DNA of 64,000 nucleotides, taken from positions 109,872-173,871 of the forward strand of contig CACYKH010000004.1 in assembly GCA_902774915.1 (NCBI GenBank). The letters run 5' to 3'. Positions 1 to 64,000 of the stretch are shown in pieces. The notes under the pieces were generated by a model that worked only from the letters and a program-made list of their open reading frames with translations, ran no database searches and was not told where the DNA came from. Each line of letters starts with the position of its first letter. The first letter of the stretch is position 1. Made by a program: the position numbers and the translations under genes. Source of the DNA: an uncultured Lachnospiraceae bacterium (GTDB lineage: Bacteria > Bacillota > Clostridia > Lachnospirales > Lachnospiraceae).

Positions 1-1
1 T

Positions 2-1102
2 CAGTACCTTATTGACGAGAATGGAGAGAAGTATCTGGATTTTCTCGGTGGCATTGCAGTTAATTCAGTTGGTGGATGTAACGAGGCTGTTATAAATGCT
101 ATCAAAGAGCAGGCTGATACAATGATCCATGCATCCAACTACTTTTATACAGTACCTCAGATAATGCTGGCAAAGCTTATCAGTGAGTGCACAGGAATGG
201 ACAAGGTTCAGTTCCAGAACTCAGGTGCTGAGGCCAATGAAGTAATGATCAAGCTGGCTCGAAAATATGGTAATGATAGATTTGGAGGAAAGAAGTACAA
301 GATAGTAACTGCTCTTAATTCTTTCCATGGTAGAACTCTTGCAACACTTTCCGCTACTGGACAGCCTGGAAGTGCTATCCATAAGGGATTTGAACCACTT
401 GTAGATGGATTTAAGTATGCAGAGTTTAATAACCTGAATTCATTTAGAGAAGCTGTAACTGATGATGTTGTAGCTGTAATGGTTGAGCCAGTACAGGGCG
501 AGGGTGGTGTTTATCCTGCAACACAGGAATTCTTAACAGGTCTCCGCGCACTTTGTGATGAAAAGGGAATCCTTCTTCTTCTGGACGAAGTTCAGACAGG
601 ATGGGGAAGAACAGGAAATGTGATGGCTTATATGAACTATGGCATTAAGCCGGATGCAGTATCCATGGCAAAGGCTATGGGTGGCGGAATGCCAATAGCT
701 GCTATGTGTGCTACAAACGATGCAATGAGCGTACTTGGTGCTGGAACCCACGGTACAACCTTCGGTGGTAATCCTGTATGCTGCGCAGCTTCCTATGCAG
801 CTATTACAGAAATTATGGATAAGAAGCTCTATGAAAATGCCCGTGTTGTAGGCGAGTACTTTATGGATAAGCTGAGCATGCTGAATGGAGTTATTGGCGT
901 AAGAGGTATGGGTCTTATGGTTGGCTGTGTATTTGAAAAGGATATTGCAGCTGATGTTAAGCATGATGCATTCGACAAAAAGCTTCTTATGTCAGTGGTT
1001 CAGCCAAATGTCATCAGACTTGTTCCACCACTTACTGTTACAAAAGAAGACTGTGACAAAGCGGTTGACATAATTTCAGAAATACTTAAATCATATAACT
1101 AA
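2..1102 (+). CDS. argD: Acetylornithine aminotransferase (5'-truncated by window edge)
   Basis: This is a class-III PLP-dependent aminotransferase of the ArgD/ornithine aminotransferase family. It converts N-acetylglutamate semialdehyde to N-acetylornithine in cytoplasmic arginine synthesis. The frame is open from base 2, upstream of the first ATG at 122, and the first residues (QYLIDENGEKYLDF, then GGIAVN) match the family N-terminus, so the start lies outside the window. Visible motifs are QNSGAEANE (cofactor binding), the LLLDEVQTGWGRTG block whose Asp contacts the PLP ring nitrogen, and MAKAMGGGM with the Schiff-base Lys, followed by HGTTFGGNPV. Another class-III aminotransferase substrate cannot be excluded. 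Arginine synthesis is favoured because argH is in the window, although 25 kb away. The M18 aminopeptidase gene starts 14 bp after the stop. Confidence 0.85.
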   Translation, partial: QYLIDENGEKYLDFLGGIAVNSVGGCNEAVINAIKEQADTMIHASNYFYTVPQIMLAKLISECTGMDKVQFQNSGAEANEVMIKLARKYGNDRFGGKKYKIVTALNSFHGRTLATLSATGQPGSAIHKGFEPLVDGFKYAEFNNLNSFREAVTDDVVAVMVEPVQGEGGVYPATQEFLTGLRALCDEKGILLLLDEVQTGWGRTGNVMAYMNYGIKPDAVSMAKAMGGGMPIAAMCATNDAMSVLGAGTHGTTFGGNPVCCAASYAAITEIMDKKLYENARVVGEYFMDKLSMLNGVIGVRGMGLMVGCVFEKDIAADVKHDAFDKKLLMSVVQPNVIRLVPPLTVTKEDCDKAVDIISEILKSYN

Positions 1103-1116
1103 AAGGGGACTGAAAA

Positions 1117-2514
1117 ATGGAAAGAAAAAATGCCTGGAAAGCATATTCCAAGAATGATGAGAAGAAATTAAATGAGCTCTGTGAGGGATATAAGGATTAT
1201 CTCTTTAAGGGTAAGACTGAGAGAGAAGGTACAGCCTACATGGTTAAAAAGGCTGAGGAGGCTGGTTATGTTTCTCTTGAATCAGTTATTGAAAAGAAGA
1301 AAAAGCTTAAGGCAGGAGATAAGGTTTATGCAGTATGCATGGGCAAGACTGTAGCTCTCTTCAATATCGGAAAGAAATCACTTGAAGAAGGAATGAACAT
1401 ACTTGGAGCACATCTTGATTCACCAAGACTTGATGTAAAGCAGAATCCTTTATATGAGAAGAATGACCTTGCTTACCTTGATACTCACTATTATGGCGGT
1501 ATTAAAAAGTATCAGTGGGTAACACTTCCACTTGCAATCCATGGTGTTGTGGTTAAAACAGATGGAACAAAGGTAGATGTAGTCATCGGTGAGGATGAAG
1601 ATGATCCAGTATTCTGTGTAACTGATATTCTTATTCACCTTGCACAGGAGCAGATGGTGAAGAAGGCAAATGTGGCTGTTGAAGGCGAGAACCTTGACCT
1701 TCTTATTGCTTCAAGACCAATCAAGGTCAGCAAGGATGACAAGAAGAAAGAAAAAGAGCTTGTAAAGAAGCAGGTTCTTGAAATACTTAAAAAGAAATAT
1801 GACATGGAAGAAGAAGACTTTATGTCTGCAGAGCTGGAGATCGTACCAGCAGGTAAGCCAAGAGACATGGGTCTTGATAAGTCCATGATTCTTGCATATG
1901 GACAGGATGATAAGGTTTGTGCTTATACATCACTTATAGCTATGCTGAATGTAAAGAAGCCAGAAAAGACAGCTTGTACACTTCTTGTAGATAAAGAGGA
2001 GATAGGTTCAGTTGGTGCTACAGGAATGCAGTCCAAATTCTTTGAGAACAGTGTGGCTGAGATTTTTGAGCTTGCTGGATACAACAGCAATCTTTCACTT
2101 AGAAGATGCCTTAAGAATTCCTGCATGCTTTCCTCAGATGTAAGCGCAGGCTACGATCCACTTTATGCAAATTGTTTTGAGGCAAAGAATGCAGCCTTCC
2201 TTGGAAAAGGTATGGTATTCAATAAATTTACAGGTTCAAGAGGAAAATCTGGTTCTAATGATGCCAATGCAGAATATATTGGCAAGATCAGAGGAATCCT
2301 TGAGAATAATAAAGTATTCTACCAGACAGCTGAGCTGGGTAAGGTAGATCTTGGTGGTGGTGGAACCATCGCATACATACTTTCCCTCTATGGTATGGAA
2401 GTTGTGGACTGCGGAGTAGCAGTACTCAATATGCATGCTCCTTGGGAAGTAACAAGCAAAGCAGATATATTTGAAACGGAAAAGGGATATGAAGCATTTC
2501 TCACAGAAGCTTAA
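1117..2514 (+). CDS. M18 family zinc aminopeptidase (aspartyl aminopeptidase-like)
   Basis: This is a 465-residue cytosolic metallo-aminopeptidase of family M18 that removes N-terminal residues (acidic residues in characterised relatives) from peptides. The metal ligands and catalytic residues sit in recognisable blocks: GAHLDSPRLD near residue 98, DKEEIGSVGATG near 290, SSDVSAGYDP near 340 and the C-terminal NMHAPWEVTSKAD. The length agrees with the family. The ATG at 1117 follows a GGGGA Shine-Dalgarno, 14 bp after argD, so the two are probably cotranscribed. The 3' end overlaps the start of the downstream sensor gene by 26 bp, which suggests translational coupling. The substrate is not evident from sequence. 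Confidence 0.9.
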   Translation: MERKNAWKAYSKNDEKKLNELCEGYKDYLFKGKTEREGTAYMVKKAEEAGYVSLESVIEKKKKLKAGDKVYAVCMGKTVALFNIGKKSLEEGMNILGAHLDSPRLDVKQNPLYEKNDLAYLDTHYYGGIKKYQWVTLPLAIHGVVVKTDGTKVDVVIGEDEDDPVFCVTDILIHLAQEQMVKKANVAVEGENLDLLIASRPIKVSKDDKKKEKELVKKQVLEILKKKYDMEEEDFMSAELEIVPAGKPRDMGLDKSMILAYGQDDKVCAYTSLIAMLNVKKPEKTACTLLVDKEEIGSVGATGMQSKFFENSVAEIFELAGYNSNLSLRRCLKNSCMLSSDVSAGYDPLYANCFEAKNAAFLGKGMVFNKFTGSRGKSGSNDANAEYIGKIRGILENNKVFYQTAELGKVDLGGGGTIAYILSLYGMEVVDCGVAVLNMHAPWEVTSKADIFETEKGYEAFLTEA

Positions 2515-5500
2515 ATTCATACTTTTATGTGCCTTAATGACATGCGCTGCATGTCTTTTTGGCGTACATAATGTAAATGCAGAAGACATCCCTTCTGATT
2601 ATCAGGAAACTCTCTATAATCAGGATAATGGTCTTGGAAGTTCCGAGGTCAATTGCATCTATCAGACGAAATCCGGATATATGTGGATTGGAACAGATGG
2701 CGGACTTTACAGATATAACGGTAATGAATTCCGACTCTTTAATCTCTGGAACACTGATAAGGCTGATGTTTATTACATAAACTCTTTATTCCAGGATACT
2801 CAGGGAAGATTGTGGGTTGCTACAAATAACTACGGTCTCTTCAGAATATCCGGAAACGATATTTATCATTTCTCAGATGAATACTATAGCGGTGTTAAAT
2901 GTATTAATGACGTGTGCGAAGCTCCTGATGGAACTATTTACATTGCGACTGCATATGGCGTTTATACAGTTGATAAAGCCAGCGACCACGATATTCTTGT
3001 GAGAAATGAAACGCTTGCAAAGCATAATGTTAAAGGAATAACAGTTGCCCAGTCTAAGATCTGGGGTATTTACAATGGCAATACAATTTTCAGCATTGAT
3101 GAAAGTGGTATTGTTACAGAAAAAAGCTCCTCAGAATATACTGAGGAAGAGCTTTCATCTATTTCCAGTGATACATCTGGAGTCATTTATATTGGTACCA
3201 TCAATAGCTCAGTACTTCATATTACAGACTTTGACCATGTTACAGTCTGGGAGTCAACAAAAGATGGTATTAATAGTATCTATTGCTATAACAATAAAAC
3301 TTACCTTTGTACTGATAACGGTGTAGGTTATTTTGATGATCATGGCAGCTTTAAAACACTTACTAAAACAAGTGTAGATAGCTATATTTCTGATATGATC
3401 ATCGACTACGAAGGCAACTTCTGGTTTGCATCTAGTAAAGAAGGACTTTACTACCTGTCAAAGAGCAAATTCTCAAATCTTAATAAGGTTTATGGAATCC
3501 CTGATACACTTACAAACTGTGTAGAAATCTTTGATGGTTCTACATATATCGGAACTGACGAAGGTCTATTTATACTTGATTCAGAGAAAAATCTTGTAAA
3601 TAACGAGCTTACGGAATATATGGCTGGAGTATCTGTCCGTGATATCATCCAGGATAGAGAAGGAAACATCTGGTTTGGTACATACAGAAAGTACGGTGTT
3701 GTTAAGTATCAGCCGGATGGAGGAATAACAGCTTATAACAAGGCTACTGGACTTCTCAGTAACATGGTGAATTGCCTGTATGAGACAAATGATGGAAAGA
3801 TTGCCATTGGTACTGAGGACGGAATAAGCATTATCAATTTCAATGGGCGTGTATTTAAAAACTATAATTATGATAATGGTCTGGACTATTCAAATATCAT
3901 CACACTTTATGAGGATTCTGAAGAAAAGCTTTATGCAGGCTCCGACGGTGGTGGTCTTTATGTAATAGAGAATGATAACATTAAGAATTACACTGATGAG
4001 GATGGCCTTAATTCAAACGTTGTTTCCTGCATTACTGAGGGAACAGATGGACTTTGGATAGGTACTAATAATGGACTTTCATATTATGACGGTACATTCA
4101 GATCCATCAGTAATATTGACTTTTCCAATAATATTTACAGTCTGATCCTTAAGGACGGTACGCTGTTTATTGTTGGTTCGAAGGGTCTCATTTATTCAAC
4201 AGAAGATAATCTGCTTTCCACAACCCCTATTTCTGAAAGATATTATTCAGTAGGTGACGGACTGGAAAGTGGTATTTCCAATAATTCTAATAGCTGTATC
4301 TATAATTCCGATATTTACCTTTGCACCGGTTCAGGTGTAATGAAATTCAATATTAAGGATATAGAGACAAATGAGGTTCCGCCTAAGATCACAATCTCTG
4401 AGATCAAGGTGGATGGTGAAACATATTATTATGACCAGATGGGTGGAGAATTAAACATCCCATCAGATACTCAGCGTCTTGAAATCTCATTTGCGGTACT
4501 TAGTTACTTCAATAGAGAGAATATACAGGTAGAGTATCAGCTGGTTGGATTTGATAAGGAAGCAGAAGTCCTCTCAAGTAATGAGAACTTCGAAGCTGTA
4601 TATACAAACCTTGACGGTGGTACTTATGTATTCGAGGCCAATGCTGTAAACGGAGACGGTGTGCAGTGTGAAAAGCCTATATCCTTTACCATCAATAAGG
4701 AAGAGGGCCTTCTTGAGAAGAAGGCAGTGCGTATAGCCATTTTGGCATTTGTAATATTAAATATACTTCTTATCCTTGCTCTTATCATAAGAATCTATAG
4801 ACAGTTCAATAGAAAGAAGAAAGAGCTGGATGAACTGAATAAGAAGCATGAAGATGTGATTAAGAATAGTAGTGCTAAAACAGACTACCTGGCTAATATG
4901 AGTAACGAGATAAAGCTGCCTATAAATGCCATGATCTCATTTGCTACCAACATGCTTAAGGATGGAACTGAGAATGAAGAAACCCAGAAGAATCTGAAAG
5001 AGATTGTTAATAAGGGATATGACGTTATAGACAGAGTAGACGAGACCATTCTTCTTGCAAGACTTGAATCTGGAGCGGAAGAAGCGGTCAGTGAGCCTTA
5101 TTCAGTAACAACTCTTATTTGTGATATATCAGACAACATGCTTAATAAGCTGGCGGATATGCCTATTAAGTTCCTTGTGGATCTGGGTGAAAATATACCT
5201 GATATCCTGATAGGAGATTTCGATAAGATTAAGAACGTCCTGGATATAATCCTTGATGACTCGGTTAAATACACTAAGGAAGGTTCTATTACACTTTCTG
5301 TAGATAACTACGAGGTTCAGCAGGGAGATGACAAGGGCGATACAAGACTTGTATTCAGTGTATCTGATACAGGTATAGGTATACCAGAAGATAAGCTAGA
5401 ACATCTTTTTGAGATTACATATACAGAGGAGTCTAAGAAGACAGGCTCCAGCGAAGGAATGGGCGTAAGCCTTTCAATCGCCAAGAAGTTCGCAGATGTA

Positions 5501-6967
5501 CTTGGTGGAGAGCTTATAGTAGAGAGTACATATGGAGCAGGAACTACGTTTACATTCACAGTAGACCAGAAGAAGCCTGAAACAACTGCGGATATGATAC
5601 CTATGAACGATAATACTATCGAGCGTGTATCCAGAGAAGAGGCAGAGAAGATGTGGGCTCCAGACCTGCATATCCTTCTGGTTGATGACGTGGAGCTAAG
5701 CAGAAACGTAGCAGAAGATGTAATTAAGTCCATGGAAATCAAGTGCGATACAGCCGCAAGTGGTGTAAGCGCCATCGATATGGTCATGACAAATAAATAC
5801 GATATGGTATTTATGGATGTAGCTATGCCAGTAATGAATGGTATAGATGCACTTAGAGAGATAAGGGATCTTTGTGATGAATATTATACAAACCTCCCTG
5901 TTATTGCTATGTCAGAAGATGTTATTGGTAAGAATAAGCAGGAAATCATTGATGAGGGCTTTTCAGATGTTATTCTTAAACCATTTGATATAACAGTCCT
6001 TGCCAGTCTGCTTAATAGATTCGTGGATAACAGCAAGATAAAATACAGAACCAGTGATGTGACTCAGTATATTAGAGAATCCAGATACAGTGAAGGTCTT
6101 AAGAAAATGGAAGACCTCTTCGACGTTATCAGCGTTATTGAACGTATTGGAGGTAATATTGATGTTTATAATAGAATCCTCAGTACATTCTATAACCAGA
6201 ACAAGGATTCGGTAGAAGAGCTGAAGGAAAAGCTGGATACAGACTATAGAGGCTTTAGAAATAAGATTCATAACGTTCGTACAGGATGTCAGAATATTGG
6301 AGCGGTAGAAGCCGCTGAGATAGCATTTAGAATAGAAAATGCCATCAACATTGGAAATAAAGCCTATGTTAATAACAATATCGAGCTAATTTATGACTGT
6401 ATAAATGTAATTAATGAGTCCATAGAGAATTATATGAAGTTCGTCGAAGCTCAGAAGGGTGTAAGCGACGAAGAATACGCTAAGAAACATCAGTCTAAGG
6501 CTAATAAGACTGCTATGGAGCTGCGTCTTGAGGAAGATGCTCCAGAAGAAAAGCCAGAGGAAGAGCAGAGCCAGGAGCCAGCAACGGAAGAATCCGAATA
6601 CGATGACAACGAATATGAAGACGATGACGAGTATGAGGATGACGACGAATACGAAGACGATGATGAATATGAAGATGAAGATGATGACGAGTACGAGGAT
6701 GACGACGAATATGAGGACGATGAAGACGAAGAGCCTCAGGTAAGTGCTGGTCCAGAGATCATCGACATAAATCTTCTCAAGAAGATGAAGAAGGCTACAT
6801 ATAACGAGGATAAAGCTACAATTAATGACATCATGTTCGAAATCTGCAAGAAAGAATACGGAAATGATGATGATGAATTCATTAATGTTCTGAATGCAGC
6901 TATTCAGAAGGGCGATATGATTGAAATCAACGATCTTCTGATGACATATATCAGCCTGAAGAGCTAA
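2489..6967 (+). CDS. Propeller-type hybrid two-component sensor with degenerate kinase core
   Basis: This large membrane sensor has about 1,492 residues. ATG 2489 is preferred over TTG 2471 because it gives a clean signal peptide (KLKFILLCALMTCAACLFG) and has an AAAGGG upstream. Domains in order: signal peptide; an extracytoplasmic two-component-regulator propeller (repeats of the IWFGT/LWIGT type) to about residue 630; a Y_Y_Y domain; one TM helix near 746-770; a HisKA-like helix; a HATPase; a receiver with HILLVDD near 1061 and phospho-acceptor Asp1110 in MDVAMP; an HPt-like helix bundle with His1261; an acidic low-complexity run; and a short C-terminal domain. The HisKA motif reads NMSNEIKLPINAM, so the phospho-accepting His is Asn806. 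The N-box is also altered (ILDDSVKYT), while DTGIGIP is intact. It is therefore likely a pseudokinase, or a receiver/HPt phosphorelay device. There is no DNA-binding AraC domain, unlike many Bacteroides relatives. Confidence 0.85.
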   Translation: MKHFSQKLKFILLCALMTCAACLFGVHNVNAEDIPSDYQETLYNQDNGLGSSEVNCIYQTKSGYMWIGTDGGLYRYNGNEFRLFNLWNTDKADVYYINSLFQDTQGRLWVATNNYGLFRISGNDIYHFSDEYYSGVKCINDVCEAPDGTIYIATAYGVYTVDKASDHDILVRNETLAKHNVKGITVAQSKIWGIYNGNTIFSIDESGIVTEKSSSEYTEEELSSISSDTSGVIYIGTINSSVLHITDFDHVTVWESTKDGINSIYCYNNKTYLCTDNGVGYFDDHGSFKTLTKTSVDSYISDMIIDYEGNFWFASSKEGLYYLSKSKFSNLNKVYGIPDTLTNCVEIFDGSTYIGTDEGLFILDSEKNLVNNELTEYMAGVSVRDIIQDREGNIWFGTYRKYGVVKYQPDGGITAYNKATGLLSNMVNCLYETNDGKIAIGTEDGISIINFNGRVFKNYNYDNGLDYSNIITLYEDSEEKLYAGSDGGGLYVIENDNIKNYTDEDGLNSNVVSCITEGTDGLWIGTNNGLSYYDGTFRSISNIDFSNNIYSLILKDGTLFIVGSKGLIYSTEDNLLSTTPISERYYSVGDGLESGISNNSNSCIYNSDIYLCTGSGVMKFNIKDIETNEVPPKITISEIKVDGETYYYDQMGGELNIPSDTQRLEISFAVLSYFNRENIQVEYQLVGFDKEAEVLSSNENFEAVYTNLDGGTYVFEANAVNGDGVQCEKPISFTINKEEGLLEKKAVRIAILAFVILNILLILALIIRIYRQFNRKKKELDELNKKHEDVIKNSSAKTDYLANMSNEIKLPINAMISFATNMLKDGTENEETQKNLKEIVNKGYDVIDRVDETILLARLESGAEEAVSEPYSVTTLICDISDNMLNKLADMPIKFLVDLGENIPDILIGDFDKIKNVLDIILDDSVKYTKEGSITLSVDNYEVQQGDDKGDTRLVFSVSDTGIGIPEDKLEHLFEITYTEESKKTGSSEGMGVSLSIAKKFADVLGGELIVESTYGAGTTFTFTVDQKKPETTADMIPMNDNTIERVSREEAEKMWAPDLHILLVDDVELSRNVAEDVIKSMEIKCDTAASGVSAIDMVMTNKYDMVFMDVAMPVMNGIDALREIRDLCDEYYTNLPVIAMSEDVIGKNKQEIIDEGFSDVILKPFDITVLASLLNRFVDNSKIKYRTSDVTQYIRESRYSEGLKKMEDLFDVISVIERIGGNIDVYNRILSTFYNQNKDSVEELKEKLDTDYRGFRNKIHNVRTGCQNIGAVEAAEIAFRIENAINIGNKAYVNNNIELIYDCINVINESIENYMKFVEAQKGVSDEEYAKKHQSKANKTAMELRLEEDAPEEKPEEEQSQEPATEESEYDDNEYEDDDEYEDDDEYEDDDEYEDEDDDEYEDDDEYEDDEDEEPQVSAGPEIIDINLLKKMKKATYNEDKATINDIMFEICKKEYGNDDDEFINVLNAAIQKGDMIEINDLLMTYISLKS
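6595..6735 (+). repeat. Acidic Glu-Tyr-Asp-rich tandem repeat coding region
   Basis: Within the hybrid sensor gene, about 140 bp consist of irregular GAATATGAAGACGATGAC-type units. They encode repeats of the form DEYEDD, roughly residues 1370-1416, between the HPt-like bundle and the C-terminal domain. The repeat is near-identical at DNA level with synonymous variation, which suggests expansion by slippage. It probably acts as a highly charged flexible linker. Confidence 0.85.
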
Positions 6968-6970
6968 ATA

Positions 6971-7010
6971 AAGTAAGTTTTGTGTGGCTCCGTTCACACA
7001 AAATTTACTT
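6971..7010 (+). terminator. Long hairpin after the hybrid sensor gene
   Basis: Two 16-nt arms (6971-6986 and 6995-7010) pair with a single G-T wobble around an 8-nt loop. They lie 4 bp past the sensor stop. The trailing T-run is short, so it may be a weak intrinsic terminator or an mRNA-stabilising hairpin. The remaining 140 bp before the next gene show no further convincing feature. Confidence 0.55.
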
Positions 7011-7150
7011 TACAAATATTATGATTTTTAATATACTCACAACGGAAAAAGGATGGTATTCGACTTTTTCGAAACTATACCTAAAAGTATCACAATGCTT
7101 TATGTAAAAATCGGCATCACCTTTACACTAAATAGTGAGGGGGTGATAGT

Positions 7151-8011
7151 ATGAGGATTGGATTCATAGGTGCAGGTCGTGTGGGCTACACAATGGGAAA
7201 ATTCCTAAAGCTACATGATTATGAAGTGAGTGGCTACTACAGCCGCACAAGCGAGCATGCGAAGGACGCTGCAGCATTTACCGATACCGTATATTATGAA
7301 GATGCCAGGGAACTTATTAAAACAAGTGATGCGATTATACTTACAGTAAGCGATTCAGTAATCTCAAAGGTTTTTGACGAGATCAAGAACTATCCTGAGA
7401 TTGAAGGAAAGATAGTGTGCCACACCAGTGGCTCGGTTTCATCGCAAGTCTTTGATGAATCACCTATTCCTATTTTTGGGTATTCCATCCATCCTATATA
7501 CGCTATTTCAGATAAATATGCGTCATATAAAAATTTTTCCAATGCATTTATAACTATAGAGGGACATGAGAAGTACTTATCAGAGTTAGTAGGTATTTTT
7601 AGTCATGCTGGAATTAAAACCGGTACGCTAAAAACCGAAGATAAGTCCAAATACCATGCATCATGCGTTATGGCCAGCAACCTTGTATGTGGCATCTACG
7701 GTGCAGCTATAGAAATGATGAAATCCTGTGGATTTGACTTCGAAACATCAAATGAGATGCTTATAGGTCTGTTCAGGGATAATGCCATGGGTATAGCAGA
7801 CAAGGGACTTGTTAACCAGCTCACAGGACCAATCGACAGAAATGATGTGGTTACGGTACGTTCTCATTTAAATACAATCCCAGAGGAGATGAAGACCTTA
7901 TATATAGAGGCTTCAAAGCATGCACTGGAGATTGCAAAGATAAAAAATGCAGATAATGATTATAGCGAAATGGCGCTGCTTCTTGAGAGCGCTTCACTAA
8001 GCGAAAAATAA
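7151..8011 (+). CDS. Rossmann-like/DUF2520 oxidoreductase, candidate ketopantoate reductase
   Basis: This 286-residue protein has an N-terminal NAD(P)-binding Rossmann fold ([16 protein letters not shown] at residues 4-19) and a C-terminal DUF2520 helical domain ([14 protein letters not shown] near residue 168 onward). The start has a strong GAGGGGGTGA ribosome-binding site. It is the first gene of a run with panB 13 bp downstream, then panC, panD and coaBC. No classical panE is present in the window, so the missing step, reduction of 2-dehydropantoate to pantoate, fits this protein. From memory, a non-PanE ketopantoate reductase called PanG is encoded with pan genes in Francisella; I cannot confirm here that it is the same family. 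The fold call is firm; the reaction is inferred from context. Confidence 0.75.
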
Positions 8012-8024
8012 GGAGGGTGGACTT

Positions 8025-8855
8025 ATGAAAAACACAAGCGTTACATTTAAGGAAATGAAGCAGAAGGGTGAGAAGATATCAATGCTCACAGCTTATGATT
8101 ACTCAACAGCTAAGCTTGTTGATAAAGCTGGAATTAATGGTATCCTCGTTGGAGATTCTCTTGGAAACGTTATGCTGGGTTATCCTGATACAGTATCAGT
8201 AACTATGGAGGACATGATCCATCATGGTGCAGCAGTTGCAAGAGGAGCTGAAAATGCACTCGTTGTTATAGATATGCCATTTATGTCATACCAGGCATCA
8301 GTATACGATGCAGTTGTTAACGCCGGACGACTTATGAAAGAAGGAAGAGCCGGTGCCATAAAACTTGAGGGCGGCGAAGAGATTATCCCACAGGTTGAGG
8401 CTATAGTAAAAGCTAGCATCCCTGTTATGGGCCACATTGGACTCACACCTCAGTCCATCAATACAATGGGCGGTTATAAGGCACAGGGACGTGACATTGC
8501 CTCAGCAAAGAAGCTCGTCCGTGATGCTAAGCTTCTTGAAGAAGCTGGAGCATTTGCAGTCACACTTGAATGCGTACCTGCAGATCTTGCAGAATTCGTA
8601 AGCAAAGAAATCTCTATTCCAACCATCGGAATCGGAGCAGGCGCAGGAACTGATGGACAGATTCTCGTATACGCAGATATGCTTGCAATGTTCAGTGACT
8701 ACAGACCAAAGTTTGTTAAGAACTTCGCTAATGTAGGCGAAATGATGATGCAGGGCTTTAAAGATTACGATGCCGAAGTAAAAGCAGGAACTTACCCAGC
8801 CCCTGAACATACCTACGCAATCGACCCAGAAGTCCTTGCCGAAGCAACCAAATAG
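8025..8855 (+). CDS. panB: 3-methyl-2-oxobutanoate hydroxymethyltransferase
   Basis: PanB transfers a hydroxymethyl group from 5,10-methylene-THF to 2-oxoisovalerate, giving ketopantoate, the first committed step of pantothenate synthesis. At 276 residues the length is standard. The family blocks are visible: [29 protein letters not shown] (Mg ligand Asp), [25 protein letters not shown] and [23 protein letters not shown] lies just upstream of the ATG. It sits 13 bp behind the DUF2520 oxidoreductase gene and is separated from panC by a 239-bp spacer holding an inverted-repeat element, which could affect distal expression of the operon. Confidence 0.97.
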
Positions 8856-8893
8856 ATTGCTGAAGCAATCAATTTATATTGAAAACGTGGATA

Positions 8894-9059
8894 GCCTCGC
8901 AATCTGCCAAAAACATTTTCGAGACCGTCGCGGGTCTCGGTTCTTAGCGATTCACGAGCCTGAAAGGCGAAGTGAGAGCTTAGAAAGCCGAAGCTTCTTT
9001 TCGAAGAAAGGAAGCCGGCGAGCGATGTCTCGAAAAGTTTTCTGGCAGATAAGCGAGGC
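8894..9059. repeat. 166-bp terminal-inverted-repeat element between panB and panC
   Basis: The left arm 8894-8925 (begins GCCTCGCAATCTGCC) and right arm 9027-9059 (ends GGCAGATAAGCGAGGC) are inverted copies over about 32 bp with a few mismatches. The interior is itself palindromic: GAGACC/GGTCTC near 8921-8937, TCACGAGCC/GGCGAAGTGA near 8951-8976, and GCTTC/GAAGC pairs near 8993-9015. There is no plausible protein (an open frame across it lacks a ribosome-binding site and resembles nothing). It looks like a non-autonomous MITE-like or palindromic intergenic repeat, or a structured RNA. No second copy was noticed in this window. Confidence 0.7.
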
Positions 9060-9094
9060 AGTGAACATATTCATATTAGATGGAGGAAAAATAG

Positions 9095-9949
9095 ATGGCA
9101 GTTAAAGTAGTACATACAGTTAAAGAAGTACGTGAAGCAGTTAAAGGTTGGAGAAAGGAAGGCCTCACGGTTGGCTTGGTTCCTACTATGGGATTTCTTC
9201 ATGCAGGACATCAGTCTTTAATTAAGAAATCAGTGGAACAGAATGACAAGACAGTTGTCAGCGTGTTCGTTAATCCAACTCAGTTCGGACCTAATGAAGA
9301 TTTAGAGGCATATCCAAGAGATTTAGAGAGGGATACAGCCCTCTGCGACGAAACAGGCGCAGACCTGATCTTTAATCCGGATCCATCAGAGATGTATAGA
9401 GATGGCTTCGTAACCTTTGTTGATATGAACGGCCTTAAGAATTATCTCTGCGGCCTTTCAAGACCTGTTCATTTCAGCGGCGTTTGTACAGTATGTACCA
9501 AACTTTTCAATATAGTTTGTCCAGATAGAGCGTACTTCGGACAGAAGGATGCTCAGCAGCTGGCAATTATCAAGAGAATGGTAGCAGACCTCAATATGCC
9601 ACTTGAAATAGTTGGTTGTCCTATTGTTAGAGAAGAGGACGGTCTGGCTATGAGCTCAAGAAATACTTATATGAATGATGAAGAGCGTAAAGCGGCCCTT
9701 ATTCTCAGTAAATCCATTAAGTTAGGCCAGTCTCTTGTTGAGGCAGGAGAAAGAGATGCTTCTGTAGTCAGAGCAAAAATGCTAGAATTACTTGAAACAG
9801 AGCCTATGGCTGATGTAGAGTATGTAAATGTAGTTAATAATCTGACAATGGAAGATATTGATACGATTAAAGGCGATGTTCTTGTGGCTATCGCAGTTAA
9901 GATCAATAATAAAGTTCGTCTTATCGATAACTTCATGACGACTGTATAA
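9095..9949 (+). CDS. panC: Pantothenate synthetase
   Basis: PanC condenses pantoate with beta-alanine using ATP, through a pantoyl-adenylate. The protein has 284 residues, as is usual. Hallmarks are VPTMGFLHAGHQSLI (HIGH-type ATP motif), SVFVNPTQFGPNEDL, the FGQKDAQQ block and the KMSKS-like AMSSRNTYM. GGAGG lies 8 bp before the ATG. Its substrates come from panB plus the DUF2520 gene (pantoate) and panD (beta-alanine) in the same operon. Confidence 0.97.
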   Translation: MAVKVVHTVKEVREAVKGWRKEGLTVGLVPTMGFLHAGHQSLIKKSVEQNDKTVVSVFVNPTQFGPNEDLEAYPRDLERDTALCDETGADLIFNPDPSEMYRDGFVTFVDMNGLKNYLCGLSRPVHFSGVCTVCTKLFNIVCPDRAYFGQKDAQQLAIIKRMVADLNMPLEIVGCPIVREEDGLAMSSRNTYMNDEERKAALILSKSIKLGQSLVEAGERDASVVRAKMLELLETEPMADVEYVNVVNNLTMEDIDTIKGDVLVAIAVKINNKVRLIDNFMTTV

Positions 9950-9975
9950 ATAAAAAGAAAGTATGAGAGTAAAAA

Positions 9976-10365
9976 ATGTTAGGAACATATCTTAAATCAA
10001 AAATTCATAGAGCGGTAGTAACTCAGGCGGCTCTTGACTATGTAGGAAGTATTACAATTGACGAAAAGCTTATGGATGCTTGCGGTCTTATTGAGTATGA
10101 GAAGGTTCAGGTTGCCGACGTAGATAATGGCAATCGTCTGGAGACATATGTTATAGCAGGAGAGGCTGGCTCAGGTATCATTTGTCTGAATGGTGCTGCT
10201 GCAAGACTCGTGAGTGAAGGAGATAAGGTTATCATTATGAGTTATGCTCAGATGACACCTGAGGAGTTTGCTGATAATCCTCCAAAGGTTGTATTTGTTG
10301 ATGAGAATAACCAGATCGATAGAGTGACAAGATACGAGAAACACGGACAGCTCTTTGATATTTAA
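9976..10365 (+). CDS. panD: Aspartate 1-decarboxylase proenzyme
   Basis: PanD makes beta-alanine from L-aspartate using a pyruvoyl cofactor produced by self-cleavage. In this 129-residue protein the cleavage site is visible as Gly24-Ser25 in DYVGSITID, and the active-site Lys9 and the N-terminal [13 protein letters not shown] are conserved. TxGNRLETY-like and NGAAARLV segments complete the beta-barrel family pattern. The gene is 26 bp after panC and 11 bp before coaBC. Confidence 0.96.
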
Positions 10366-10376
10366 GGGGAAATGCT

Positions 10377-11576
10377 ATGTTAAAAGGTAAAAATATACTC
10401 CTGGGTGTTACAGGCGGAATAGCTGCCTATAAGATGGCAGATGTGGCTAGTATGCTGGTTAAACAGCATGCAGATGTACATGTTGTAATGACTGAAAATG
10501 CAACTAAGTTCATAACCGCTGAAACATTTAGCGTATTAACTAAGAATAAGGTATATGTAGATGTCTTTGATGAGAATCCAGATGACTACGTAAATGTGCC
10601 TCATATTTCACTGGGAACAAATGCAGATTGCATTCTTATTGCACCAGCTACAGCGGATATAATTGGGAAAATAGCTAATGGTATAGCCGATGATATGGTT
10701 TCTACAGTTGTTTTACCGGCTCGTTGCCCAATTCTCGTGGCCCCATCAATGAATGTATACATGCTGGAAAATCCTATTGTTCAGGATAATATAGCTAAAC
10801 TCAAGAGGTTTGGTTATACCATCGTTGAGCCGGCCGAGGGGCATCTTGCTTGCGGATATGATGGAAAGGGTAAGCTCCCTACACCAGAGGCTCTTGTAGA
10901 ACATGTTGTTTTAGCTGCAGCAAAGGAAAAGGATTACGAGGGTAAGAAGGTGCTTGTTGATGCAGGACCTACTGAAGAAGCTATAGATCCAGTTCGTTTT
11001 ATTACAAACCATTCTTCAGGGAAGATGGGCTATGCTCTGGCCAGAATAGCTGCTATGAGAGGTGCTGATGTGACTCTTGTTTCAGGACCTACCAACCTGG
11101 ATACTCCTGCAGGAGTTAAGAGAGTAGATGTTACATCTGCTGAGGATATGTATAATGCCATGGTTTCTGAGGCTGAATCTTCAGATGTTATCATTATGTC
11201 GGCTGCTGTTGCAGACTTTACTCCTGAAACCGTTGCTGATAATAAGATTAAGAAACAAAGCGATTCTGAAGGCATGAACCTTTCTCTTAAGAGAACTAAG
11301 GACATTCTCAAGTCACTTGGTGAGAATAAGAAGTCAGGGCAGAAGATCATCGGTTTCTCGATGGAAACCGAGAATCTGATAGAGAATTCACGTAAAAAGC
11401 TGGATTCAAAGAATGCTGATATGATATGTGCTAACAGCCTTAAGACTGAAGGGGCAGGATATAAAGTGGATACCAATATCGTGACAATGATCACTAAAGA
11501 CGATATGGTGGAACTTCCTCTTATGTCAAAGCTTGAGGTGGCAGATAAGATTCTTGATAAGATAAAAGAGCTTTAA
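10377..11576 (+). CDS. coaBC: Bifunctional phosphopantothenoylcysteine decarboxylase/synthetase
   Basis: CoaBC attaches cysteine to 4'-phosphopantothenate (CoaB half) and decarboxylates the product to 4'-phosphopantetheine (CoaC half). At 399 residues it is full length. The CoaC half (about 1-180) shows LGVTGGIAAYK, the HISLG active-site His, APATADIIGKIANG, the FMN-site APSMNVYM and the LACGYDGKGKLP Cys loop. The CoaB half shows DAGPTEEAIDPVRFITNHSSGKMG split across the domain start, MSAAVADFTP and the NKIKK lysine. It closes the CoA-directed part of the operon. Confidence 0.96.
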   Translation: MLKGKNILLGVTGGIAAYKMADVASMLVKQHADVHVVMTENATKFITAETFSVLTKNKVYVDVFDENPDDYVNVPHISLGTNADCILIAPATADIIGKIANGIADDMVSTVVLPARCPILVAPSMNVYMLENPIVQDNIAKLKRFGYTIVEPAEGHLACGYDGKGKLPTPEALVEHVVLAAAKEKDYEGKKVLVDAGPTEEAIDPVRFITNHSSGKMGYALARIAAMRGADVTLVSGPTNLDTPAGVKRVDVTSAEDMYNAMVSEAESSDVIIMSAAVADFTPETVADNKIKKQSDSEGMNLSLKRTKDILKSLGENKKSGQKIIGFSMETENLIENSRKKLDSKNADMICANSLKTEGAGYKVDTNIVTMITKDDMVELPLMSKLEVADKILDKIKEL

Positions 11577-11620
11577 GAGCAATCTATTATAGAAAAATCT
11601 CTGTTAATATGGTAAAATTC

Positions 11621-11662
11621 TATGGTACGTTTCTGGGAAGGAGCGTACCATATATTTTTCTT
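11621..11662 (+). terminator. Hairpin plus T-run directly before the pyrE ribosome-binding site
   Basis: Arms TATGGTACG (11621-11629) and CGTACCATA (11644-11652) are perfect 9-bp complements around a 14-nt loop. They are followed by TATTTTTCTT. This looks like an intrinsic terminator ending the pan-coaBC transcript, but the pyrE Shine-Dalgarno AGGAGG starts at 11663, immediately after the T-run. Attenuation of pyrE is therefore equally possible. Confidence 0.7.
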
Positions 11663-11677
11663 AGGAGGACATCTTAC

Positions 11678-12337
11678 GTGGAAGGATACAAGAAGGAATT
11701 TGTAGATTTTATGCTGGACTGCAATGTCCTAAGATTTGGTGATTTTACACTCAAGAGTGGTCGTAAGTCTCCATTTTTCATGAATGCCGGACTCTATGTT
11801 ACAGGTACTCAGCTGATGAAGCTTGGTGAGTACTATGCTCAGGCTATTCATAATACATATGGAGACGATTTTGATGTTCTGTTCGGACCGGCTTATAAGG
11901 GTATTCCGATCGGAGTTGCGACTACCATTGCATATAGTAAGCTCTATGGAAAAGAAATAAGATACTGTTCTAACCGTAAAGAAGCAAAGGATCATGGCGA
12001 TGCTGGAATTCTTTTGGGAAGTCCTATCAAGGATGGCGACAGAATAGTGGTTATTGAGGATGTTACAACATCTGGAAAATCCATGGAGGAGACAATCCCT
12101 ATCGTTAAAGCACAGGGAGATGTGACCATAGTTGGACTTATGGTATCTCTTAACAGATGCGAGCGTGGTAAGGGCGATAAGGGTGCTCTTGATGAGATTA
12201 AAGATCTCTACGGCTTTGATACGGCAGCAATCGTTTCAATGGATGAGGTTGTTGGATATCTTGTTGAAAAGGGCATTATCGATGATGAATTAAAGGGTCG
12301 TATAGATGCATATTATGAGCAGTACGGTGTTAAATAA
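11678..12337 (+). CDS. pyrE: Orotate phosphoribosyltransferase
   Basis: PyrE converts orotate and PRPP to orotidine 5'-phosphate in de novo pyrimidine synthesis. The frame is open further upstream, but GTG 11678 is chosen because AGGAGGA lies at 11663-11669 and the protein then starts as VEGYKKEFVDFML, giving 220 residues. Motifs are FTLKSGRKSPFFMNAG, FGPAYKGIPIG and the PRPP-binding loop RIVVIEDVTTSGKS. No other pyr gene is nearby. The terminator-like hairpin immediately upstream may control it. Confidence 0.93.
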   Translation: MEGYKKEFVDFMLDCNVLRFGDFTLKSGRKSPFFMNAGLYVTGTQLMKLGEYYAQAIHNTYGDDFDVLFGPAYKGIPIGVATTIAYSKLYGKEIRYCSNRKEAKDHGDAGILLGSPIKDGDRIVVIEDVTTSGKSMEETIPIVKAQGDVTIVGLMVSLNRCERGKGDKGALDEIKDLYGFDTAAIVSMDEVVGYLVEKGIIDDELKGRIDAYYEQYGVK

Positions 12338-12349
12338 GGGAGGTTCAAA

Positions 12350-12499
12350 ATGGAAAAGGTATATAAGGTATTAAAAAATGCAGGTGGAGCTAATATCACA
12401 GTAGGAGTACTTCTTATTGTTATTGGCATTACACTTGGTATTATCAATATTGTTTCAGGAGCATCACTCCTCAGAAACAGAAGGAACATTCTTTTCTAA
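12350..12499 (+). CDS. 49-residue single-pass membrane peptide
   Basis: This is a small open frame with a strong GGGAGG ribosome-binding site and ATG at 12350, only 12 bp after pyrE. The peptide is a basic N-terminus (MEKVYKVLKNAGG), then one hydrophobic helix of about 24 residues (roughly residues 16-39), then a basic RNRRN tail. The properties fit a small integral membrane protein. I recognise no family. The coding-like spacing between pyrE and the patatin gene and the good start signals argue that it is real. Confidence 0.6.
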   Translation: MEKVYKVLKNAGGANITVGVLLIVIGITLGIINIVSGASLLRNRRNILF

Positions 12500-12535
12500 A
12501 AAGAAGTAGTGGTTTTAGAGTGAAAGGTTGTAAAA

Positions 12536-13399
12536 ATGGCTGATAAATTAGGACTTGTTGTAGAAGGTGGCGGAATGAGAGGTATTTATGCCTCTGGTGT
12601 TCTGGATGAATTATTACTCCGCGGTGTTAAAGCCGACGGATTAGTTGGTGTATCTGCAGGAATAATTCATGGTGTTTCTTATGTATCTAATCAGTTAGGA
12701 AGAAACATCAGATATTTCCTGAAATATAGAGAAGATAAGCGTTTCATGAGCTGGACATCTCTCTTTAAGACAGGAAATGTATGCGAGACTGAATTCTGCT
12801 ATGATGAGATTCCTTACAAACTAAGCAAGTTCGATTTTGATACATTTGCCCAGAGAGCTAAAGATATGGAGGTTTATTCAACTGTTACCAGTCTTGATAC
12901 TGGAAAGGCTGAATATATAAGGCTTTACGATCTGAGAGAGCAGATGGATGCTGTTAGAGCATCTGCATCACTTCCTTTGGTTTCAGAGAATGTTGAAGTA
13001 GATGGTAAGCTCTATCTGGATGGAGGTACAGCTGACAGTATTCCTCTTAAGTTTATGCAGGGGGCTGGTTTTGAAAAGAATATCGTTATTTTGACCAGAC
13101 CGGCAGGCTATGTGAAAAAGCCAGATAAAACATTTCCACTTCTTAAAGCTAAGTATAAGAACTATCCTGGATATGTTAAAGCATGCGAAGATAGACATAA
13201 GATGTATAACGAAGAGCTTAGATACGTTAGAGAGCAGGAGTTAAAGGGAAACATTCTTGTTATAAGACCAAGCAGAGTAATTAACGTTAGTCGTACAGAA
13301 AAAAATCTCGAAAAAATGAAGAGAATGTACAAACTTGGCCGCTTCGACGCAATGAATGCATTAAATGATTCAGAAAATATGCAAAAGATATTGACTTAA
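12536..13399 (+). CDS. Patatin-like phospholipase family protein
   Basis: This 287-residue protein is of the bacterial patatin/RssA-YjjU type, a predicted serine acyl hydrolase using a Ser-Asp dyad. The oxyanion loop is visible as VEGGGMRGIY (near residue 9), the nucleophile elbow as GVSAG (Ser near residue 42) and the catalytic Asp in YLDGGTADSIP (near residue 162). There is no signal peptide, so it is cytoplasmic or peripheral on the membrane. The start has GAAAGG upstream. It follows the small membrane peptide by 36 bp. The substrate is unknown, with phospholipid or lysophospholipid likely by family. Confidence 0.9.
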   Translation: MADKLGLVVEGGGMRGIYASGVLDELLLRGVKADGLVGVSAGIIHGVSYVSNQLGRNIRYFLKYREDKRFMSWTSLFKTGNVCETEFCYDEIPYKLSKFDFDTFAQRAKDMEVYSTVTSLDTGKAEYIRLYDLREQMDAVRASASLPLVSENVEVDGKLYLDGGTADSIPLKFMQGAGFEKNIVILTRPAGYVKKPDKTFPLLKAKYKNYPGYVKACEDRHKMYNEELRYVREQELKGNILVIRPSRVINVSRTEKNLEKMKRMYKLGRFDAMNALNDSENMQKILT

Positions 13400-13451
13400 A
13401 GTTTGATATGTGATAACATACCTTTTGTTGCGGCGGAAAGCCGTAAGAAAT

Positions 13452-13518
<67 letters not shown>

Positions 13519-13523
<5 letters not shown>

Positions 13524-13570
13524 ACAAAAAAATCCCTCTATCGTTAGATAGAGGGATTTTTTTGTAGCGC
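13519..13570 (+). terminator. 24-bp perfect hairpin terminator overlapping the tRNA-Gly 3' end
   Basis: Positions 13519-13542 and 13547-13570 are perfect inverted copies around GTTA. The core TCCCTCTATC/GATAGAGGGA is flanked by A7 and T7 runs, giving a bidirectional intrinsic terminator. The arms extend into the last tRNA bases (GCGCTAC), so the mirror arm carries an inverted copy of the tRNA end. Confidence 0.9.
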
Positions 13571-13616
13571 TGAAAGCTTTCAACTTGAGATAGACAGGGG
13601 ATCGAAAGTGTTCGTT

Positions 13617-13653
13617 TTTTGTTGCGGTTTTGTTGCTTTTTAAGTGCTATAAT
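13617..13653 (+). promoter_or_regulatory. Twin TTTTGTTGC-box promoter, copy 1
   Basis: TTTTGTTGC occurs at 13617-13625 and again at 13628-13636 (period 11). Eleven nt later comes a perfect TATAAT at 13648-13653, 35 bp before the ATG of the 930-residue hydrolase gene. There is no consensus -35; the second box covers that position. The same arrangement, with identical spacings, recurs at 45674-45710. This suggests a shared activator, repressor or alternative recognition mode. Confidence 0.7.
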
Positions 13654-13688
13654 TATTTTGTTAAATAATGAGATAAGTAGGTGAAGTT

Positions 13689-16481
13689 ATGCCAATTAAT
13701 GGTAATGTACGAAGAATACTAAATTCGCTTACAAAAGAATATGGTGAAAATCGTGATAATGGCAGCCTTAATATTGAATATGTTAAGGGTGTTAAGCTTA
13801 TGATCGACCAGACTTTAAAAGCCAGGATAAGTTCAATTAATTCCAATGAAGCTGTTGACTATGCTGAGCTTTTTACTTGTGAGTTTCTTGTTAAGATGAA
13901 TCAAAATGGCTGGACACCTACAGACCTTCCTATGCTTGCTCATCTTTATGATACTATACATAGCGTTAATCTTGGTGATTCACGCGAGGATGGTGATAAA
14001 TTAATCGATTTTCTTGAAAAAACAAAGATTAATGATTCTAAAACCAGAACAGAATTAATTAACAAGGTTTCTCAATATATAAATACATTTAGTGACACTA
14101 AAATAATTGGTACTCTTTCAGAAGATATTAATTATTGTTTTGTGACAAACGTCTCTTTTGCTGACTATCCGGAGGATTTAGAGCTAAGGGGTAATGCTAA
14201 AGTAGAATATATTCCTAATAAACAGACGAAAAAAGGTAAACCTATTCCAGAGTTTAAAGCCCTGGGTGCAATGGCTATGCGTCATAATTTAGATGATGCA
14301 AAACGCAAAGAAGAAATTAGATTTAAAAATGATTACGTTATTTCTGATGAGTCTGATAAAATTCTTGAATCATTTAACGCTAATGAAGGTCAATTAGCCC
14401 GAAATATAACAAAGAGTAATCGTGATGCCATTAAAGAAGTATATGGTGACGATATATATGACGAAATAGATGAAATGAAAAAGGGTTCTGAAGAAGAAAG
14501 AACCGTAGTTATTTATCATTCCATGGGAAACAGATATCTAAAAAAAGGTGAGGAAGTTCTAGAAATAGACTTTGCTGGATCCGGATATAAGGAAGTAAGA
14601 AGAGAGTACCATGGTCAGCATGGTAAAACCTTTACTGATGGAACAAGAAATACAAAGGCATCGCTCGAGGTTGAATTTGGTAAATTGGTGGATAAAAAAG
14701 GTGGAGGTAAATTCAAACACCTTAGGTCCAAAACCACTTCGGTTGAAGCTGAAGATGGAAAAACAATGGAGAAGACCAGATACACAATAGCTGGTCCAAC
14801 ACCTGATCTTTGGTTCAAACCAGGTCTTCTTAATGTTGGTGAATACAGTATTGAAAATACCAGAAAATATGGCAAGGAATTCGCCGTTGATTTTCTCGAA
14901 AAGATATTTAAGAAGTGGGATAATGGAGAGGTTCCACATGATGTACATATAAATGTAACTGGACATAGCCGTGGAGCTGTAGCTGCTGGAGAAAGCATTA
15001 AGCTGATGTACAAGTGGCTGAAGGCCTATGCTGATAATAATCCGGATAAGGCTCATTATATAGATAATGTTAAATTTGATCTGGTACTTAGAGATCCTGT
15101 TCCAGGTATATTTACTAAGCTTTTTCATAGTAAAAATGATCTGAGAAATATCCCTAATCTTGAGATGACTGTTTTTTGCTCTATGGCTCAGGAACATTAT
15201 GATATGGTTTTCCCTCTTCAGAATGTCAGGGGAGCGAAGAGACTCATTATCGGAACAACTGGCCATAATATGGATCTTGGTCAGATGGATATGTCTCAGG
15301 TTCTTCAGGAGAAAGATGGAAAGGTACATAAGTCTGGATTTTATGATGCTGAGACGGGAGAATTCTTCCGTGGAAGTGGAATAAACCAGATGCCAGAGGG
15401 TGTTTATATAGCAGATGACAGGTTTAATCTGATTCGTGTAACCAGTTATAGTCAGATTGGGAAGCTTATAGATTCTGTTTACGATGGAAAGTCTAAGCAG
15501 GAAGGCCGTGTAGACAATATTCATGAAATGGTTAGAAACTGGTTCCTGGATAATGATCTTAAGCTTAGCTTTACTGATGCTGAGGAACGCCAGATGGCAA
15601 TGGAAGATAACGATATAAATATGCAGAGGATTCTTGCATCTGATAATTCCAGGTTGAATCCGATCAAGAATGCTATAAATGCACTTAATAGAAGTCGCAG
15701 AATAGGCAAAGGTAATCATGAGATAATGAGTAAAGAACAGGAACTCATAGATGCTTGTAGAACCTATATGAAGAAGACAGCTATTCCTGCAAAGGGCGAC
15801 AGTGCTTATAGAATGAACCTTGTAAGTGATGTTTTGTCACATACAATGAGAGATAAGAATTATATCAATAAGCTGCTTAATCCAGGACTTAGTAATGATG
15901 GTACAGAACTGGATAAAAAGATAAGTGCGCATAAAGAACGACTGGCTAACAAGGAAGGCTACAAAGAGAGGAAACTGAATAAAGAAGAGAAACGTCTTAA
16001 TAATGTTAAAGAAATAAGAAAGCATATTAAGAATGTTGCATCTATCTGCGAGAAGTATATAGTTCTTCTTAGTAAGACCAGAAAGAATAAGAGTGGTAGT
16101 AAAGAATATAATGCCATGCTTAATACTCTTAAGGATGGCGAGAAGCTTAATGAGAAAATCACTATTAATGAATTCAATACATTTTTGAATAGATTGATAA
16201 AGACTTCTAGAGTTTATAGATCAAGTCATGATATAATAATCGGGCCAAGGTCTGATGATGGAAAAACAAGATTAGATTATTCTAAGAGTTTTGAGGGATT
16301 AGGCCTTGAAATAAGTAGGGATTTGGAGAAGAGGAGCAGGTTTATTCCTGATAAAGATAAATCCGTTGAACTTCTTGTCGGAGAGAAGAAAAACAGTGTC
16401 AAATCTCTTAATGATGAAGTGGAAATGAAATCACCTGAAAAGAATGTGATTTCAACGAAAATGCCCCAGATGGGAATGTAA
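13689..16481 (+). CDS. Large leaderless protein with alpha/beta-hydrolase (GHSRG) core, unknown function
   Basis: This 930-residue soluble protein has no signal peptide or TM helix. Residues 1-270 are helical and charged. A hydrolase core follows, with VTGHSRGAV (nucleophile Ser427), RDPVPG (Asp469) and GTTGHNMD (His526), consistent with a Ser-Asp-His triad. The GHSRG plus DPVPG pairing recalls DUF2235-like and effector-type lipases; this is family resemblance only. The C-terminal 300 residues are Lys/Glu-rich helices carrying two Y...R...G..R elements: LIDACRTYMKKTAIPAKG near 687 and VYRSSHDIIIGPRSDDGKTR near 842-862. The second resembles a segment of the 2,029-residue protein at 48553. The gene leads an operon with the symporter and DUF4428 genes, from the twin-box promoter. 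I do not know its substrate. Confidence 0.6.
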   Translation: MPINGNVRRILNSLTKEYGENRDNGSLNIEYVKGVKLMIDQTLKARISSINSNEAVDYAELFTCEFLVKMNQNGWTPTDLPMLAHLYDTIHSVNLGDSREDGDKLIDFLEKTKINDSKTRTELINKVSQYINTFSDTKIIGTLSEDINYCFVTNVSFADYPEDLELRGNAKVEYIPNKQTKKGKPIPEFKALGAMAMRHNLDDAKRKEEIRFKNDYVISDESDKILESFNANEGQLARNITKSNRDAIKEVYGDDIYDEIDEMKKGSEEERTVVIYHSMGNRYLKKGEEVLEIDFAGSGYKEVRREYHGQHGKTFTDGTRNTKASLEVEFGKLVDKKGGGKFKHLRSKTTSVEAEDGKTMEKTRYTIAGPTPDLWFKPGLLNVGEYSIENTRKYGKEFAVDFLEKIFKKWDNGEVPHDVHINVTGHSRGAVAAGESIKLMYKWLKAYADNNPDKAHYIDNVKFDLVLRDPVPGIFTKLFHSKNDLRNIPNLEMTVFCSMAQEHYDMVFPLQNVRGAKRLIIGTTGHNMDLGQMDMSQVLQEKDGKVHKSGFYDAETGEFFRGSGINQMPEGVYIADDRFNLIRVTSYSQIGKLIDSVYDGKSKQEGRVDNIHEMVRNWFLDNDLKLSFTDAEERQMAMEDNDINMQRILASDNSRLNPIKNAINALNRSRRIGKGNHEIMSKEQELIDACRTYMKKTAIPAKGDSAYRMNLVSDVLSHTMRDKNYINKLLNPGLSNDGTELDKKISAHKERLANKEGYKERKLNKEEKRLNNVKEIRKHIKNVASICEKYIVLLSKTRKNKSGSKEYNAMLNTLKDGEKLNEKITINEFNTFLNRLIKTSRVYRSSHDIIIGPRSDDGKTRLDYSKSFEGLGLEISRDLEKRSRFIPDKDKSVELLVGEKKNSVKSLNDEVEMKSPEKNVISTKMPQMGM

Positions 16482-16504
16482 TTTATTAGTTTTGGAGAAT
16501 TAAA

Positions 16505-18085
16505 TTGGAAAAAAAGAAGACTCTAGAGTATAAATTGAATAGATTGGGAATTGCTGAAATTACAGAGTTTGTTGATTCCTGGATGAAAGACTATAAGGTT
16601 CCAAGCAAAAACCGAATTCGTTCTGTTTTCATGATGGAATCTATGCTTCTTGATCTATCTGAACATTTTGGTGAGAAAAAGGATATTACTGTTAAGCTTT
16701 ATAAAAGGCTGGGTGTATACCGTTTTAAACTGATATACGAGGGTGAGAAGTTTAACCCTACCAAGGAAGAAGATACAGGTCTTACTCATAACCTGATATC
16801 CAACATGGGTATGAACCCAATTTGGAGATACAAAGATAATTCGAATGAAATAACATTCGAAATTCCAAGAAATAAGATGAAGGACGAAAATGTCCTTATT
16901 CTTTCGGTTATCTTATCTATTATTGCTGGAATTATAAAACCTATTGTTCCGGCAAAAGTGAGTCAATTTATTTTAAATTATATCTTATCAACGATAACAG
17001 AATCATTTATGAATTTACTGGGTACATTTGCCGGATTAATGATTTTCTTTTCAATCATATCTGGTATTTGTGGTATGGGAAGTGTTTCCAACCTGAGCAA
17101 AAGAGGTAAGTTCATGATTTTTAATACAGAAAAGCATGGCTGTATTCAATCAATCATTTCAACACTTCTTGCTATTCCATTTTTTGCATTTAAATATGGA
17201 AAGAGTAGTGGCTCTGGAGGAATGAAAGAAATATATGATCTTTTAATGGATATCGTTCCGACAAATCCGATTACTCCATTTCTAGAAGGAAATATGCTTC
17301 AGGTGGCATTTATTGCTGTCTTAGTTGGAATAGTTTTAATTCTTTCCGGAAGTAAGGTTCAGGGACTGGTTGATCTTACCATTCAGGGAAGTTCCCTTTT
17401 CCTTAATATAATCGAATTAATTTGTAGACTGCTTCCAATTTATATTTTTGCGGCACTTACAGAATTATTCTGGGTAAATGGATTTGGTGTCTTTGTAAAG
17501 GTATGGAAGCCTGTCCTGATTTGTCTTGTAATTAATGTAGTGGTTGCTATAGCAGTTCTTATAAAATCAAGTCTTAAGTATAAGATTAGCCCTGCTTTAT
17601 ATTTTAAAAAGATATTCCCGGCTTTCCTTGTTGGACTTACAACAGCTTCTTCGGTTGCTGCATACGGTGTGACGCTTGATGTTTCAGAAAGAAAGTTTGG
17701 AATTGATTCAAGTTATACAGTATTTGCGCTTCCTCTTAAAAATATGTTTAATGTTGGAACATTTAGTAGTGGCTTTATTATTACTTTGTTCTATTTTGCT
17801 GAGTATTATCAAATTAATGTAAATATAGTATGGTTTATAAGTGTATGGGCGGTTGTTTATCTTATGATGCCGGCAGTTCCGCCTGTATCTGGAGGAACTT
17901 TGATTGTTATAGGAATTATCATGAATCAGTTTGGTATTCCTAAAGAAGCACTTGCTATAGCTGCGACATTAGTACTTCTCTTTGACTTTATAATGACAGC
18001 ATCTAAAGTTATTACCATAGAAGCTGAGATTATAGAAGAAGCAGATCATTTTGGCTTGCTTAATAAAGAAAAGCTGGCTGCATAA
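16505..18085 (+). CDS. Dicarboxylate/amino-acid:cation symporter with extra N-terminal soluble domain
   Basis: This is a 526-residue protein. From about residue 128 onward it is an SDF-family (DAACS) transporter, with multiple TM helices, a serine-rich hairpin (LTTASSVAAYGVT) and LPLKNMFNVGTFSSG and PPVSGGTL re-entrant segments. These normally bind Na+/H+ and an acidic amino acid or dicarboxylate. Residues 1-127 are soluble and not part of the usual transporter. The pattern SVFMMESMLLDLSEHFG then FKLIYEGEKFNPT resembles the N-box and G1 region of a histidine-kinase-like ATPase with altered key residues; this is tentative. The start is TTG 16505, with GGAG 7 nt upstream. It is 23 bp after the hydrolase gene and 18 bp before the DUF4428 gene, so it is in one operon with them. 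Confidence 0.8.
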   Translation: MEKKKTLEYKLNRLGIAEITEFVDSWMKDYKVPSKNRIRSVFMMESMLLDLSEHFGEKKDITVKLYKRLGVYRFKLIYEGEKFNPTKEEDTGLTHNLISNMGMNPIWRYKDNSNEITFEIPRNKMKDENVLILSVILSIIAGIIKPIVPAKVSQFILNYILSTITESFMNLLGTFAGLMIFFSIISGICGMGSVSNLSKRGKFMIFNTEKHGCIQSIISTLLAIPFFAFKYGKSSGSGGMKEIYDLLMDIVPTNPITPFLEGNMLQVAFIAVLVGIVLILSGSKVQGLVDLTIQGSSLFLNIIELICRLLPIYIFAALTELFWVNGFGVFVKVWKPVLICLVINVVVAIAVLIKSSLKYKISPALYFKKIFPAFLVGLTTASSVAAYGVTLDVSERKFGIDSSYTVFALPLKNMFNVGTFSSGFIITLFYFAEYYQINVNIVWFISVWAVVYLMMPAVPPVSGGTLIVIGIIMNQFGIPKEALAIAATLVLLFDFIMTASKVITIEAEIIEEADHFGLLNKEKLAA

Positions 18086-18103
18086 ATAATATAGGGGGCA
18101 AGT

Positions 18104-18832
18104 ATGGGGTTATTTAGTAAAGAAGAATGTTGTTTTTGTGGAAACAAGGTAGGTATGCTCAGTCGCTTTAAGATTAAGAGCGGTGAGTTTATGTGTCAGG
18201 ACTGCCAGAAGGGCGGCAATGCTTTTGTTCATATGGCTTATATGACAAAGGATCAGATTGAGGCGTTCCTTGATGAATGTAAGCAGAGCGAGGCGCATTT
18301 TCAGGAGGTTCAGTTTAATTACCGTAAGACTAGTAGAGCGGTATTTGGAAAAATGTGGACTATATATGACAATTTCCAGACTGGTGAATTTGTTTTAGAA
18401 ACTCCTGAAACAAAGTATTATCCAAATCATTTTGTATTTAAGATGGATCGTGTGTTTCCGTATGAGAAGGCTGATCAGTTCCTGGCTGGTATGACAGCTG
18501 GAAGTGGTACATTCGAAGAGAGTAAGAAGAAGTACTACAATATGATTCAGGTTAAAGAAAATAAGAACAGTGAAGGAAAGACGGATTCATGGGTTCTAAA
18601 GATTCCATATAACAAAGAGTTTATGGATATCCAGATTAAATTTCCTGGTTCAATGGAAGAGAAGGATGTGAGATATCTCCAGTCAACTATTCAGGCATTG
18701 GTTGGAAGCTATAACGTAGATAAGAGGCTTACACCAACTCAGCTTCAGGAAATCCAGAATGCAGGAAAATCTCTGGGAGATGATAATGCAGTTACAAATA
18801 CAGTGGATGCTATAACTGGCTTGTTCAAATAA
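18104..18832 (+). CDS. DUF4428-type zinc-ribbon protein
   Basis: This 242-residue protein begins MGLFSKEECCFCGNKVG and has two CxxC knuckles (CCFCG near residue 10 and CQDC near 32), a typical DUF4428 treble-clef or zinc-ribbon start. The middle (about 60-205) is beta-rich, and the C-terminus is a short amphipathic region. There is no signal peptide. AGGGGG precedes the ATG. It is the last gene of the 930-residue-hydrolase/symporter operon and is closed by a terminator. Function unknown. Confidence 0.75.
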   Translation: MGLFSKEECCFCGNKVGMLSRFKIKSGEFMCQDCQKGGNAFVHMAYMTKDQIEAFLDECKQSEAHFQEVQFNYRKTSRAVFGKMWTIYDNFQTGEFVLETPETKYYPNHFVFKMDRVFPYEKADQFLAGMTAGSGTFEESKKKYYNMIQVKENKNSEGKTDSWVLKIPYNKEFMDIQIKFPGSMEEKDVRYLQSTIQALVGSYNVDKRLTPTQLQEIQNAGKSLGDDNAVTNTVDAITGLFK

Positions 18833-18839
18833 AAAACAT

Positions 18840-18869
18840 GGAGCTATACCATTTGGTATAGCTCCTTTT
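18840..18869 (+). terminator. Intrinsic terminator after the DUF4428 gene
   Basis: GGAGCTATACCA (18840-18851) pairs perfectly with 18854-18865 around a TT loop and is followed by TTTT. An A6 run on the 5' side makes it usable for the convergent relE transcript as well. Confidence 0.9.
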
Positions 18870-18881
18870 GACTTACGATTC

Positions 18882-19196
18882 CTATTTGATTTTATCTTCA
18901 TAATCTTCAAGAAAATGAAAGATATTATCAACTATTGCTTTATCTTCAACTACTCGAAATAACATAAAGTAATTATGATGCAAGTAGTTAATCCTTTTAT
19001 ATCCAAGTTTTTTTAATTTTGGATTATCACATAATTTAAGGCTTCCCGCTACACGTGATAAATTTTCTTTAGTTTCTTCAAAATCAATAAGTACGTTTTT
19101 GGCTGCTTGATCATTTCTCTTATCATATATCAGGTATTGAAGATGCTTCTCCAAATCCAATTCCGCATTTACTGATATAACAACTTTATAAACCAT
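18882..19196 (-). CDS. RelE/ParE family toxin
   Basis: This 104-residue basic protein is of the type II RelE/ParE superfamily. It has an N-terminal MVYKVVISVNAELDLEKHLQYL helix pair, a central LKKLGYKRINYLHHNYFMLFRVVEDKAIVDNIFHF-type beta-sheet (seen in pieces) and a short C-terminus. Members cleave mRNA on the ribosome or poison gyrase; which of these applies cannot be told here. It starts inside the end of the antitoxin gene (11-bp overlap), the usual translationally coupled antitoxin-toxin order. The conserved charged residues expected in the C-terminal strand are sparse, so activity should not be assumed. Confidence 0.85.
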   Translation of the reverse strand: MVYKVVISVNAELDLEKHLQYLIYDKRNDQAAKNVLIDFEETKENLSRVAGSLKLCDNPKLKKLGYKRINYLHHNYFMLFRVVEDKAIVDNIFHFLEDYEDKIK

Positions 19197-19479
19197 ATTT
19201 TGCCCTCATATCTGCGATTACAACATCTGCATCTCTATAAAAACCTTTATCCGACAGTTCTTTAGATGCTTCTATTCTTTCGAGCATTTCGGATTCTGAT
19301 AATGGTTTATATATACTATTCGTACTTCTTTTTATTTCAAAAGGGAAACCATTATGTGCTATTGCCTGTGTTAAAAATATACGAATAGCTGTAGTGGTAT
19401 CTGTTCCTAATTCCTTGAAAAGGATATCAGACTTTGTTTTTAATTCATCATCGACTCTTACTTGTATTGTACTTGCCAT
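19186..19479 (-). CDS. RelB/DinJ family antitoxin
   Basis: This 97-residue protein has an N-terminal ribbon-helix-helix (MASTIQVRVDDELKTKSD then LGTDTTTAIRIFLTQAI), typical of RelB/DinJ, and a C-terminal toxin-binding tail. The ATG at 19479 is chosen over an upstream in-frame ATG because GGAGGT lies 7 nt before it and the family starts with M-A-S/T. It should neutralise the toxin encoded downstream and autorepress the operon through the palindrome over its promoter. Confidence 0.88.
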   Translation of the reverse strand: MASTIQVRVDDELKTKSDILFKELGTDTTTAIRIFLTQAIAHNGFPFEIKRSTNSIYKPLSESEMLERIEASKELSDKGFYRDADVVIADMRAKYGL

Positions 19480-19504
19480 AGCATTACCTCCAATATAATA
19501 TAAA

Positions 19505-19536
19505 TACATTTTAATGCAAATGTAATACAATCGCAA
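19505..19536 (-). promoter_or_regulatory. relBE promoter with overlapping operator palindrome
   Basis: On the - strand, TTGCGA (19531-19536) and TAAAAT (19508-19513) are spaced by exactly 17 bp. The palindrome TACATTT-N6-AAATGTA (19505-19524) covers the -10 element. That is the expected position for RelB ribbon-helix-helix autorepression. Confidence 0.75.
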
Positions 19537-19885
19537 TACTTTATCATATATTTTTATATTGAATCGTTCTTTTTACATTTGGTTGAATGCTATATGAATT
19601 TAAAGTAAAATATTACTTGTTGGGAGGAGTTGAAGAAATGAAGAAAAAGAGTATTTCTATTTTGCTTTTATATGAGGTAAAATTAGTTATTATATAATAA
19701 TATGATAAGATTATTCCCCGGAATACTATGTATTTCGGGGAATATTTTGCTTAAAATCCCTTTATTTTTGGTTATTATACTTGTTGAATTCACATTATTT
19801 TTGATATATAATACCTCATGCAAATAGAACGATGATTATTTGGCCTGCATGCGAGCAGGTCTTTTAGTATTTTAAGGATGATTTC
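19537..19885 (+). other. Gene-poor spacer between relBE and the LTA-synthase-like gene
   Basis: This is 349 AT-rich bases. The contents I can see are a 19-codon frame with a strong GGGAGGAG site at 19638-19697 (MKKKSISILLLYEVKLVII), a hairpin at 19713-19743, and an imperfect CCTGC/GCAGG hairpin near 19843-19858 followed by TCTTTTAG. The short peptide resembles the start of a signal peptide, so the spacer may hold a decayed secreted-protein gene or a leader peptide. No longer gene is supported. Confidence 0.5.
19713..19743 (+). terminator. Hairpin with ATTTTG tail in the spacer
   Basis: ATTCCCCGGAAT (19713-19724) pairs with ATTTCGGGGAAT (19732-19743), with one mismatch, around a 7-nt loop. 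It is followed by ATTTTGC. It lies 15 bp after the 19-codon frame and could terminate that transcript. Confidence 0.6.
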
Positions 19886-21973
19886 ATGAAAGAAAAATTA
19901 CTTAAAATAAAAGCTAAAACTGGAAAAGTCATAAGAAAATCATATGAACTGTCTATATGGAAATGGCTGCTTATAATTCTTTGTGTAGCCATTTTTGAGG
20001 CGGTTCTTCTTGAAATGCTAGGAAGAAGATCCCTTCTTAGTCCATTCGTATTTATTTTCCACAATCCAATTGTATTTTTATATAACGTACTAATTCTATA
20101 TTTTACTTTGTCTATTGGACTGTTGTTCAAGAGACGTGGATTTGCTATGGGACTTGTTTTCCTTCTGTGGTTTGCAGTGGGATTCATTAATTTCGTTCTC
20201 TTGGGATATAGAATTACTCCATTCTCAGCTATTGACTTCATTATGTTTTCAGATGTTATAAGTATGTTTAACATTTACTTCAACCTCTGGCAGAGAATAG
20301 CCATAGTTCTTGGAGTTATTCTGTTCATAGTAATTATAGTCCTTGCATTCCTTAAGATTCCTAAACTTAAAGGCAAAGTTAACTATGTTCAGGGATCCAT
20401 AGTTGTTCTTGTTTCTTTCGTAGTTGTTTATATAATGACATTCCTTGCTTTGGAAACAAAGATCATTTCTGATCAGTTTACAAATCTTGGTACGGCATAT
20501 AAGAGCTATGGATTTGTTTATTGCTTTTCTAATAGCGTTATCGACCAGGGTATTACAAAACCAGATGACTATAGTCAGGCAAATGTAGATGCTCTTGCTA
20601 AAGACATTGAAGATGTTGTTACACCTCATAGAACTTATAAATATAAGAATAACAAGGCACAGCATCCAAATGTTATCGTACTTCAGCTTGAATCCTTTAT
20701 TGATATTGGAAGAGTTGACGGAGTTCATACAGATAGAGAATCAATTCCTAATTTCAAGAAATATGAGGAAGAGTATCCTAGTGGATTCCTTACAGTTCCA
20801 GCTATTGGAGCAGGTACAGCAAACAGTGAGTTTGAAATACTTACAGGAATGAACAGTAAAGTCTTTGGTGCCGGAGAGTATCCATATAAGACAATACTTA
20901 CAACTACACCTTGTGAGAGTATGGCACAGGTATTCCTTAGAAATGGATATGGAACACATGCCATCCATAATAATAAAGCGAAGTTCTATTCTAGAGATGA
21001 GTCCTATGCAAGTCTTGGTTTCCAGACATTCACATCACTGGAATATATGCAGCATTTTGAGAGAACACAGACTGGATGGGCAAAAGATAATTGTCTCCCA
21101 GATGAAATAATTGCAGCTCTTGATTATGATGAGGAACCGGACTTTGTACTTACTATTTCAGTACAGGGTCATGGACGTTATCCAAAGACAGAGCTTAAAT
21201 GCGATGAACATGTTCATGTCACAGTTGATGGTGAGACTGAAGAAGAGAGCGAAGAGCTCGGTTATCAATTTGGATATTTTGTAAATCAATGTTATGAAAT
21301 GGATGAGATGATAGCTGATCTTAAAGCAAAGCTGGATGCCCGCGGTGAGGATTATGTACTTCTTATGTATGGTGATCATATTCCTAGTCTTACATTTAAA
21401 GAGGGACAGTTTAATAGCGGAACTGAGTCACAGACAGAATATGTTATCGTAAGTAATTTTGATCTTGGTCTTGAAGATAAAGATCTTTATGCATATGAAG
21501 TTTCAGACTACATGATGAAGGCTATCGGTATAGATTCCGGAGTTATGCAGGATATTCATACTAAGTACTACAATGATGATCCTCAAAGTGATAATGAGGA
21601 GTATCATAATAAGTCACTTCTTGCACAGTACGATATGCTATATGGTGATAACTATTTGTACAAATATGTAGAACCATATAAGAGAACCTATATGAGACTT
21701 GGTCTGGAAGACATTTCCATTAAGTCCGTGAATTATAATGCTTATAATAATAGTATTACAGTCAAAGGAGAAAACTTTACTGAATTCTCCACAATTCTTA
21801 TCAACGACGAGCGGCAAAACACCCTATTTGTCGATAACAATACGTTGATGATACTTCCGGATGATGTGAAGGATCCTCCACAAGTCGATGATAAATTCTG
21901 TGTAGCACAGATAGATAAAAATAAACATGAACTTTCCAGGTCGATAATTAAGCGATATGGAAGGCTTTACTAA
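19886..21973 (+). CDS. LTA-synthase-family sulfatase-fold membrane protein
   Basis: This 695-residue polytopic protein has five or so N-terminal TM helices (about 25-200) and an extracellular alkaline-phosphatase/sulfatase-fold domain. Metal and catalytic features are LQLESFIDI (metal-binding Glu), AIGAGTANSEFEILTG (nucleophile Thr), HAIHNNKAKFYSRD and MYGDHIPS. Relatives polymerise or transfer phosphoglycerol from phosphatidylglycerol onto lipoteichoic acid or other glycopolymers. About 80 C-terminal residues (YNAYNNSITVKGENF onward) form a small beta domain not found in the minimal S. aureus enzyme. Whether it is a true LTA synthase or another phosphoglycerol transferase is undecided. Confidence 0.88.
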   Translation: MKEKLLKIKAKTGKVIRKSYELSIWKWLLIILCVAIFEAVLLEMLGRRSLLSPFVFIFHNPIVFLYNVLILYFTLSIGLLFKRRGFAMGLVFLLWFAVGFINFVLLGYRITPFSAIDFIMFSDVISMFNIYFNLWQRIAIVLGVILFIVIIVLAFLKIPKLKGKVNYVQGSIVVLVSFVVVYIMTFLALETKIISDQFTNLGTAYKSYGFVYCFSNSVIDQGITKPDDYSQANVDALAKDIEDVVTPHRTYKYKNNKAQHPNVIVLQLESFIDIGRVDGVHTDRESIPNFKKYEEEYPSGFLTVPAIGAGTANSEFEILTGMNSKVFGAGEYPYKTILTTTPCESMAQVFLRNGYGTHAIHNNKAKFYSRDESYASLGFQTFTSLEYMQHFERTQTGWAKDNCLPDEIIAALDYDEEPDFVLTISVQGHGRYPKTELKCDEHVHVTVDGETEEESEELGYQFGYFVNQCYEMDEMIADLKAKLDARGEDYVLLMYGDHIPSLTFKEGQFNSGTESQTEYVIVSNFDLGLEDKDLYAYEVSDYMMKAIGIDSGVMQDIHTKYYNDDPQSDNEEYHNKSLLAQYDMLYGDNYLYKYVEPYKRTYMRLGLEDISIKSVNYNAYNNSITVKGENFTEFSTILINDERQNTLFVDNNTLMILPDDVKDPPQVDDKFCVAQIDKNKHELSRSIIKRYGRLY

Positions 21974-22000
21974 ATATACACTATTTAAATGGAGAAAATT

Positions 22001-23830
22001 ATGATAAGAGAAGACATTAGAAATGTGGCTATTATAGCCCACGTTGACCACGGTAAAACAACATTGGTCGATGGCCTTTTGAAACAGAGTGGTGTTTTCA
22101 GAGAAAACCAGGAAGTTGCTGAAAGAGTCATGGATTCAAATGATATAGAGCGTGAGAGAGGAATTACAATCCTTTCTAAGAACACTGCTGTATCATACAA
22201 TGGAATCAAGATCAATATCATCGACACCCCAGGACATGCTGACTTCGGAGGAGAAGTAGAACGTGTTCTTAAGATGGTAAATGGTGTTATTCTGGTTGTA
22301 GATGCATTCGAAGGCCCAATGCCTCAGACAAGGTTCGTTCTTCAGAAGGCACTTGCTCTTAATCTTGCAGTTATTGTCTGTGTAAATAAGATTGATAGAC
22401 CAGATGCCAGACCTGAAGCTGTAGAAGAAGAAGTTCTTGAGCTTCTCCTTGATCTGGATGCTAACGAGGAACAGCTTGACTGTCCATTCGTATATGCATC
22501 AGCCAGAGAGGGCGTTGCATCCTACAGTGCTACTGAACCAGGTAAGGATATGCAGCCACTTTTCGAGACTATTGTTAATTCTATCCCTGCTCCAGAAGGA
22601 GATCCAGAAAAAGGAACACAGATTCTTATCAGTACAATTGATTACAATGAGTACACAGGTAGAATTGGTGTAGGTAAGGTTGATAATGGTACAATCAAGG
22701 TTAATCAGGAAGCGCTGATTGTAAATCATCATGAGCCTGATAGAAAAGAAAAGGTCAAGATTTCTAAGCTTTATGAATATGATGGCCTTTCAAAGGTTGA
22801 TGTAGATGAAGCTACAGTTGGTTCTATAGTAGCTGTTTCTGGTATTGCAGACCTGAAAATCGGAGATACAATTTGTTCTCTGGACGCTCCAGAAAGCATT
22901 CCATTCCAGAAGATTACTGAGCCAACTATTTCTATGAACTTCCTTGTAAACGATTCACCACTTGCTGGTAAAGAAGGTAAGTTCGTTACAAGCAGGCAGC
23001 TTAGAGACAGACTTTACAGAGAGCTTAATACAGATGTTTCTCTCAGAGTAGAAGATACAGAATCCACAGACTGCTTCAAGGTTTCAGGACGTGGAGAGCT
23101 TCATCTCTCAGTTCTTATTGAGAACATGAGAAGAGAAGGATATGAGTTTGCTGTAAGTAAGGCTGAGGTTATCTATAGAACTGATGAGCTTGGCAAGAAA
23201 CAGGAACCATATGAAATTGCGATTGTAGATGTGCCTGAAGAATTCTCAGGTACAGTTATAAATATGCTCAGCATGAGAAAAGGTGAGCTGAACGGAATGG
23301 CTCAGGTTAGTACAGGTACTACAAGACTTGAGTTCAGAATACCATCCCGTGGACTTATAGGATTCCGAGGCGAGTTCCTTACAGCTACAAAGGGAAACGG
23401 TGTTATCAATACTATTTTCGATGGATATGATTACTTCAAGGGTGAACTCAGCTACCGTTCAAACGGAAGCCTTATAGCATTTGAGGCTGGTACATCAGTT
23501 ACTTATGGTCTCTTTAATGCTCAGGAAAGAGGAACACTTTTCATCGGAGCCGGTGTTGATGTTTATGCTGGTATGGTTGTTGGTGAGACAGGACGTCAGG
23601 AAGATATAGAGGTAAATGTCTGCAAGACAAAGCATCTTACAAATACACGTTCATCAGGTGCTGACGAAGCTCTTAAACTTGTTCCACCAAAGCAGCTTTC
23701 TCTTGAGCAGTCACTTGATTTCCTTGAGAATGACGAGCTTCTGGAAATTACACCAGAGAACCTCCGTATCCGTAAGAAAATACTTGATTCACGTCTTCGT
23801 AAGCGTGAGAATAGAAATGCAAATAACTAA
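22001..23830 (+). CDS. typA: Translational GTPase TypA/BipA
   Basis: This ribosome-associated GTPase has about 609 residues. The ATG at 22001 ([19 protein letters not shown]) matches the family start and has GGAGA upstream; the in-frame ATG at 21989 is less likely. G motifs are [23 protein letters not shown] and [11 protein letters not shown]-like domains III and V and the TypA-specific C-terminal domain ([28 protein letters not shown]) follow. It acts in ribosome assembly and stress adaptation. It follows the LTA-synthase-like gene by 27 bp. Confidence 0.97.
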
Positions 23831-23869
23831 CATTTTAGAATGGTTAGTGTGTAAAGAAGGAGAAAAGGT

Positions 23870-25312
23870 ATGCGTAATTTAACTATGTTAATGGATTACT
23901 ACGAATTGACCATGGCAAATGGTTACTTCGTTACAGGTAATAAGGATAAGGTTGCTGTATTCGATATGTTCTACAGAACTAATCCTGATGAGGGCGGTTT
24001 TGTTATCAGTGCTGGTCTTGAAATGCTTATAGACTATGTACAGGGACTTAAGTTCACTGATGATGACATTGAATATCTCCGTGGACGTAATATGTTCGAT
24101 GAGGGATTTCTTGATTATCTTAAGAACTTTAAGTTCACAGGAACAATTGAAGCTGTACCAGAAGGAACCATTGTTTATCCAAATATTCCAATAGTAACAG
24201 TAACAGCTCCTATTATCGAGGCTCAGCTTGTCGAGACAATGCTTCTCATTTGCATTAACTTCCAGTCTCTCATTGCTACAAAGGCTAATAGAATAGCAAG
24301 AGCAGCAGGAGATGCAGTTGTTATGGAATTCGGAGCTAGAAGAGCTCAGGGACCAGATGCTGCCGTTTGGGGAACAAGAGCATGCTTTATCGGTGGAGTT
24401 AATACAACAGCTACAGTTATGGCTGATCAGCAGTTTGGTGTTACAGCTGTTGGAACAATGGCTCACAGCTGGATTGAATTCTTCCCATCAGAGTATGAGG
24501 CATTTAAGAACTATGCTGAGATTTATCCGGATAACAGCGTTCTTCTTATAGATACATATGACATTCTTGAGAGTGGACTTCCAAATGCTATCAAGGTAGC
24601 TCATGAAGTTCTTGAGCCAATGGGCAAGCGCCTTAAGGGTGTTCGTATAGACAGCGGTGACTTGGCTTACTTCTCAAAGAAAATCAGAAGACAGCTTGAC
24701 GAGGAAGGCCTTACAGATTGTCAGGTTGTTGTTTCTAACAGCGTAGATGAGTACTTAATCGATTCCCTTAATAAGCAGGGAGCTAAGATCAATTCCTATG
24801 GAGTTGGTGAGAGAATGATCACATCTAAGTCAGACCCAGTGTTTGGTGGAGTTTACAAGCTGGTTGCTGTTAAGGATGGAGATACATATACTCCTAAGAT
24901 CAAGATTTCTGAGAACATTGAAAAGATTACAAATCCTGGTAAGAAGAAGGTTTACAGGATTTACAGTAAGAAGACTGGTTATGCAATAGCAGACCTTCTT
25001 ATGTTAGAAGATGAAGAGCCAGATTTCAGCGATTCTTATGCTTTCATAGATCCTCAGAAGCCATGGAAGAATATGAAGTTCAGAAATGTTGAGGCAAAGC
25101 CACTTCAGGTTACAATCTTCAAGGATGGCGAACTTGTTTATGAAAAGCCTTCACTTAAGGAGATACAGACATTTGTAAAGAATCAGCTTGCTAATGAGAT
25201 ATGGGAAGAAGAGCAACGTTTCTATAACCCACATATTCATTATCTTGACCTTTCACCACGTCTTTATGATGTTAAGAAAGAACTTCTTTCTGGAGTTGAG
25301 TTTGTAGATTAA
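23870..25312 (+). CDS. pncB: Nicotinate phosphoribosyltransferase
   Basis: This enzyme converts nicotinate and PRPP (with ATP hydrolysis) to nicotinate mononucleotide in NAD salvage. The 480-residue protein starts NLTMLMDYYELTMANGY and shows EFGARRAQGPDAA, the phosphorylatable His in TMAHSWIEFF, and the phosphate-binding GVRIDSGDLAYFSKK followed by NSYGVGERM. The ATG at 23870 has GGAGAAA upstream and is 39 bp after typA. The C-terminal extension is typical of the longer Firmicutes type. Confidence 0.95.
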   Translation: MRNLTMLMDYYELTMANGYFVTGNKDKVAVFDMFYRTNPDEGGFVISAGLEMLIDYVQGLKFTDDDIEYLRGRNMFDEGFLDYLKNFKFTGTIEAVPEGTIVYPNIPIVTVTAPIIEAQLVETMLLICINFQSLIATKANRIARAAGDAVVMEFGARRAQGPDAAVWGTRACFIGGVNTTATVMADQQFGVTAVGTMAHSWIEFFPSEYEAFKNYAEIYPDNSVLLIDTYDILESGLPNAIKVAHEVLEPMGKRLKGVRIDSGDLAYFSKKIRRQLDEEGLTDCQVVVSNSVDEYLIDSLNKQGAKINSYGVGERMITSKSDPVFGGVYKLVAVKDGDTYTPKIKISENIEKITNPGKKKVYRIYSKKTGYAIADLLMLEDEEPDFSDSYAFIDPQKPWKNMKFRNVEAKPLQVTIFKDGELVYEKPSLKEIQTFVKNQLANEIWEEEQRFYNPHIHYLDLSPRLYDVKKELLSGVEFVD

Positions 25313-25400
25313 TTTTGATTTCAAACTGATAAATGTAATTGAATTTTTTACATATATTTGATAGTATAAAAGTGTATGAAATATATGGAGGGTTATTAGT

Positions 25401-26318
25401 GTGGAAGATTTAAATAATCAGAGTTACGACGAATTCACACTTAATTTCAAGCTCGAGGAAGATGTTCCTATTGATCAGTTCGAGATGACAATGTACAACT
25501 ACGAATTTGTAGGAAATAGGACAAAATGTACTTGTGTAGCTATTGATGGAGTTAGGGCACTCCAGTTCAAGGTTCCAGCTACATTGCCATTAGAACAGTT
25601 CCTTCGTAAGCAATTATATAAAGGTGAATTTTTATCAATATTATCAAACATTCTGAATCAGCTTATTTACTTTAATGAGAACAACATGCCACTTAATAAG
25701 CTGCTTCTGAATATACATTATATGTATATCGAGCTTTCAACACTTGATATACAGCTTCTTTACATGCCAGTTAATAAGAAGTTTGCTGATTGTAATGTTA
25801 CTGAATTTATTCAAGAGTTTATCAGTAAAGTTCGTTTCGCTAATATGGCATCAGTTGAGTGCGTTGATCAGATTCTTAAATATCTGGACAGCAAGCTTAT
25901 GTTCAACCTTGAAGAGTTCTATCAATACATCCTTTCAATGGAGCAGAAGACAATCCTTGAGGATGAAGGCGACAAGATGGTAGAAGAGCCTGTAGTTCAG
26001 ACTACATCTGAAACATACAGCAATCCAGTTCCTTATCTTGTTCGTATTAAGACAAATGAACTTATTCCTATACTTCATAAGGAGTTCATGGTTGGAAAGT
26101 CTGTAAATTGTGATTATCAGATTATTGATAATAAGAAGGTAAGTAGAAAGCATGCTATTTTCCGTATCAGTAATGGAGAATGCTATGTAAGAGACAATGC
26201 TTCTACAAACCATACATTTATTAATGGACAGCTTCTTCAGCCAGGAGTTGAGATAATGTTATCTAATGATGATAACATCCGAATGGGTGATGAAGAATTT
26301 AAATATTGGGTTAAATAA
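25401..26318 (+). CDS. DUF6382/FHA-domain protein
   Basis: This 305-residue cytoplasmic protein has a DUF6382-like helical N-terminal region (about 1-175, with LPLEQFLRKQLYKGEFLSIL) and a C-terminal forkhead-associated domain (about 215-305). The FHA signature is clear: MVGKSVNCDYQI, then KVSRKHAIF and NHTFINGQ, which bind phosphothreonine. The start is GTG 25401 with GGAGGG 10 nt upstream. In Lachnospiraceae such proteins usually sit with a Ser/Thr kinase or pilus/secretion genes, but none is adjacent here. The partner is unknown. Confidence 0.85.
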   Translation: MEDLNNQSYDEFTLNFKLEEDVPIDQFEMTMYNYEFVGNRTKCTCVAIDGVRALQFKVPATLPLEQFLRKQLYKGEFLSILSNILNQLIYFNENNMPLNKLLLNIHYMYIELSTLDIQLLYMPVNKKFADCNVTEFIQEFISKVRFANMASVECVDQILKYLDSKLMFNLEEFYQYILSMEQKTILEDEGDKMVEEPVVQTTSETYSNPVPYLVRIKTNELIPILHKEFMVGKSVNCDYQIIDNKKVSRKHAIFRISNGECYVRDNASTNHTFINGQLLQPGVEIMLSNDDNIRMGDEEFKYWVK

Positions 26319-26384
26319 TTCTTTAATATAAGATAATTATTTCAAATAGGGTGAGAGAGGTTATCTTATCGAAGGGTGAGAAAA

Positions 26385-26421
26385 AGAGAACCGTCAGATT
26401 TATCTGACGGTTCTCTTTCTT
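26385..26421. terminator. Bidirectional terminator between the FHA gene and argH
   Basis: AGAGAACCGTCAGAT (26385-26399) pairs perfectly with 26402-26416 around TT. It has an A-rich left flank and TTTCTT on the right, serving both convergent genes. Confidence 0.9.
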
Positions 26422-26442
26422 ATATTTATTGTTTAATTTTTG

Positions 26443-27822
26443 TTAGATATTCTTTAGGAATTCCTCGTTGATTTCGATAACCTGCTTCATAGCTTCTGGA
26501 CCTGGAGCACCGATTGTATTTCTCTTTTCTACACAAGTCTTAAGACTAATGGCATCATAAATGTCTTCTTTAAATACTGGGCTGATCTTCTGGAGCTCTT
26601 CAATGCTCAGCTCTTCGATAGCTTTATTATTGTCGATGCAGTAGAGTACCAGCTGTCCGATGATTCCGTGAGCATCTCTGAATGGAACCCCATTCTTAAC
26701 TAAGTAATCGGCAGCATCTGTAGCATTTGTAAAGCCCTTCATTGCGCTGACTTTCATATTCTCTTTGTTGAGCTTCATTGTGCTTATCATTCCATTGAAT
26801 AGGGCGATGCATCCCTTTACTGTATCAATAGCATCGAATGTAAGCTCTTTATCCTCCTGCATATCCTTATTATATGCAAGTGGAATTCCCTTCATTGTTG
26901 TAAGGATTGAGATGAGAGCGCCGTAAACTCGTCCAGTCTTACCTCTTACAAGTTCAGCTATATCAGGGTTCTTCTTCTGTGGCATGATAGAGCTTCCTGT
27001 GCTATATGAATCATCTAACTCGATAAACTGATATTCATTTGAATTCCAGATGATAATCTCTTCCGAGAATCTTGAAAGATGTACACAGATAGTGGAAAGT
27101 GCTGAAAGCAGCTCGATAACATAATCTCTATCTGAAACAGAATCCATACTGTTAAGAGTAGGTCCATAGAAACCAAGCAGGTCAGCTGTCATTTTTCTAT
27201 CAAGTGGATAGGTTGTTCCTGCAAGAGCACCAGCTCCGAGAGGACAGTAGTTCATTCTGTCGTAGATATCTGAAAGTCTGTCATAGTCTCTCTTGAACAT
27301 TTCCATATAAGCGCCAACATGATGAGCGAAAGTAACAGGCTGTGCCTTCTGAAGATGAGTGAAACCTGGCATATATGTATCCAGATTATCCTTCATTATG
27401 TTATGAAGAGTAGTCATCAGCTCTTTCAGAAGTCCCTGAAGGGCAGTAACCTCATCTCTTGTATAAAGTCTCATATCAAGGGCAACCTGGTCATTACGGC
27501 TGCGGCCTGTGTGCAGCTTCTTACCTGTATCACCAATACGGTCTATAAGTGTTGCCTCAACAAAGCTATGGATATCTTCGTATTTAGATGATATCTCCAG
27601 CTTTCCTTCTTCAACATCAGAAAGAATACCTTTAAGTCCTTCAACAATCTTTTCGGATTCTTCTTTTGTAATTATTCCGGCTTCTCCCAGCATAGTAGCA
27701 TGAGCTATGCTTCCCTTGATGTCCTGCTGATAGAACTTCTGATCAAAGGAAATAGAAGCGTTGAAGTTATATACTAATTGATCGGTCTCTTTTGTAAAAC
27801 GACCGCCCCAGAGTTGTGCCAT
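26443..27822 (-). CDS. argH: Argininosuccinate lyase
   Basis: ArgH cleaves argininosuccinate to arginine and fumarate. The start at 27822 gives [17 protein letters not shown], the canonical N-terminus, with AGAGGT upstream; an in-frame extension to 27882 is not favoured. At 459 residues it is full length. Motifs are [17 protein letters not shown], the [16 protein letters not shown] block and the fumarase/lyase signature [12 protein letters not shown]. It is monocistronic and one of only three - strand genes in the window. No T-box or ARG box was recognised upstream. Confidence 0.97.
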
Positions 27823-27961
27823 AGTTTTACCTCTTTCTTTTTCTATTATGCAGTTAATCGTTTGTTTTCCTTTGATTAACATACCTATTTAGTTTAATAC
27901 ATAGTAGTAAATGTATCAAGGATTTGTTATATTATTAAGGAGGAAAAACATGGGGTGATTT

Positions 27962-29110
27962 ATGAAGAATACATTTAACAGATTTCTAACTTCGTTTCTT
28001 ATTACACTTATCGTTTTACTGGTACTTGTTCTGATATTTGCTACGGTGCCAGGTCTGAAAGGCTTTTTAGCCAAGGGCGTTGGGAAGTTAACGGGTCAGC
28101 CGGAAGATCAGATTTATGACAATATTGAAGATATAGCCGAAAGGATTAATCAGGAGATTGCCAGCGGAAAAGATGGCGAGATTGAGCTTTATGTTTCTAA
28201 TGATGTTTCCAAGGACGATCTGACAAAGGTCTACTACGTTGTGGATTCTATGAAGGGTGAGATCAAGACGATTACCACATATACATACAATTATAAGAAC
28301 TATAAGAGTGTAACCTTTGACTTTGCAAAGTCAGATGCGATGTATGCCTATGAGTCTATTGTGGAGCATAAGAGTATACCGGAAGATAAATACAGGGCTC
28401 GTGAGCTTGAAGATGTATGCAGGAAGTTTTTAGATGATAAGATAAGTTCTGCTATGTCCGATTATGATAAGGAGCTGGCAGTTCATGACTATATAGTAGA
28501 AAACTGTGAATACGGTTTTAGTCTGAAGCATGATGATAGCGAGTTCAATGCCTACGGCTGCCTTGTTAATAAGAGAGCTGTCTGCTCTGGATATGCGGCT
28601 GCCACAAATCTTCTCCTTATGTGTTGTGGAGTAGAGTGCAAGATAGTTACAGGCGAAGCTTGCGATATCTATGCGGAGAATAGCGAGACTGAGCGCCATG
28701 CATGGAATCAGGTTAATGTAGATGGAACCTGGTATAACCTTGATACCACATGGGATGATCCGGTGGGCGGTAAGTCCATGATACTCCATGAATACTTCAA
28801 TATTAAAGATGACATCATGGATGATACACATACCTGGGATAAGAAAGAATTTGAAAAGTGCGATAGCATGCAGGCTAATTATTATTATATGAAGGGTGCA
28901 TATATATCGGATACAACAACTCTTGAGAATTATATTGGAAATGAAATCCAGGCCCAGGGTGCTCAGGATATAGAAGTGGCTCTGAACGGGCTTACAGTAA
29001 ATGATGATACATTGCAGTTCATATTTAATTATGAAGGCGTAAATAATATAAGTTATTCCCTGACGGGAGCGAGTGATTATAGCATATTATCGGTTTACAT
29101 AAATCAATAA
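27962..29110 (+). CDS. Membrane-anchored transglutaminase-like domain protein
   Basis: This 382-residue protein has an N-terminal membrane anchor or uncleaved signal (about residues 10-30, FLITLIVLLVLVLIFATV) and an extracellular transglutaminase/cysteine-protease-like domain. The triad is visible as Cys in RAVCSGYAAATNLLL (about residue 205), His in ERHAWNQVNVDG (about 245) and Asp in NLDTTWDDP. A C-terminal beta region of about 85 residues follows. Such proteins may process cell-wall peptides or other surface proteins; the substrate is unknown. Upstream, AGGAGG serves a three-codon frame ATG GGG TGA at 27951-27959 that ends 2 nt before the real ATG. Confidence 0.85.
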   Translation: MKNTFNRFLTSFLITLIVLLVLVLIFATVPGLKGFLAKGVGKLTGQPEDQIYDNIEDIAERINQEIASGKDGEIELYVSNDVSKDDLTKVYYVVDSMKGEIKTITTYTYNYKNYKSVTFDFAKSDAMYAYESIVEHKSIPEDKYRARELEDVCRKFLDDKISSAMSDYDKELAVHDYIVENCEYGFSLKHDDSEFNAYGCLVNKRAVCSGYAAATNLLLMCCGVECKIVTGEACDIYAENSETERHAWNQVNVDGTWYNLDTTWDDPVGGKSMILHEYFNIKDDIMDDTHTWDKKEFEKCDSMQANYYYMKGAYISDTTTLENYIGNEIQAQGAQDIEVALNGLTVNDDTLQFIFNYEGVNNISYSLTGASDYSILSVYINQ

Positions 29111-29280
29111 ATTCAAGAAATTGTTCAGATTTACCCCTAAAACTCGATTTTTGACGGTTTTCAAAATGGAAACTTTGTGCAATTTTACCTAATTTATTTG
29201 TTGATTTATTACAATTTATATGATACTATAATTATAGTTTAAGATTATTTATTAATACTTAAAAACCATCCTTTCACTCA

Positions 29281-29312
29281 ATCCCAGGCCGTCGGGCCTG
29301 GGATATCCTTTT
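29281..29312 (+). terminator. GC-rich hairpin terminator
   Basis: ATCCCAGGCC (29281-29290) pairs perfectly with GGCCTGGGAT (29295-29304), with a tight 4-nt loop, followed by ATCCTTTTG. It lies 170 bp past the transglutaminase gene. Confidence 0.8.
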
Positions 29313-29341
29313 GTGTAAGGTAAAATATATAAAAATAGCAA

Positions 29342-29368
29342 TTAGCACTCTAAGGTTTAGAGTGCTAA
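29342..29368. promoter_or_regulatory. CIRCE operator (HrcA site) upstream of htpG
   Basis: TTAGCACTC-N9-GAGTGCTAA is a perfect CIRCE inverted repeat, identical in its arms to the one before groES at 43624. It lies 106 bp before the htpG start and just upstream of a TTGACA box. HrcA repression of htpG is therefore predicted. Confidence 0.95.
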
Positions 29369-29375
29369 TTTTTTA

Positions 29376-29404
29376 TTGACATTTACCTATTTTAGCTATA
29401 AACT
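29376..29404 (+). promoter_or_regulatory. Predicted SigA-type htpG promoter
   Basis: A perfect TTGACA lies at 29376-29381. The best -10 choices are TATAAA at 29397 (15-bp spacer) or TAAACT at 29399 (17-bp spacer). It abuts CIRCE on its upstream side. Confidence 0.65.
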
Positions 29405-29474
29405 AGCATATGTTGGGTTCGATAAGCCTAACATCATAATATAATTATAACTAAGAAAAGAGGCGTTATTTATT

Positions 29475-31421
29475 ATGGCAGTACAAAAGGGTAATTTATC
29501 AATCGATAGTGAAAACATATTTCCTATTATAAAGAAGTGGTTATATTCCGATCATGATATCTTTATCCGTGAGCTTATTTCAAATGGCGTAGATGCCATT
29601 ACAAAGATTAAGAGACTTGACTCTATGGGAGAGGCTACAGTAGAGGATGGAATAGAGTATAAAGTAACAGTAACATCCAGCCCAAATGAGAAGACACTTA
29701 CATTTACAGATAATGGTATTGGTATGACAGCCGAAGAGGTTGAAAAGTATATCAATCAGATTGCATTTTCTGGTGCTGCTGATTTCCTTGAGAAATATAA
29801 GGATAAGGATCAGAGTGAGCAGATAATTGGTCACTTTGGGCTTGGTTTCTATTCAGCATTCATGGTTGCTGATAAGGTTACTATTGATACACTTTCATAT
29901 AAAGATGGTGCCGAAGCTGTTCACTGGGAGAGCGATGGTGGACTTACATATGAGATGAGCGAAGGTAATAAGCTGGAGAGAGGTACAACTATAACTCTTT
30001 ATCTTGCTGATGATTCGCTTGAATTTGCTAATGAGTTCAGAGTTAAAGAAGTTATAAATAAGTATTGCTCATTCATGCCTATTGAGATTTATTACATTAA
30101 TGAAGATAAGGCTAAGGAGCAGGCTAAAGATGAGGTTGTTGCTGAGGCTAAGGCTGAAGAGGATGAGTTGGTTGGCGATGCACCTGAAGAGGTTAAGACA
30201 GAAGAGAAGAAGGATGATGAGCCAAAGCCACTCAATGATATTCATCCACTTTGGACAAAAACTCCTGCAGATTGTAAGGATGAGGATTATATTGACTTCT
30301 ATCAGCATGTATTCCTTGATTTCAAGGAGCCTTTGTTCTGGATACATCTCAACATGGATTATCCATTTAACTTAAAGGGTATACTGTACTTCCCAAGAAT
30401 TAATCCTAACATGGATAAGCTTGAAGGTACTGTAAAGCTTTATAATAATCAGGTGTTCGTTGCAGATAACATTAAGGAAGTTATTCCAGAGTTCCTGCTG
30501 GTGCTCAAGGGTGTTATTGACTGCCCAGACCTTCCACTTAATGTATCTCGTTCAGCGCTTCAGAATGATGGCTTTGTTGCTAAGATTTCAGATTACATTA
30601 CTAAGAAGGTTGCTGATAAGCTTATCGGTATGTATAAGAACCACAAGGATAGATATGAGGAGCTGTGGGATGACCTGAGTCCATTTATAAAGTTTGGATG
30701 TCTGAGAGACAACAAGTTTGATGAGAAGATGAAGGACTATATGATCTTCAAGAACCTTGAAGAGAAATACATCACACTTCCTGAGTATCTTGATGCTGCA
30801 AAGGATTCTCATGAGAATCAGGTATTCTATGTATCTGATGCTGAAACACAGGCGCAGTACATTCAGATGTTTAAGGATGAGAAGATAGATGCCATTTATC
30901 TTACACACAATATCGATAATCCTTATATCACAATGATGGAAGCAAGAGATGACAAGGTTAAATTTGCTCGTATCGATTCAGATGTAAGCGCTAACTTCAA
31001 GGGCGAAGCTCTTTCTGAAGAAGATGAGAAGAAATTTACTGAGTCGCTCACAGATATATTCAAGAAAGCTCTTGGTGTAGAAGAGATTAAGATTAAGGTT
31101 GAATCCCTTAAGGATGAAAATGTTTCATCAATGCTCACACAGTCTGAGGCTGATCGCCGTATGGCAGAGATGATGAAGATGTATGCCGACGCTGGAATGG
31201 GTGGCATGGGCATGAACTTCGGCCAGAATACCGAAACACTTGTTCTTAACTCAAATAATAAGCTGGTTAAATATGTTCTTGATAATCCAGAAGGCGAGAT
31301 CACTCCAACTATCTGTTGCCAGCTTTATGACTTAGCAGTTCTTGCTAACAAACCACTTACAGCAGATGAGCTTACAAGATTTGTAACTCGAAGCAATGAA
31401 ATACTTGCTAAGTTAATATAG
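29475..31421 (+). CDS. htpG: Molecular chaperone HtpG (Hsp90)
   Basis: This is an ATP-dependent cytosolic chaperone with 648 residues. The GHKL ATPase motifs are present: ELISNGVDAITK (N-box), FTDNGIGMT, IGHFGLGFYSAF and RGTTITLYL. The middle domain holds DLPLNVSRSALQND, containing the catalytic-loop Arg. Between the N and middle domains, about residues 212-255, lies a Lys/Glu/Asp-rich linker (AKAEEDELVGDAPEEVKTEE and more) that is longer than in E. coli HtpG and recalls the eukaryotic charged linker. There is no MEEVD tail. The upstream CIRCE predicts HrcA control. Confidence 0.96.
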   Translation: MAVQKGNLSIDSENIFPIIKKWLYSDHDIFIRELISNGVDAITKIKRLDSMGEATVEDGIEYKVTVTSSPNEKTLTFTDNGIGMTAEEVEKYINQIAFSGAADFLEKYKDKDQSEQIIGHFGLGFYSAFMVADKVTIDTLSYKDGAEAVHWESDGGLTYEMSEGNKLERGTTITLYLADDSLEFANEFRVKEVINKYCSFMPIEIYYINEDKAKEQAKDEVVAEAKAEEDELVGDAPEEVKTEEKKDDEPKPLNDIHPLWTKTPADCKDEDYIDFYQHVFLDFKEPLFWIHLNMDYPFNLKGILYFPRINPNMDKLEGTVKLYNNQVFVADNIKEVIPEFLLVLKGVIDCPDLPLNVSRSALQNDGFVAKISDYITKKVADKLIGMYKNHKDRYEELWDDLSPFIKFGCLRDNKFDEKMKDYMIFKNLEEKYITLPEYLDAAKDSHENQVFYVSDAETQAQYIQMFKDEKIDAIYLTHNIDNPYITMMEARDDKVKFARIDSDVSANFKGEALSEEDEKKFTESLTDIFKKALGVEEIKIKVESLKDENVSSMLTQSEADRRMAEMMKMYADAGMGGMGMNFGQNTETLVLNSNNKLVKYVLDNPEGEITPTICCQLYDLAVLANKPLTADELTRFVTRSNEILAKLI

Positions 31422-31430
31422 GAGAAATGT

Positions 31431-32360
31431 ATGATTTATAATAACGTGTTAGAGGCCGTTGGCCACACACCAATGATCAAACTGAATAGAATGGCTGAAC
31501 CTGATGGAGCTGATATTTTCGTAAAGTTTGAAGGCGTTAATATTGGTGGTTCAATTAAAACAAGAACAGCACTTAACATGGTGCTTGTCGCTGAAAAGCA
31601 GGGACTTATCACAAAGGATACCATTATAGTTGAACCTACAAGTGGTAACCAGGGTATTGGTCTTGCTCTTGTTGGCGCCGTTCGAGGATACAAGACAATA
31701 ATCATTATGCCTGATTCAGTAAGTGAGGAGCGCCGTAAGATTGTAAAGCATTACGGAGCCGAGGTTATACTGATCCATGATGATGGTGATATTGGAGCCT
31801 GCATTGACGAATGTCTTCAGACTGCACTTCGTATGCAGAAGGAGGATCCAAATGTATTCGTTCCTCAGCAATTTGAAAATCCAAACAATCCAAAAGCTCA
31901 CAAGAACCATACAGCACTTGAGATTATGGAACAGGTTGCGTGTCCTATAGATGGATTCTGCTCAGGAATTGGAACAGGTGGAACCATAACTGGTATAGGT
32001 GAAGTTCTTAAGGCTCAATATCCTGATATTGAGATTTGGGCTGTAGAACCAGAGAATGCGGCTATTCTTGCAGGTGGAAACATTGGTACACATCTTCAGA
32101 TGGGTATCGGTGACGGAATAGTTCCAGATATTCTCAATCAGTCTATATATGATGACATCTACATTGTTACTGATGAGGAGGCCATAAACACGGCTCAGCG
32201 TCTTGCTAGAGAAGAAGGACTGATGTGTGGTATTTCCAGTGGTACAAATGTGGCAGCTGCTATTAAGCTTGCTAAAAAACTTGGCCCTGGAAAGACTGTA
32301 GTAACTGTTCTTCCGGATACTGCTGAGAGATATTTCTCAACACCACTTTTTGAAGAGTGA
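31431..32360 (+). CDS. cysK: Cysteine synthase A
   Basis: O-acetylserine sulfhydrylase, PLP-dependent, makes cysteine from O-acetylserine and sulfide. It has 309 residues. The PLP lysine is in NIGGSIKTRTALNM, the substrate loop is EPTSGNQGIGLAL, the phosphate-binding loop is GIGTGGTITGIGEVL, and GISSGTNVAAA is near the C-terminus. It starts 9 bp after htpG with AGGAGA upstream, so read-through from the heat-shock promoter is likely, an unusual pairing. Confidence 0.93.
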   Translation: MIYNNVLEAVGHTPMIKLNRMAEPDGADIFVKFEGVNIGGSIKTRTALNMVLVAEKQGLITKDTIIVEPTSGNQGIGLALVGAVRGYKTIIIMPDSVSEERRKIVKHYGAEVILIHDDGDIGACIDECLQTALRMQKEDPNVFVPQQFENPNNPKAHKNHTALEIMEQVACPIDGFCSGIGTGGTITGIGEVLKAQYPDIEIWAVEPENAAILAGGNIGTHLQMGIGDGIVPDILNQSIYDDIYIVTDEEAINTAQRLAREEGLMCGISSGTNVAAAIKLAKKLGPGKTVVTVLPDTAERYFSTPLFEE

Positions 32361-32390
32361 AAGTTATATTGATATATATTAGGATTAAAA

Positions 32391-32430
32391 GGCGATGATG
32401 AATCTAAATAGATTTTTCATCGCCGTTTTG
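32391..32430 (+). terminator. Intrinsic terminator after cysK
   Basis: GGCGATGATGAATCT (32391-32405) pairs with 32410-32424 apart from two mismatches. An A4 run precedes it and GTTTTGTTATT follows. Confidence 0.85.
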
Positions 32431-32476
32431 TTATTATTGTTTTGGTGGTTTTAAAAACTATTGGGGTGTGAAAAAT

Positions 32477-33472
32477 ATGAAATATACAAAGTTAGGTAAT
32501 TCTGATTTGAATGTATCCCGCATATGCATGGGATGTATGGGATTTGGTGATGCGACGAAGGGACAACATAGCTGGACACTAGACGAAGAGCATTCAAGAG
32601 AAATAATCAAGAAAGGTCTCGATCTCGGAGTTAATTTCTATGACACAGCAATTGCTTACCAGAGTGGAACCAGTGAGCAGTATGTTGGTCGTGCTCTTAA
32701 GGATTTTGCAAAGAGAGATGATGTGGTGGTTGCAACGAAATTTCTTCCAAGAACAGCTGAGGAGATTGAAAATGGAATCACTGGTCAGCAGCATATTGAA
32801 AATATGATAAATACAAGTCTTCAAAATCTTGGAATGGACTATGTGGATCTATATATTTATCACATGTGGGACTGGAATACAGATATCTATGACATCATGG
32901 ATGGATTAAATAACATAGTAAAAGCTGGTAAAGCAAGATATATAGGCATTTCAAACTGTTTCGCATGGCAGATTGCAAAGGCTAATGCTCTGGCAGAAAA
33001 AGAAGGCTTTGCTAAGTTTGTTTCAATTCAGGGACATTATAATCTGATCTTCCGTGAGGAAGAACGCGAGATGGTTCCATATTGCGAGGAAGAGAATATT
33101 GCGCTTACTCCTTACAGTGCACTTGCTAGTGGAAGACTTTCAAGAAAGCCAGGTGAAGGAGAGACAAAGCGTGCTACAGAAGATAAATTCGCCAAGTTTA
33201 AATACGACTCTACAGCTGAGCAGGATAATGTGGTAATAAGTCGTGTGGCAGAGATTGCTGAGAAACATGGCGTAACTATGACAGAAGTATCTCTGGCATG
33301 GCTTCTTTCAAAGGTGACATCTCCGGTAGTAGGAGCAACCAAGCTTCACCATATTGAAGGTGCTGTGAAGGCTGTAGATTTAGAGCTTTCTGAAGAAGAA
33401 ATTAAATATCTGGAAGAGCCATATGTTCCTCATCCGCTTGCGGGCGTTATGGCTCAGAATAAACGTGCATAG
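32477..33472 (+). CDS. Aldo/keto reductase
   Basis: This 331-residue NADPH-dependent TIM-barrel reductase is of the YghZ/YajO-like group. The ATG at 32477 (KYTKLGNSDLNVSRICMG) is preferred over GTG 32468 because TTGGGGTG is placed correctly for it. Catalytic residues are Asp and Tyr in FYDTAIAYQSGTSE, Lys in VVATKFLP and His in YIYHMWD. Cofactor-site features include GISNC and LAWLLSKVTSPVVGATK. The substrate is unknown. Confidence 0.92.
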   Translation: MKYTKLGNSDLNVSRICMGCMGFGDATKGQHSWTLDEEHSREIIKKGLDLGVNFYDTAIAYQSGTSEQYVGRALKDFAKRDDVVVATKFLPRTAEEIENGITGQQHIENMINTSLQNLGMDYVDLYIYHMWDWNTDIYDIMDGLNNIVKAGKARYIGISNCFAWQIAKANALAEKEGFAKFVSIQGHYNLIFREEEREMVPYCEEENIALTPYSALASGRLSRKPGEGETKRATEDKFAKFKYDSTAEQDNVVISRVAEIAEKHGVTMTEVSLAWLLSKVTSPVVGATKLHHIEGAVKAVDLELSEEEIKYLEEPYVPHPLAGVMAQNKRA

Positions 33473-33484
33473 GGGAGTGGCTAA

Positions 33485-33850
33485 ATGGAATTGAAAAGGC
33501 TAGAGCATGAATTGACAGTATGCAAAGTAAATTCAGCAAATGATATAGATATGGACAAGGATTTCTATTTCGTTGGAAAGACTGACGAAGAGATTTCTCT
33601 TGTGTGCAAGACAGAGGATACTCCAGAAAATACAGTAGAACGTGATGATGGCTGGAGAGGATTTCGCATTCAGGGAGTGCTTGATTTTTCGCTGATCGGT
33701 ATTCTGTCCAAAATATCTGGAATTCTTGCGGATAACAATATTGGTATCTTTGCTGTATCAACCTATAACACAGACTATATACTTGTGAAAGAAGAGAATT
33801 TCGAGAAGGCATTGGATGTGTTATCAAATGAAGGCTACACAGTTATTTAA
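33485..33850 (+). CDS. ACT-domain small regulatory protein
   Basis: This 121-residue protein has an ACT/CASTOR-like fold. The C-terminal half, FRIQGVLDFSLIGILSKISG then NNIGIFAVSTYNTDYILV, matches the small-molecule-sensing ACT pattern (often amino acids). The N-terminal half carries a related beta-alpha-beta unit. It begins 12 bp after the aldo/keto reductase gene and is probably cotranscribed. The ligand is unknown. Confidence 0.85.
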   Translation: MELKRLEHELTVCKVNSANDIDMDKDFYFVGKTDEEISLVCKTEDTPENTVERDDGWRGFRIQGVLDFSLIGILSKISGILADNNIGIFAVSTYNTDYILVKEENFEKALDVLSNEGYTVI

Positions 33851-33910
33851 TAGGGGTTGCTGCAGTTTTGTATGTGATTAATGCGTTAGGGAATATATTG
33901 GGGGTGTCTA

Positions 33911-34240
33911 ATGGCAACACATGATATGGTTTGTACAAAATGTGGAAAAAAATATACCGTTCCTATTTCGGCAGCAAATCTGATGTTCTTCTGCCCAGCA
34001 TGTCATTCCCGAAATGGATCACTCAGTGATTATGGCCATGGTCCTATAGTACCTTGCCATGTTTATGTAGGAGATCATAAGATTGGCGAGATAACAGGCG
34101 GGTATGGTGATTATCATCTGAGGTCAGAGGAGTTTGGTTTGGATGTGCTTCTGACCAAGCTTTATAAGAATCTTGAGGTTTATCATGAGGCTGAAGAAAT
34201 AATACTAAGTATATTAGTGAAGGAAGAAAAAATATTATGA
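33911..34240 (+). CDS. Small zinc-ribbon protein of unknown function
   Basis: This 109-residue protein has two CxxC knuckles at the N-terminus (VCTKCGKKY and FCPACHSR), forming a zinc ribbon. A beta segment (GPIVPCHVYVGDHKIGEITGGYG) and a C-terminal helix follow. The ATG has GGGGGTG upstream. Its stop overlaps the start of the next gene as ATGA, a strong sign of translational coupling with the membrane protein at 34237. I recognise no named family. Confidence 0.7.
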   Translation: MATHDMVCTKCGKKYTVPISAANLMFFCPACHSRNGSLSDYGHGPIVPCHVYVGDHKIGEITGGYGDYHLRSEEFGLDVLLTKLYKNLEVYHEAEEIILSILVKEEKIL

Positions 34241-35334
34241 TTGGTAAAATATTTAGGAATATTGGAATTGCTATCTTGATAGCGATAATTATTTCGCTGG
34301 CGGTAATTTTTGTTGAGGCGAATATTATAAAAAATAATATAGCAGAGTACTACCGGGGATTGCATGACAAGATAACGGTTACCATGATGGAAAAGGCTGA
34401 TAAGATTTACGCTTCCGATGGTGAAGGGCTTTCAGATGTCGAAAAGGCAAAGAGAGAAGCGGCTCTCAGTCTCTCAGATGGTAAGTTCGTAGATGCTGAG
34501 AAACAGGCAAGATGTTTTTATACACGTTTTATGTCAGGGCTTAATTCTGGCGAAGTCTATTCTTTGGTTAGTAAATCCAAAGCTCTTTATGATAAAAGAA
34601 TTCTTCTTGATGAGAATGGTGAGAGCGCCATGGTGGATAATTCCCTTATTCTTGTCAGAACAGAAAAGAATGGTGACACAGTAGGAGAACTGTATTATAC
34701 CTTCCAGAATGATGAACTCACTAAAAGAATGAATGCCTTAGACAAAAGAATGAAAAATGGTATTGGAGATATAGTGTTCCATGCTAAAGGAGCTTATCTT
34801 AAGGGAGATGAATTCGTCCCGGAAGAAGTTGATTATTCAAATGTTGCAACAGGAACAGGCCCAGAATATCTTTATCAGCTGGATAAGACTAAAGAAGAGA
34901 TGGAAGCTGATGGCTATACTTATTATGAGGTAGAAGAAACCTTTGCAAGAGGTGGGCTTGATCACGGCAACGATTTCTTTGTTTTTTACAGTGCTCCTGA
35001 TAAAGAGACTATGGACAGAATATCTGAACTTATGAAGCCTGTGCTTGATGATAATTATCAAAATGGTGAGGGATATTTTGAAAGTAATAGTAAGGGGCCG
35101 CTTAGAGAAGAAGTATTCTCTGTAAGCAAATATGATTCTCCTTATACAAATAAAGGCTATTACCTGGTTTCTTATGAGAATAACAGTATTCTCTATGAAA
35201 CAAGTATATCTGGAAATTTTGGACCAGGGTATTTACCATATTTCATTCTTTTCACGGTGGAAATAGTTGCGGCGTGTCTTATAGCGATAGTGATAGCGAG
35301 CATAATAAACCTCAAATATGTTAAACATGCTTAA
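34237..35334 (+). CDS. Two-TM membrane protein with extracytoplasmic domain, unknown
   Basis: This 365-residue protein has an N-terminal TM helix (about 8-29, GIAILIAIIISLAVIFVEA), an extracytoplasmic domain of about 300 residues and a C-terminal TM helix (about 335-360). The topology is that of a sensor or chemoreceptor input module (Cache-like in layout), but no cytoplasmic signalling domain follows. The 4-bp overlap with the zinc-ribbon gene suggests that the two act together. No family was recognised. Confidence 0.7.
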   Translation: MIGKIFRNIGIAILIAIIISLAVIFVEANIIKNNIAEYYRGLHDKITVTMMEKADKIYASDGEGLSDVEKAKREAALSLSDGKFVDAEKQARCFYTRFMSGLNSGEVYSLVSKSKALYDKRILLDENGESAMVDNSLILVRTEKNGDTVGELYYTFQNDELTKRMNALDKRMKNGIGDIVFHAKGAYLKGDEFVPEEVDYSNVATGTGPEYLYQLDKTKEEMEADGYTYYEVEETFARGGLDHGNDFFVFYSAPDKETMDRISELMKPVLDDNYQNGEGYFESNSKGPLREEVFSVSKYDSPYTNKGYYLVSYENNSILYETSISGNFGPGYLPYFILFTVEIVAACLIAIVIASIINLKYVKHA

Positions 35335-35371
35335 TTAAAAAAGTTTATAGTTATTTAGTAGGTGAAAACTT

Positions 35372-35408
35372 CAGCCCTTTGATTTATTGGTCAAAGGGCT
35401 GTTTTTTA
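35372..35408 (+). terminator. Intrinsic terminator before the cysS promoter
   Basis: CAGCCCTTTGA (35372-35382) pairs perfectly with TCAAAGGGCTG (35391-35401) and is followed by TTTTTT. Confidence 0.95.
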
Positions 35409-35433
35409 ATACAAAAAATCAGCTATTTTTGTG

Positions 35434-35462
35434 TTGAATAGATAAGCTCAGATTGTTATAAT
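35434..35462 (+). promoter_or_regulatory. Predicted promoter of the cysS-mrnC-rlmB-sigH operon
   Basis: TTGAAT (35434-35439) and TATAAT (35457-35462) have exactly 17 bp between them. They lie 46 bp before the cysS start. No T-box leader fits in the remaining space. Confidence 0.85.
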
Positions 35463-35508
35463 ATATCTTTAGTTTACTAGGTTTATTAATAATAGAAACA
35501 GAGGAAAA

Positions 35509-36948
35509 ATGATGAAGATTTACAACACTAAAACTAGACAGAAGGAAGAGTTCAAACCTATACAGGAAGGAAAGGTAGGAATTTATGTTTGTGGTCCTAC
35601 TGTTTACGATTTCATCCACATAGGAAATGCTCGCCCAATGATTGTTTTCGATACTCTTAGAAGATATCTGGAGCACAAGGGTTACGAGGTTAATTATGTA
35701 ACTAACTTCACAGACGTTGATGATAAGATTATCAACCGTTCTATTGAGGAAGGAATCCCAGCAAGTGAAGTATCTGAAAAGTATATAGCAGAATGTAAGA
35801 AGGATATGGAAGCACTTAATGTGCGTCCAGCTACAGTTCATCCTCAGGCTACACAGGAAATCCCTGAGATGATCCAGATGGTTCAGGATCTTATTGATAA
35901 GGACCATGCATATGAGAAAAATGGAACAGTTTACTTCAAGGTAAGAAGCTTTGCACCTTACGGAAAACTGTCCCACAAGAACATAGATGACCTTGAGTCT
36001 GGACACAGAGCAGAGTCTCATGCCCTTAAGGTTACAGGCGAAGATGAAAAGGAAGATGCTCTCGACTTTGTACTTTGGAAGCCAAAGAAGGAAGGTGAGC
36101 CATACTGGAAGTCACCTTGGGGCGAGGGCCGTCCGGGATGGCATCTTGAATGCTCATGCATGTCAAAGAAATATGTTGGCGAAACTCTTGATATCCACGC
36201 TGGTGGTGAGGACCTTATTTTCCCACATCATGAAAATGAGATAGCACAGAGTGAAGCTGCAAATGGCTGTGAGTTTGCAAATTACTGGATGCACAATGCA
36301 TTCCTTAGAATAAACGGCGATAAGATGTCAAAATCTCTTGGAAACTTCTTTACTGTTCGTGACATCTGCCAGCAGTATGATCCACAGGTTATCAGATTCT
36401 TTATGCTGTCAGCTCAGTATAGAACACCTCTTAACTTCTCACCAGATCTTATAGAGGATGCTTCTAAGGGTCTTGATAGAATTCTGAATGGTGCCGAAAA
36501 GCTGAAGGAGATAGCTGATAAGAAGAACGGACGTTTCATCATGGATGATGAGCAGCAGATTCTTGAAGAGGAGATGCCAAAGTTCATCGAAAGATTCGAT
36601 GCTGCAATGGACGACGATCTTAATACTGCAGATGCCATTTCGATTATCTTTGAATTGGTTCGTTTCACAAATGCAAATACCAGCGAGAAGTCTTCATCTA
36701 ACTTTGCTGACTGCCTTTATAAGATTCTCTTTGAGCTTTGCGACAAGGTTCTGGGAATCCATATAGAGCGTAAAGCTGTTGAGGTAGCTGATGATGAAGT
36801 GGCTGAGATTGAAGCTCTTATAGCTGAAAGAACAGCAGCTAAGAAGGAGAAGAACTTCGCAAAGGCTGATGAGATCAGAGCAAAGCTGCTTGATATGGGT
36901 ATTATCCTTGAAGATACCAGAGAGGGAGTTAAGTGGAAGAAAGCGTAG
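35509..36948 (+). CDS. cysS: Cysteinyl-tRNA synthetase
   Basis: This class Ia synthetase charges tRNA-Cys and has 479 residues. The first of two tandem ATGs is annotated; AGAGGAAAA lies upstream and either could serve. Motifs are VYVCGPTVYD-like YVCGPTVYDFIHIGNARP (zinc Cys and HIGH), HLECSCMSKKY, GGEDLIFPHHENE and the KMSKS loop GDKMSKSLGN. It heads an operon in the order known from Bacillus (cysS, mrnC, rlmB, sigH) and overlaps mrnC by 16 bp. Confidence 0.97.
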   Translation: MMKIYNTKTRQKEEFKPIQEGKVGIYVCGPTVYDFIHIGNARPMIVFDTLRRYLEHKGYEVNYVTNFTDVDDKIINRSIEEGIPASEVSEKYIAECKKDMEALNVRPATVHPQATQEIPEMIQMVQDLIDKDHAYEKNGTVYFKVRSFAPYGKLSHKNIDDLESGHRAESHALKVTGEDEKEDALDFVLWKPKKEGEPYWKSPWGEGRPGWHLECSCMSKKYVGETLDIHAGGEDLIFPHHENEIAQSEAANGCEFANYWMHNAFLRINGDKMSKSLGNFFTVRDICQQYDPQVIRFFMLSAQYRTPLNFSPDLIEDASKGLDRILNGAEKLKEIADKKNGRFIMDDEQQILEEEMPKFIERFDAAMDDDLNTADAISIIFELVRFTNANTSEKSSSNFADCLYKILFELCDKVLGIHIERKAVEVADDEVAEIEALIAERTAAKKEKNFAKADEIRAKLLDMGIILEDTREGVKWKKA

Positions 36949-37361
36949 TATTATTAGATGAGCAAGCTCTGAGTCCTCATGAGGTTTCTTCGAAGTATTC
37001 GCCGCTGGCTCTTGCTTATATAGGAGATAGCATTTACGATCTTCTGGTCAAGAAGTCCTTTGTATTAAAGTCGAATATGCAGCCGGAGAAATATCATAAA
37101 AAGGTTACGTCCATAGTTTCGGCGAAAGCCCAGTCAGCGTTCATTGAAAGTTTTATGGATAACCTGACAGAAGAGGAACAGGCTGTTTATAAAAGAGCGA
37201 GAAATTCATCGCCACATACCAAGGCAAAGAATGCCTCACTTCAGGACTATCTGAAGGCAACTGGATTCGAGGCAGTCCTTGGATATTTATATCTGTCTGG
37301 TCAGAATGCCAGACTGGATGAGTTAGTACAATCATCAATTAGGTTTCACGGAGTGGATTAA
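36933..37361 (+). CDS. mrnC: Mini-ribonuclease III
   Basis: This 142-residue RNase III catalytic domain lacks a dsRNA-binding domain. In Bacillus it matures 23S rRNA. The signature is LALAYIGDSIYDLLVKK (catalytic Asp), and RARNSSPHTKAKN follows. The start is GTG 36933 with GGGAG 7-8 nt upstream inside the end of cysS. Its position between cysS and rlmB is the conserved Firmicutes arrangement. Confidence 0.93.
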   Translation: MEESVVLLDEQALSPHEVSSKYSPLALAYIGDSIYDLLVKKSFVLKSNMQPEKYHKKVTSIVSAKAQSAFIESFMDNLTEEEQAVYKRARNSSPHTKAKNASLQDYLKATGFEAVLGYLYLSGQNARLDELVQSSIRFHGVD

Positions 37362-37388
37362 TGATCCACCCAAAAGAGGGAAAGAAAA

Positions 37389-38219
37389 ATGTCATACGAA
37401 ATTTTTGGCAACAATATGACTGAACTTCATAATGAGAATAAGAAGCAGAACGAGGAGCCAGTAGAGAAGAAGAAAGTAAATAATGACCGTATTGAAGGTC
37501 GAAATGCAATCCTCGAGGCGATTCGTGCTGGCCGTACCATCGACAAGCTCTATGTACAGGATGGACTTCGCGATGGTTCTATAACACAGATTCTTGGAAA
37601 GCTGAAGGGTACAGGAACCGCTATATCCTTTGTAAAGAAGCAGAAGCTGGATGGAATGTCTGAAACAGGACATCACCAGGGCGTTATCGCACAGACTACA
37701 TCTTACGAGTATGCAGAAATAGATGATATTTTTGAACTTGCTAAGAAAAAGGGTGAGCCACCATTTGTAATAGTTCTGGACGGAATTGAGGATCCTCATA
37801 ACCTGGGTGCAATCATCAGAACAGCAAATATCTGCGGCGCACACGGTGTTGTTATTTCCAAGCATCATGCATCTGGCCTTACAGCTACAGTTGTTCGTGC
37901 TTCAGCAGGTGCTATTAACTTCACACCAGTAGTCAAAGTAACCAATATTTCAAAGACCATTGATGAGCTTAAGGGTCGCGGACTTTGGTTTGCCTGCGCT
38001 GATATGGGCGGAGATGAGATGTATAAATGCAATCTTACAGGTGCAATTGGACTTGTTATCGGCAATGAAGGCTCTGGTGTTTCCAGACTTGTTAAAGAGA
38101 AATGCGATTATATAGTTTCTATACCAATGCGTGGTGATATCGAATCACTCAATGCATCAGTTGCTACAGGAATTCTTGCTTATGAGATAGTTCGACAGAG
38201 GAGTTACCACAATGACTAA
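37389..38219 (+). CDS. rlmB: 23S rRNA (guanosine-2'-O-)-methyltransferase
   Basis: This 276-residue SpoU/TrmH-type SPOUT methyltransferase is predicted to methylate G2251 of 23S rRNA with SAM. After a charged N-terminal tail of about 30 residues comes the substrate-binding domain (RIEGRNAILEAIRAGR). The knot motifs follow: GIEDPHNLGAIIRTA, GLVIGNEGSGVS and IPMRGDIESLNASVA. It overlaps sigH by 8 bp. Confidence 0.94.
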   Translation: MSYEIFGNNMTELHNENKKQNEEPVEKKKVNNDRIEGRNAILEAIRAGRTIDKLYVQDGLRDGSITQILGKLKGTGTAISFVKKQKLDGMSETGHHQGVIAQTTSYEYAEIDDIFELAKKKGEPPFVIVLDGIEDPHNLGAIIRTANICGAHGVVISKHHASGLTATVVRASAGAINFTPVVKVTNISKTIDELKGRGLWFACADMGGDEMYKCNLTGAIGLVIGNEGSGVSRLVKEKCDYIVSIPMRGDIESLNASVATGILAYEIVRQRSYHND

Positions 38220-38817
38220 ATACGAAATGCTGCAGGATGATGATTTAATTAAGTTATCCCGCCTTGGAGACAAGGATGCTGAGGAGTTCCTTTTAGTCAA
38301 GTACACTCCAATGGTTATAAGCGAAACAAGAACACTTTTCCTTATTGGAGCTGAGCTTGAGGACCTGACACAGGAAGGAATGATAGGTCTTTTTATGGCC
38401 ATCCGTGATTATTCACTTGAGTCAGATGCATCCTTCAAGACATTTGCATATAGCTGCATTAGAAATCGTCTGAAAGCTGCAATTACAAGAGCTAACAGAA
38501 TGAAGCATTCGCCGCTGAATACATATATCTCTGTAATCTTTAATAATGATTACGAGGATTCTCTGGATAATGACGGACAGGAGAAGCTCAGCGACAGAGG
38601 CGCAAACAATCCTGAATCTCTCTTTATTAAAAATGAGCGCATAAGCCAGATGTATGAAGAGCTGGAGATGAAGCTCAGTGCTATGGAGAAGAAGGTTGTT
38701 GAACTCTATCTGAGAGGTCTTTCCAGAAGAGAAATTGCAGACGAACTTGGTAAAACCGAGAAGTCTGTTGATAATGCTCTTACAAGAATACACAACAAGC
38801 TCCGAGACGAAAAATAA
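38212..38817 (+). CDS. sigH: RNA polymerase sigma factor SigH family
   Basis: This 201-residue sigma-70 family factor is of the SigH (Spo0H) type. In Bacillus it drives early stationary-phase and sporulation genes. Region 2 is seen as DLTQEGMIGLFMAIRDY and FKTFAYSCIRNRLKAAI, and region 4 as LSRREIADELGKTEKSVDNAL. Its position immediately after rlmB is the classical locus, which supports the assignment. Whether this organism sporulates cannot be told from the window. Confidence 0.88.
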   Translation: MTKYEMLQDDDLIKLSRLGDKDAEEFLLVKYTPMVISETRTLFLIGAELEDLTQEGMIGLFMAIRDYSLESDASFKTFAYSCIRNRLKAAITRANRMKHSPLNTYISVIFNNDYEDSLDNDGQEKLSDRGANNPESLFIKNERISQMYEELEMKLSAMEKKVVELYLRGLSRREIADELGKTEKSVDNALTRIHNKLRDEK

Positions 38818-38841
38818 GAGCTTTAAAAACTTAAAAGAAAC

Positions 38842-38871
38842 TTGACACCTGCTATAAATATCAAGTAATAT
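38842..38871 (+). promoter_or_regulatory. Predicted tRNA-Thr promoter
   Basis: A perfect TTGACA (38842-38847) and TAATAT (38866-38871) are separated by 18 bp and end 17 bp before the tRNA. Confidence 0.75.
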
Positions 38872-38888
38872 GGTGGGGCTGTATATTT

Positions 38889-38961
38889 GCTAATATAGCT
38901 CAGTCGGTAGAGCGCAACATCGGTAATGTTGAGGTCACGGGTTCGATTCCCGTTATTAGCT
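38889..38961 (+). tRNA. tRNA-Thr (anticodon GGT)
   Basis: The cloverleaf has acceptor arms GCTAATA and TATTAGC, D arm GCTC/GAGC, anticodon stem CAACA/TGTTG around TCGGTAA (anticodon GGT) and T arm ACGGG-TTCGATT-CCCGT. The CCA end is not encoded. Confidence 0.96.
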
Positions 38962-38966
38962 TAGCT

Positions 38967-39000
38967 AAGCCCTGACAGATAACTGTTGGGGCTTCTTTTA
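38967..39000 (+). terminator. Terminator after tRNA-Thr
   Basis: AAGCCC (38967-38972) pairs with GGGCTT (38989-38994). An inner ACAG/CTGT stem extends the hairpin, and CTTTTATT follows. Confidence 0.8.
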
Positions 39001-39043
39001 TTAACGCTGTCATCCGCAAGGACGGATAATAAAGGAGATTACT

Positions 39044-40870
39044 ATGAAAAATAGTAAAAGAATAATATCAATAATTCTTTCATTCCTGATTGTTTTCTCC
39101 GCAGTAGTCGGACTGAAAACGATGGATGTTTATGCCGAGGATGTTTCGATTACTCTTGCCATCTGGCCAACAGAAGTAGGAGTAGGGGATTCGTTAACGG
39201 CAACAATAACTATTAGTGGCGAGAACCTTGGAGAGTATGACATCTTCCTTGAGTATCCTACAGACATCCTTAAGTATAACGATGATAATACAGGAATAAT
39301 TGAAATTGCCGGAAAAGGAACAAACACTGTTTCCTACACATTCACTGCAACTGCAGAAGGAACTGGCAAAATCCAGACAAGCGGCTACAAGCTGTATGAT
39401 GCAAATGGAAGCCAGCTTTCTGTGGTTCATGCAGGTGGAAATGTGACCATCGGCGAAGTAAAGTCCGAGGAAAGTACAATCAAGATCGGAAATGATTACT
39501 ACACATTAGTTGATGATCATAGCCTTCCAGCTCATCCTGAGGGATATGAGCTTTCCTATGTAACAATCAACGGAAAGGACATCTATGCATATCAGGCACC
39601 TAATCAGAAGATAAAGGTTGTATGTCTGCAAAATGCAGACTGGGAGCAGAAGTGGTTCGTATACGATGAGGAGACAAAGGAATTTTCTCCTTACATCGAG
39701 TACAGCCTTGAAGGCGTTAAGTACGTAATCTTAAATAAACCGGAAGATGTTGAAATAGAAGACAGATTTGAAGAGACAAACCTTACACTTGATGGTTGTC
39801 AGGTTACAGCATACAGCGATGGTTCAGACAGCGGTCTTTACCTTGTTTATGCTCTTAATTCAACTGGTGGTGCAGGTCTTTATTACTACGATACAAATGA
39901 AGGCAACCTTACAAGATATGAGGCTGTTAAATCTATCATAGATGCATCTGTCGCTAATACTGCAACAGAAACGGAAGCTTACGAAGAGACTACAACTGAG
40001 GAGAAGAGCTACGCTACACCTCTTATTCCAACAGAGAAGAAGAGCGATACTGAAGAGGAAGAAGGTCTTCTTTCAAGAGATACTCTTAAGAATCTTCTTA
40101 TTATGATGATCATTCTCTTTGTTGTTATGTGCGTTGTAGTTATCGTTCTTGTTATTAAAAATGGTATTCTTCAGAACCAGCTCTATGGCGACGAGGATGA
40201 TGAAGACTACGAAGAAGAAGATGTAGTTAACAGAGCTAAGAAGGATGCTAAGGATAAGGCTGAGGCTGAGGAGAAAGCCGAAGAAAAAGATCCTAACAGA
40301 AAGACTGGTAAGAATAATACTTACGCTGTAAACGAAGATACAGGTGAGATTCTTATAGAAGAAGCAGCTGATAATAATGCAGGTATTAATGTTCCTCCGG
40401 TAGAGGACGATGCTCCATCAAAGATTGAGCAGGCTATGAAGGAAAGACCTTATGGAATGGATTCTGCATTCGATGTTGTTGCAGCAGATGAAGCTCCAGA
40501 GGGCGAGCATGTTTATCATGAGCCTGAGCCACAGGAGAATCTGATTGACCCAGCTCAGTTCGATAGAGAACTGGAGAAGAAGGCATTTATCAATCTGGAT
40601 GATGATGAGGATGAAGAACCTGTAAAGAAGGTTGAAGAACCTGAAGATGCTGAAGAAGTAGAAGGTTCTGATAGTGCTGAAGATACAGATAAATCTGACG
40701 AGCCAGAGGAAAAGGAAGAAAAGTCTGAAGTAACTGGCGATACAGTTGAATTTGCAAAGAAGAGTAAGAAAAAGAATAGAAAGAAAAACAAGAAAAAGAA
40801 TCAATCTAAGAAGGACGAGAAACCACAGAAGGTAGCACTTCCTTCAGAAGATGATGAGGAGGAAGATTAA
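39044..40870 (+). CDS. Cohesin-like domain membrane protein with charged cytoplasmic tail
   Basis: This 608-residue protein has a signal peptide ([17 protein letters not shown], cleaved after about YAE) and an extracellular cohesin-like beta-sandwich (about 30-145, [28 protein letters not shown]). A second globular part reaches to about 330. A TM helix follows near 352-375 ([20 protein letters not shown]), then an acidic tail ending in a Lys-rich segment. The topology is out-TM-in, so it is not a secreted scaffoldin. The cohesin fold may carry adhesion rather than dockerin binding. The stop overlaps the glnS start by one base, an odd functional pairing. Confidence 0.75.
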
Positions 40871-42537
40871 TGTCAGAAGAGAATGTATCTAAGAATTTTA
40901 TCGAGAATATCATCGATAAGGATCTCGCAGAGGGAAAGGTTACTAAGATCGTAACAAGATTCCCACCAGAGCCAAATGGTTATCTCCACATAGGACACGC
41001 TAAGTCTATACTTCTTAACTATGGACTTGCTCAGGAATATGGCGGACAGTTTAACTTGAGATTCGATGATACTAATCCTACAAAGGAAAAAGAGGAATTC
41101 GTAGATTCAATAGTAAAGGATGTTGAGTGGCTTGGTGCTGACTTTAGAGGCGAGATACTCTATGCATCAAACTATTTTGATCAGATGTATGAGGCTGCTA
41201 TTAAGCTTATAAACAAGGGAAAGGCTTATGTAGATGACCTTTCTCCTGAGGAGATTCGTGAGTACCGCGGAACTCTTACAGAGCCTGGAAAGAACAGCCC
41301 ATATAGAGATCGTTCCATCGAAGAAAACCTTCAGCTTTTCACAGATATGAAGGATGGAAAGTTCGAGGATGGCGCAAAGGTTCTTCGTGCAAAGATTGAT
41401 ATGGCATCACCTAATATCAATATGCGTGATCCTATTATCTACCGTATAGCCAGAATGACACATCATAATACTGGTGATAAATGGTGCATCTACCCAATGT
41501 ATGACTTTGCTCATCCAATAGAAGATGCTATCGAAGGCGTTACACATTCAATCTGTACACTTGAGTTCGAGGATCACAGACCTCTTTATAACTGGGTTGT
41601 TGAGGAGCTTGAATACCCTCAGCCACCACAGCAGATCGAATTCTCAAAGCTTTACCTCACAAACGTGGTTACAGGTAAGCGTTATATAAAGAAGCTCGTT
41701 GAAGATGGAGTGGTAGATGGCTGGGATGACCCAAGACTTGTTTCTCTTGCAGCTCTTCGTCGTCGTGGATTTACACCTTCATCTCTTAAGACATTTATGG
41801 AGCTTGCAGGTGTTTCCAAGTCACAGAGCTCATGCGACTATGCAATGCTTGAGTACTGCATAAGAGAAGACCTTAAGCCTGTAGCACCTAGATATATGGG
41901 TGTTCTCAGACCTATTAAGCTTATTATAGATAATTATCCAGAGGGTCAGACAGAAGAGTTCGAAATTGAGAACAATATCGATGACGAAAATGCTGGCTCC
42001 CGTAAGATAACATTTTCAAGAGAATTATATGTTGAGGCAGATGACTTCTATGAAGAGCCACCACGCAAATTCTTCCGTCTCTTCCCAGGAAATGAGGTAA
42101 GACTTAAAGGTGCTTACTTTGTTAAGTGTACTGGATGCGAGAAGGATGCAGATGGAAATGTTACTGTAATTCACGGAACTTACGATCCAGAAACAAGATC
42201 CGGAAGCGGATTCGAAGGACGTAAGGTGAAAGGAACTATTCATTGGGTTAATGCGGCTGACTGCCTTGATGCTGAGGTTCGTCTTTACGAGAATCTTATT
42301 GATGAAGAGAAAGGCAAGCTGAATGAGGATGGAACCCTCAACTTTAACCCTAATTCACTTGAAATACTTGAGCACGCTAAACTGGAGAAGGCATCTGCTG
42401 ACCTGCAGCCTGGCGACCATGTACAATTTATTAGAAACGGTTACTTCTGTGTAGATACGAAAGATACTACACCAGACCATATAGTCTTCAATCGAGTAGT
42501 CGGATTAAAGAGTTCTTATAAACCTGCTCAGAACTAA
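40870..42537 (+). CDS. glnS: Glutaminyl-tRNA synthetase
   Basis: This 555-residue class Ib synthetase charges tRNA-Gln directly. Motifs are [18 protein letters not shown] (HIGH), [33 protein letters not shown] and the anticodon-binding beta-barrels of the C-terminus. The usual MSKR-type loop reads [13 protein letters not shown], so the Lys-Arg pair is kept but Met-Ser is replaced. Many Firmicutes lack GlnRS and use GatCAB instead. Its presence, with the eukaryotic/gamma-proteobacterial architecture, fits Lachnospiraceae and an ancient transfer. Confidence 0.95.
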
Positions 42538-42575
42538 ATAAATCAATTAATTATAGCTAATGAAAATGTAAATAG

Positions 42576-42610
42576 AATAAGTCAGGAAATCTGGTCCCAT
42601 CTGACTTGTT
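42576..42610 (+). terminator. AATAAGTCAG hairpin, family copy 1
   Basis: AATAAGTCAG (42576-42585) pairs with CTGACTTGTT (42601-42610) with one wobble. The tail is weak. The arms match the hairpins at 57700 and 62441. Confidence 0.6.
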
Positions 42611-42639
42611 CCTGTCAATAAACTAGGATTAAAATTTAC

Positions 42640-43548
42640 ATGAATAAAAACTTTGTACTTGAAAACGTAAAAGACTTCCATTTATACGATGTCCTCGAAT
42701 GTGGCCAGTGTTTTCATTTTCAGCGCACTGACACAGGACTGAATCCTGGCGAATATGAATACGACATAGTATTTCGCGACAGAGTTCTTCATATTAAAGA
42801 AGAACCAGATACTGCAGGGGTTCGCCTTATATTCGAGAACACAGAGGATTGGGAATATCAGACTATCTGGAGAGAATACTTCGATCTGGACCGGGATTAT
42901 TCCAGCATAAAAGCAAAAATCCTTGAGGCTGACCCTCGACTGGAAGAAATTATCACAGAACATAATGGAATCCGCATATTGAATCAGGATTTCTTTGAAA
43001 CACTAATTTCATTTATCATTTCACAGAATAAGCAGATACCTCAGATAAAGCAGGTTGTTGCAAACCTTTCATCTGAAATCGGAACAAAGTTCGATGTTAC
43101 AATGATAAACCGTTTCAGTTCTGAATTCGATGCATTCTTCCCAACAGTAGAGCAGCTTCACAATGCTACTGAAGAAGAGATTAGAGCATCCAAATGCGGC
43201 TTTAGAGCCCCATATATAATAGATGCTACCGAAAAGATCTACAGCGGTGAGATCACAGAAGATGAGCTTCTTCGTCTGGATACCAAGGATTCAAGACAGC
43301 TTCTCATGACCATTCATGGTGTCGGAGAGAAGGTTGCAAACTGTGCACTCCTGTTTGGACTTGGAAGAACAGATGTATTCCCAGTTGATGTCTGGATGAA
43401 ACGCATCTGCGAGCATCTTTACTTTGGTATAGATACTCCAAAGTCAGAGATAGAAGCCTTCGCAATGGATAAATTTGGAGATGTAGCGGGATATGCACAG
43501 CAATACCTTTTTATGTATGGTTTAAAACATAAGATTGGTGCTAAGTAG
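42640..43548 (+). CDS. ogg: 8-oxoguanine DNA glycosylase/AP lyase (OGG1-type)
   Basis: This 302-residue HhH-GPD glycosylase has an N-terminal OGG domain (LYDVLECGQCFHFQRT). It removes oxidised guanine from DNA and nicks the abasic site. The catalytic Lys lies in HGVGEKVANCALLFGL and the catalytic Asp in VFPVDVWMKR, equivalent to Lys249 and Asp268 of human OGG1 by motif. ISQNKQIPQIKQVV marks the first HhH-side helix. It is monocistronic, between two hairpins. Confidence 0.9.
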   Translation: MNKNFVLENVKDFHLYDVLECGQCFHFQRTDTGLNPGEYEYDIVFRDRVLHIKEEPDTAGVRLIFENTEDWEYQTIWREYFDLDRDYSSIKAKILEADPRLEEIITEHNGIRILNQDFFETLISFIISQNKQIPQIKQVVANLSSEIGTKFDVTMINRFSSEFDAFFPTVEQLHNATEEEIRASKCGFRAPYIIDATEKIYSGEITEDELLRLDTKDSRQLLMTIHGVGEKVANCALLFGLGRTDVFPVDVWMKRICEHLYFGIDTPKSEIEAFAMDKFGDVAGYAQQYLFMYGLKHKIGAK

Positions 43549-43551
43549 AAT

Positions 43552-43596
43552 AATCAACCCCTTTTAAAATAAAGAAAAAAAGGGGTTGATTTTTAT
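43552..43596 (+). terminator. Strong terminator after ogg
   Basis: AATCAACCCCTTTT (43552-43565) pairs perfectly with 43578-43591 and is followed by a T-rich tract. The right arm also supplies the TTGATT of the groES promoter. Confidence 0.85.
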
Positions 43597-43613
43597 ATAA
43601 AATGTTGTATTAT
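43586..43613 (+). promoter_or_regulatory. Predicted groESL promoter
   Basis: TTGATT (43586-43591) and TATTAT (43608-43613) have a 16-bp spacer. They lie just upstream of CIRCE, so HrcA binding would cover the transcription start. Confidence 0.6.
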
Positions 43614-43623
43614 ATAACTTGTG

Positions 43624-43650
43624 TTAGCACTCTAAGTAAATGAGTGCTAA
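43624..43650. promoter_or_regulatory. CIRCE operator (HrcA site) upstream of groES
   Basis: A perfect TTAGCACTC-N9-GAGTGCTAA lies 53 bp before the groES start, the classical location. Its arms are identical to those of the htpG CIRCE. Confidence 0.98.
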
Positions 43651-43703
43651 ATCTAAAACTGACATGGTTCAGTAGTTCGAATAATAGATAGGAGGAATGT
43701 AAA

Positions 43704-45637
<1,934 letters not shown>

Positions 45638-45646
45638 AAAAGCCAC

Positions 45647-45677
45647 GCCCACCGGCCACCGCCGGTGGGCTTTTTTT
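45647..45677 (+). terminator. GroESL operon terminator
   Basis: GCCCACCGGC (45647-45656) pairs perfectly with GCCGGTGGGC (45661-45670) around CACC, followed by T7. The T-run is shared with the first TTTTGTTGC box of the next promoter. Confidence 0.95.
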
Positions 45678-45710
45678 GTTGCCCTTTTGTTGCCCTTTAG
45701 GTGTTATAAT
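45674..45710 (+). promoter_or_regulatory. Twin TTTTGTTGC-box promoter, copy 2
   Basis: TTTTGTTGC occurs at 45674-45682 and 45685-45693. Eleven nt later comes TATAAT (45705-45710), 59 bp before the GNAT gene. All internal spacings are identical to copy 1 at 13617-13653, and the bases between the box and the -10 are also similar (TTT..GTG.TATAAT). Confidence 0.7.
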
Positions 45711-45769
45711 AGCCATGTAATTACAAAAAAAGAAATTTATACAATATTATAATAATCGAGGAGAGTATT

Positions 45770-46627
45770 ATGGCATTAACATTATTAACCCCACTAGATC
45801 TCACAAAGTTCGCACATCTTTACCCAGACGAACTTCTAGACCAGATTGAGGCAGACGAGATAATCATTGGCTACGCAGAAGAAGATCCCCTAAAAGCAAC
45901 GGGTATTCTCATGGCACACGTTGAGGAGCTTGAAGTCATGATCGACTGGCTTTTCGTTGATGAGGACTACCGAAGAAGGGGTGCTGGAAAAGCAATGCTT
46001 AACTTCTTGATAGAAAACTGTGAACAAATCGATGAGTTGGGCGGAGTTTCTATAATATTTACTCAGGAGCATGAATCCATGAAGGGGTTCCTTGATGCTT
46101 GTGAGTTTTTTGTGATTTTTGAAGAAGGTCATAAGGGCTTTGAAACAACACTTGGAGATTTCCCTAAATTCCCAGTTATTGGACCTGTCGGAGAGGTAAT
46201 GCCAATTACTGATGTTCCTGAGAGGGAGCTGGCAAGATTCTCAGAAGCAGTCAACAATTCAGCAATTCCAGGTGCGGCAGTTGATATTCCATTTGGTGCT
46301 GCAAATTATCTGCCAGAGAGTACAGTTGTTTTGGAAGATGGTAAGATCAAAGGTGTTTGTCTTATGGAAGAAAAAGACTATGGACTTTCCCTTTCATGGG
46401 CATATAACCTTAGCTCTGAAGCATCGAATTTCCCAGCACTTTTAAATAAGAGTATCAAGCTTCTTAGAAAGAAGTATGATGATGATACAGTATTAGGACT
46501 AGCCAGTCTTAGTGCAAAAGTAGATGAGATTATTGAAACTTATATACCAGTAAAGAAATCTTCCGAGATTTATCTCGGAACTTATCCTTTCGGAATTGAT
46601 TTTGATCAGTATTATAACGCTATATAA
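45770..46627 (+). CDS. GNAT family N-acetyltransferase with second C-terminal domain
   Basis: This is a 285-residue protein. The N-terminal half (about 1-130) is a GNAT fold with the acetyl-CoA motif VDEDYRRRGAGKAMLNFLI. The C-terminal half repeats GNAT-like secondary structure (GKIKGVCLMEEKDYGLSLSW) without a clear CoA loop. The acceptor is unknown. It is the first gene of the operon GNAT, alpha/beta hydrolase, cdd and 2,029-residue protein, read from twin-box promoter copy 2. GAGGAGAG precedes the ATG. Confidence 0.85.
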   Translation: MALTLLTPLDLTKFAHLYPDELLDQIEADEIIIGYAEEDPLKATGILMAHVEELEVMIDWLFVDEDYRRRGAGKAMLNFLIENCEQIDELGGVSIIFTQEHESMKGFLDACEFFVIFEEGHKGFETTLGDFPKFPVIGPVGEVMPITDVPERELARFSEAVNNSAIPGAAVDIPFGAANYLPESTVVLEDGKIKGVCLMEEKDYGLSLSWAYNLSSEASNFPALLNKSIKLLRKKYDDDTVLGLASLSAKVDEIIETYIPVKKSSEIYLGTYPFGIDFDQYYNAI

Positions 46628-46649
46628 TAGAATTTGATTATTTAAAGAG

Positions 46650-48074
46650 GTGAGTGTTATGCCTAAAACAGTTAGACAGATTATAGAAGAAATTAATAAA
46701 ATGAAATTAATATCTGGAGATTATAGTGCATATGATTTTGATGCTTATGAGGAATATATAAATAAAGAACTCAGGGGAGAGAAGGTTAATACAGATAGTA
46801 AAGTTGGTCAGCAGATCCGTAATCTTATGATGAAGAATCCTCAGATAAGAAAGGAATTAAAGGAATCGCTTCCTCAGACTGATACAGCCAGAAAAACATA
46901 TATGCACGATCTACGTACTGTTGCATCTCTATCTGGCTGGGATAAGTTTAGAAAAGATTTCGGTGGAGCGAAAAGGAAAGCGGCAAGACGTGAGCTTCAG
47001 GAAATCGCAGAGGCTAAGAGAAAGACTCTTAATAAATCCAAGCTAAATAAGGACGCTAATAAATCCATTAGCACAGGTCGAGGTAGAAGATATTTCACAT
47101 GGATCACAAATAAATTTGGGCTAGGAAACTATGATGAAAGACATGATGAAAAGAAGCTTCATAGTTTTACCAAAGAATGCAAACACACGGAAATTAATTA
47201 TAGGACACCAGATGGTAGACTTAATGGAGCGTATTTTACTCCCGATGAGCCTAACCCATCTGGAAAGGTGGTTTTATTCTTCTCTGGATCAGGATCAACT
47301 GCAGAGGAATACAGTAAAAATGCAGTCCTGGAGTACAAAAAGCAGGGTATCCCTGTAGTTACAATGAATTATCGTGGATTCGGAAAAAGTGAGACTCTTA
47401 ATAAAAGAGGTGGTCATAAAGGAACTCCACTTAGCGAAGAGTCCATATATAAAGATGGAAAAGAAATGCTTAAATATGTTACTGATGAATTGCATGTAAA
47501 GCCTGAAAACATTATTCTTCATGGATATTCTCTTGGAGGAGCAGTTGCATCAAAGGTAGCAGCGGATTTTGCCCAGGAGCAGCAGAAAATAGCGCTCAAA
47601 GAAGGTCGTAATCCTAAGAAGCTTGGTGGCGTTGTACTCCAAAGTTCAATTAAGTCTATGTGGAAAGCTGGACATGCTCAGATTTATGAAGCATTTAAGA
47701 GTATTCCATATGTTGGTGGATTTTTAGCTGCAACTCTCGGCCATGCGCTTGGAGCATTTTCTGCAACGGAGGCTAAAATGCATTCCGGTTCTTATGACAC
47801 TCAGGCACATATGAGAAGGCTTCATAAGTTTGATCCGGATATTCCTGTTCATTATGTAAGTGGTACGTATGATGCAGGTGATGATCTGGCTCTTGATCAG
47901 ACCAATTTGCATGCTGATAGAAAAGCTAATTTTGTAAATTCTTCAGCAAGAACTTCAGATTTCGACCATGAAAATAACAAAATTGATGTAGAGGATGAAG
48001 TCCTTAATCAGATGCTTACTACAAGTAGAAATGATATTGTTAAGAAACCACAGCCAGAGGGCCCACAATTATGA
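46650..48074 (+). CDS. Alpha/beta hydrolase with N-terminal helical extension
   Basis: This 474-residue soluble protein has about 190 N-terminal residues that are basic and helical (RKAARRELQEIAEAKRK). An alpha/beta hydrolase domain follows: VVLFFSGSGSTAEEYS (oxyanion strand), MNYRGFGKSE, nucleophile elbow HGYSLGGAVA (Ser294), Asp408 in SGTYDAGDD and His440 in FDHEN. The triad is complete. There is no signal peptide. It resembles acyl-hydrolase or thioesterase folds, but the substrate is unknown. It overlaps cdd by 4 bp (ATGA). It parallels the hydrolase-bearing operon at 13689 in promoter and context. Confidence 0.82.
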   Translation: MSVMPKTVRQIIEEINKMKLISGDYSAYDFDAYEEYINKELRGEKVNTDSKVGQQIRNLMMKNPQIRKELKESLPQTDTARKTYMHDLRTVASLSGWDKFRKDFGGAKRKAARRELQEIAEAKRKTLNKSKLNKDANKSISTGRGRRYFTWITNKFGLGNYDERHDEKKLHSFTKECKHTEINYRTPDGRLNGAYFTPDEPNPSGKVVLFFSGSGSTAEEYSKNAVLEYKKQGIPVVTMNYRGFGKSETLNKRGGHKGTPLSEESIYKDGKEMLKYVTDELHVKPENIILHGYSLGGAVASKVAADFAQEQQKIALKEGRNPKKLGGVVLQSSIKSMWKAGHAQIYEAFKSIPYVGGFLAATLGHALGAFSATEAKMHSGSYDTQAHMRRLHKFDPDIPVHYVSGTYDAGDDLALDQTNLHADRKANFVNSSARTSDFDHENNKIDVEDEVLNQMLTTSRNDIVKKPQPEGPQL

Positions 48075-48514
48075 AAGATGAAGTAAGAAGATTATTAATA
48101 GATGAAGCGATAAAAGCCAGAAAAATGGCTTATGCTCCATATTCAAAATTTCTCGTAGGAGCAGCTCTCGTTGTTCCATCCGGTAATATTTATACCGGAT
48201 GCAATATCGAGAATGCATCTTACGGTCTTACTGTCTGTGCTGAAAGAGTAGCTATTTTTAAGGCAGTCAGCGAAGGACAGAGACATATCGATGCTATAGC
48301 TATAGTCGGTGCACCTCTTTTCGAAGAGGACGAAACTGCTATAGAAGGAGAAAAAACAGGCGGGGAGTATGCATTTCCTTGTGGTGCATGCCGCCAGGTT
48401 CTTGCAGAGTTCCTTCCTGAATCACAGGATATAGACGTGATTGTAGCAAAATCACAAGATGATTATAGAGTGTTCAAGCTTTCGGAGCTTTTACCATATA
48501 CTTTTAGTATATAA
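48071..48514 (+). CDS. cdd: Cytidine deaminase
   Basis: This 147-residue zinc enzyme deaminates cytidine/deoxycytidine to uridine. The active site is seen as TGCNIENASYGLTVCAERVA (zinc Cys and catalytic Glu) and PCGACRQVLAEF (two zinc Cys). A segment of about 14 residues before PCGAC (EDETAIEGEKTGGE) is longer than in short bacterial Cdd. The ATGA overlap couples it to the hydrolase gene, so a pyrimidine-salvage gene is embedded in an operon of unknown function. Confidence 0.93.
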   Translation: MKDEVRRLLIDEAIKARKMAYAPYSKFLVGAALVVPSGNIYTGCNIENASYGLTVCAERVAIFKAVSEGQRHIDAIAIVGAPLFEEDETAIEGEKTGGEYAFPCGACRQVLAEFLPESQDIDVIVAKSQDDYRVFKLSELLPYTFSI

Positions 48515-48552
48515 GCAAAAGTTGTTTTTAATTTCGCAGAGAGGAAAAAACT

Positions 48553-51500
48553 ATGCCACATTTTAACACAGTGAATAGTATTAAAATTTCAGATTATTTT
48601 AATTTGCAAAGTCATCAGACACAGAATCTTTTTAAGAAGCTTGGTCTTGAAACAGAGGAGCAGATTAAAAAGGCAATTGTCCTAGCAGTTATTGGCGATA
48701 AGATTGATCTTTATTATGCATATAAAGAGGCGGAATATGAGTATGCAGAAGCTGTTTCTTATTATGATAATTTTAAAGAGCAGTATGACCAAAAGAAAGA
48801 GCATACTCCTCAAGAAGAGGCAATGCTTAATTCAAGATTAAACAGCGTCAATACATGTAAAACAGCACTCGATAATGCAAAGGCTCCGATTGCCGATTAT
48901 TTAGAGGGCGATAAGTTTAATTTCAAGAAGGCATTTGATGAAAAGAAGGCAAAGACAGAGGATGGGAAGAAAATGCAGGCTGACGAAGTGGCCAGGTTTT
49001 TTATTCTCAGTCTTTATGATGCTGACCTCAAATCAAAGTTTAAAGACATGATGGAGATTCCTGTTAGGTTTGATGAGTATCTTTCGAAAGAAGAATCAAA
49101 GATTCTTAGTGATGATGCAAAGGATAAGGCCCAGAAGTATACAAATTACGAGCTCGATGAAATAGTTTTAGATGATAGTAATAAGATAGAAGATACATAT
49201 AAGAAAAATAAAAAGCTTGAAGACAGATTGATGTTTACTCTTATTCATCGGTCTAAAAAGGTTATGTATGAGGAGCTTGTAGATGATGATGATAATGATT
49301 ATGAAATAAATAAATTAGATGAAAAAGAAGAAGATTTATTAGATAGCGAAATTGATGATTTTATTAAGAATATAAAGCTAAACAGCATTGAAGATATTAA
49401 GAATTATCTGAATAAAATGGCTGAGATTAGAGCCAGACTTACCTGTGAGGCAGGAAAGGAAATTCAAAATCTTTCAAATATGCTTGATGGAGAGGATTTT
49501 AGAGATAATAAGGCGCTAGCTCTCTATACTTATGATGAATTTCATAGCCCAGCAAAGATGCTTTTGAAACAGTTTGATGAAGTTTATAGAAAAACAATTC
49601 CATTAGTACATGATAAAATAAAGGAATTTAACAAGGTTACTGAAGAGACTACATACGGTGAGGCTGTTTCCTTAATGGAGCTTGATGATGAAAATAGAGC
49701 TGTTTTTAATTCTTACTATGCAATAGATCAAAATGAATCAATTAAGGTTGGAAAGCTTTACGATGAAAGAGACCTTAGATTTATAAACAATAAAATTGCA
49801 ACTAACTTATTTAATAAGTATGAGAAAGAAGCAAAAGAAGCTCAGAGCAAGGCTTTTGAAAAAGCTTCAGGTTATTCTTTAGGAAAAAAACTTGAAAAGA
49901 AAGAAAATGATTACTATCTAGATGAACAGTGGGCTGAGAAATTTAGTAAAAAATTCCTTAAAAAAGCACATGGTAAAAATAATCAAATGCTTTTCAAAAA
50001 GTTTGGAGATTATGTAGCGTCTGGAAAATCTTTTGGATTAACGAATGGTAATGAGTTCTTTAATACATTAAGTGATGGAATTCCTAAGTTTGAGGAACCT
50101 CCATATAATGTAGATGAGGTTGGTCATATTCTGACTAATATTGAAATAAAGAGTGCCATTTTACCTAAAAGAGTTGACGCCTGGGAAAAAGCTAAGAAAG
50201 AAAGACCAAAAGATAAAAAGCTTCTAAGCCTAAATGTTGTAGAGGAATTAGATAAAGATATTAATAAAAATGATCTAAATAAGGATCCTAATGCTGGAAA
50301 AGTATCTAGAGCACAGGCGGAACCAGATTATAGCTGGATGGATAATTTCTTTACTCTTGAATATGCTGATTCAAAAGAAAATTTCAAGAAAAAGGAAATC
50401 CTGCAGTTTAATTCTCGTTTTAAACTGAATTTAATGGAAAATGTTAAAACCAGTTCTGCAAAGCTTGCTTCCTCTATTATTCCGAATAAGAAACAGGAAG
50501 AGGCTTATCGTTTGATGGGCCTTGAGGACGTACCTAATTCAGCAAGACTTGCTCATTATTATTTATATGTTTTAGCAACGAAACCAGGTCTTGATTTAAA
50601 GAATCTTCGTAAAATATGTGAAGATCCAGAACTTAAGAATGAGTACCTGGATTTCTGTGCAGATAATTCTTATAAAAATGAATATAACGCGGTCAAGGTT
50701 TGGGGAAAAATCTTTAAAGATGCAGCATCAAAGCTTAAAGATTATGTAATACCGGATATTGATTATAATGATCCGTATGAAATTCAGCGAAATGCAGAAG
50801 AGCTTTATGCTCTTAGAACTATTTCAAAGAATGCATCTACACTTGCGGATAAAATGTTTAAAGAGGACGCAAAGGAGCTTATATCTGTAGAAGAAAAATA
50901 TGATGTTATGGAAGCTCCAGGTTTCTTAGAGCATATTGGTTTCCTGACCCATTCGTTGGATGATGGATGGTTTGTGGTACCAACATTATCTAAGAAAAAA
51001 TACGCTCATAAAGCTTTGCTTTCTATTGCTGCAAATCGTTTTCTTGCAGGAAAGAGAATGGAACTTGTCAGGGGTAAGACTCTTGGCGAAGCAGCAGAGA
51101 GTGTTAGTAAGTCAGATGCTTTCTTAAACATTATGTCTGATAAGCAATATGTAACGTCTCAGTTAAAGACTGCATTTAAAACTGAAGATACAGCTGATTA
51201 TCTTGCATTAGATCCAGATGTAGAGCATCTCCAGAAAATTGAAAAAACCTTTGAAGTAAATGAGTCTACCAAAAAGAATGCATTTACTGTTGTTATGCGT
51301 AATAATATGGAGCTTTTCAGGCGATATAATGGTCTGCATACTTCTGATCGTCAACTTAACGAAAAGCTCGTTAAAAATATGAATAAAGTAAAATCAGTAG
51401 AAGAGATGATGGATATTCTTAATGATGTGCATCGTGATTATTATAGAAATATAAGAGCTTTTATTGATTACAAGTTTAATGCGCTTTTTACTCCGGAAAT

Positions 51501-54500
51501 CAGAGCTTTTCTTAAGAGTAATAAAATCGACATAATGGATGTCATCACTATTGATGGCATGTCTGCGAAAGAGGCTTATGGTCCACTTTATGCAGATGTA
51601 AAGGATCCAGCCGATAGAGAGAGGCTTATCCAGATGGAGGTCCTTAAGGCATATTATGATAGCAGAAATAAAGTCGAGATAAAGAATTATAATATAGATG
51701 AAAATGGAAGACTTGTTCAGGCTGGAATGCTTGGATTCTATGCTACTGAAGAGGAAGTTGAAAAGATTGCAAAGCTTTCTTCAGAGTATAAGGAGGTAAA
51801 TAAGTCATTTCTTTCAACGCTTAAGCCTCTTAAGCAGAGACTTATCAGATTGCTTCCTCGTGTTGATGGTGAGCGTGATGCTGAGAAAGAAGAAAGATTT
51901 CTTACGGGTGGTACTGATCTGTATCAATATATGGCTCAGTCCCTGCAGAAAGTAATTGAGCTTCTTGATGACAAAAAAGCTTCACCTATAGAAATAAGAA
52001 ATGCATTGGAAGAGCTCCAGGCGAATGCCGCAATTTATTATAAAGAGAGAAAGGGTATCCTGTTCGGACCAAGAAAGGGTAAGGGAACAGGACGACTTGA
52101 AGTGTCAAAATATCTCAGGGCGACTCTCCCTAATATGATCATGACATATGATAATATGATGAAATCAACTGAGCTTACATATTCTTTTGGTGCATCATCG
52201 TCGACTCCTATGACAGCATCTATAGAAGAGCTGGATAAAGAGATTAATCTTATAAGTAATAATGTTGGACATAGTCTCGATATTACTGATGAAAAGATTG
52301 AAGAATATACTAAATCTGCTAAAGAAAATGCTGATGCTACTGAAGCTAAGGCTCATGCAATCAGAAATATAATTGACTTCATGAGGCGGAATTATAAAGG
52401 TAATATAAAAGCAGACTATACTGTAAAGGATCCAGATCAGATGATCGAGGATGTTACGAATGCGACGGCAGTTGATACAGCAACGGCAAAAGTCTATAGA
52501 AATCTTCTTAAGGAAGTCTTTAAAGAAGATTGTTCGGTGTATGGTGCAGAATTCGTTTTGGCAGAACTGAAACTTGGAAATGTTGCAAAAGATATAGAGA
52601 AGCTGTCAACAAATCCTGAGTACAAGATTAATACTATTAATAGATTACATGATTTTAATGAAGTTGCTGCAGTGCAGAGGAACGTTGTCAAAGTAGAACA
52701 AGAACACGCCAAGGCGATGTATGACCAGCGTATGCAGTATTATAATAAATATAGAAGTTTGGTTGGTGGTCAAGCAGTTGGTATTCTTACTGAAACATAC
52801 GGAAAAGATGTATTCAAGCAGATGAGACTTACTGCCGATAAAACTAATTATTCAATTTCAAGAACAGCAGTTTCTACTATTGCTATACTTGCCATGGCTC
52901 TGGAACAGGTTGAGAATCGTGATAAGTATACAATTGAACAGCTAATGGATACAGACCAATTAAAGAATGAAAAAGAGCAAAAAATCAAAGAAATCTTCGA
53001 GCTCATGGTAAGAGTTGGAAATAAAGAGAATGATCCTAATGATGCCAAAGAAGCAAACAAGGAACTGGCTCGTTATCTTTATTATGGAAGTAAGAAATTA
53101 ACTGAAAAATGTGATGAGCTAGCTAACCAGATAAATTTTGATGATGAATATTTCGATTGCACGAAAGAATTTGCAATAATGACTGCAATCGGTGGGCTTC
53201 AGTATGATGGATGGCAGGAATTTAAACATTGTAGTGAAGAAGTAATTGAAATACACAGACAGGAAACTGGTATGCGTCCGGAGGAATTTTATTCATATGA
53301 TCTTTTTTCAGAAGATTTTCTTAGAACCCTAAATCCAGCAAGCGGAAATTATACTACTATGCCACATTATGCAAAGGCAGTTAATTTCCTGGAAGGAAAA
53401 GGGGGTAGAGAAATGTCTGTTAATCTGATCAAGTCTGTTACTACTATGAATGTAACCCGTCAGGTTTTTAAAGATTGGAATAAAGAAAATAAAAAGAAAC
53501 CTATTCCTTTTTCTCAGTGGTCATTAAAGAATAATGCAAATGCCAAAACTGTTTTAACATTCGCAGATATTACGGGGCCGGCTTCTGATATGGTTAGTGA
53601 TTATGAATTGGAAGAATTATCACCAATTAAAGATCAGGTGATAGATGGAACTTTGCTTAGCGATATTTCCATTGAAATTGAAAGAAAAAGCCACGCTTTT
53701 CTTGGATTTTACGGATTGCCTGGCGCGGATACTTTTTACGAAGAATTAAACTACAAGCCTCGTGTTTCTGAGATTATAATTAAAACAAATGAGAAGCTTA
53801 AGAATTATGATAAGGAGCTTGTTGGGGCGTCAGATATTAGAAAAAAATATATAAATAGCGCTAAAAATGCGGTTAATGCCCTTAGCAAGTATCTAATGTT
53901 TGGGCTTTCAATTAATTCTTCCAGAAAAGAAGCCATAAAGAATTGCTACGCTGCCATTATACAAGAAAAGTGGTGTAAGGTCTTTGAAGAAAAAGGTTAT
54001 ACTGGAGAGGATCTTGTGAGTGCAGTTAAAAATGCAACTGAGTACACGATGAAGCATAAACCTTATGTGACATATGCTACTAATAAGTATTCTATCGGAG
54101 CTTTAGCTCTTGAATATAAAGCCGATGAACTTGTAAATGATTGTGACGAAGGTATTTTTATGGGCGAGGCAGCTCTTGCGGCAAACAGACTTCTAAAAGG
54201 AAATTATAGAGGAAGAGAAGATGATCTTGTAAGAGATGTTGCATATTGTCGTACTGCACAGATACTTAGGATAAATGAATATATTCCTAATGATGCAGAT
54301 ACAGATAAAAAAATAACATGCAGACAATACTTTAATACATTATTAAAGAGTGGTCCGTTTAAGAATAGCCTTAGAAATGTTAATCCAGATAATGGATTTG
54401 ATCAGGATAATGCTCATTTAGGATTCCGAAGTCCAGTGCAACTGCTGAAAGAGACTTTTGATGACAGTCAGATTACGAAGGAAATTCGTGATCAGGAAAA

Positions 54501-54642
54501 TGCTGTTTATTATGCAAGGAAAGAAAAGCACGATAGGGAGATTGAAGCAAGACTTGCCAGACAGAATGCGATAGACGCTGAAAATGCCAGACGTCAAGGT
54601 GGTGTTGTCCCTCCAAAGAGTAACCTGGGATCAAAGAAATAA
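48553..54642 (+). CDS. Giant 2,029-residue leaderless protein of unknown function
   Basis: This soluble protein is predicted to be almost wholly alpha-helical and rich in Lys, Glu and Asp, with no signal peptide or TM segment and no enzyme motif that I recognise. An acidic patch (VDDDDNDYE) lies near residue 240. Segments at about 825-840 (AANRFLAGKRMEL) and 1876-1890 (AANRLLKGNYRGRED) resemble each other, hinting at internal repeats. Residues about 1155-1185 (AAIYYKERKGILFGPRK then GTGRLEVSKYL) resemble the Y...GPR...RL segment of the 930-residue protein at 13689. The C-terminus (ARLARQNAIDAENARRQGG) is a charged helix with a Pro-Gly tail. GAGAGGAAAA precedes the ATG, 38 bp after cdd. It is the last gene of the twin-box promoter operon. 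A structural or secreted-effector role is conceivable but not shown. Confidence 0.6.
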   Translation: MPHFNTVNSIKISDYFNLQSHQTQNLFKKLGLETEEQIKKAIVLAVIGDKIDLYYAYKEAEYEYAEAVSYYDNFKEQYDQKKEHTPQEEAMLNSRLNSVNTCKTALDNAKAPIADYLEGDKFNFKKAFDEKKAKTEDGKKMQADEVARFFILSLYDADLKSKFKDMMEIPVRFDEYLSKEESKILSDDAKDKAQKYTNYELDEIVLDDSNKIEDTYKKNKKLEDRLMFTLIHRSKKVMYEELVDDDDNDYEINKLDEKEEDLLDSEIDDFIKNIKLNSIEDIKNYLNKMAEIRARLTCEAGKEIQNLSNMLDGEDFRDNKALALYTYDEFHSPAKMLLKQFDEVYRKTIPLVHDKIKEFNKVTEETTYGEAVSLMELDDENRAVFNSYYAIDQNESIKVGKLYDERDLRFINNKIATNLFNKYEKEAKEAQSKAFEKASGYSLGKKLEKKENDYYLDEQWAEKFSKKFLKKAHGKNNQMLFKKFGDYVASGKSFGLTNGNEFFNTLSDGIPKFEEPPYNVDEVGHILTNIEIKSAILPKRVDAWEKAKKERPKDKKLLSLNVVEELDKDINKNDLNKDPNAGKVSRAQAEPDYSWMDNFFTLEYADSKENFKKKEILQFNSRFKLNLMENVKTSSAKLASSIIPNKKQEEAYRLMGLEDVPNSARLAHYYLYVLATKPGLDLKNLRKICEDPELKNEYLDFCADNSYKNEYNAVKVWGKIFKDAASKLKDYVIPDIDYNDPYEIQRNAEELYALRTISKNASTLADKMFKEDAKELISVEEKYDVMEAPGFLEHIGFLTHSLDDGWFVVPTLSKKKYAHKALLSIAANRFLAGKRMELVRGKTLGEAAESVSKSDAFLNIMSDKQYVTSQLKTAFKTEDTADYLALDPDVEHLQKIEKTFEVNESTKKNAFTVVMRNNMELFRRYNGLHTSDRQLNEKLVKNMNKVKSVEEMMDILNDVHRDYYRNIRAFIDYKFNALFTPEIRAFLKSNKIDIMDVITIDGMSAKEAYGPLYADVKDPADRERLIQMEVLKAYYDSRNKVEIKNYNIDENGRLVQAGMLGFYATEEEVEKIAKLSSEYKEVNKSFLSTLKPLKQRLIRLLPRVDGERDAEKEERFLTGGTDLYQYMAQSLQKVIELLDDKKASPIEIRNALEELQANAAIYYKERKGILFGPRKGKGTGRLEVSKYLRATLPNMIMTYDNMMKSTELTYSFGASSSTPMTASIEELDKEINLISNNVGHSLDITDEKIEEYTKSAKENADATEAKAHAIRNIIDFMRRNYKGNIKADYTVKDPDQMIEDVTNATAVDTATAKVYRNLLKEVFKEDCSVYGAEFVLAELKLGNVAKDIEKLSTNPEYKINTINRLHDFNEVAAVQRNVVKVEQEHAKAMYDQRMQYYNKYRSLVGGQAVGILTETYGKDVFKQMRLTADKTNYSISRTAVSTIAILAMALEQVENRDKYTIEQLMDTDQLKNEKEQKIKEIFELMVRVGNKENDPNDAKEANKELARYLYYGSKKLTEKCDELANQINFDDEYFDCTKEFAIMTAIGGLQYDGWQEFKHCSEEVIEIHRQETGMRPEEFYSYDLFSEDFLRTLNPASGNYTTMPHYAKAVNFLEGKGGREMSVNLIKSVTTMNVTRQVFKDWNKENKKKPIPFSQWSLKNNANAKTVLTFADITGPASDMVSDYELEELSPIKDQVIDGTLLSDISIEIERKSHAFLGFYGLPGADTFYEELNYKPRVSEIIIKTNEKLKNYDKELVGASDIRKKYINSAKNAVNALSKYLMFGLSINSSRKEAIKNCYAAIIQEKWCKVFEEKGYTGEDLVSAVKNATEYTMKHKPYVTYATNKYSIGALALEYKADELVNDCDEGIFMGEAALAANRLLKGNYRGREDDLVRDVAYCRTAQILRINEYIPNDADTDKKITCRQYFNTLLKSGPFKNSLRNVNPDNGFDQDNAHLGFRSPVQLLKETFDDSQITKEIRDQENAVYYARKEKHDREIEARLARQNAIDAENARRQGGVVPPKSNLGSKK

Positions 54643-54724
54643 ATTCTATCATTTGGGTCAAAATTTGTTATAATAGTCTTTGTGTTTTAGTAAACTAATT
54701 ATCTGGTTTAAGGAGATTATAATT

Positions 54725-57682
54725 TTGACTGTTTTTAAAGATAGAAATGATAGAACGCTTGAACAATTAAAAAATGAATTGGAAGCTCTTGGCACTTACG
54801 AAGTTATTAAGTGCCAGGAGACTCCTGAAGAAAATGGAGTAGGCCTTGTTCTCAGTCATAAGAAGACTAAAGCACGTGTGTCAGTTGTGCTTAATGATGA
54901 CGAGAATAAGGTTTTTGCTATTGGTTTCAGAACACCTCCGACCAACTCTAAGGGTATTCAACATATTGTAGAGCATACAGTTCTATGTGGATCAAAGAAA
55001 TATCCTGCAAAGGATCCTTTTGTTGAACTTGCAAAGGGATCTCTCAATACATTTCTTAATGCTATGACATACAGTGATAAAACCGTATATCCTATAGCAA
55101 GCTGTAATGACAAGGACTTCCGTAATCTTATGGATGTTTATCTGGATGCAGTTTTCAATCCTAATATTTATTCCCGTGAGGAAATCTTTAAGCAGGAAGG
55201 ATGGCATTATGAGCTGGCCGACAGGGACAGCGATGTCATTATAAATGGTGTTGTTTATAATGAGATGCGTGGTGTTTATTCATCTCCAGATGCAGTCCTT
55301 TCCAATGTGATCAATCAGAAGATGTATCCTGATACTGCTTATGGCGTTGATTCCGGTGGAGATCCGGATATCATCCCAAGTCTTACAAGAGAAGAGTATC
55401 TGGACTATCATAAGAATTATTACCATCCATCAAACAGCTATATCTATTTATATGGTGATCTCGATGCAGTAGATCAGCTTAAGTTTATCGACGAGAGTTA
55501 TCTTAAGGATTACGACTATCTTTATGTGCCATCAGAAATTAAGCTTCAGAATGCATTTGACGCACCAATAGTTGCAAAGACTGGTTATTCAATTACCCAG
55601 GACGAAGCTGAGGATAGTGAATCTATTGTCAGCTACAACGTGGTAACGGGTAAGTGTACTGACAAGTACCTTGTAACTGCTATGAATATCATTCAGTATA
55701 TTCTGGTGGATTCACCGGGGGCGCCTCTTAAGAAGACGATTATCGATGCCGGACTTTGTTCGGATGTTGAATCTATGCTTGATAATACAATGCTTCAGCC
55801 ACTGTTCAGTATTGTGGCGCGTGAGGCAAAGGTTGAGGATGCTGAAAAGTTCCGTGATCTTATTGAATCTGAGCTTGCTAAATATGTAGAGGAAGGACTT
55901 GATAAGGAAGCGCTTGAGGCTGCCCTTAACCTTTTCGAGTTCAGATATAGAGAGAGCAACTTTGGAAGATATCCTAAGGGTCTCATGATTGGACTTACGG
56001 ATTTCCAGGGCTGGCTATATGATGACGACCTGGCACAGGATACTCTGTTTGGACTTGAGGTTTACCAGAAGCTTCGTGAGGGAATTGATAAAGGTCTGTT
56101 CGAAGGGCTCATTAAAGATTACATTATAAATAATAATCATAAGTCGCTAATTACAGCTGAGCCTGTAGTTGGGCTTAATACAGATAAGGATAAGGCTCTT
56201 AAAGAAGAGCTGGCTCAGTTTAAGGCGGGTCTTAGTGAGGAAGAGATAGATGCGCTCATTAAGGATACTCAGCATCTGAAGGATTATCAGACAGAGCCTT
56301 CAACTCCTGAGGAGCTTGCGACTATTCCGCTTCTTGATATTAAGGATATTGATCCTGAACCAAGAAAGCTGTTTAACAGAGAAACAAAGGTGGAAGATGT
56401 AAAGCTTATTGCACATGATATCTTCACTAACGGTATTACATACATTTCAATGTATTTCGATATCAGCGATTTGTCTTTTGAAGATTTAGGAAAGATGCAG
56501 CTTATTGTTGAGCTTCTGAAATACGTTGATACAGATAATTATTCATACAACGATCTGGCAAAGAAGATAAATCTGTCTACCGGTGGGATTGCATTTGACA
56601 TTGGCAGTTTTGACCTGCTGGATAAGGAGTGTATGCCATATGTCTGCTGCAAGGTGAAGACATTTGACAGAAATGTGGATGCCGGAATGGGGCTTGTGGA
56701 AGAGATTATCCTGAGATCGCATATTACTGATAAGAAGAGAGTGAAAGAGGTGATTTCTGAGATTAAGTCCAGCGGCAAGATCAGCCTCGTTGAGGGTGGC
56801 CATTCAACCGCGAAGGGAAGAGCGCTTTCGTACTTCAAGAAGTCCGCGAAGATCATTGAAGGGCTGGAAGGAATTGACTACTACAGATTTATCGATAAGC
56901 TGGATAAGAATTTCGATGAGATGTATGATGAACTGGCTGAGGATTTGAGCCGTCTTTATAAGAAGATGTTCAGAAGTGATAATCTCATCATTTCCTATAC
57001 TTCGGAGCGAGATGAGAAGCTTCTTGCTGAGCCGCTGAAGAGTCTTATCAGTCAGCTGAGTGATGAGAAGATTTCAGACGAGAAGATGGTTGTGCCTCTT
57101 AAGGCTACAAGCGAAGGATTTAAGACATCCTCCAAAGTACAATATGCATGCGTTGCTGCGGACTATGCTTCTACAGGACTTAAGTTTAATGGAGCGCTGC
57201 AGGTTCTTAAGACCATCATGAGCTATGACTATCTGTGGATCAATGTGCGTGTTAAAGGCGGAGCTTATGGATGCATGTGCGATTTCAGTCTGTTCGGACA
57301 TGAATTCTTCGTTTCCTATAGAGATCCAAATCTCAAAGAGACCTACGATGTTTACGAGAAGGCTTATGAATATGTGAAGAACTTCGACTGTTCCGACAGA
57401 GACATGACGAAGTACATAATAGGTACCATGTCAGCTTCTGAAATGCCACCTTCACCTTCAGGTCTTGGTGCGCTTTCATTTGCACAGTACATTACTGGTG
57501 TAACTGATGAAGAGAGGCGCGAGCAGCGTCGTCAGGTTCTTGCTTCGAACCAGGAGACTATCCGAAACCTTGCACCATTCATCAAACTGCTTTCAGACAG
57601 TAGTCTGAGATGTACAGTAGGTGGTGAGGAGAAGATAGCCGAATCCTCCGAACTATTTGAGTCGATTGAAAATCTTGTGTAA
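54725..57682 (+). CDS. M16C insulinase-family metallopeptidase (PreP-like)
   Basis: This zinc peptidase has about 985 residues and resembles presequence protease PreP and Clostridium insulinase-like enzymes, which degrade peptides in a closed chamber. The inverted zinc motif HIVEH lies in IQHIVEHTVLCGSKKYPAKD (about residue 78), and ELAKGSLNTFLNAMTY follows. The start is taken as TTG 54725 (LTVFKDRND), 9 nt after AAGGAG; the open frame extends to 54680 without a better signal. The four-domain length fits M16C. A TATAAT at 54669 may be its promoter. Confidence 0.92.
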   Translation: MTVFKDRNDRTLEQLKNELEALGTYEVIKCQETPEENGVGLVLSHKKTKARVSVVLNDDENKVFAIGFRTPPTNSKGIQHIVEHTVLCGSKKYPAKDPFVELAKGSLNTFLNAMTYSDKTVYPIASCNDKDFRNLMDVYLDAVFNPNIYSREEIFKQEGWHYELADRDSDVIINGVVYNEMRGVYSSPDAVLSNVINQKMYPDTAYGVDSGGDPDIIPSLTREEYLDYHKNYYHPSNSYIYLYGDLDAVDQLKFIDESYLKDYDYLYVPSEIKLQNAFDAPIVAKTGYSITQDEAEDSESIVSYNVVTGKCTDKYLVTAMNIIQYILVDSPGAPLKKTIIDAGLCSDVESMLDNTMLQPLFSIVAREAKVEDAEKFRDLIESELAKYVEEGLDKEALEAALNLFEFRYRESNFGRYPKGLMIGLTDFQGWLYDDDLAQDTLFGLEVYQKLREGIDKGLFEGLIKDYIINNNHKSLITAEPVVGLNTDKDKALKEELAQFKAGLSEEEIDALIKDTQHLKDYQTEPSTPEELATIPLLDIKDIDPEPRKLFNRETKVEDVKLIAHDIFTNGITYISMYFDISDLSFEDLGKMQLIVELLKYVDTDNYSYNDLAKKINLSTGGIAFDIGSFDLLDKECMPYVCCKVKTFDRNVDAGMGLVEEIILRSHITDKKRVKEVISEIKSSGKISLVEGGHSTAKGRALSYFKKSAKIIEGLEGIDYYRFIDKLDKNFDEMYDELAEDLSRLYKKMFRSDNLIISYTSERDEKLLAEPLKSLISQLSDEKISDEKMVVPLKATSEGFKTSSKVQYACVAADYASTGLKFNGALQVLKTIMSYDYLWINVRVKGGAYGCMCDFSLFGHEFFVSYRDPNLKETYDVYEKAYEYVKNFDCSDRDMTKYIIGTMSASEMPPSPSGLGALSFAQYITGVTDEERREQRRQVLASNQETIRNLAPFIKLLSDSSLRCTVGGEEKIAESSELFESIENLV

Positions 57683-57699
57683 ATATATATTGTTATAAA

Positions 57700-57734
57700 A
57701 ATAAGTCAGTGGGACCGGGTCTGATTGACTTATT
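57700..57734 (+). terminator. AATAAGTCA hairpin, family copy 2
   Basis: AATAAGTCA (57700-57708) pairs perfectly with TGACTTATT (57726-57734). The inner GGGACC/GGGTCT bases pair partly. The right arm overlaps the region just before the era ribosome-binding site, so it could attenuate era rather than simply terminate. Confidence 0.6.
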
Positions 57735-57747
57735 AGGAAGTGAGAGT

Positions 57748-58791
57748 ATGGAAGAGAGTAAGTTTAGGTCGGGATTTGTGGCGATTTTGGGTCGTCCGAA
57801 TGTCGGTAAATCTACAATAATGAATCATATAATCGGGATGAAGATTGCTGCTGTCAGCAAGCGAGCTCAGACCACTCGTAAGAGAATCCAGACGGTATAT
57901 ACAGAGGACAGGGGACAGATTGTCTTCCTTGATACTCCTGGAATTAACCGCGCCGAGACAAAGCTGGGCGAATTTATGCTGGATTCTGCTGTGGATACCA
58001 TTAAGACTGCCGATATTGTTATGTGGGTGGTGGAGCCAAGCACTTTTATTGGTGCTGGCGAGAAGGTGATTGCTCAGTATATAAAGAAGGCTTATGAGGC
58101 TGACATCCCAGTTATGCTGGTAGTAAACAAGATTGATACCGCTATTGCTGAAGAGCAGAAGCTTGATGAGATATTAAATGCTATCGATTTCAAGGTTAAT
58201 GTTATTGATGATAAAGATGCACTCATAACTGACATAGTAACAGATGGAAAGCCAGGCAGCGAGACTCTTGCAAAGGTCTTCGAGACATACAGAAGATATA
58301 TGATTGAAGAGGAGGGAGTTTATTTCTCTAATATCATTGGTGTTTCAGCTACAACTGGTTATAATATTGAAAAGCTTAAAACTCGCATTTTTGAGATCCT
58401 ACCTGAAGGACCTATGTACTTCGATGAGGATACAGTTACAGATGAGACTGAGCGTGATATTGCAGCTGAATTTATCAGAGAGAAATGCCTTCGTAATCTT
58501 GATAAGGAAATCCCTCATGGAATCGCGGTAGTAGTAGATAAGATGAAAACCCGCGAGGATGGAAGCCTTGTTGATATTGAGGCAACTATCGTTTGTGAGA
58601 AAGAAAGTCATAAGGGTATTATCATAGGAAAGAAGGGGGCCATGCTGAAGCGTATTGGAACCCAGTCCCGTCACAGCATTGAGGATATGCTTCAGATGAA
58701 GGTGAACCTGAAGCTTTGGGTAAAGGTTCGTCCTGGCTGGCGCGACAAAACTTCCTACATGTCAGAATATGGCTATAAAAAGAACAAATAG
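57748..58791 (+). CDS. era: GTPase Era with inserted segment
   Basis: Era is an essential 16S rRNA/30S assembly GTPase. The ATG at 57748 (MEESKFRSGFVAILGRPNVGKS) has AGGAAGTGAG upstream. Motifs are GRPNVGKST, TTRKR, DTPGI, NKID and ISVSA-like IGVSATTG. The KH domain GXXG is seen as IIGKKGAMLKRIG. At 347 residues it is about 45 longer than typical Era; the extra segment lies between NKID and the SA motif (about residues 155-195, VNVIDDKDALITDIVTDG and on). recO follows 46 bp after the stop. Confidence 0.94.
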   Translation: MEESKFRSGFVAILGRPNVGKSTIMNHIIGMKIAAVSKRAQTTRKRIQTVYTEDRGQIVFLDTPGINRAETKLGEFMLDSAVDTIKTADIVMWVVEPSTFIGAGEKVIAQYIKKAYEADIPVMLVVNKIDTAIAEEQKLDEILNAIDFKVNVIDDKDALITDIVTDGKPGSETLAKVFETYRRYMIEEEGVYFSNIIGVSATTGYNIEKLKTRIFEILPEGPMYFDEDTVTDETERDIAAEFIREKCLRNLDKEIPHGIAVVVDKMKTREDGSLVDIEATIVCEKESHKGIIIGKKGAMLKRIGTQSRHSIEDMLQMKVNLKLWVKVRPGWRDKTSYMSEYGYKKNK

Positions 58792-58837
58792 CTTGTGGTT
58801 TACATAATATTAAGTTGCTGACTTATTGGAGATAATT

Positions 58838-59542
58838 ATGCACGATAATATAGTCGTTCAAGGTATTGTTTTAGATACATCGTTAATTAAAGAGTATGAC
58901 AAAAGACTGGTAATCCTTACATCAAAGCTCGGAAGGATTACCGTTTTTGCTAATGGCGCGCGTCGGAAGAATTCTGCGCTCACAGCTGCAAGTCAGAAGT
59001 TTGTGATGGGAGAGTTTACTGTTCGCCCTAGCGGGCAGAATGCATATTCACTGGTGAGCGCCAGCATCAAGGACACATTTCTCGAGCTTTCTTATGATCT
59101 GGAGAAGATGGCCTATGCTTCTTATGCCTGTGAGCTGGCGGGTTATTTTACCCGTGAGGGAATGAGCGCCCTCGACGAGCTGAATCTTCTTTATGTTACA
59201 TTCAAGGCAATCCTGAATGAAGCACCGTCCATCAGTCTGATAAAGTCGGCATTTGAGATTAAGCTCCTAGATATTGAAGGTCTTGCTTCTTTAGATGCAA
59301 TTGTCATGGCTTACACAGGTAAGAGAGCAGAGGATCTGGATAATCTAAAATACGGCAAGGTCCTTTCTCCTGACACGGTGAATATCATCAATTACATACT
59401 CAGTCGAGAGATATCTGAACTCTACAGTTTCGATGTGGGCGACAAGATAAGGCTCGAGCTTGAGAAGATAACGGATAAATATTTAAAAACCCAGTGCGAC
59501 CGTCATTTCAAATCACTTGATATTCTTAAGCCGCTGGTGTAG
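58838..59542 (+). CDS. recO: DNA repair protein RecO
   Basis: This 234-residue protein has an N-terminal OB fold (VVQGIVLDTSLIKEYDKRLVILT then GRITVFANGARRKNS) and a helical C-terminal domain. It mediates RecA loading with RecR. The ATG at 58838 is preferred over TTG 58826 because GGAGA precedes it. The four-cysteine zinc cluster found in many RecO proteins is absent; the only late Cys is in LKTQCDRH. The era-recO order is common in Firmicutes. Confidence 0.92.
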   Translation: MHDNIVVQGIVLDTSLIKEYDKRLVILTSKLGRITVFANGARRKNSALTAASQKFVMGEFTVRPSGQNAYSLVSASIKDTFLELSYDLEKMAYASYACELAGYFTREGMSALDELNLLYVTFKAILNEAPSISLIKSAFEIKLLDIEGLASLDAIVMAYTGKRAEDLDNLKYGKVLSPDTVNIINYILSREISELYSFDVGDKIRLELEKITDKYLKTQCDRHFKSLDILKPLV

Positions 59543-59582
59543 AATACTAGTTTGTGTAAATTACAAAAAGTGAGGAAAAATA

Positions 59583-60386
59583 ATGAAGAAAGTTTTAAGT
59601 CGTAAGAAAACTGCATTAATCAGTATTTTTATGATTGTAATAATGCTGTTTTCCCTGGCAGGCTGTGGTAAAAAGAAGGAAGAGGATGTAGAAGTTGAGA
59701 AGGTTTCTTACATCGGAGATATTACAGAGAATACTCTTCAGTTCAACTCTGATGGAACACTTCTTGAAATCTCATGCGAGGATTTCAGTGGCACAGAAGT
59801 TGACACATCAAACCTTGAAGCATACATCAAGTCCGAGATAGATACATTCAATGCTCAGGAAGGCGTGGACAAGGTTTCCTTCAAAGAATATATAGAAGAA
59901 AATGGTTTGGTTAGAACAGCAATTCAGTTCAGTGATATAGATGCATTCAATGCTTTCAATGGCATGAGCCTTGAAATTTCAATGTATAAGCCAGACCCAG
60001 CTGATGAGATTGTTAAAGCTGAGGCTGCAAGTGCGAGTGATGCTATCGTAACTGTTGAAGCTGATGAGATTAATGAGGAAGAGCTTGCAGAAGCTGGTTA
60101 TGACATCGACGATCTTGAGAGCCTTGAGGAAGAGGTTGCTTCTGAGTCAGATGCTGACCTTCCAACAGTTGCTACATTTACAGATGCGAGTACATTTGAT
60201 GTCATCAATTCTGATGAGATTAATGGCGACAGCTTCATGATGGTTGTAACTGATGAGCCAATGAACTATAACATCAAGGACGGAAAGATACTGTTCTTCA
60301 ACAAGTATGCAGAGCTTGTAGATGAGTCTACAGCAAAGGCTACAGAGAATGGTAAGTCTGTTATCGTTTATAAATTCAATTACTAA
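59583..60386 (+). CDS. Hypothetical lipoprotein
   Basis: This is a 267-residue predicted lipoprotein. A basic n-region, hydrophobic core (LISIFMIVIMLFS) and lipobox LAGC place lipid attachment at about Cys28, followed by KKKEEDVEVEK. The rest is acidic and alternates strands and helices, with a Glu/Ala-rich middle. No family was recognised. It begins 40 bp after recO and 58 bp before glyS. Confidence 0.8.
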   Translation: MKKVLSRKKTALISIFMIVIMLFSLAGCGKKKEEDVEVEKVSYIGDITENTLQFNSDGTLLEISCEDFSGTEVDTSNLEAYIKSEIDTFNAQEGVDKVSFKEYIEENGLVRTAIQFSDIDAFNAFNGMSLEISMYKPDPADEIVKAEAASASDAIVTVEADEINEEELAEAGYDIDDLESLEEEVASESDADLPTVATFTDASTFDVINSDEINGDSFMMVVTDEPMNYNIKDGKILFFNKYAELVDESTAKATENGKSVIVYKFNY

Positions 60387-60444
60387 AATCACTAAAAATG
60401 CGTTCTTAGCAGGACGATGAATTCTAAATAGAGGAGAAAAGATT

Positions 60445-61842
60445 ATGGAAAAGACTATGGAAAAGATTATATCACTTGCAAAAGCAAGAGGTTTTGTATA
60501 TCCAGGTTCAGAGATTTACGGAGGTCTCGCAAATACATGGGACTATGGTAATCTCGGAGTTGAGCTTAAGAATAACGTTAAGAAGGCATGGTGGAAGAAG
60601 TTCATCCAGGAGTGCCCATACAACGTTGGTGTAGATACAGCTATCCTTATGAACCCTCAGACATGGATTGCTTCAGGACATCTTGGAAGCTTTTCAGATC
60701 CTCTTATGGATTGTAAAGAATGTCATGAGAGATTCAGAGCTGATCAGGTTATCGAGGCATTTGCCGCTGAGAACGGAATTGAGCTTACATCTTCTGTAGA
60801 CGGATGGTCAAACGAGGAGATGGAGAAGTTTATCGAAGAACACAACATTCCTTGTCCATCTTGTGGAAAGCATAACTTTACTGGAATCCGTCAGTTCAAC
60901 CTTATGTTCAAGACATTCCAGGGTGTAACAGAAGATGCAAAGAATACAGTTTATCTCAGACCTGAGACAGCACAGGGTATTTTCGTAAACTTTAAGAATG
61001 TTCAGAGAACTTCTCGTAAGAAGGTTCCATTTGGTATAGGTCAGGTTGGTAAGTCATTCAGAAATGAGATCACACCTGGTAACTTTACATTCAGAACACG
61101 TGAGTTCGAGCAGATGGAGCTTGAGTTCTTCTGCAAGCCTGGTACTCAGACAGAGTGGTTTGAATACTGGAGAAAGTTCTGCTTCGAGTGGCTTCTTTCA
61201 CTTGGTATTAAGGAAGAGAATCTTAGACTTCGTGACCATGATCAGGAAGAGCTTTCATTCTACTCAGATCATACAACAGATATTGAATATGCATTCCCAT
61301 TCACAGATTGGGGCGAGCTCTGGGGTATTGCATCTCGTACAGATTACGACTTAACACAGCATCAGAATACATCTGGCGAGCCTATGGAATACTTCGATGA
61401 TGAATTAAATGAAAAATACATTCCATACGTTGTTGAGCCATCACTTGGTGCTGACCGTGTTACACTTGCATTCCTTTGCGAGGCTTATGACGAGGAAGTT
61501 CTGGATGCTGAGAAGAACGATGTTCGTACAGTACTTCGTTTCCATCCTGCTATTGCACCTGTTAAAATCGGTGTATTCCCACTTTCAAAGAAGTTAAATG
61601 AGGGTGCTGAGAAGGTTTACGCTGAGCTTAGCAAGTATTGGAACTGTGAATATGATGACAGAGGAGCTATCGGTAAGAGATATCGTCGTCAGGACGAGAT
61701 TGGTACTCCATTCTGTATTACATACGACTTCGACTCTGAAGAGGACGGCGCTGTTACAGTTCGTGACCGTGACTCAATGGAGCAGGAGAGAATTAAGATC
61801 GAGGATCTCAAGGCTTACTTTGAGGAGAAGCTTGCATTCTAA
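60445..61842 (+). CDS. glyS: Glycyl-tRNA synthetase, single-chain type
   Basis: This 465-residue class IIa homodimeric synthetase charges tRNA-Gly. Motifs are [43 protein letters not shown] (motif 2 side), [19 protein letters not shown] and [12 protein letters not shown] (motif 3). The C-terminal anticodon-binding domain ([13 protein letters not shown]) is typical. The ATG at 60445 has GAGGAGAAA upstream; a second in-frame ATG lies 4 codons later. The matching tRNA-Gly(GCC) gene is at 13452. Confidence 0.97.
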
Positions 61843-61917
61843 TTATGATTTTATATAATGAGAATTAGTAATGCTTTATGAAGGTTTCTGTAGTTTTGTA
61901 TTTGAGAGGGGTTTATT

Positions 61918-62421
61918 ATGGGAGAAAAAAATAGTTTGATCAGATTCTTAGCTGGTCTGGCACTTATGGTTGTAGGTTTATTCCTGCTTTTCAACCGTGT
62001 TCATGTTGGTTCTGGCTTTGGCTGGGGCGTAATGAGCTTTGGTTTCTTCAGTGTTCCATCAGGTCTGGTATTTGTACCATTCATAATCGGAGTGATATGG
62101 ATGTTCGGCAGCAACGGCTCACTTCCATCCAAGATATTTACAGCATTCACTGTACTTATCATCTTGGCTGCGATCATTTTGAATACATCTTTCTGGGTAG
62201 ACAGAATGACAATGTTTGACTGGCTGCTCATGCTGGTAATGATCTTTGGTGGTGGCGGAATTGTTGCAAGCGTACTGTTCGCAAGTAACGATATTGACGA
62301 AAAACAGGCCCGTGCTGAAGCAGAGAAGTACAAGAAGATGGCTGAGGAAGAGTCAAAGAAATCTGAAGATCTTGAGAAAGAACTAAAGGCTATAAAAGAT
62401 AACATGGACAAAAATGCATAA
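61918..62421 (+). CDS. Small four-TM membrane protein with C-terminal coiled coil
   Basis: This 167-residue protein has hydrophobic segments near residues 10-25, 37-65, 75-93 and 100-122, followed by a charged helix (KQARAEAEKYKKMAEEESKK) that is likely a cytoplasmic coiled coil. A WGVMSFGFFSVPSGLVFVP loop lies between the early helices. GAGAGGGG precedes the ATG. No named family was recognised. The following perfect hairpin ends the transcript. Confidence 0.8.
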   Translation: MGEKNSLIRFLAGLALMVVGLFLLFNRVHVGSGFGWGVMSFGFFSVPSGLVFVPFIIGVIWMFGSNGSLPSKIFTAFTVLIILAAIILNTSFWVDRMTMFDWLLMLVMIFGGGGIVASVLFASNDIDEKQARAEAEKYKKMAEEESKKSEDLEKELKAIKDNMDKNA

Positions 62422-62440
62422 TATTCACACAGAATTCACA

Positions 62441-62481
62441 AAATAAGTCAATGAGATCCGATCTCATTGACTTATTTTTTG
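62441..62481 (+). terminator. Perfect AATAAGTCA hairpin terminator, family copy 3
   Basis: The 17-nt arms 62441-62457 and 62461-62477 are perfect complements around CCG, followed by TTTG. The outer bases match copies 1 and 2. Confidence 0.92.
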
Positions 62482-62505
62482 TCAGAAATTTGTTAAAAAA
62501 ACATG

Positions 62506-62534
62506 TTCATTTATACTTGAGAATGTGTTATAAT
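62506..62534 (+). promoter_or_regulatory. Predicted ppdK promoter
   Basis: TTCATT (62506-62511) and a perfect TATAAT (62529-62534) have a 17-bp spacer. This implies a leader of about 95 nt before the ppdK start, in which no riboswitch was recognised. Confidence 0.65.
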
Positions 62535-62635
62535 TCTATGCAGTCACGGACTCTAGGAGAAGTTTGGGTTCAAATCCTCATATTTTCGTAGTTTCCGAGT
62601 AAAATTTTATACTTATTTTAGGAGGTATTAGACAC

Positions 62636-64000
62636 ATGGCTAACAAATGGGTTTACATGTTTAGCGAAGGCGACATGTCCATGCGTAACACACTTGGTGG
62701 TAAGGGTGCTAACCTTGCCGAGATGACAAGCATTGGTCTTCCTGTTCCACAGGGATTCACAATCACAACAGATGCTTGTACACAGTATTATGAGGATGGT
62801 CGTAAGATTAATGATGAGATCATGACTCAGGTTATGGAAGGCGTTGCTAAGATGGAAGAGATCAACGGCAAGAAGTTCGGTGATCTTACAAATCCACTTC
62901 TCGTTTCTGTACGTTCAGGTGCTAGAGCTTCTATGCCTGGTATGATGGACACAATCCTTAACCTTGGTCTTAACGATGAGGTTGTTGCAGCTATGATAGC
63001 TGGTAACCCAGATCCTGCATTTGAGAGATTCGTATATGATTCTTATAGAAGATTCATCCAGATGTTCTCTGATGTAGTTATGGAAGTTGGTAAGAAGTAT
63101 TTCGAGCAGCTTATCGACAAGATGAAAGAAGAGAAGGGCGTTAAGTTCGACGTTGACCTTACAGCTGCTGATCTTAAGACACTTGCTGAGCAGTTCAAGG
63201 CTGAGTACAAGAATCAGTTAGGTTCAGATTTCCCTTCAGATCCTGTTGAGCAGTTAAAGCTTGCTATCGAAGCAGTATTTAGATCATGGGATAACCCACG
63301 TGCTAACGTATATCGTCGTGATAACGATATCCCTTATTCATGGGGTACAGCTGTAAACGTTATGCCTATGGTATTTGGTAACCTTAATAATGATTCTGGT
63401 ACTGGTGTTGCATTTACTCGTGACCCAGCTACTGGTGAGAATAAGCTTATGGGTGAGTTCCTTATCAACGCTCAGGGCGAGGACGTTGTTGCTGGTGTTC
63501 GTACACCTATGCCAATCGCTCAGATGGAGAAGGAGTTCCCAGATGCTTACGCTGAGTTCCTTAAGGTTTGTGATACTCTTGAGAATCACTACCATGATAT
63601 GCAGGATATGGAATTCACAGTTGAGAATAAGAAGCTTTACATGCTTCAGTGTAGAAATGGTAAGAGAACAGCTCCAGCTGCTCTGAAGATCGCTTGTGAC
63701 CTCGTTGATGAGGGACATAAGACTCCAGAAGAGGCTGTTGCTATGATCGATCCTCGTAACCTTGATACACTTCTTCACCCACAGTTCGACGCTGCTGCAC
63801 TTAAGGCTGCAACTCCACTTGGAAAGGGTCTTGGAGCTTCTCCAGGAGCTGCTTGTGGTAAGGTTGTATTTACAGCTGATGATGCTGTAGAGTGGGCTGC
63901 TAGAGGAGAGAAGGTTGTACTTGTAAGACTTGAGACATCTCCAGAAGATATCACAGGTATGAAGAGTGCTCAGGGTATCCTTACAGTTCGTGGTGGTATG
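62636..64000 (+). CDS. ppdK: Pyruvate, phosphate dikinase (3'-truncated by window edge)
   Basis: PPDK interconverts pyruvate, ATP and Pi with PEP, AMP and PPi, using a phosphohistidine carrier; in fermentative Firmicutes it serves glycolysis or gluconeogenesis. The first 455 codons are present from ATG 62636 (ANKWVYMFSEGDMSMRNTLG), with AGGAGG upstream. The ATP-grasp N-domain is seen in LGGKGANLAEMTSIGLPVP, SVRSGARASMPGMMDT and FGNLNNDSGTGVAFTRDP. The window ends at LTVRGGM, immediately before the expected catalytic-His motif TSHAAVV. About half of the usual 870-880 residues is missing. Confidence 0.97.
   Translation, partial: MANKWVYMFSEGDMSMRNTLGGKGANLAEMTSIGLPVPQGFTITTDACTQYYEDGRKINDEIMTQVMEGVAKMEEINGKKFGDLTNPLLVSVRSGARASMPGMMDTILNLGLNDEVVAAMIAGNPDPAFERFVYDSYRRFIQMFSDVVMEVGKKYFEQLIDKMKEEKGVKFDVDLTAADLKTLAEQFKAEYKNQLGSDFPSDPVEQLKLAIEAVFRSWDNPRANVYRRDNDIPYSWGTAVNVMPMVFGNLNNDSGTGVAFTRDPATGENKLMGEFLINAQGEDVVAGVRTPMPIAQMEKEFPDAYAEFLKVCDTLENHYHDMQDMEFTVENKKLYMLQCRNGKRTAPAALKIACDLVDEGHKTPEEAVAMIDPRNLDTLLHPQFDAAALKAATPLGKGLGASPGAACGKVVFTADDAVEWAARGEKVVLVRLETSPEDITGMKSAQGILTVRGGM

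What the first reader, a model, noticed from the sequence alone, without database searches (positions are those of the whole stretch)
13617..13653. Two distant operons share an unusual twin-box promoter with identical spacing
TTTTGTTGC, 2 nt, TTTTGTTGC, 11 nt, TATAAT occurs at 13617-13653 and again at 45674-45710, 32 kb apart, with all spacings conserved. The bases before the -10 are also alike. Neither has a normal -35; the second box occupies that place, and the 11-bp period puts both boxes on one face of the helix. Each promoter leads an operon of unknown-function genes (a soluble hydrolase plus a large leaderless protein). This suggests a dedicated regulator and a common function.
Basis: partly seen in the sequence, partly recalled or inferred. 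Interest (0 to 1): 0.72.

Follow-up and report, generated by a model that had tools for sequence, protein, structure and literature searches.

The report
Promoter class controlling giant candidate effectors
The paired promoter box is not a coincidence of two operons but the shared switch of about thirty promoters in a rumen bacterium, most of them driving very large proteins of unknown function together with a type IV secretion machine that may inject those proteins into other cells.

Summary
The two window sites are exact and far beyond chance. A genome-wide search for the twin box alone, with no -10 asked for, gives 31 matches and 0 in the reversed control; 28 of the 30 examined have a -10-like hexamer exactly 11 nt downstream, and 29 of 30 lead an ORF 29-222 nt further on. 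By operon, 19 of 30 such promoters drive large leaderless soluble proteins (328 to over 3,500 aa), 3 drive genes of one type IV secretion (T4SS) locus, and 8 drive other genes. The likely regulator is a response regulator in that locus ("SARP_A": receiver plus OmpR-like DNA-binding domain). Across 51 related T4SS loci the box is present in 25 of 25 with SARP_A and 1 of 26 without. Across 61 genomes of the genus, 27 of 30 with SARP_A have at least 3 sites, against 1 of 31 without. The leaderless proteins share basic, hydrophilic tails and MKE/MP starts, replicated in three other genomes; some carry kinase-, calpain- or MARTX-hydrolase-like domains. Best reading: a two-component-controlled T4SS effector regulon in rumen Lachnospiraceae, analogous to Legionella Dot/Icm. 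The regulon is well supported; translocation and target are inferred.

The parts
13617..13625 (+). box 1 of twin box, promoter of operon 1
13628..13636 (+). box 2 (11-bp period), occupies the -35 place
13648..13653 (+). -10 element TATAAT at N11
13689..16481 (+). 930-aa leaderless soluble protein, candidate effector W13689 (C-terminus ...MPQMGM); strong relatives (E < 1e-100) in 9 of 61 genus genomes, own included
   Evidence: no Pfam (E<=0.001), NCBIfam (<=0.01) or PDB sequence match (<=0.01); only a 0.066 Pfam match
16505..18085 (+). SDF-family symporter, 23 nt after W13689, possibly co-transcribed; not effector-like
45674..45682 (+). box 1 of twin box, promoter of operon 2 (overlaps the T-run that follows a hairpin-like repeat after the Cpn60/GroEL-family gene)
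45685..45693 (+). box 2
45705..45710 (+). -10 element TATAAT at N11
45770..46627 (+). 285-aa GNAT-like protein, first gene of operon 2; a similar gene lies under a twin box in G017 (L185/L213) and G059 (L211); no site was found in L212 and L214
46650..48074 (+). alpha/beta-hydrolase candidate effector (474 aa from GTG, 471 from ATG 46659) with GYSLG elbow; nearest solved structures are parts of RTX (MARTX) toxins, E=2e-19
   Evidence: relatives in 5 of 61 genus genomes, own included
48071..48514 (+). cytidine deaminase family protein lying between two candidate effectors
48553..54642 (+). 2029-aa leaderless soluble candidate effector

Best explanation
The twin box is the operator and -35 substitute of a dedicated promoter class. 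A response regulator (SARP_A: receiver domain plus OmpR/SARP-like winged helix), encoded in the T4SS locus beside LytS-type histidine kinases, binds the two 11-bp direct repeats at about -43 to -22 as a head-to-tail pair and recruits RNA polymerase to the -10 element 11 nt downstream. It switches on a chromosomal T4SS (VirD4, VirB4, VirB6-like, pilin) and, across the genome, some 25-30 leaderless, often gigantic proteins. These are most likely the substrates (effectors) of that T4SS, carrying a basic, hydrophilic, probably unstructured C-terminal tail. SHOWN by computation: the promoter class, its fixed geometry, its gene set, its tie to SARP_A, the T4SS genes, and the shared tails and starts. 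INFERRED: SARP_A binding and its position, translocation by the T4SS, and the nature of the recipient cell (eukaryotic rumen protists or fungi seem more likely than bacteria).
For: Box-only genome search: 31 matches, control 0; of 30 examined, 28 with -10 at N11 and 29 with an ORF 29-222 nt downstream. First ORFs. T4SS locus: VirD4 PF02534 3.7e-54, VirB4-like PF19044 2.8e-18, T4SS_pilin 8.4e-9; CD1115-family VirD4 291 bits against cut-off 250. Boxes, some of them variant, lie just upstream of the pilin gene in the own locus and in 25 T4SS loci of relatives with SARP_A while the flanks diverge. SARP_A and box: 25 of 25 loci with, 1 of 26 without. Genus: 30 of 61 genomes have SARP_A at >=69% identity and 28 of 61 have VirD4, all 28 among those 30; site counts median 7 against 0, MWU p=1.5e-10, >=3 sites 27 of 30 against 1 of 31. 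Model of a relative's SARP_A (L054, 77% identical): pLDDT 87.8, best PDB folds OmpR/PhoB response regulators, E=6e-10. 11-bp direct repeats next to the -10 are the described SARP target layout (PMC10936776, passages). Soluble regulon proteins against soluble controls, own genome 29 v 67: tail hydropathy -1.38 v -0.32 p=5e-11, tail charge +3.2 v -0.1; other genomes (G005, G003, G017) 25 v 58: -1.51 v -0.58 p=7e-9, charge +5.5 v -0.8 p=3e-10; starts M[KR][ED] 10 of 25 v 2 of 58, MP 10 of 25 v 4 of 58. Effector-like domains: PI3/PI4-kinase/Fam20C-like, calpain, ABC1 kinase-like, MARTX-type hydrolase. No relaxase of PF03432 or PF02486 in the genome.
Against: No expression, binding or secretion data exist here. 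The sharp C-terminal motif seen in the own genome (11 of 32 v 0 of 167, found post hoc) did not replicate (0 of 25 v 0 of 151), and a looser one only weakly (4 of 25 v 3 of 151); only the general basic tail did, and these proteins are richer in K/N/Q throughout. 8 of 30 promoters drive lipoproteins, membrane proteins, a glgC-like or a GH3-like gene, so the regulon is not purely secretion. Few candidates reach a Pfam cut-off (5 of 27 scanned in the own genome; 4 of 26 elsewhere), and kinase- and calpain-like folds also occur in ordinary bacterial proteins. The regulator tie is correlation among related genomes without phylogenetic correction; an OmpR response regulator (C2:178016, distribution not tested) and the paralog SARP_B lie close by. 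SARP_A itself has no Pfam DNA-binding match, and the fold matches have whole-chain TM-scores of only about 0.4. Three other relaxase families were not tested and the genome is 67 contigs.
Confidence: 0.6

Rival explanations
1. Same regulon, but the T4SS is a conjugation machine (ICE remnant or active ICE) that moves DNA, and the giant proteins are co-induced cytoplasmic or cell-surface-associated proteins that are not its substrates.
For: VirD4 is of the CD1115 family (above cut-off), the pilin passes an Mbov ICE model and VirB4 matches one below cut-off (535 v 590 bits), i.e. the machinery looks ICE-derived; most candidate effectors lie elsewhere in the genome.
Against: No PF03432 or PF02486 relaxase anywhere in the genome; no relaxase or integrase match among the 19 locus proteins scanned (some locus genes were not scanned); every genus genome with VirD4 (79-91% identical, one fragment 71%) has SARP_A; site number goes with presence of SARP_A.
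Confidence: 0.22
2. The promoter class is real, but the regulator is another OmpR-type response regulator (for example C2:178016 with kinase 176774, or a WalR/PhoP-like protein), the T4SS locus being just one target.
For: Tandem sites with about 11-bp period in the -35 region are also used by PhoB and WalR proteins (recalled); the TGTTAT half-site resembles the recalled WalR half-site; an OmpR regulator lies about 5.5 kb from SARP_A. Its distribution was not tested: it lies about 13 kb from virD4 in the own genome, beyond the 10-kb flanks of the relatives' loci, so its absence there says nothing.
Against: SARP_A is there in every locus and nearly every genome with several boxes and absent from those without. 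The analogous tie of the paralog SARP_B to its own box variant GTTGGAC (7 of 7 loci with, 3 of 44 without) fits this regulator family.
Confidence: 0.17
3. The motif is a mobile or low-complexity repeat, or terminator-derived sequence, carried along with genes rather than a regulatory site.
For: Both window copies lie next to T-runs; the box is T-rich.
Against: Fixed -10 spacing, ORF 29-222 nt downstream and zero hits in the reversed control; conservation of the box but not its flanks at orthologous pilin promoters.
Confidence: 0.01

Closest known systems
Legionella Dot/Icm regulon under PmrA/CpxR-type response regulators (search listings; rest recalled)
   Same: A two-component response regulator activates, through a repeat box near the -35, many scattered effector genes; effectors lack signal peptides; secretion machine and substrates are co-ordinated
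   Different: Here a Gram-positive rumen Lachnospiraceae; machine of the CD1115/ICE type, not Dot/Icm; regulator of the receiver plus SARP/OmpR-like kind; substrates not proven
SARP/AfsR target promoters of Streptomyces (PMC10936776, passages read)
   Same: Two 11-bp direct repeats overlapping the -35, 3' repeat about 8 bp from the -10
   Different: SARP_A has a receiver domain and no BTA domain found; repeat centre about -32.5 (estimated from the -10) against -29.5 for the afs box
PhoB/OmpR-type response regulators and pho box (recalled)
   Same: Fold of SARP_A; 11-bp direct repeats replacing the -35
   Different: Box sequence, LytS-type kinases nearby, regulon
CD1115-type conjugative T4SS of Firmicutes ICEs
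   Same: VirD4 passes the NCBIfam cut-off; pilin passes and VirB4 approaches ICE models
   Different: No relaxase of two tested families in the genome; tied to a large protein regulon
MARTX alpha/beta-hydrolase effector domain (PMC4640098, listing and start of abstract only)
   Same: W46659 matches solved RTX toxin chains at E=2e-19 and has GYSLG
   Different: Here part of a stand-alone 471-aa protein; match covers residues 189-314 only; activity untested

Membership tests
SARP regulators and their promoters | direct repeats 11 or 22 bp apart, 3' repeat 8 bp from -10 | tested here: met
   11-bp period; 9 nt between the end of the second 11-mer and the -10 in 28 of 30 loci, close to the 8 described (definition)
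SARP regulators and their promoters | SARP domain = OmpR-type DNA-binding domain plus BTA domain | tested here: not met
   263 aa; receiver plus winged helix and a short helical tail in the model; no BTA match in Pfam. Not filed as a SARP
OmpR/PhoB-type response regulators | receiver domain plus OmpR-type winged helix | tested here: met
   PF00072 1e-20; Foldseek best matches are full-length OmpR/PhoB regulators, 6e-10, TM about 0.4 over the whole chain. PF00486 matched only in the paralog SARP_B (30.5 bits, cut-off 26.2), not in SARP_A
Type IV secretion system | VirB4 ATPase, VirD4 coupling protein, pilin, membrane channel component | tested here: met
   VirB6-like 674-aa protein by position and look only; VirB8-like part not identified
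Conjugative element (ICE) | relaxase | tested here: not met
   no PF03432 or PF02486 in the genome at E<=0.001, each query rings in 1 of 14 control genomes; other relaxase families not tested
T4SS effector | translocation dependent on VirD4 | not testable with these tools
   needs experiment
T4SS effector | C-terminal, basic, unstructured signal | tested here: inconclusive
   basic hydrophilic tail replicated in other genomes; precise motif did not replicate
Legionella Dot/Icm (T4BSS) | Dot/Icm coupling complex and core | not tested
   VirD4 instead passes the CD1115 cut-off

The most novel reading that the evidence does not exclude
A clade of rumen Lachnospiraceae (the genus that holds Eubacterium ruminantium) turned an ICE-derived T4SS into an effector injector with dozens of giant effectors (kinase-like, calpain-like, MARTX-type lipase-like) aimed at rumen ciliates or fungi, all switched on together by a receiver/OmpR-type two-component regulator through the twin box: a Legionella-like way of life in a Gram-positive gut commensal.
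Probability: 0.3. Interest if true: 0.95.

Novelty: new variant of a known kind. Interest (0 to 1): 0.82.

Why it matters
If right, it gives a promoter signature by which candidate effectors can be read straight from genomes of a partly cultured rumen genus, and the first large T4SS effector arsenal that I know of in a Gram-positive commensal. It would open bacteria-protist contact in the rumen to genetic test. Even if the proteins are not injected, it defines a regulon, with its probable regulator and kinases, for some 20-30 giant proteins, most of which match no described family.

Tried and rejected
Chance or repeat artefact: rejected by the reversed controls and spacing. C-terminal P-G-[LM] motif as a universal signal: found post hoc in the own genome, failed in the other genomes (0 of 25; a looser form 4 of 25 v 3 of 151), dropped. 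Single-sequence AlphaFold model of W13689: pLDDT 35, unusable. PDB sequence searches of the W13689, W48553, L036, L039, L047 and L048 proteins: no match at E<=0.01. LytTR-type binding considered because of the LytS kinases: box and spacing do not fit the recalled LytTR consensus. Literature searches that listed no description of this system: (open-access library only). Rows left out of counts: one search removed L177 (signal-peptide-like start) by hand, and left out first genes with TM segments (by hydropathy), under 150 aa, open at the stretch end or starting more than 170 nt away, then compared only soluble proteins of 250 aa or more; its own-genome set includes the GNAT-like W45770 and L038, whose frame was open at the stretch end; one search used only loci with at least 7 kb upstream of VirD4 (51 of 80); one search examined 30 of 31 sites; one search scored at most 10 candidates per genome, so its count is a lower bound. 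On checking I found that the absence of the C2:178016 regulator from the relatives' loci says nothing (flanks too short); I withdrew that point and lowered the best explanation from 0.62 to 0.60 and raised the rival from 0.15 to 0.17.

Full report
OBSERVATION. Both sites are exactly as described. In the window they are the only matches at up to 3 mismatches; 100 shuffles give none. The window is part of a 2.61-Mb, 67-contig genome, 98.9% complete. In it, the full pattern at up to 3 mismatches gives 21 sites and the reversed control 0; a relaxed form gives 32 and the control 1. Because those patterns ask for a -10, I searched the box alone: 31 matches, control 0. Of 30 examined, 28 have TA...T at exactly 11 nt, one at 10 nt, one none (C2:190349); 29 have an ORF starting 29-222 nt after the -10, and none lies inside a called gene over 100 aa. 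The consensus over 30 sites is TTTTGTTGCGCTTTTGTTGCGCTTTTTGTGTTATAAT, 37.7 bits (it includes one site of the variant class described below).

WHAT THE PROMOTERS DRIVE. Taking the 30 box-only sites other than C2:190349: 17 have a large leaderless soluble protein as first gene and 2 as second or later gene (19 of 30); 3 lie in the T4SS locus (pilin, a 780-aa and a 1782-aa protein with signal-peptide-like starts); 8 drive other genes: two lipoprotein-like, four membrane proteins, a glgC-like and a GH3-like gene (these eight names are my reading of the sequence, not family searches). The leaderless proteins run from 328 aa to over 3,500 aa. In the window they are W13689 (930 aa), W46659 (471 aa) and W48553 (2029 aa). 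Of 27 own-genome candidates scanned against Pfam, 5 reach a family's cut-off.

THE T4SS LOCUS. C2:155-171 kb holds VirB4-like, VirD4, T4SS_pilin and a VirB6-like protein, of the CD1115/ICE kind. Around it lie two LytS-type kinases, two response regulators with C-terminal domains (SARP_A 171728-172519, SARP_B 173094-173894), a cell-wall hydrolase, an OmpR regulator with HisKA kinase, and, within about 41 kb, eight candidate effectors. No relaxase of PF03432 or PF02486 was found in the genome.

THE REGULATOR. In 80 contigs of relatives found through VirD4 the box recurs: in 25 loci with SARP_A it stands just upstream of the pilin gene, in a few as a variant, while the flanks differ. Among the 51 loci with at least 7 kb upstream of VirD4, the box is present in 25 of 25 with SARP_A and in 1 of 26 without (L111, a variant box with a regulator about 39% identical to SARP_B and 35% to SARP_A). 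In 61 genus genomes SARP_A occurs in 30, VirD4 in 28, all among those 30. Site counts have median 7 with SARP_A and 0 without; at least 3 sites in 27 of 30 against 1 of 31, the exception G009 being 70% complete. These tests are not corrected for relatedness. In a family-wide sample SARP_A at E<=1e-100 was found in 3 of 250 genomes, 2 of 249 genera, a lower bound. The AlphaFold model of a relative's SARP_A (L054; 33 sequences, pLDDT 87.8) matches OmpR/PhoB response regulators (E=6e-10, whole-chain TM about 0.4); SARP_A has no Pfam match beyond the receiver. The layout of two 11-bp repeats just upstream of the -10 is that described for SARP activators (PMC10936776, passages), but no BTA domain was found, so I file it as an OmpR-type response regulator with a SARP-like site. 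The OmpR regulator at C2:178016 remains untested as an alternative.

A SECOND BOX. TGTTGGACATTTGTTGGACA occurs at six exact or one-mismatch positions in the own genome (two of them overlap as a triple repeat at C2:173027-173057): before the operon of the LytS kinase 165950 and before the response-regulator genes that end with SARP_A, among others. In relatives it goes with SARP_B (7 of 7 loci with, 3 of 44 without). A cascade SARP_B -> SARP_A and kinase -> T4SS and effectors is a natural reading, untested.

ARE THE PROTEINS EFFECTORS? For: co-regulation with the T4SS; no signal peptide or TM segment in nearly all by a hydropathy test (L035_2844 has one segment); basic hydrophilic tails in the own genome (29 v 67 soluble proteins) and again in G005, G003 and G017 (25 v 58), with recurrent MKE- or MP- starts; domains known from effectors: PI3/PI4-kinase or Fam20C-like in L036, L047, L158 and L169 proteins (above a cut-off) and L168, L174 (below), calpain-like in L048 and L171, ABC1 kinase-like in L039, weak C39-like in L036. 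In the window, W46659 is closest among solved structures to chains of RTX toxins (E=2.3e-19, residues 189-314), which I take to be their alpha/beta-hydrolase part; it has GYSLG and weakly matches a Dot/Icm effector hydrolase model (1.1e-4, far below its cut-off). Strong relatives of W13689 (E<1e-100) occur in 9 of 61 genomes, 8 with SARP_A plus the incomplete G009; of 11 such genes, 7 have a twin box upstream, two of them with N10, and 4 have none found. Against: the sharp terminal motif of the own genome did not replicate (0 of 25); kinase- and calpain-like folds are not proof; no secretion data.

IDENTITY OF THE HOST. Closest isolate VirD4 over full length: Lachnospiraceae bacterium NE2001 (91%); G002 coincides in contig length and VirD4 position with Eubacterium ruminantium FB3002. 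Many source titles name rumen.

LITERATURE. Searches for T4SS effectors in Lachnospiraceae, rumen or Gram-positive commensals, for E. ruminantium secretion, and for rumen ciliates with secretion systems listed no description of this system (listings only, open-access papers).

VERDICT. The finding is real and larger than reported. A promoter class and its probable regulator are well supported; a T4SS effector regulon is the best explanation (0.60); a eukaryotic target is a bolder inference.

Noticed in passing
window 13423-13431: A lone TTTTGTTGC sits 20 nt upstream of the tRNA-Gly gene (13452-13523), without a second box.
   Followed up: no
own genome C2:167954, 173027-173057, 176664, C6:238328, C12:34555: Second twin box TGTTGGACATTTGTTGGACA (a triple repeat at 173027), tied to the paralog regulator SARP_B; suggests a two-step cascade.
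   Followed up: partly
own genome C2:172568-172927 versus L053:5676-6443: The regulator gene just upstream of SARP_A is receiver-only (119 aa) here but a full receiver plus DNA-binding protein (256 aa) in relative L053.
   Followed up: no
L111:6770-7564 and L111:9192: A T4SS locus with a diverged regulator (39% to SARP_B, 35% to SARP_A) has a variant box (GTGGTGC.../TTGGTGC), as if box and regulator changed together.
   Followed up: no
G004, G011, G039: G004 (one contig) and G011 keep SARP_A and sites but have no VirD4 match at E<=1e-100; in G039 VirD4 is in two pieces: possible decay of the system.
   Followed up: no
own genome C12:43-52 kb, C12:58-70 kb and C2:137-156 kb: SpoIIE-type phosphatases (two at C2 confirmed by Pfam, the C12 ones by reading) with STAS/anti-sigma-like partners recur next to twin-box promoters; partner-switching may be part of the same control.
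   Followed up: partly
own genome C16:23073 (L039 1492-1511): The upstream box is also part of a palindrome GCGCAACAGATTTGTTGCGC; a GCGCAACA also lies shortly before the site at C16:11912.
   Followed up: no
L044:1576-2226, L179, L196, L200: Small proteins with about two TM segments under twin boxes in several genomes look alike at their C-terminal TM; perhaps an unrecognised part of the machine.
   Followed up: no
window 48071-58791: A giant candidate effector (and the hydrolase before it) lies within a run of housekeeping-type genes (cytidine deaminase, M16/PreP-like peptidase, an Era-like GTPase by reading), unlike typical island placement.
   Followed up: no
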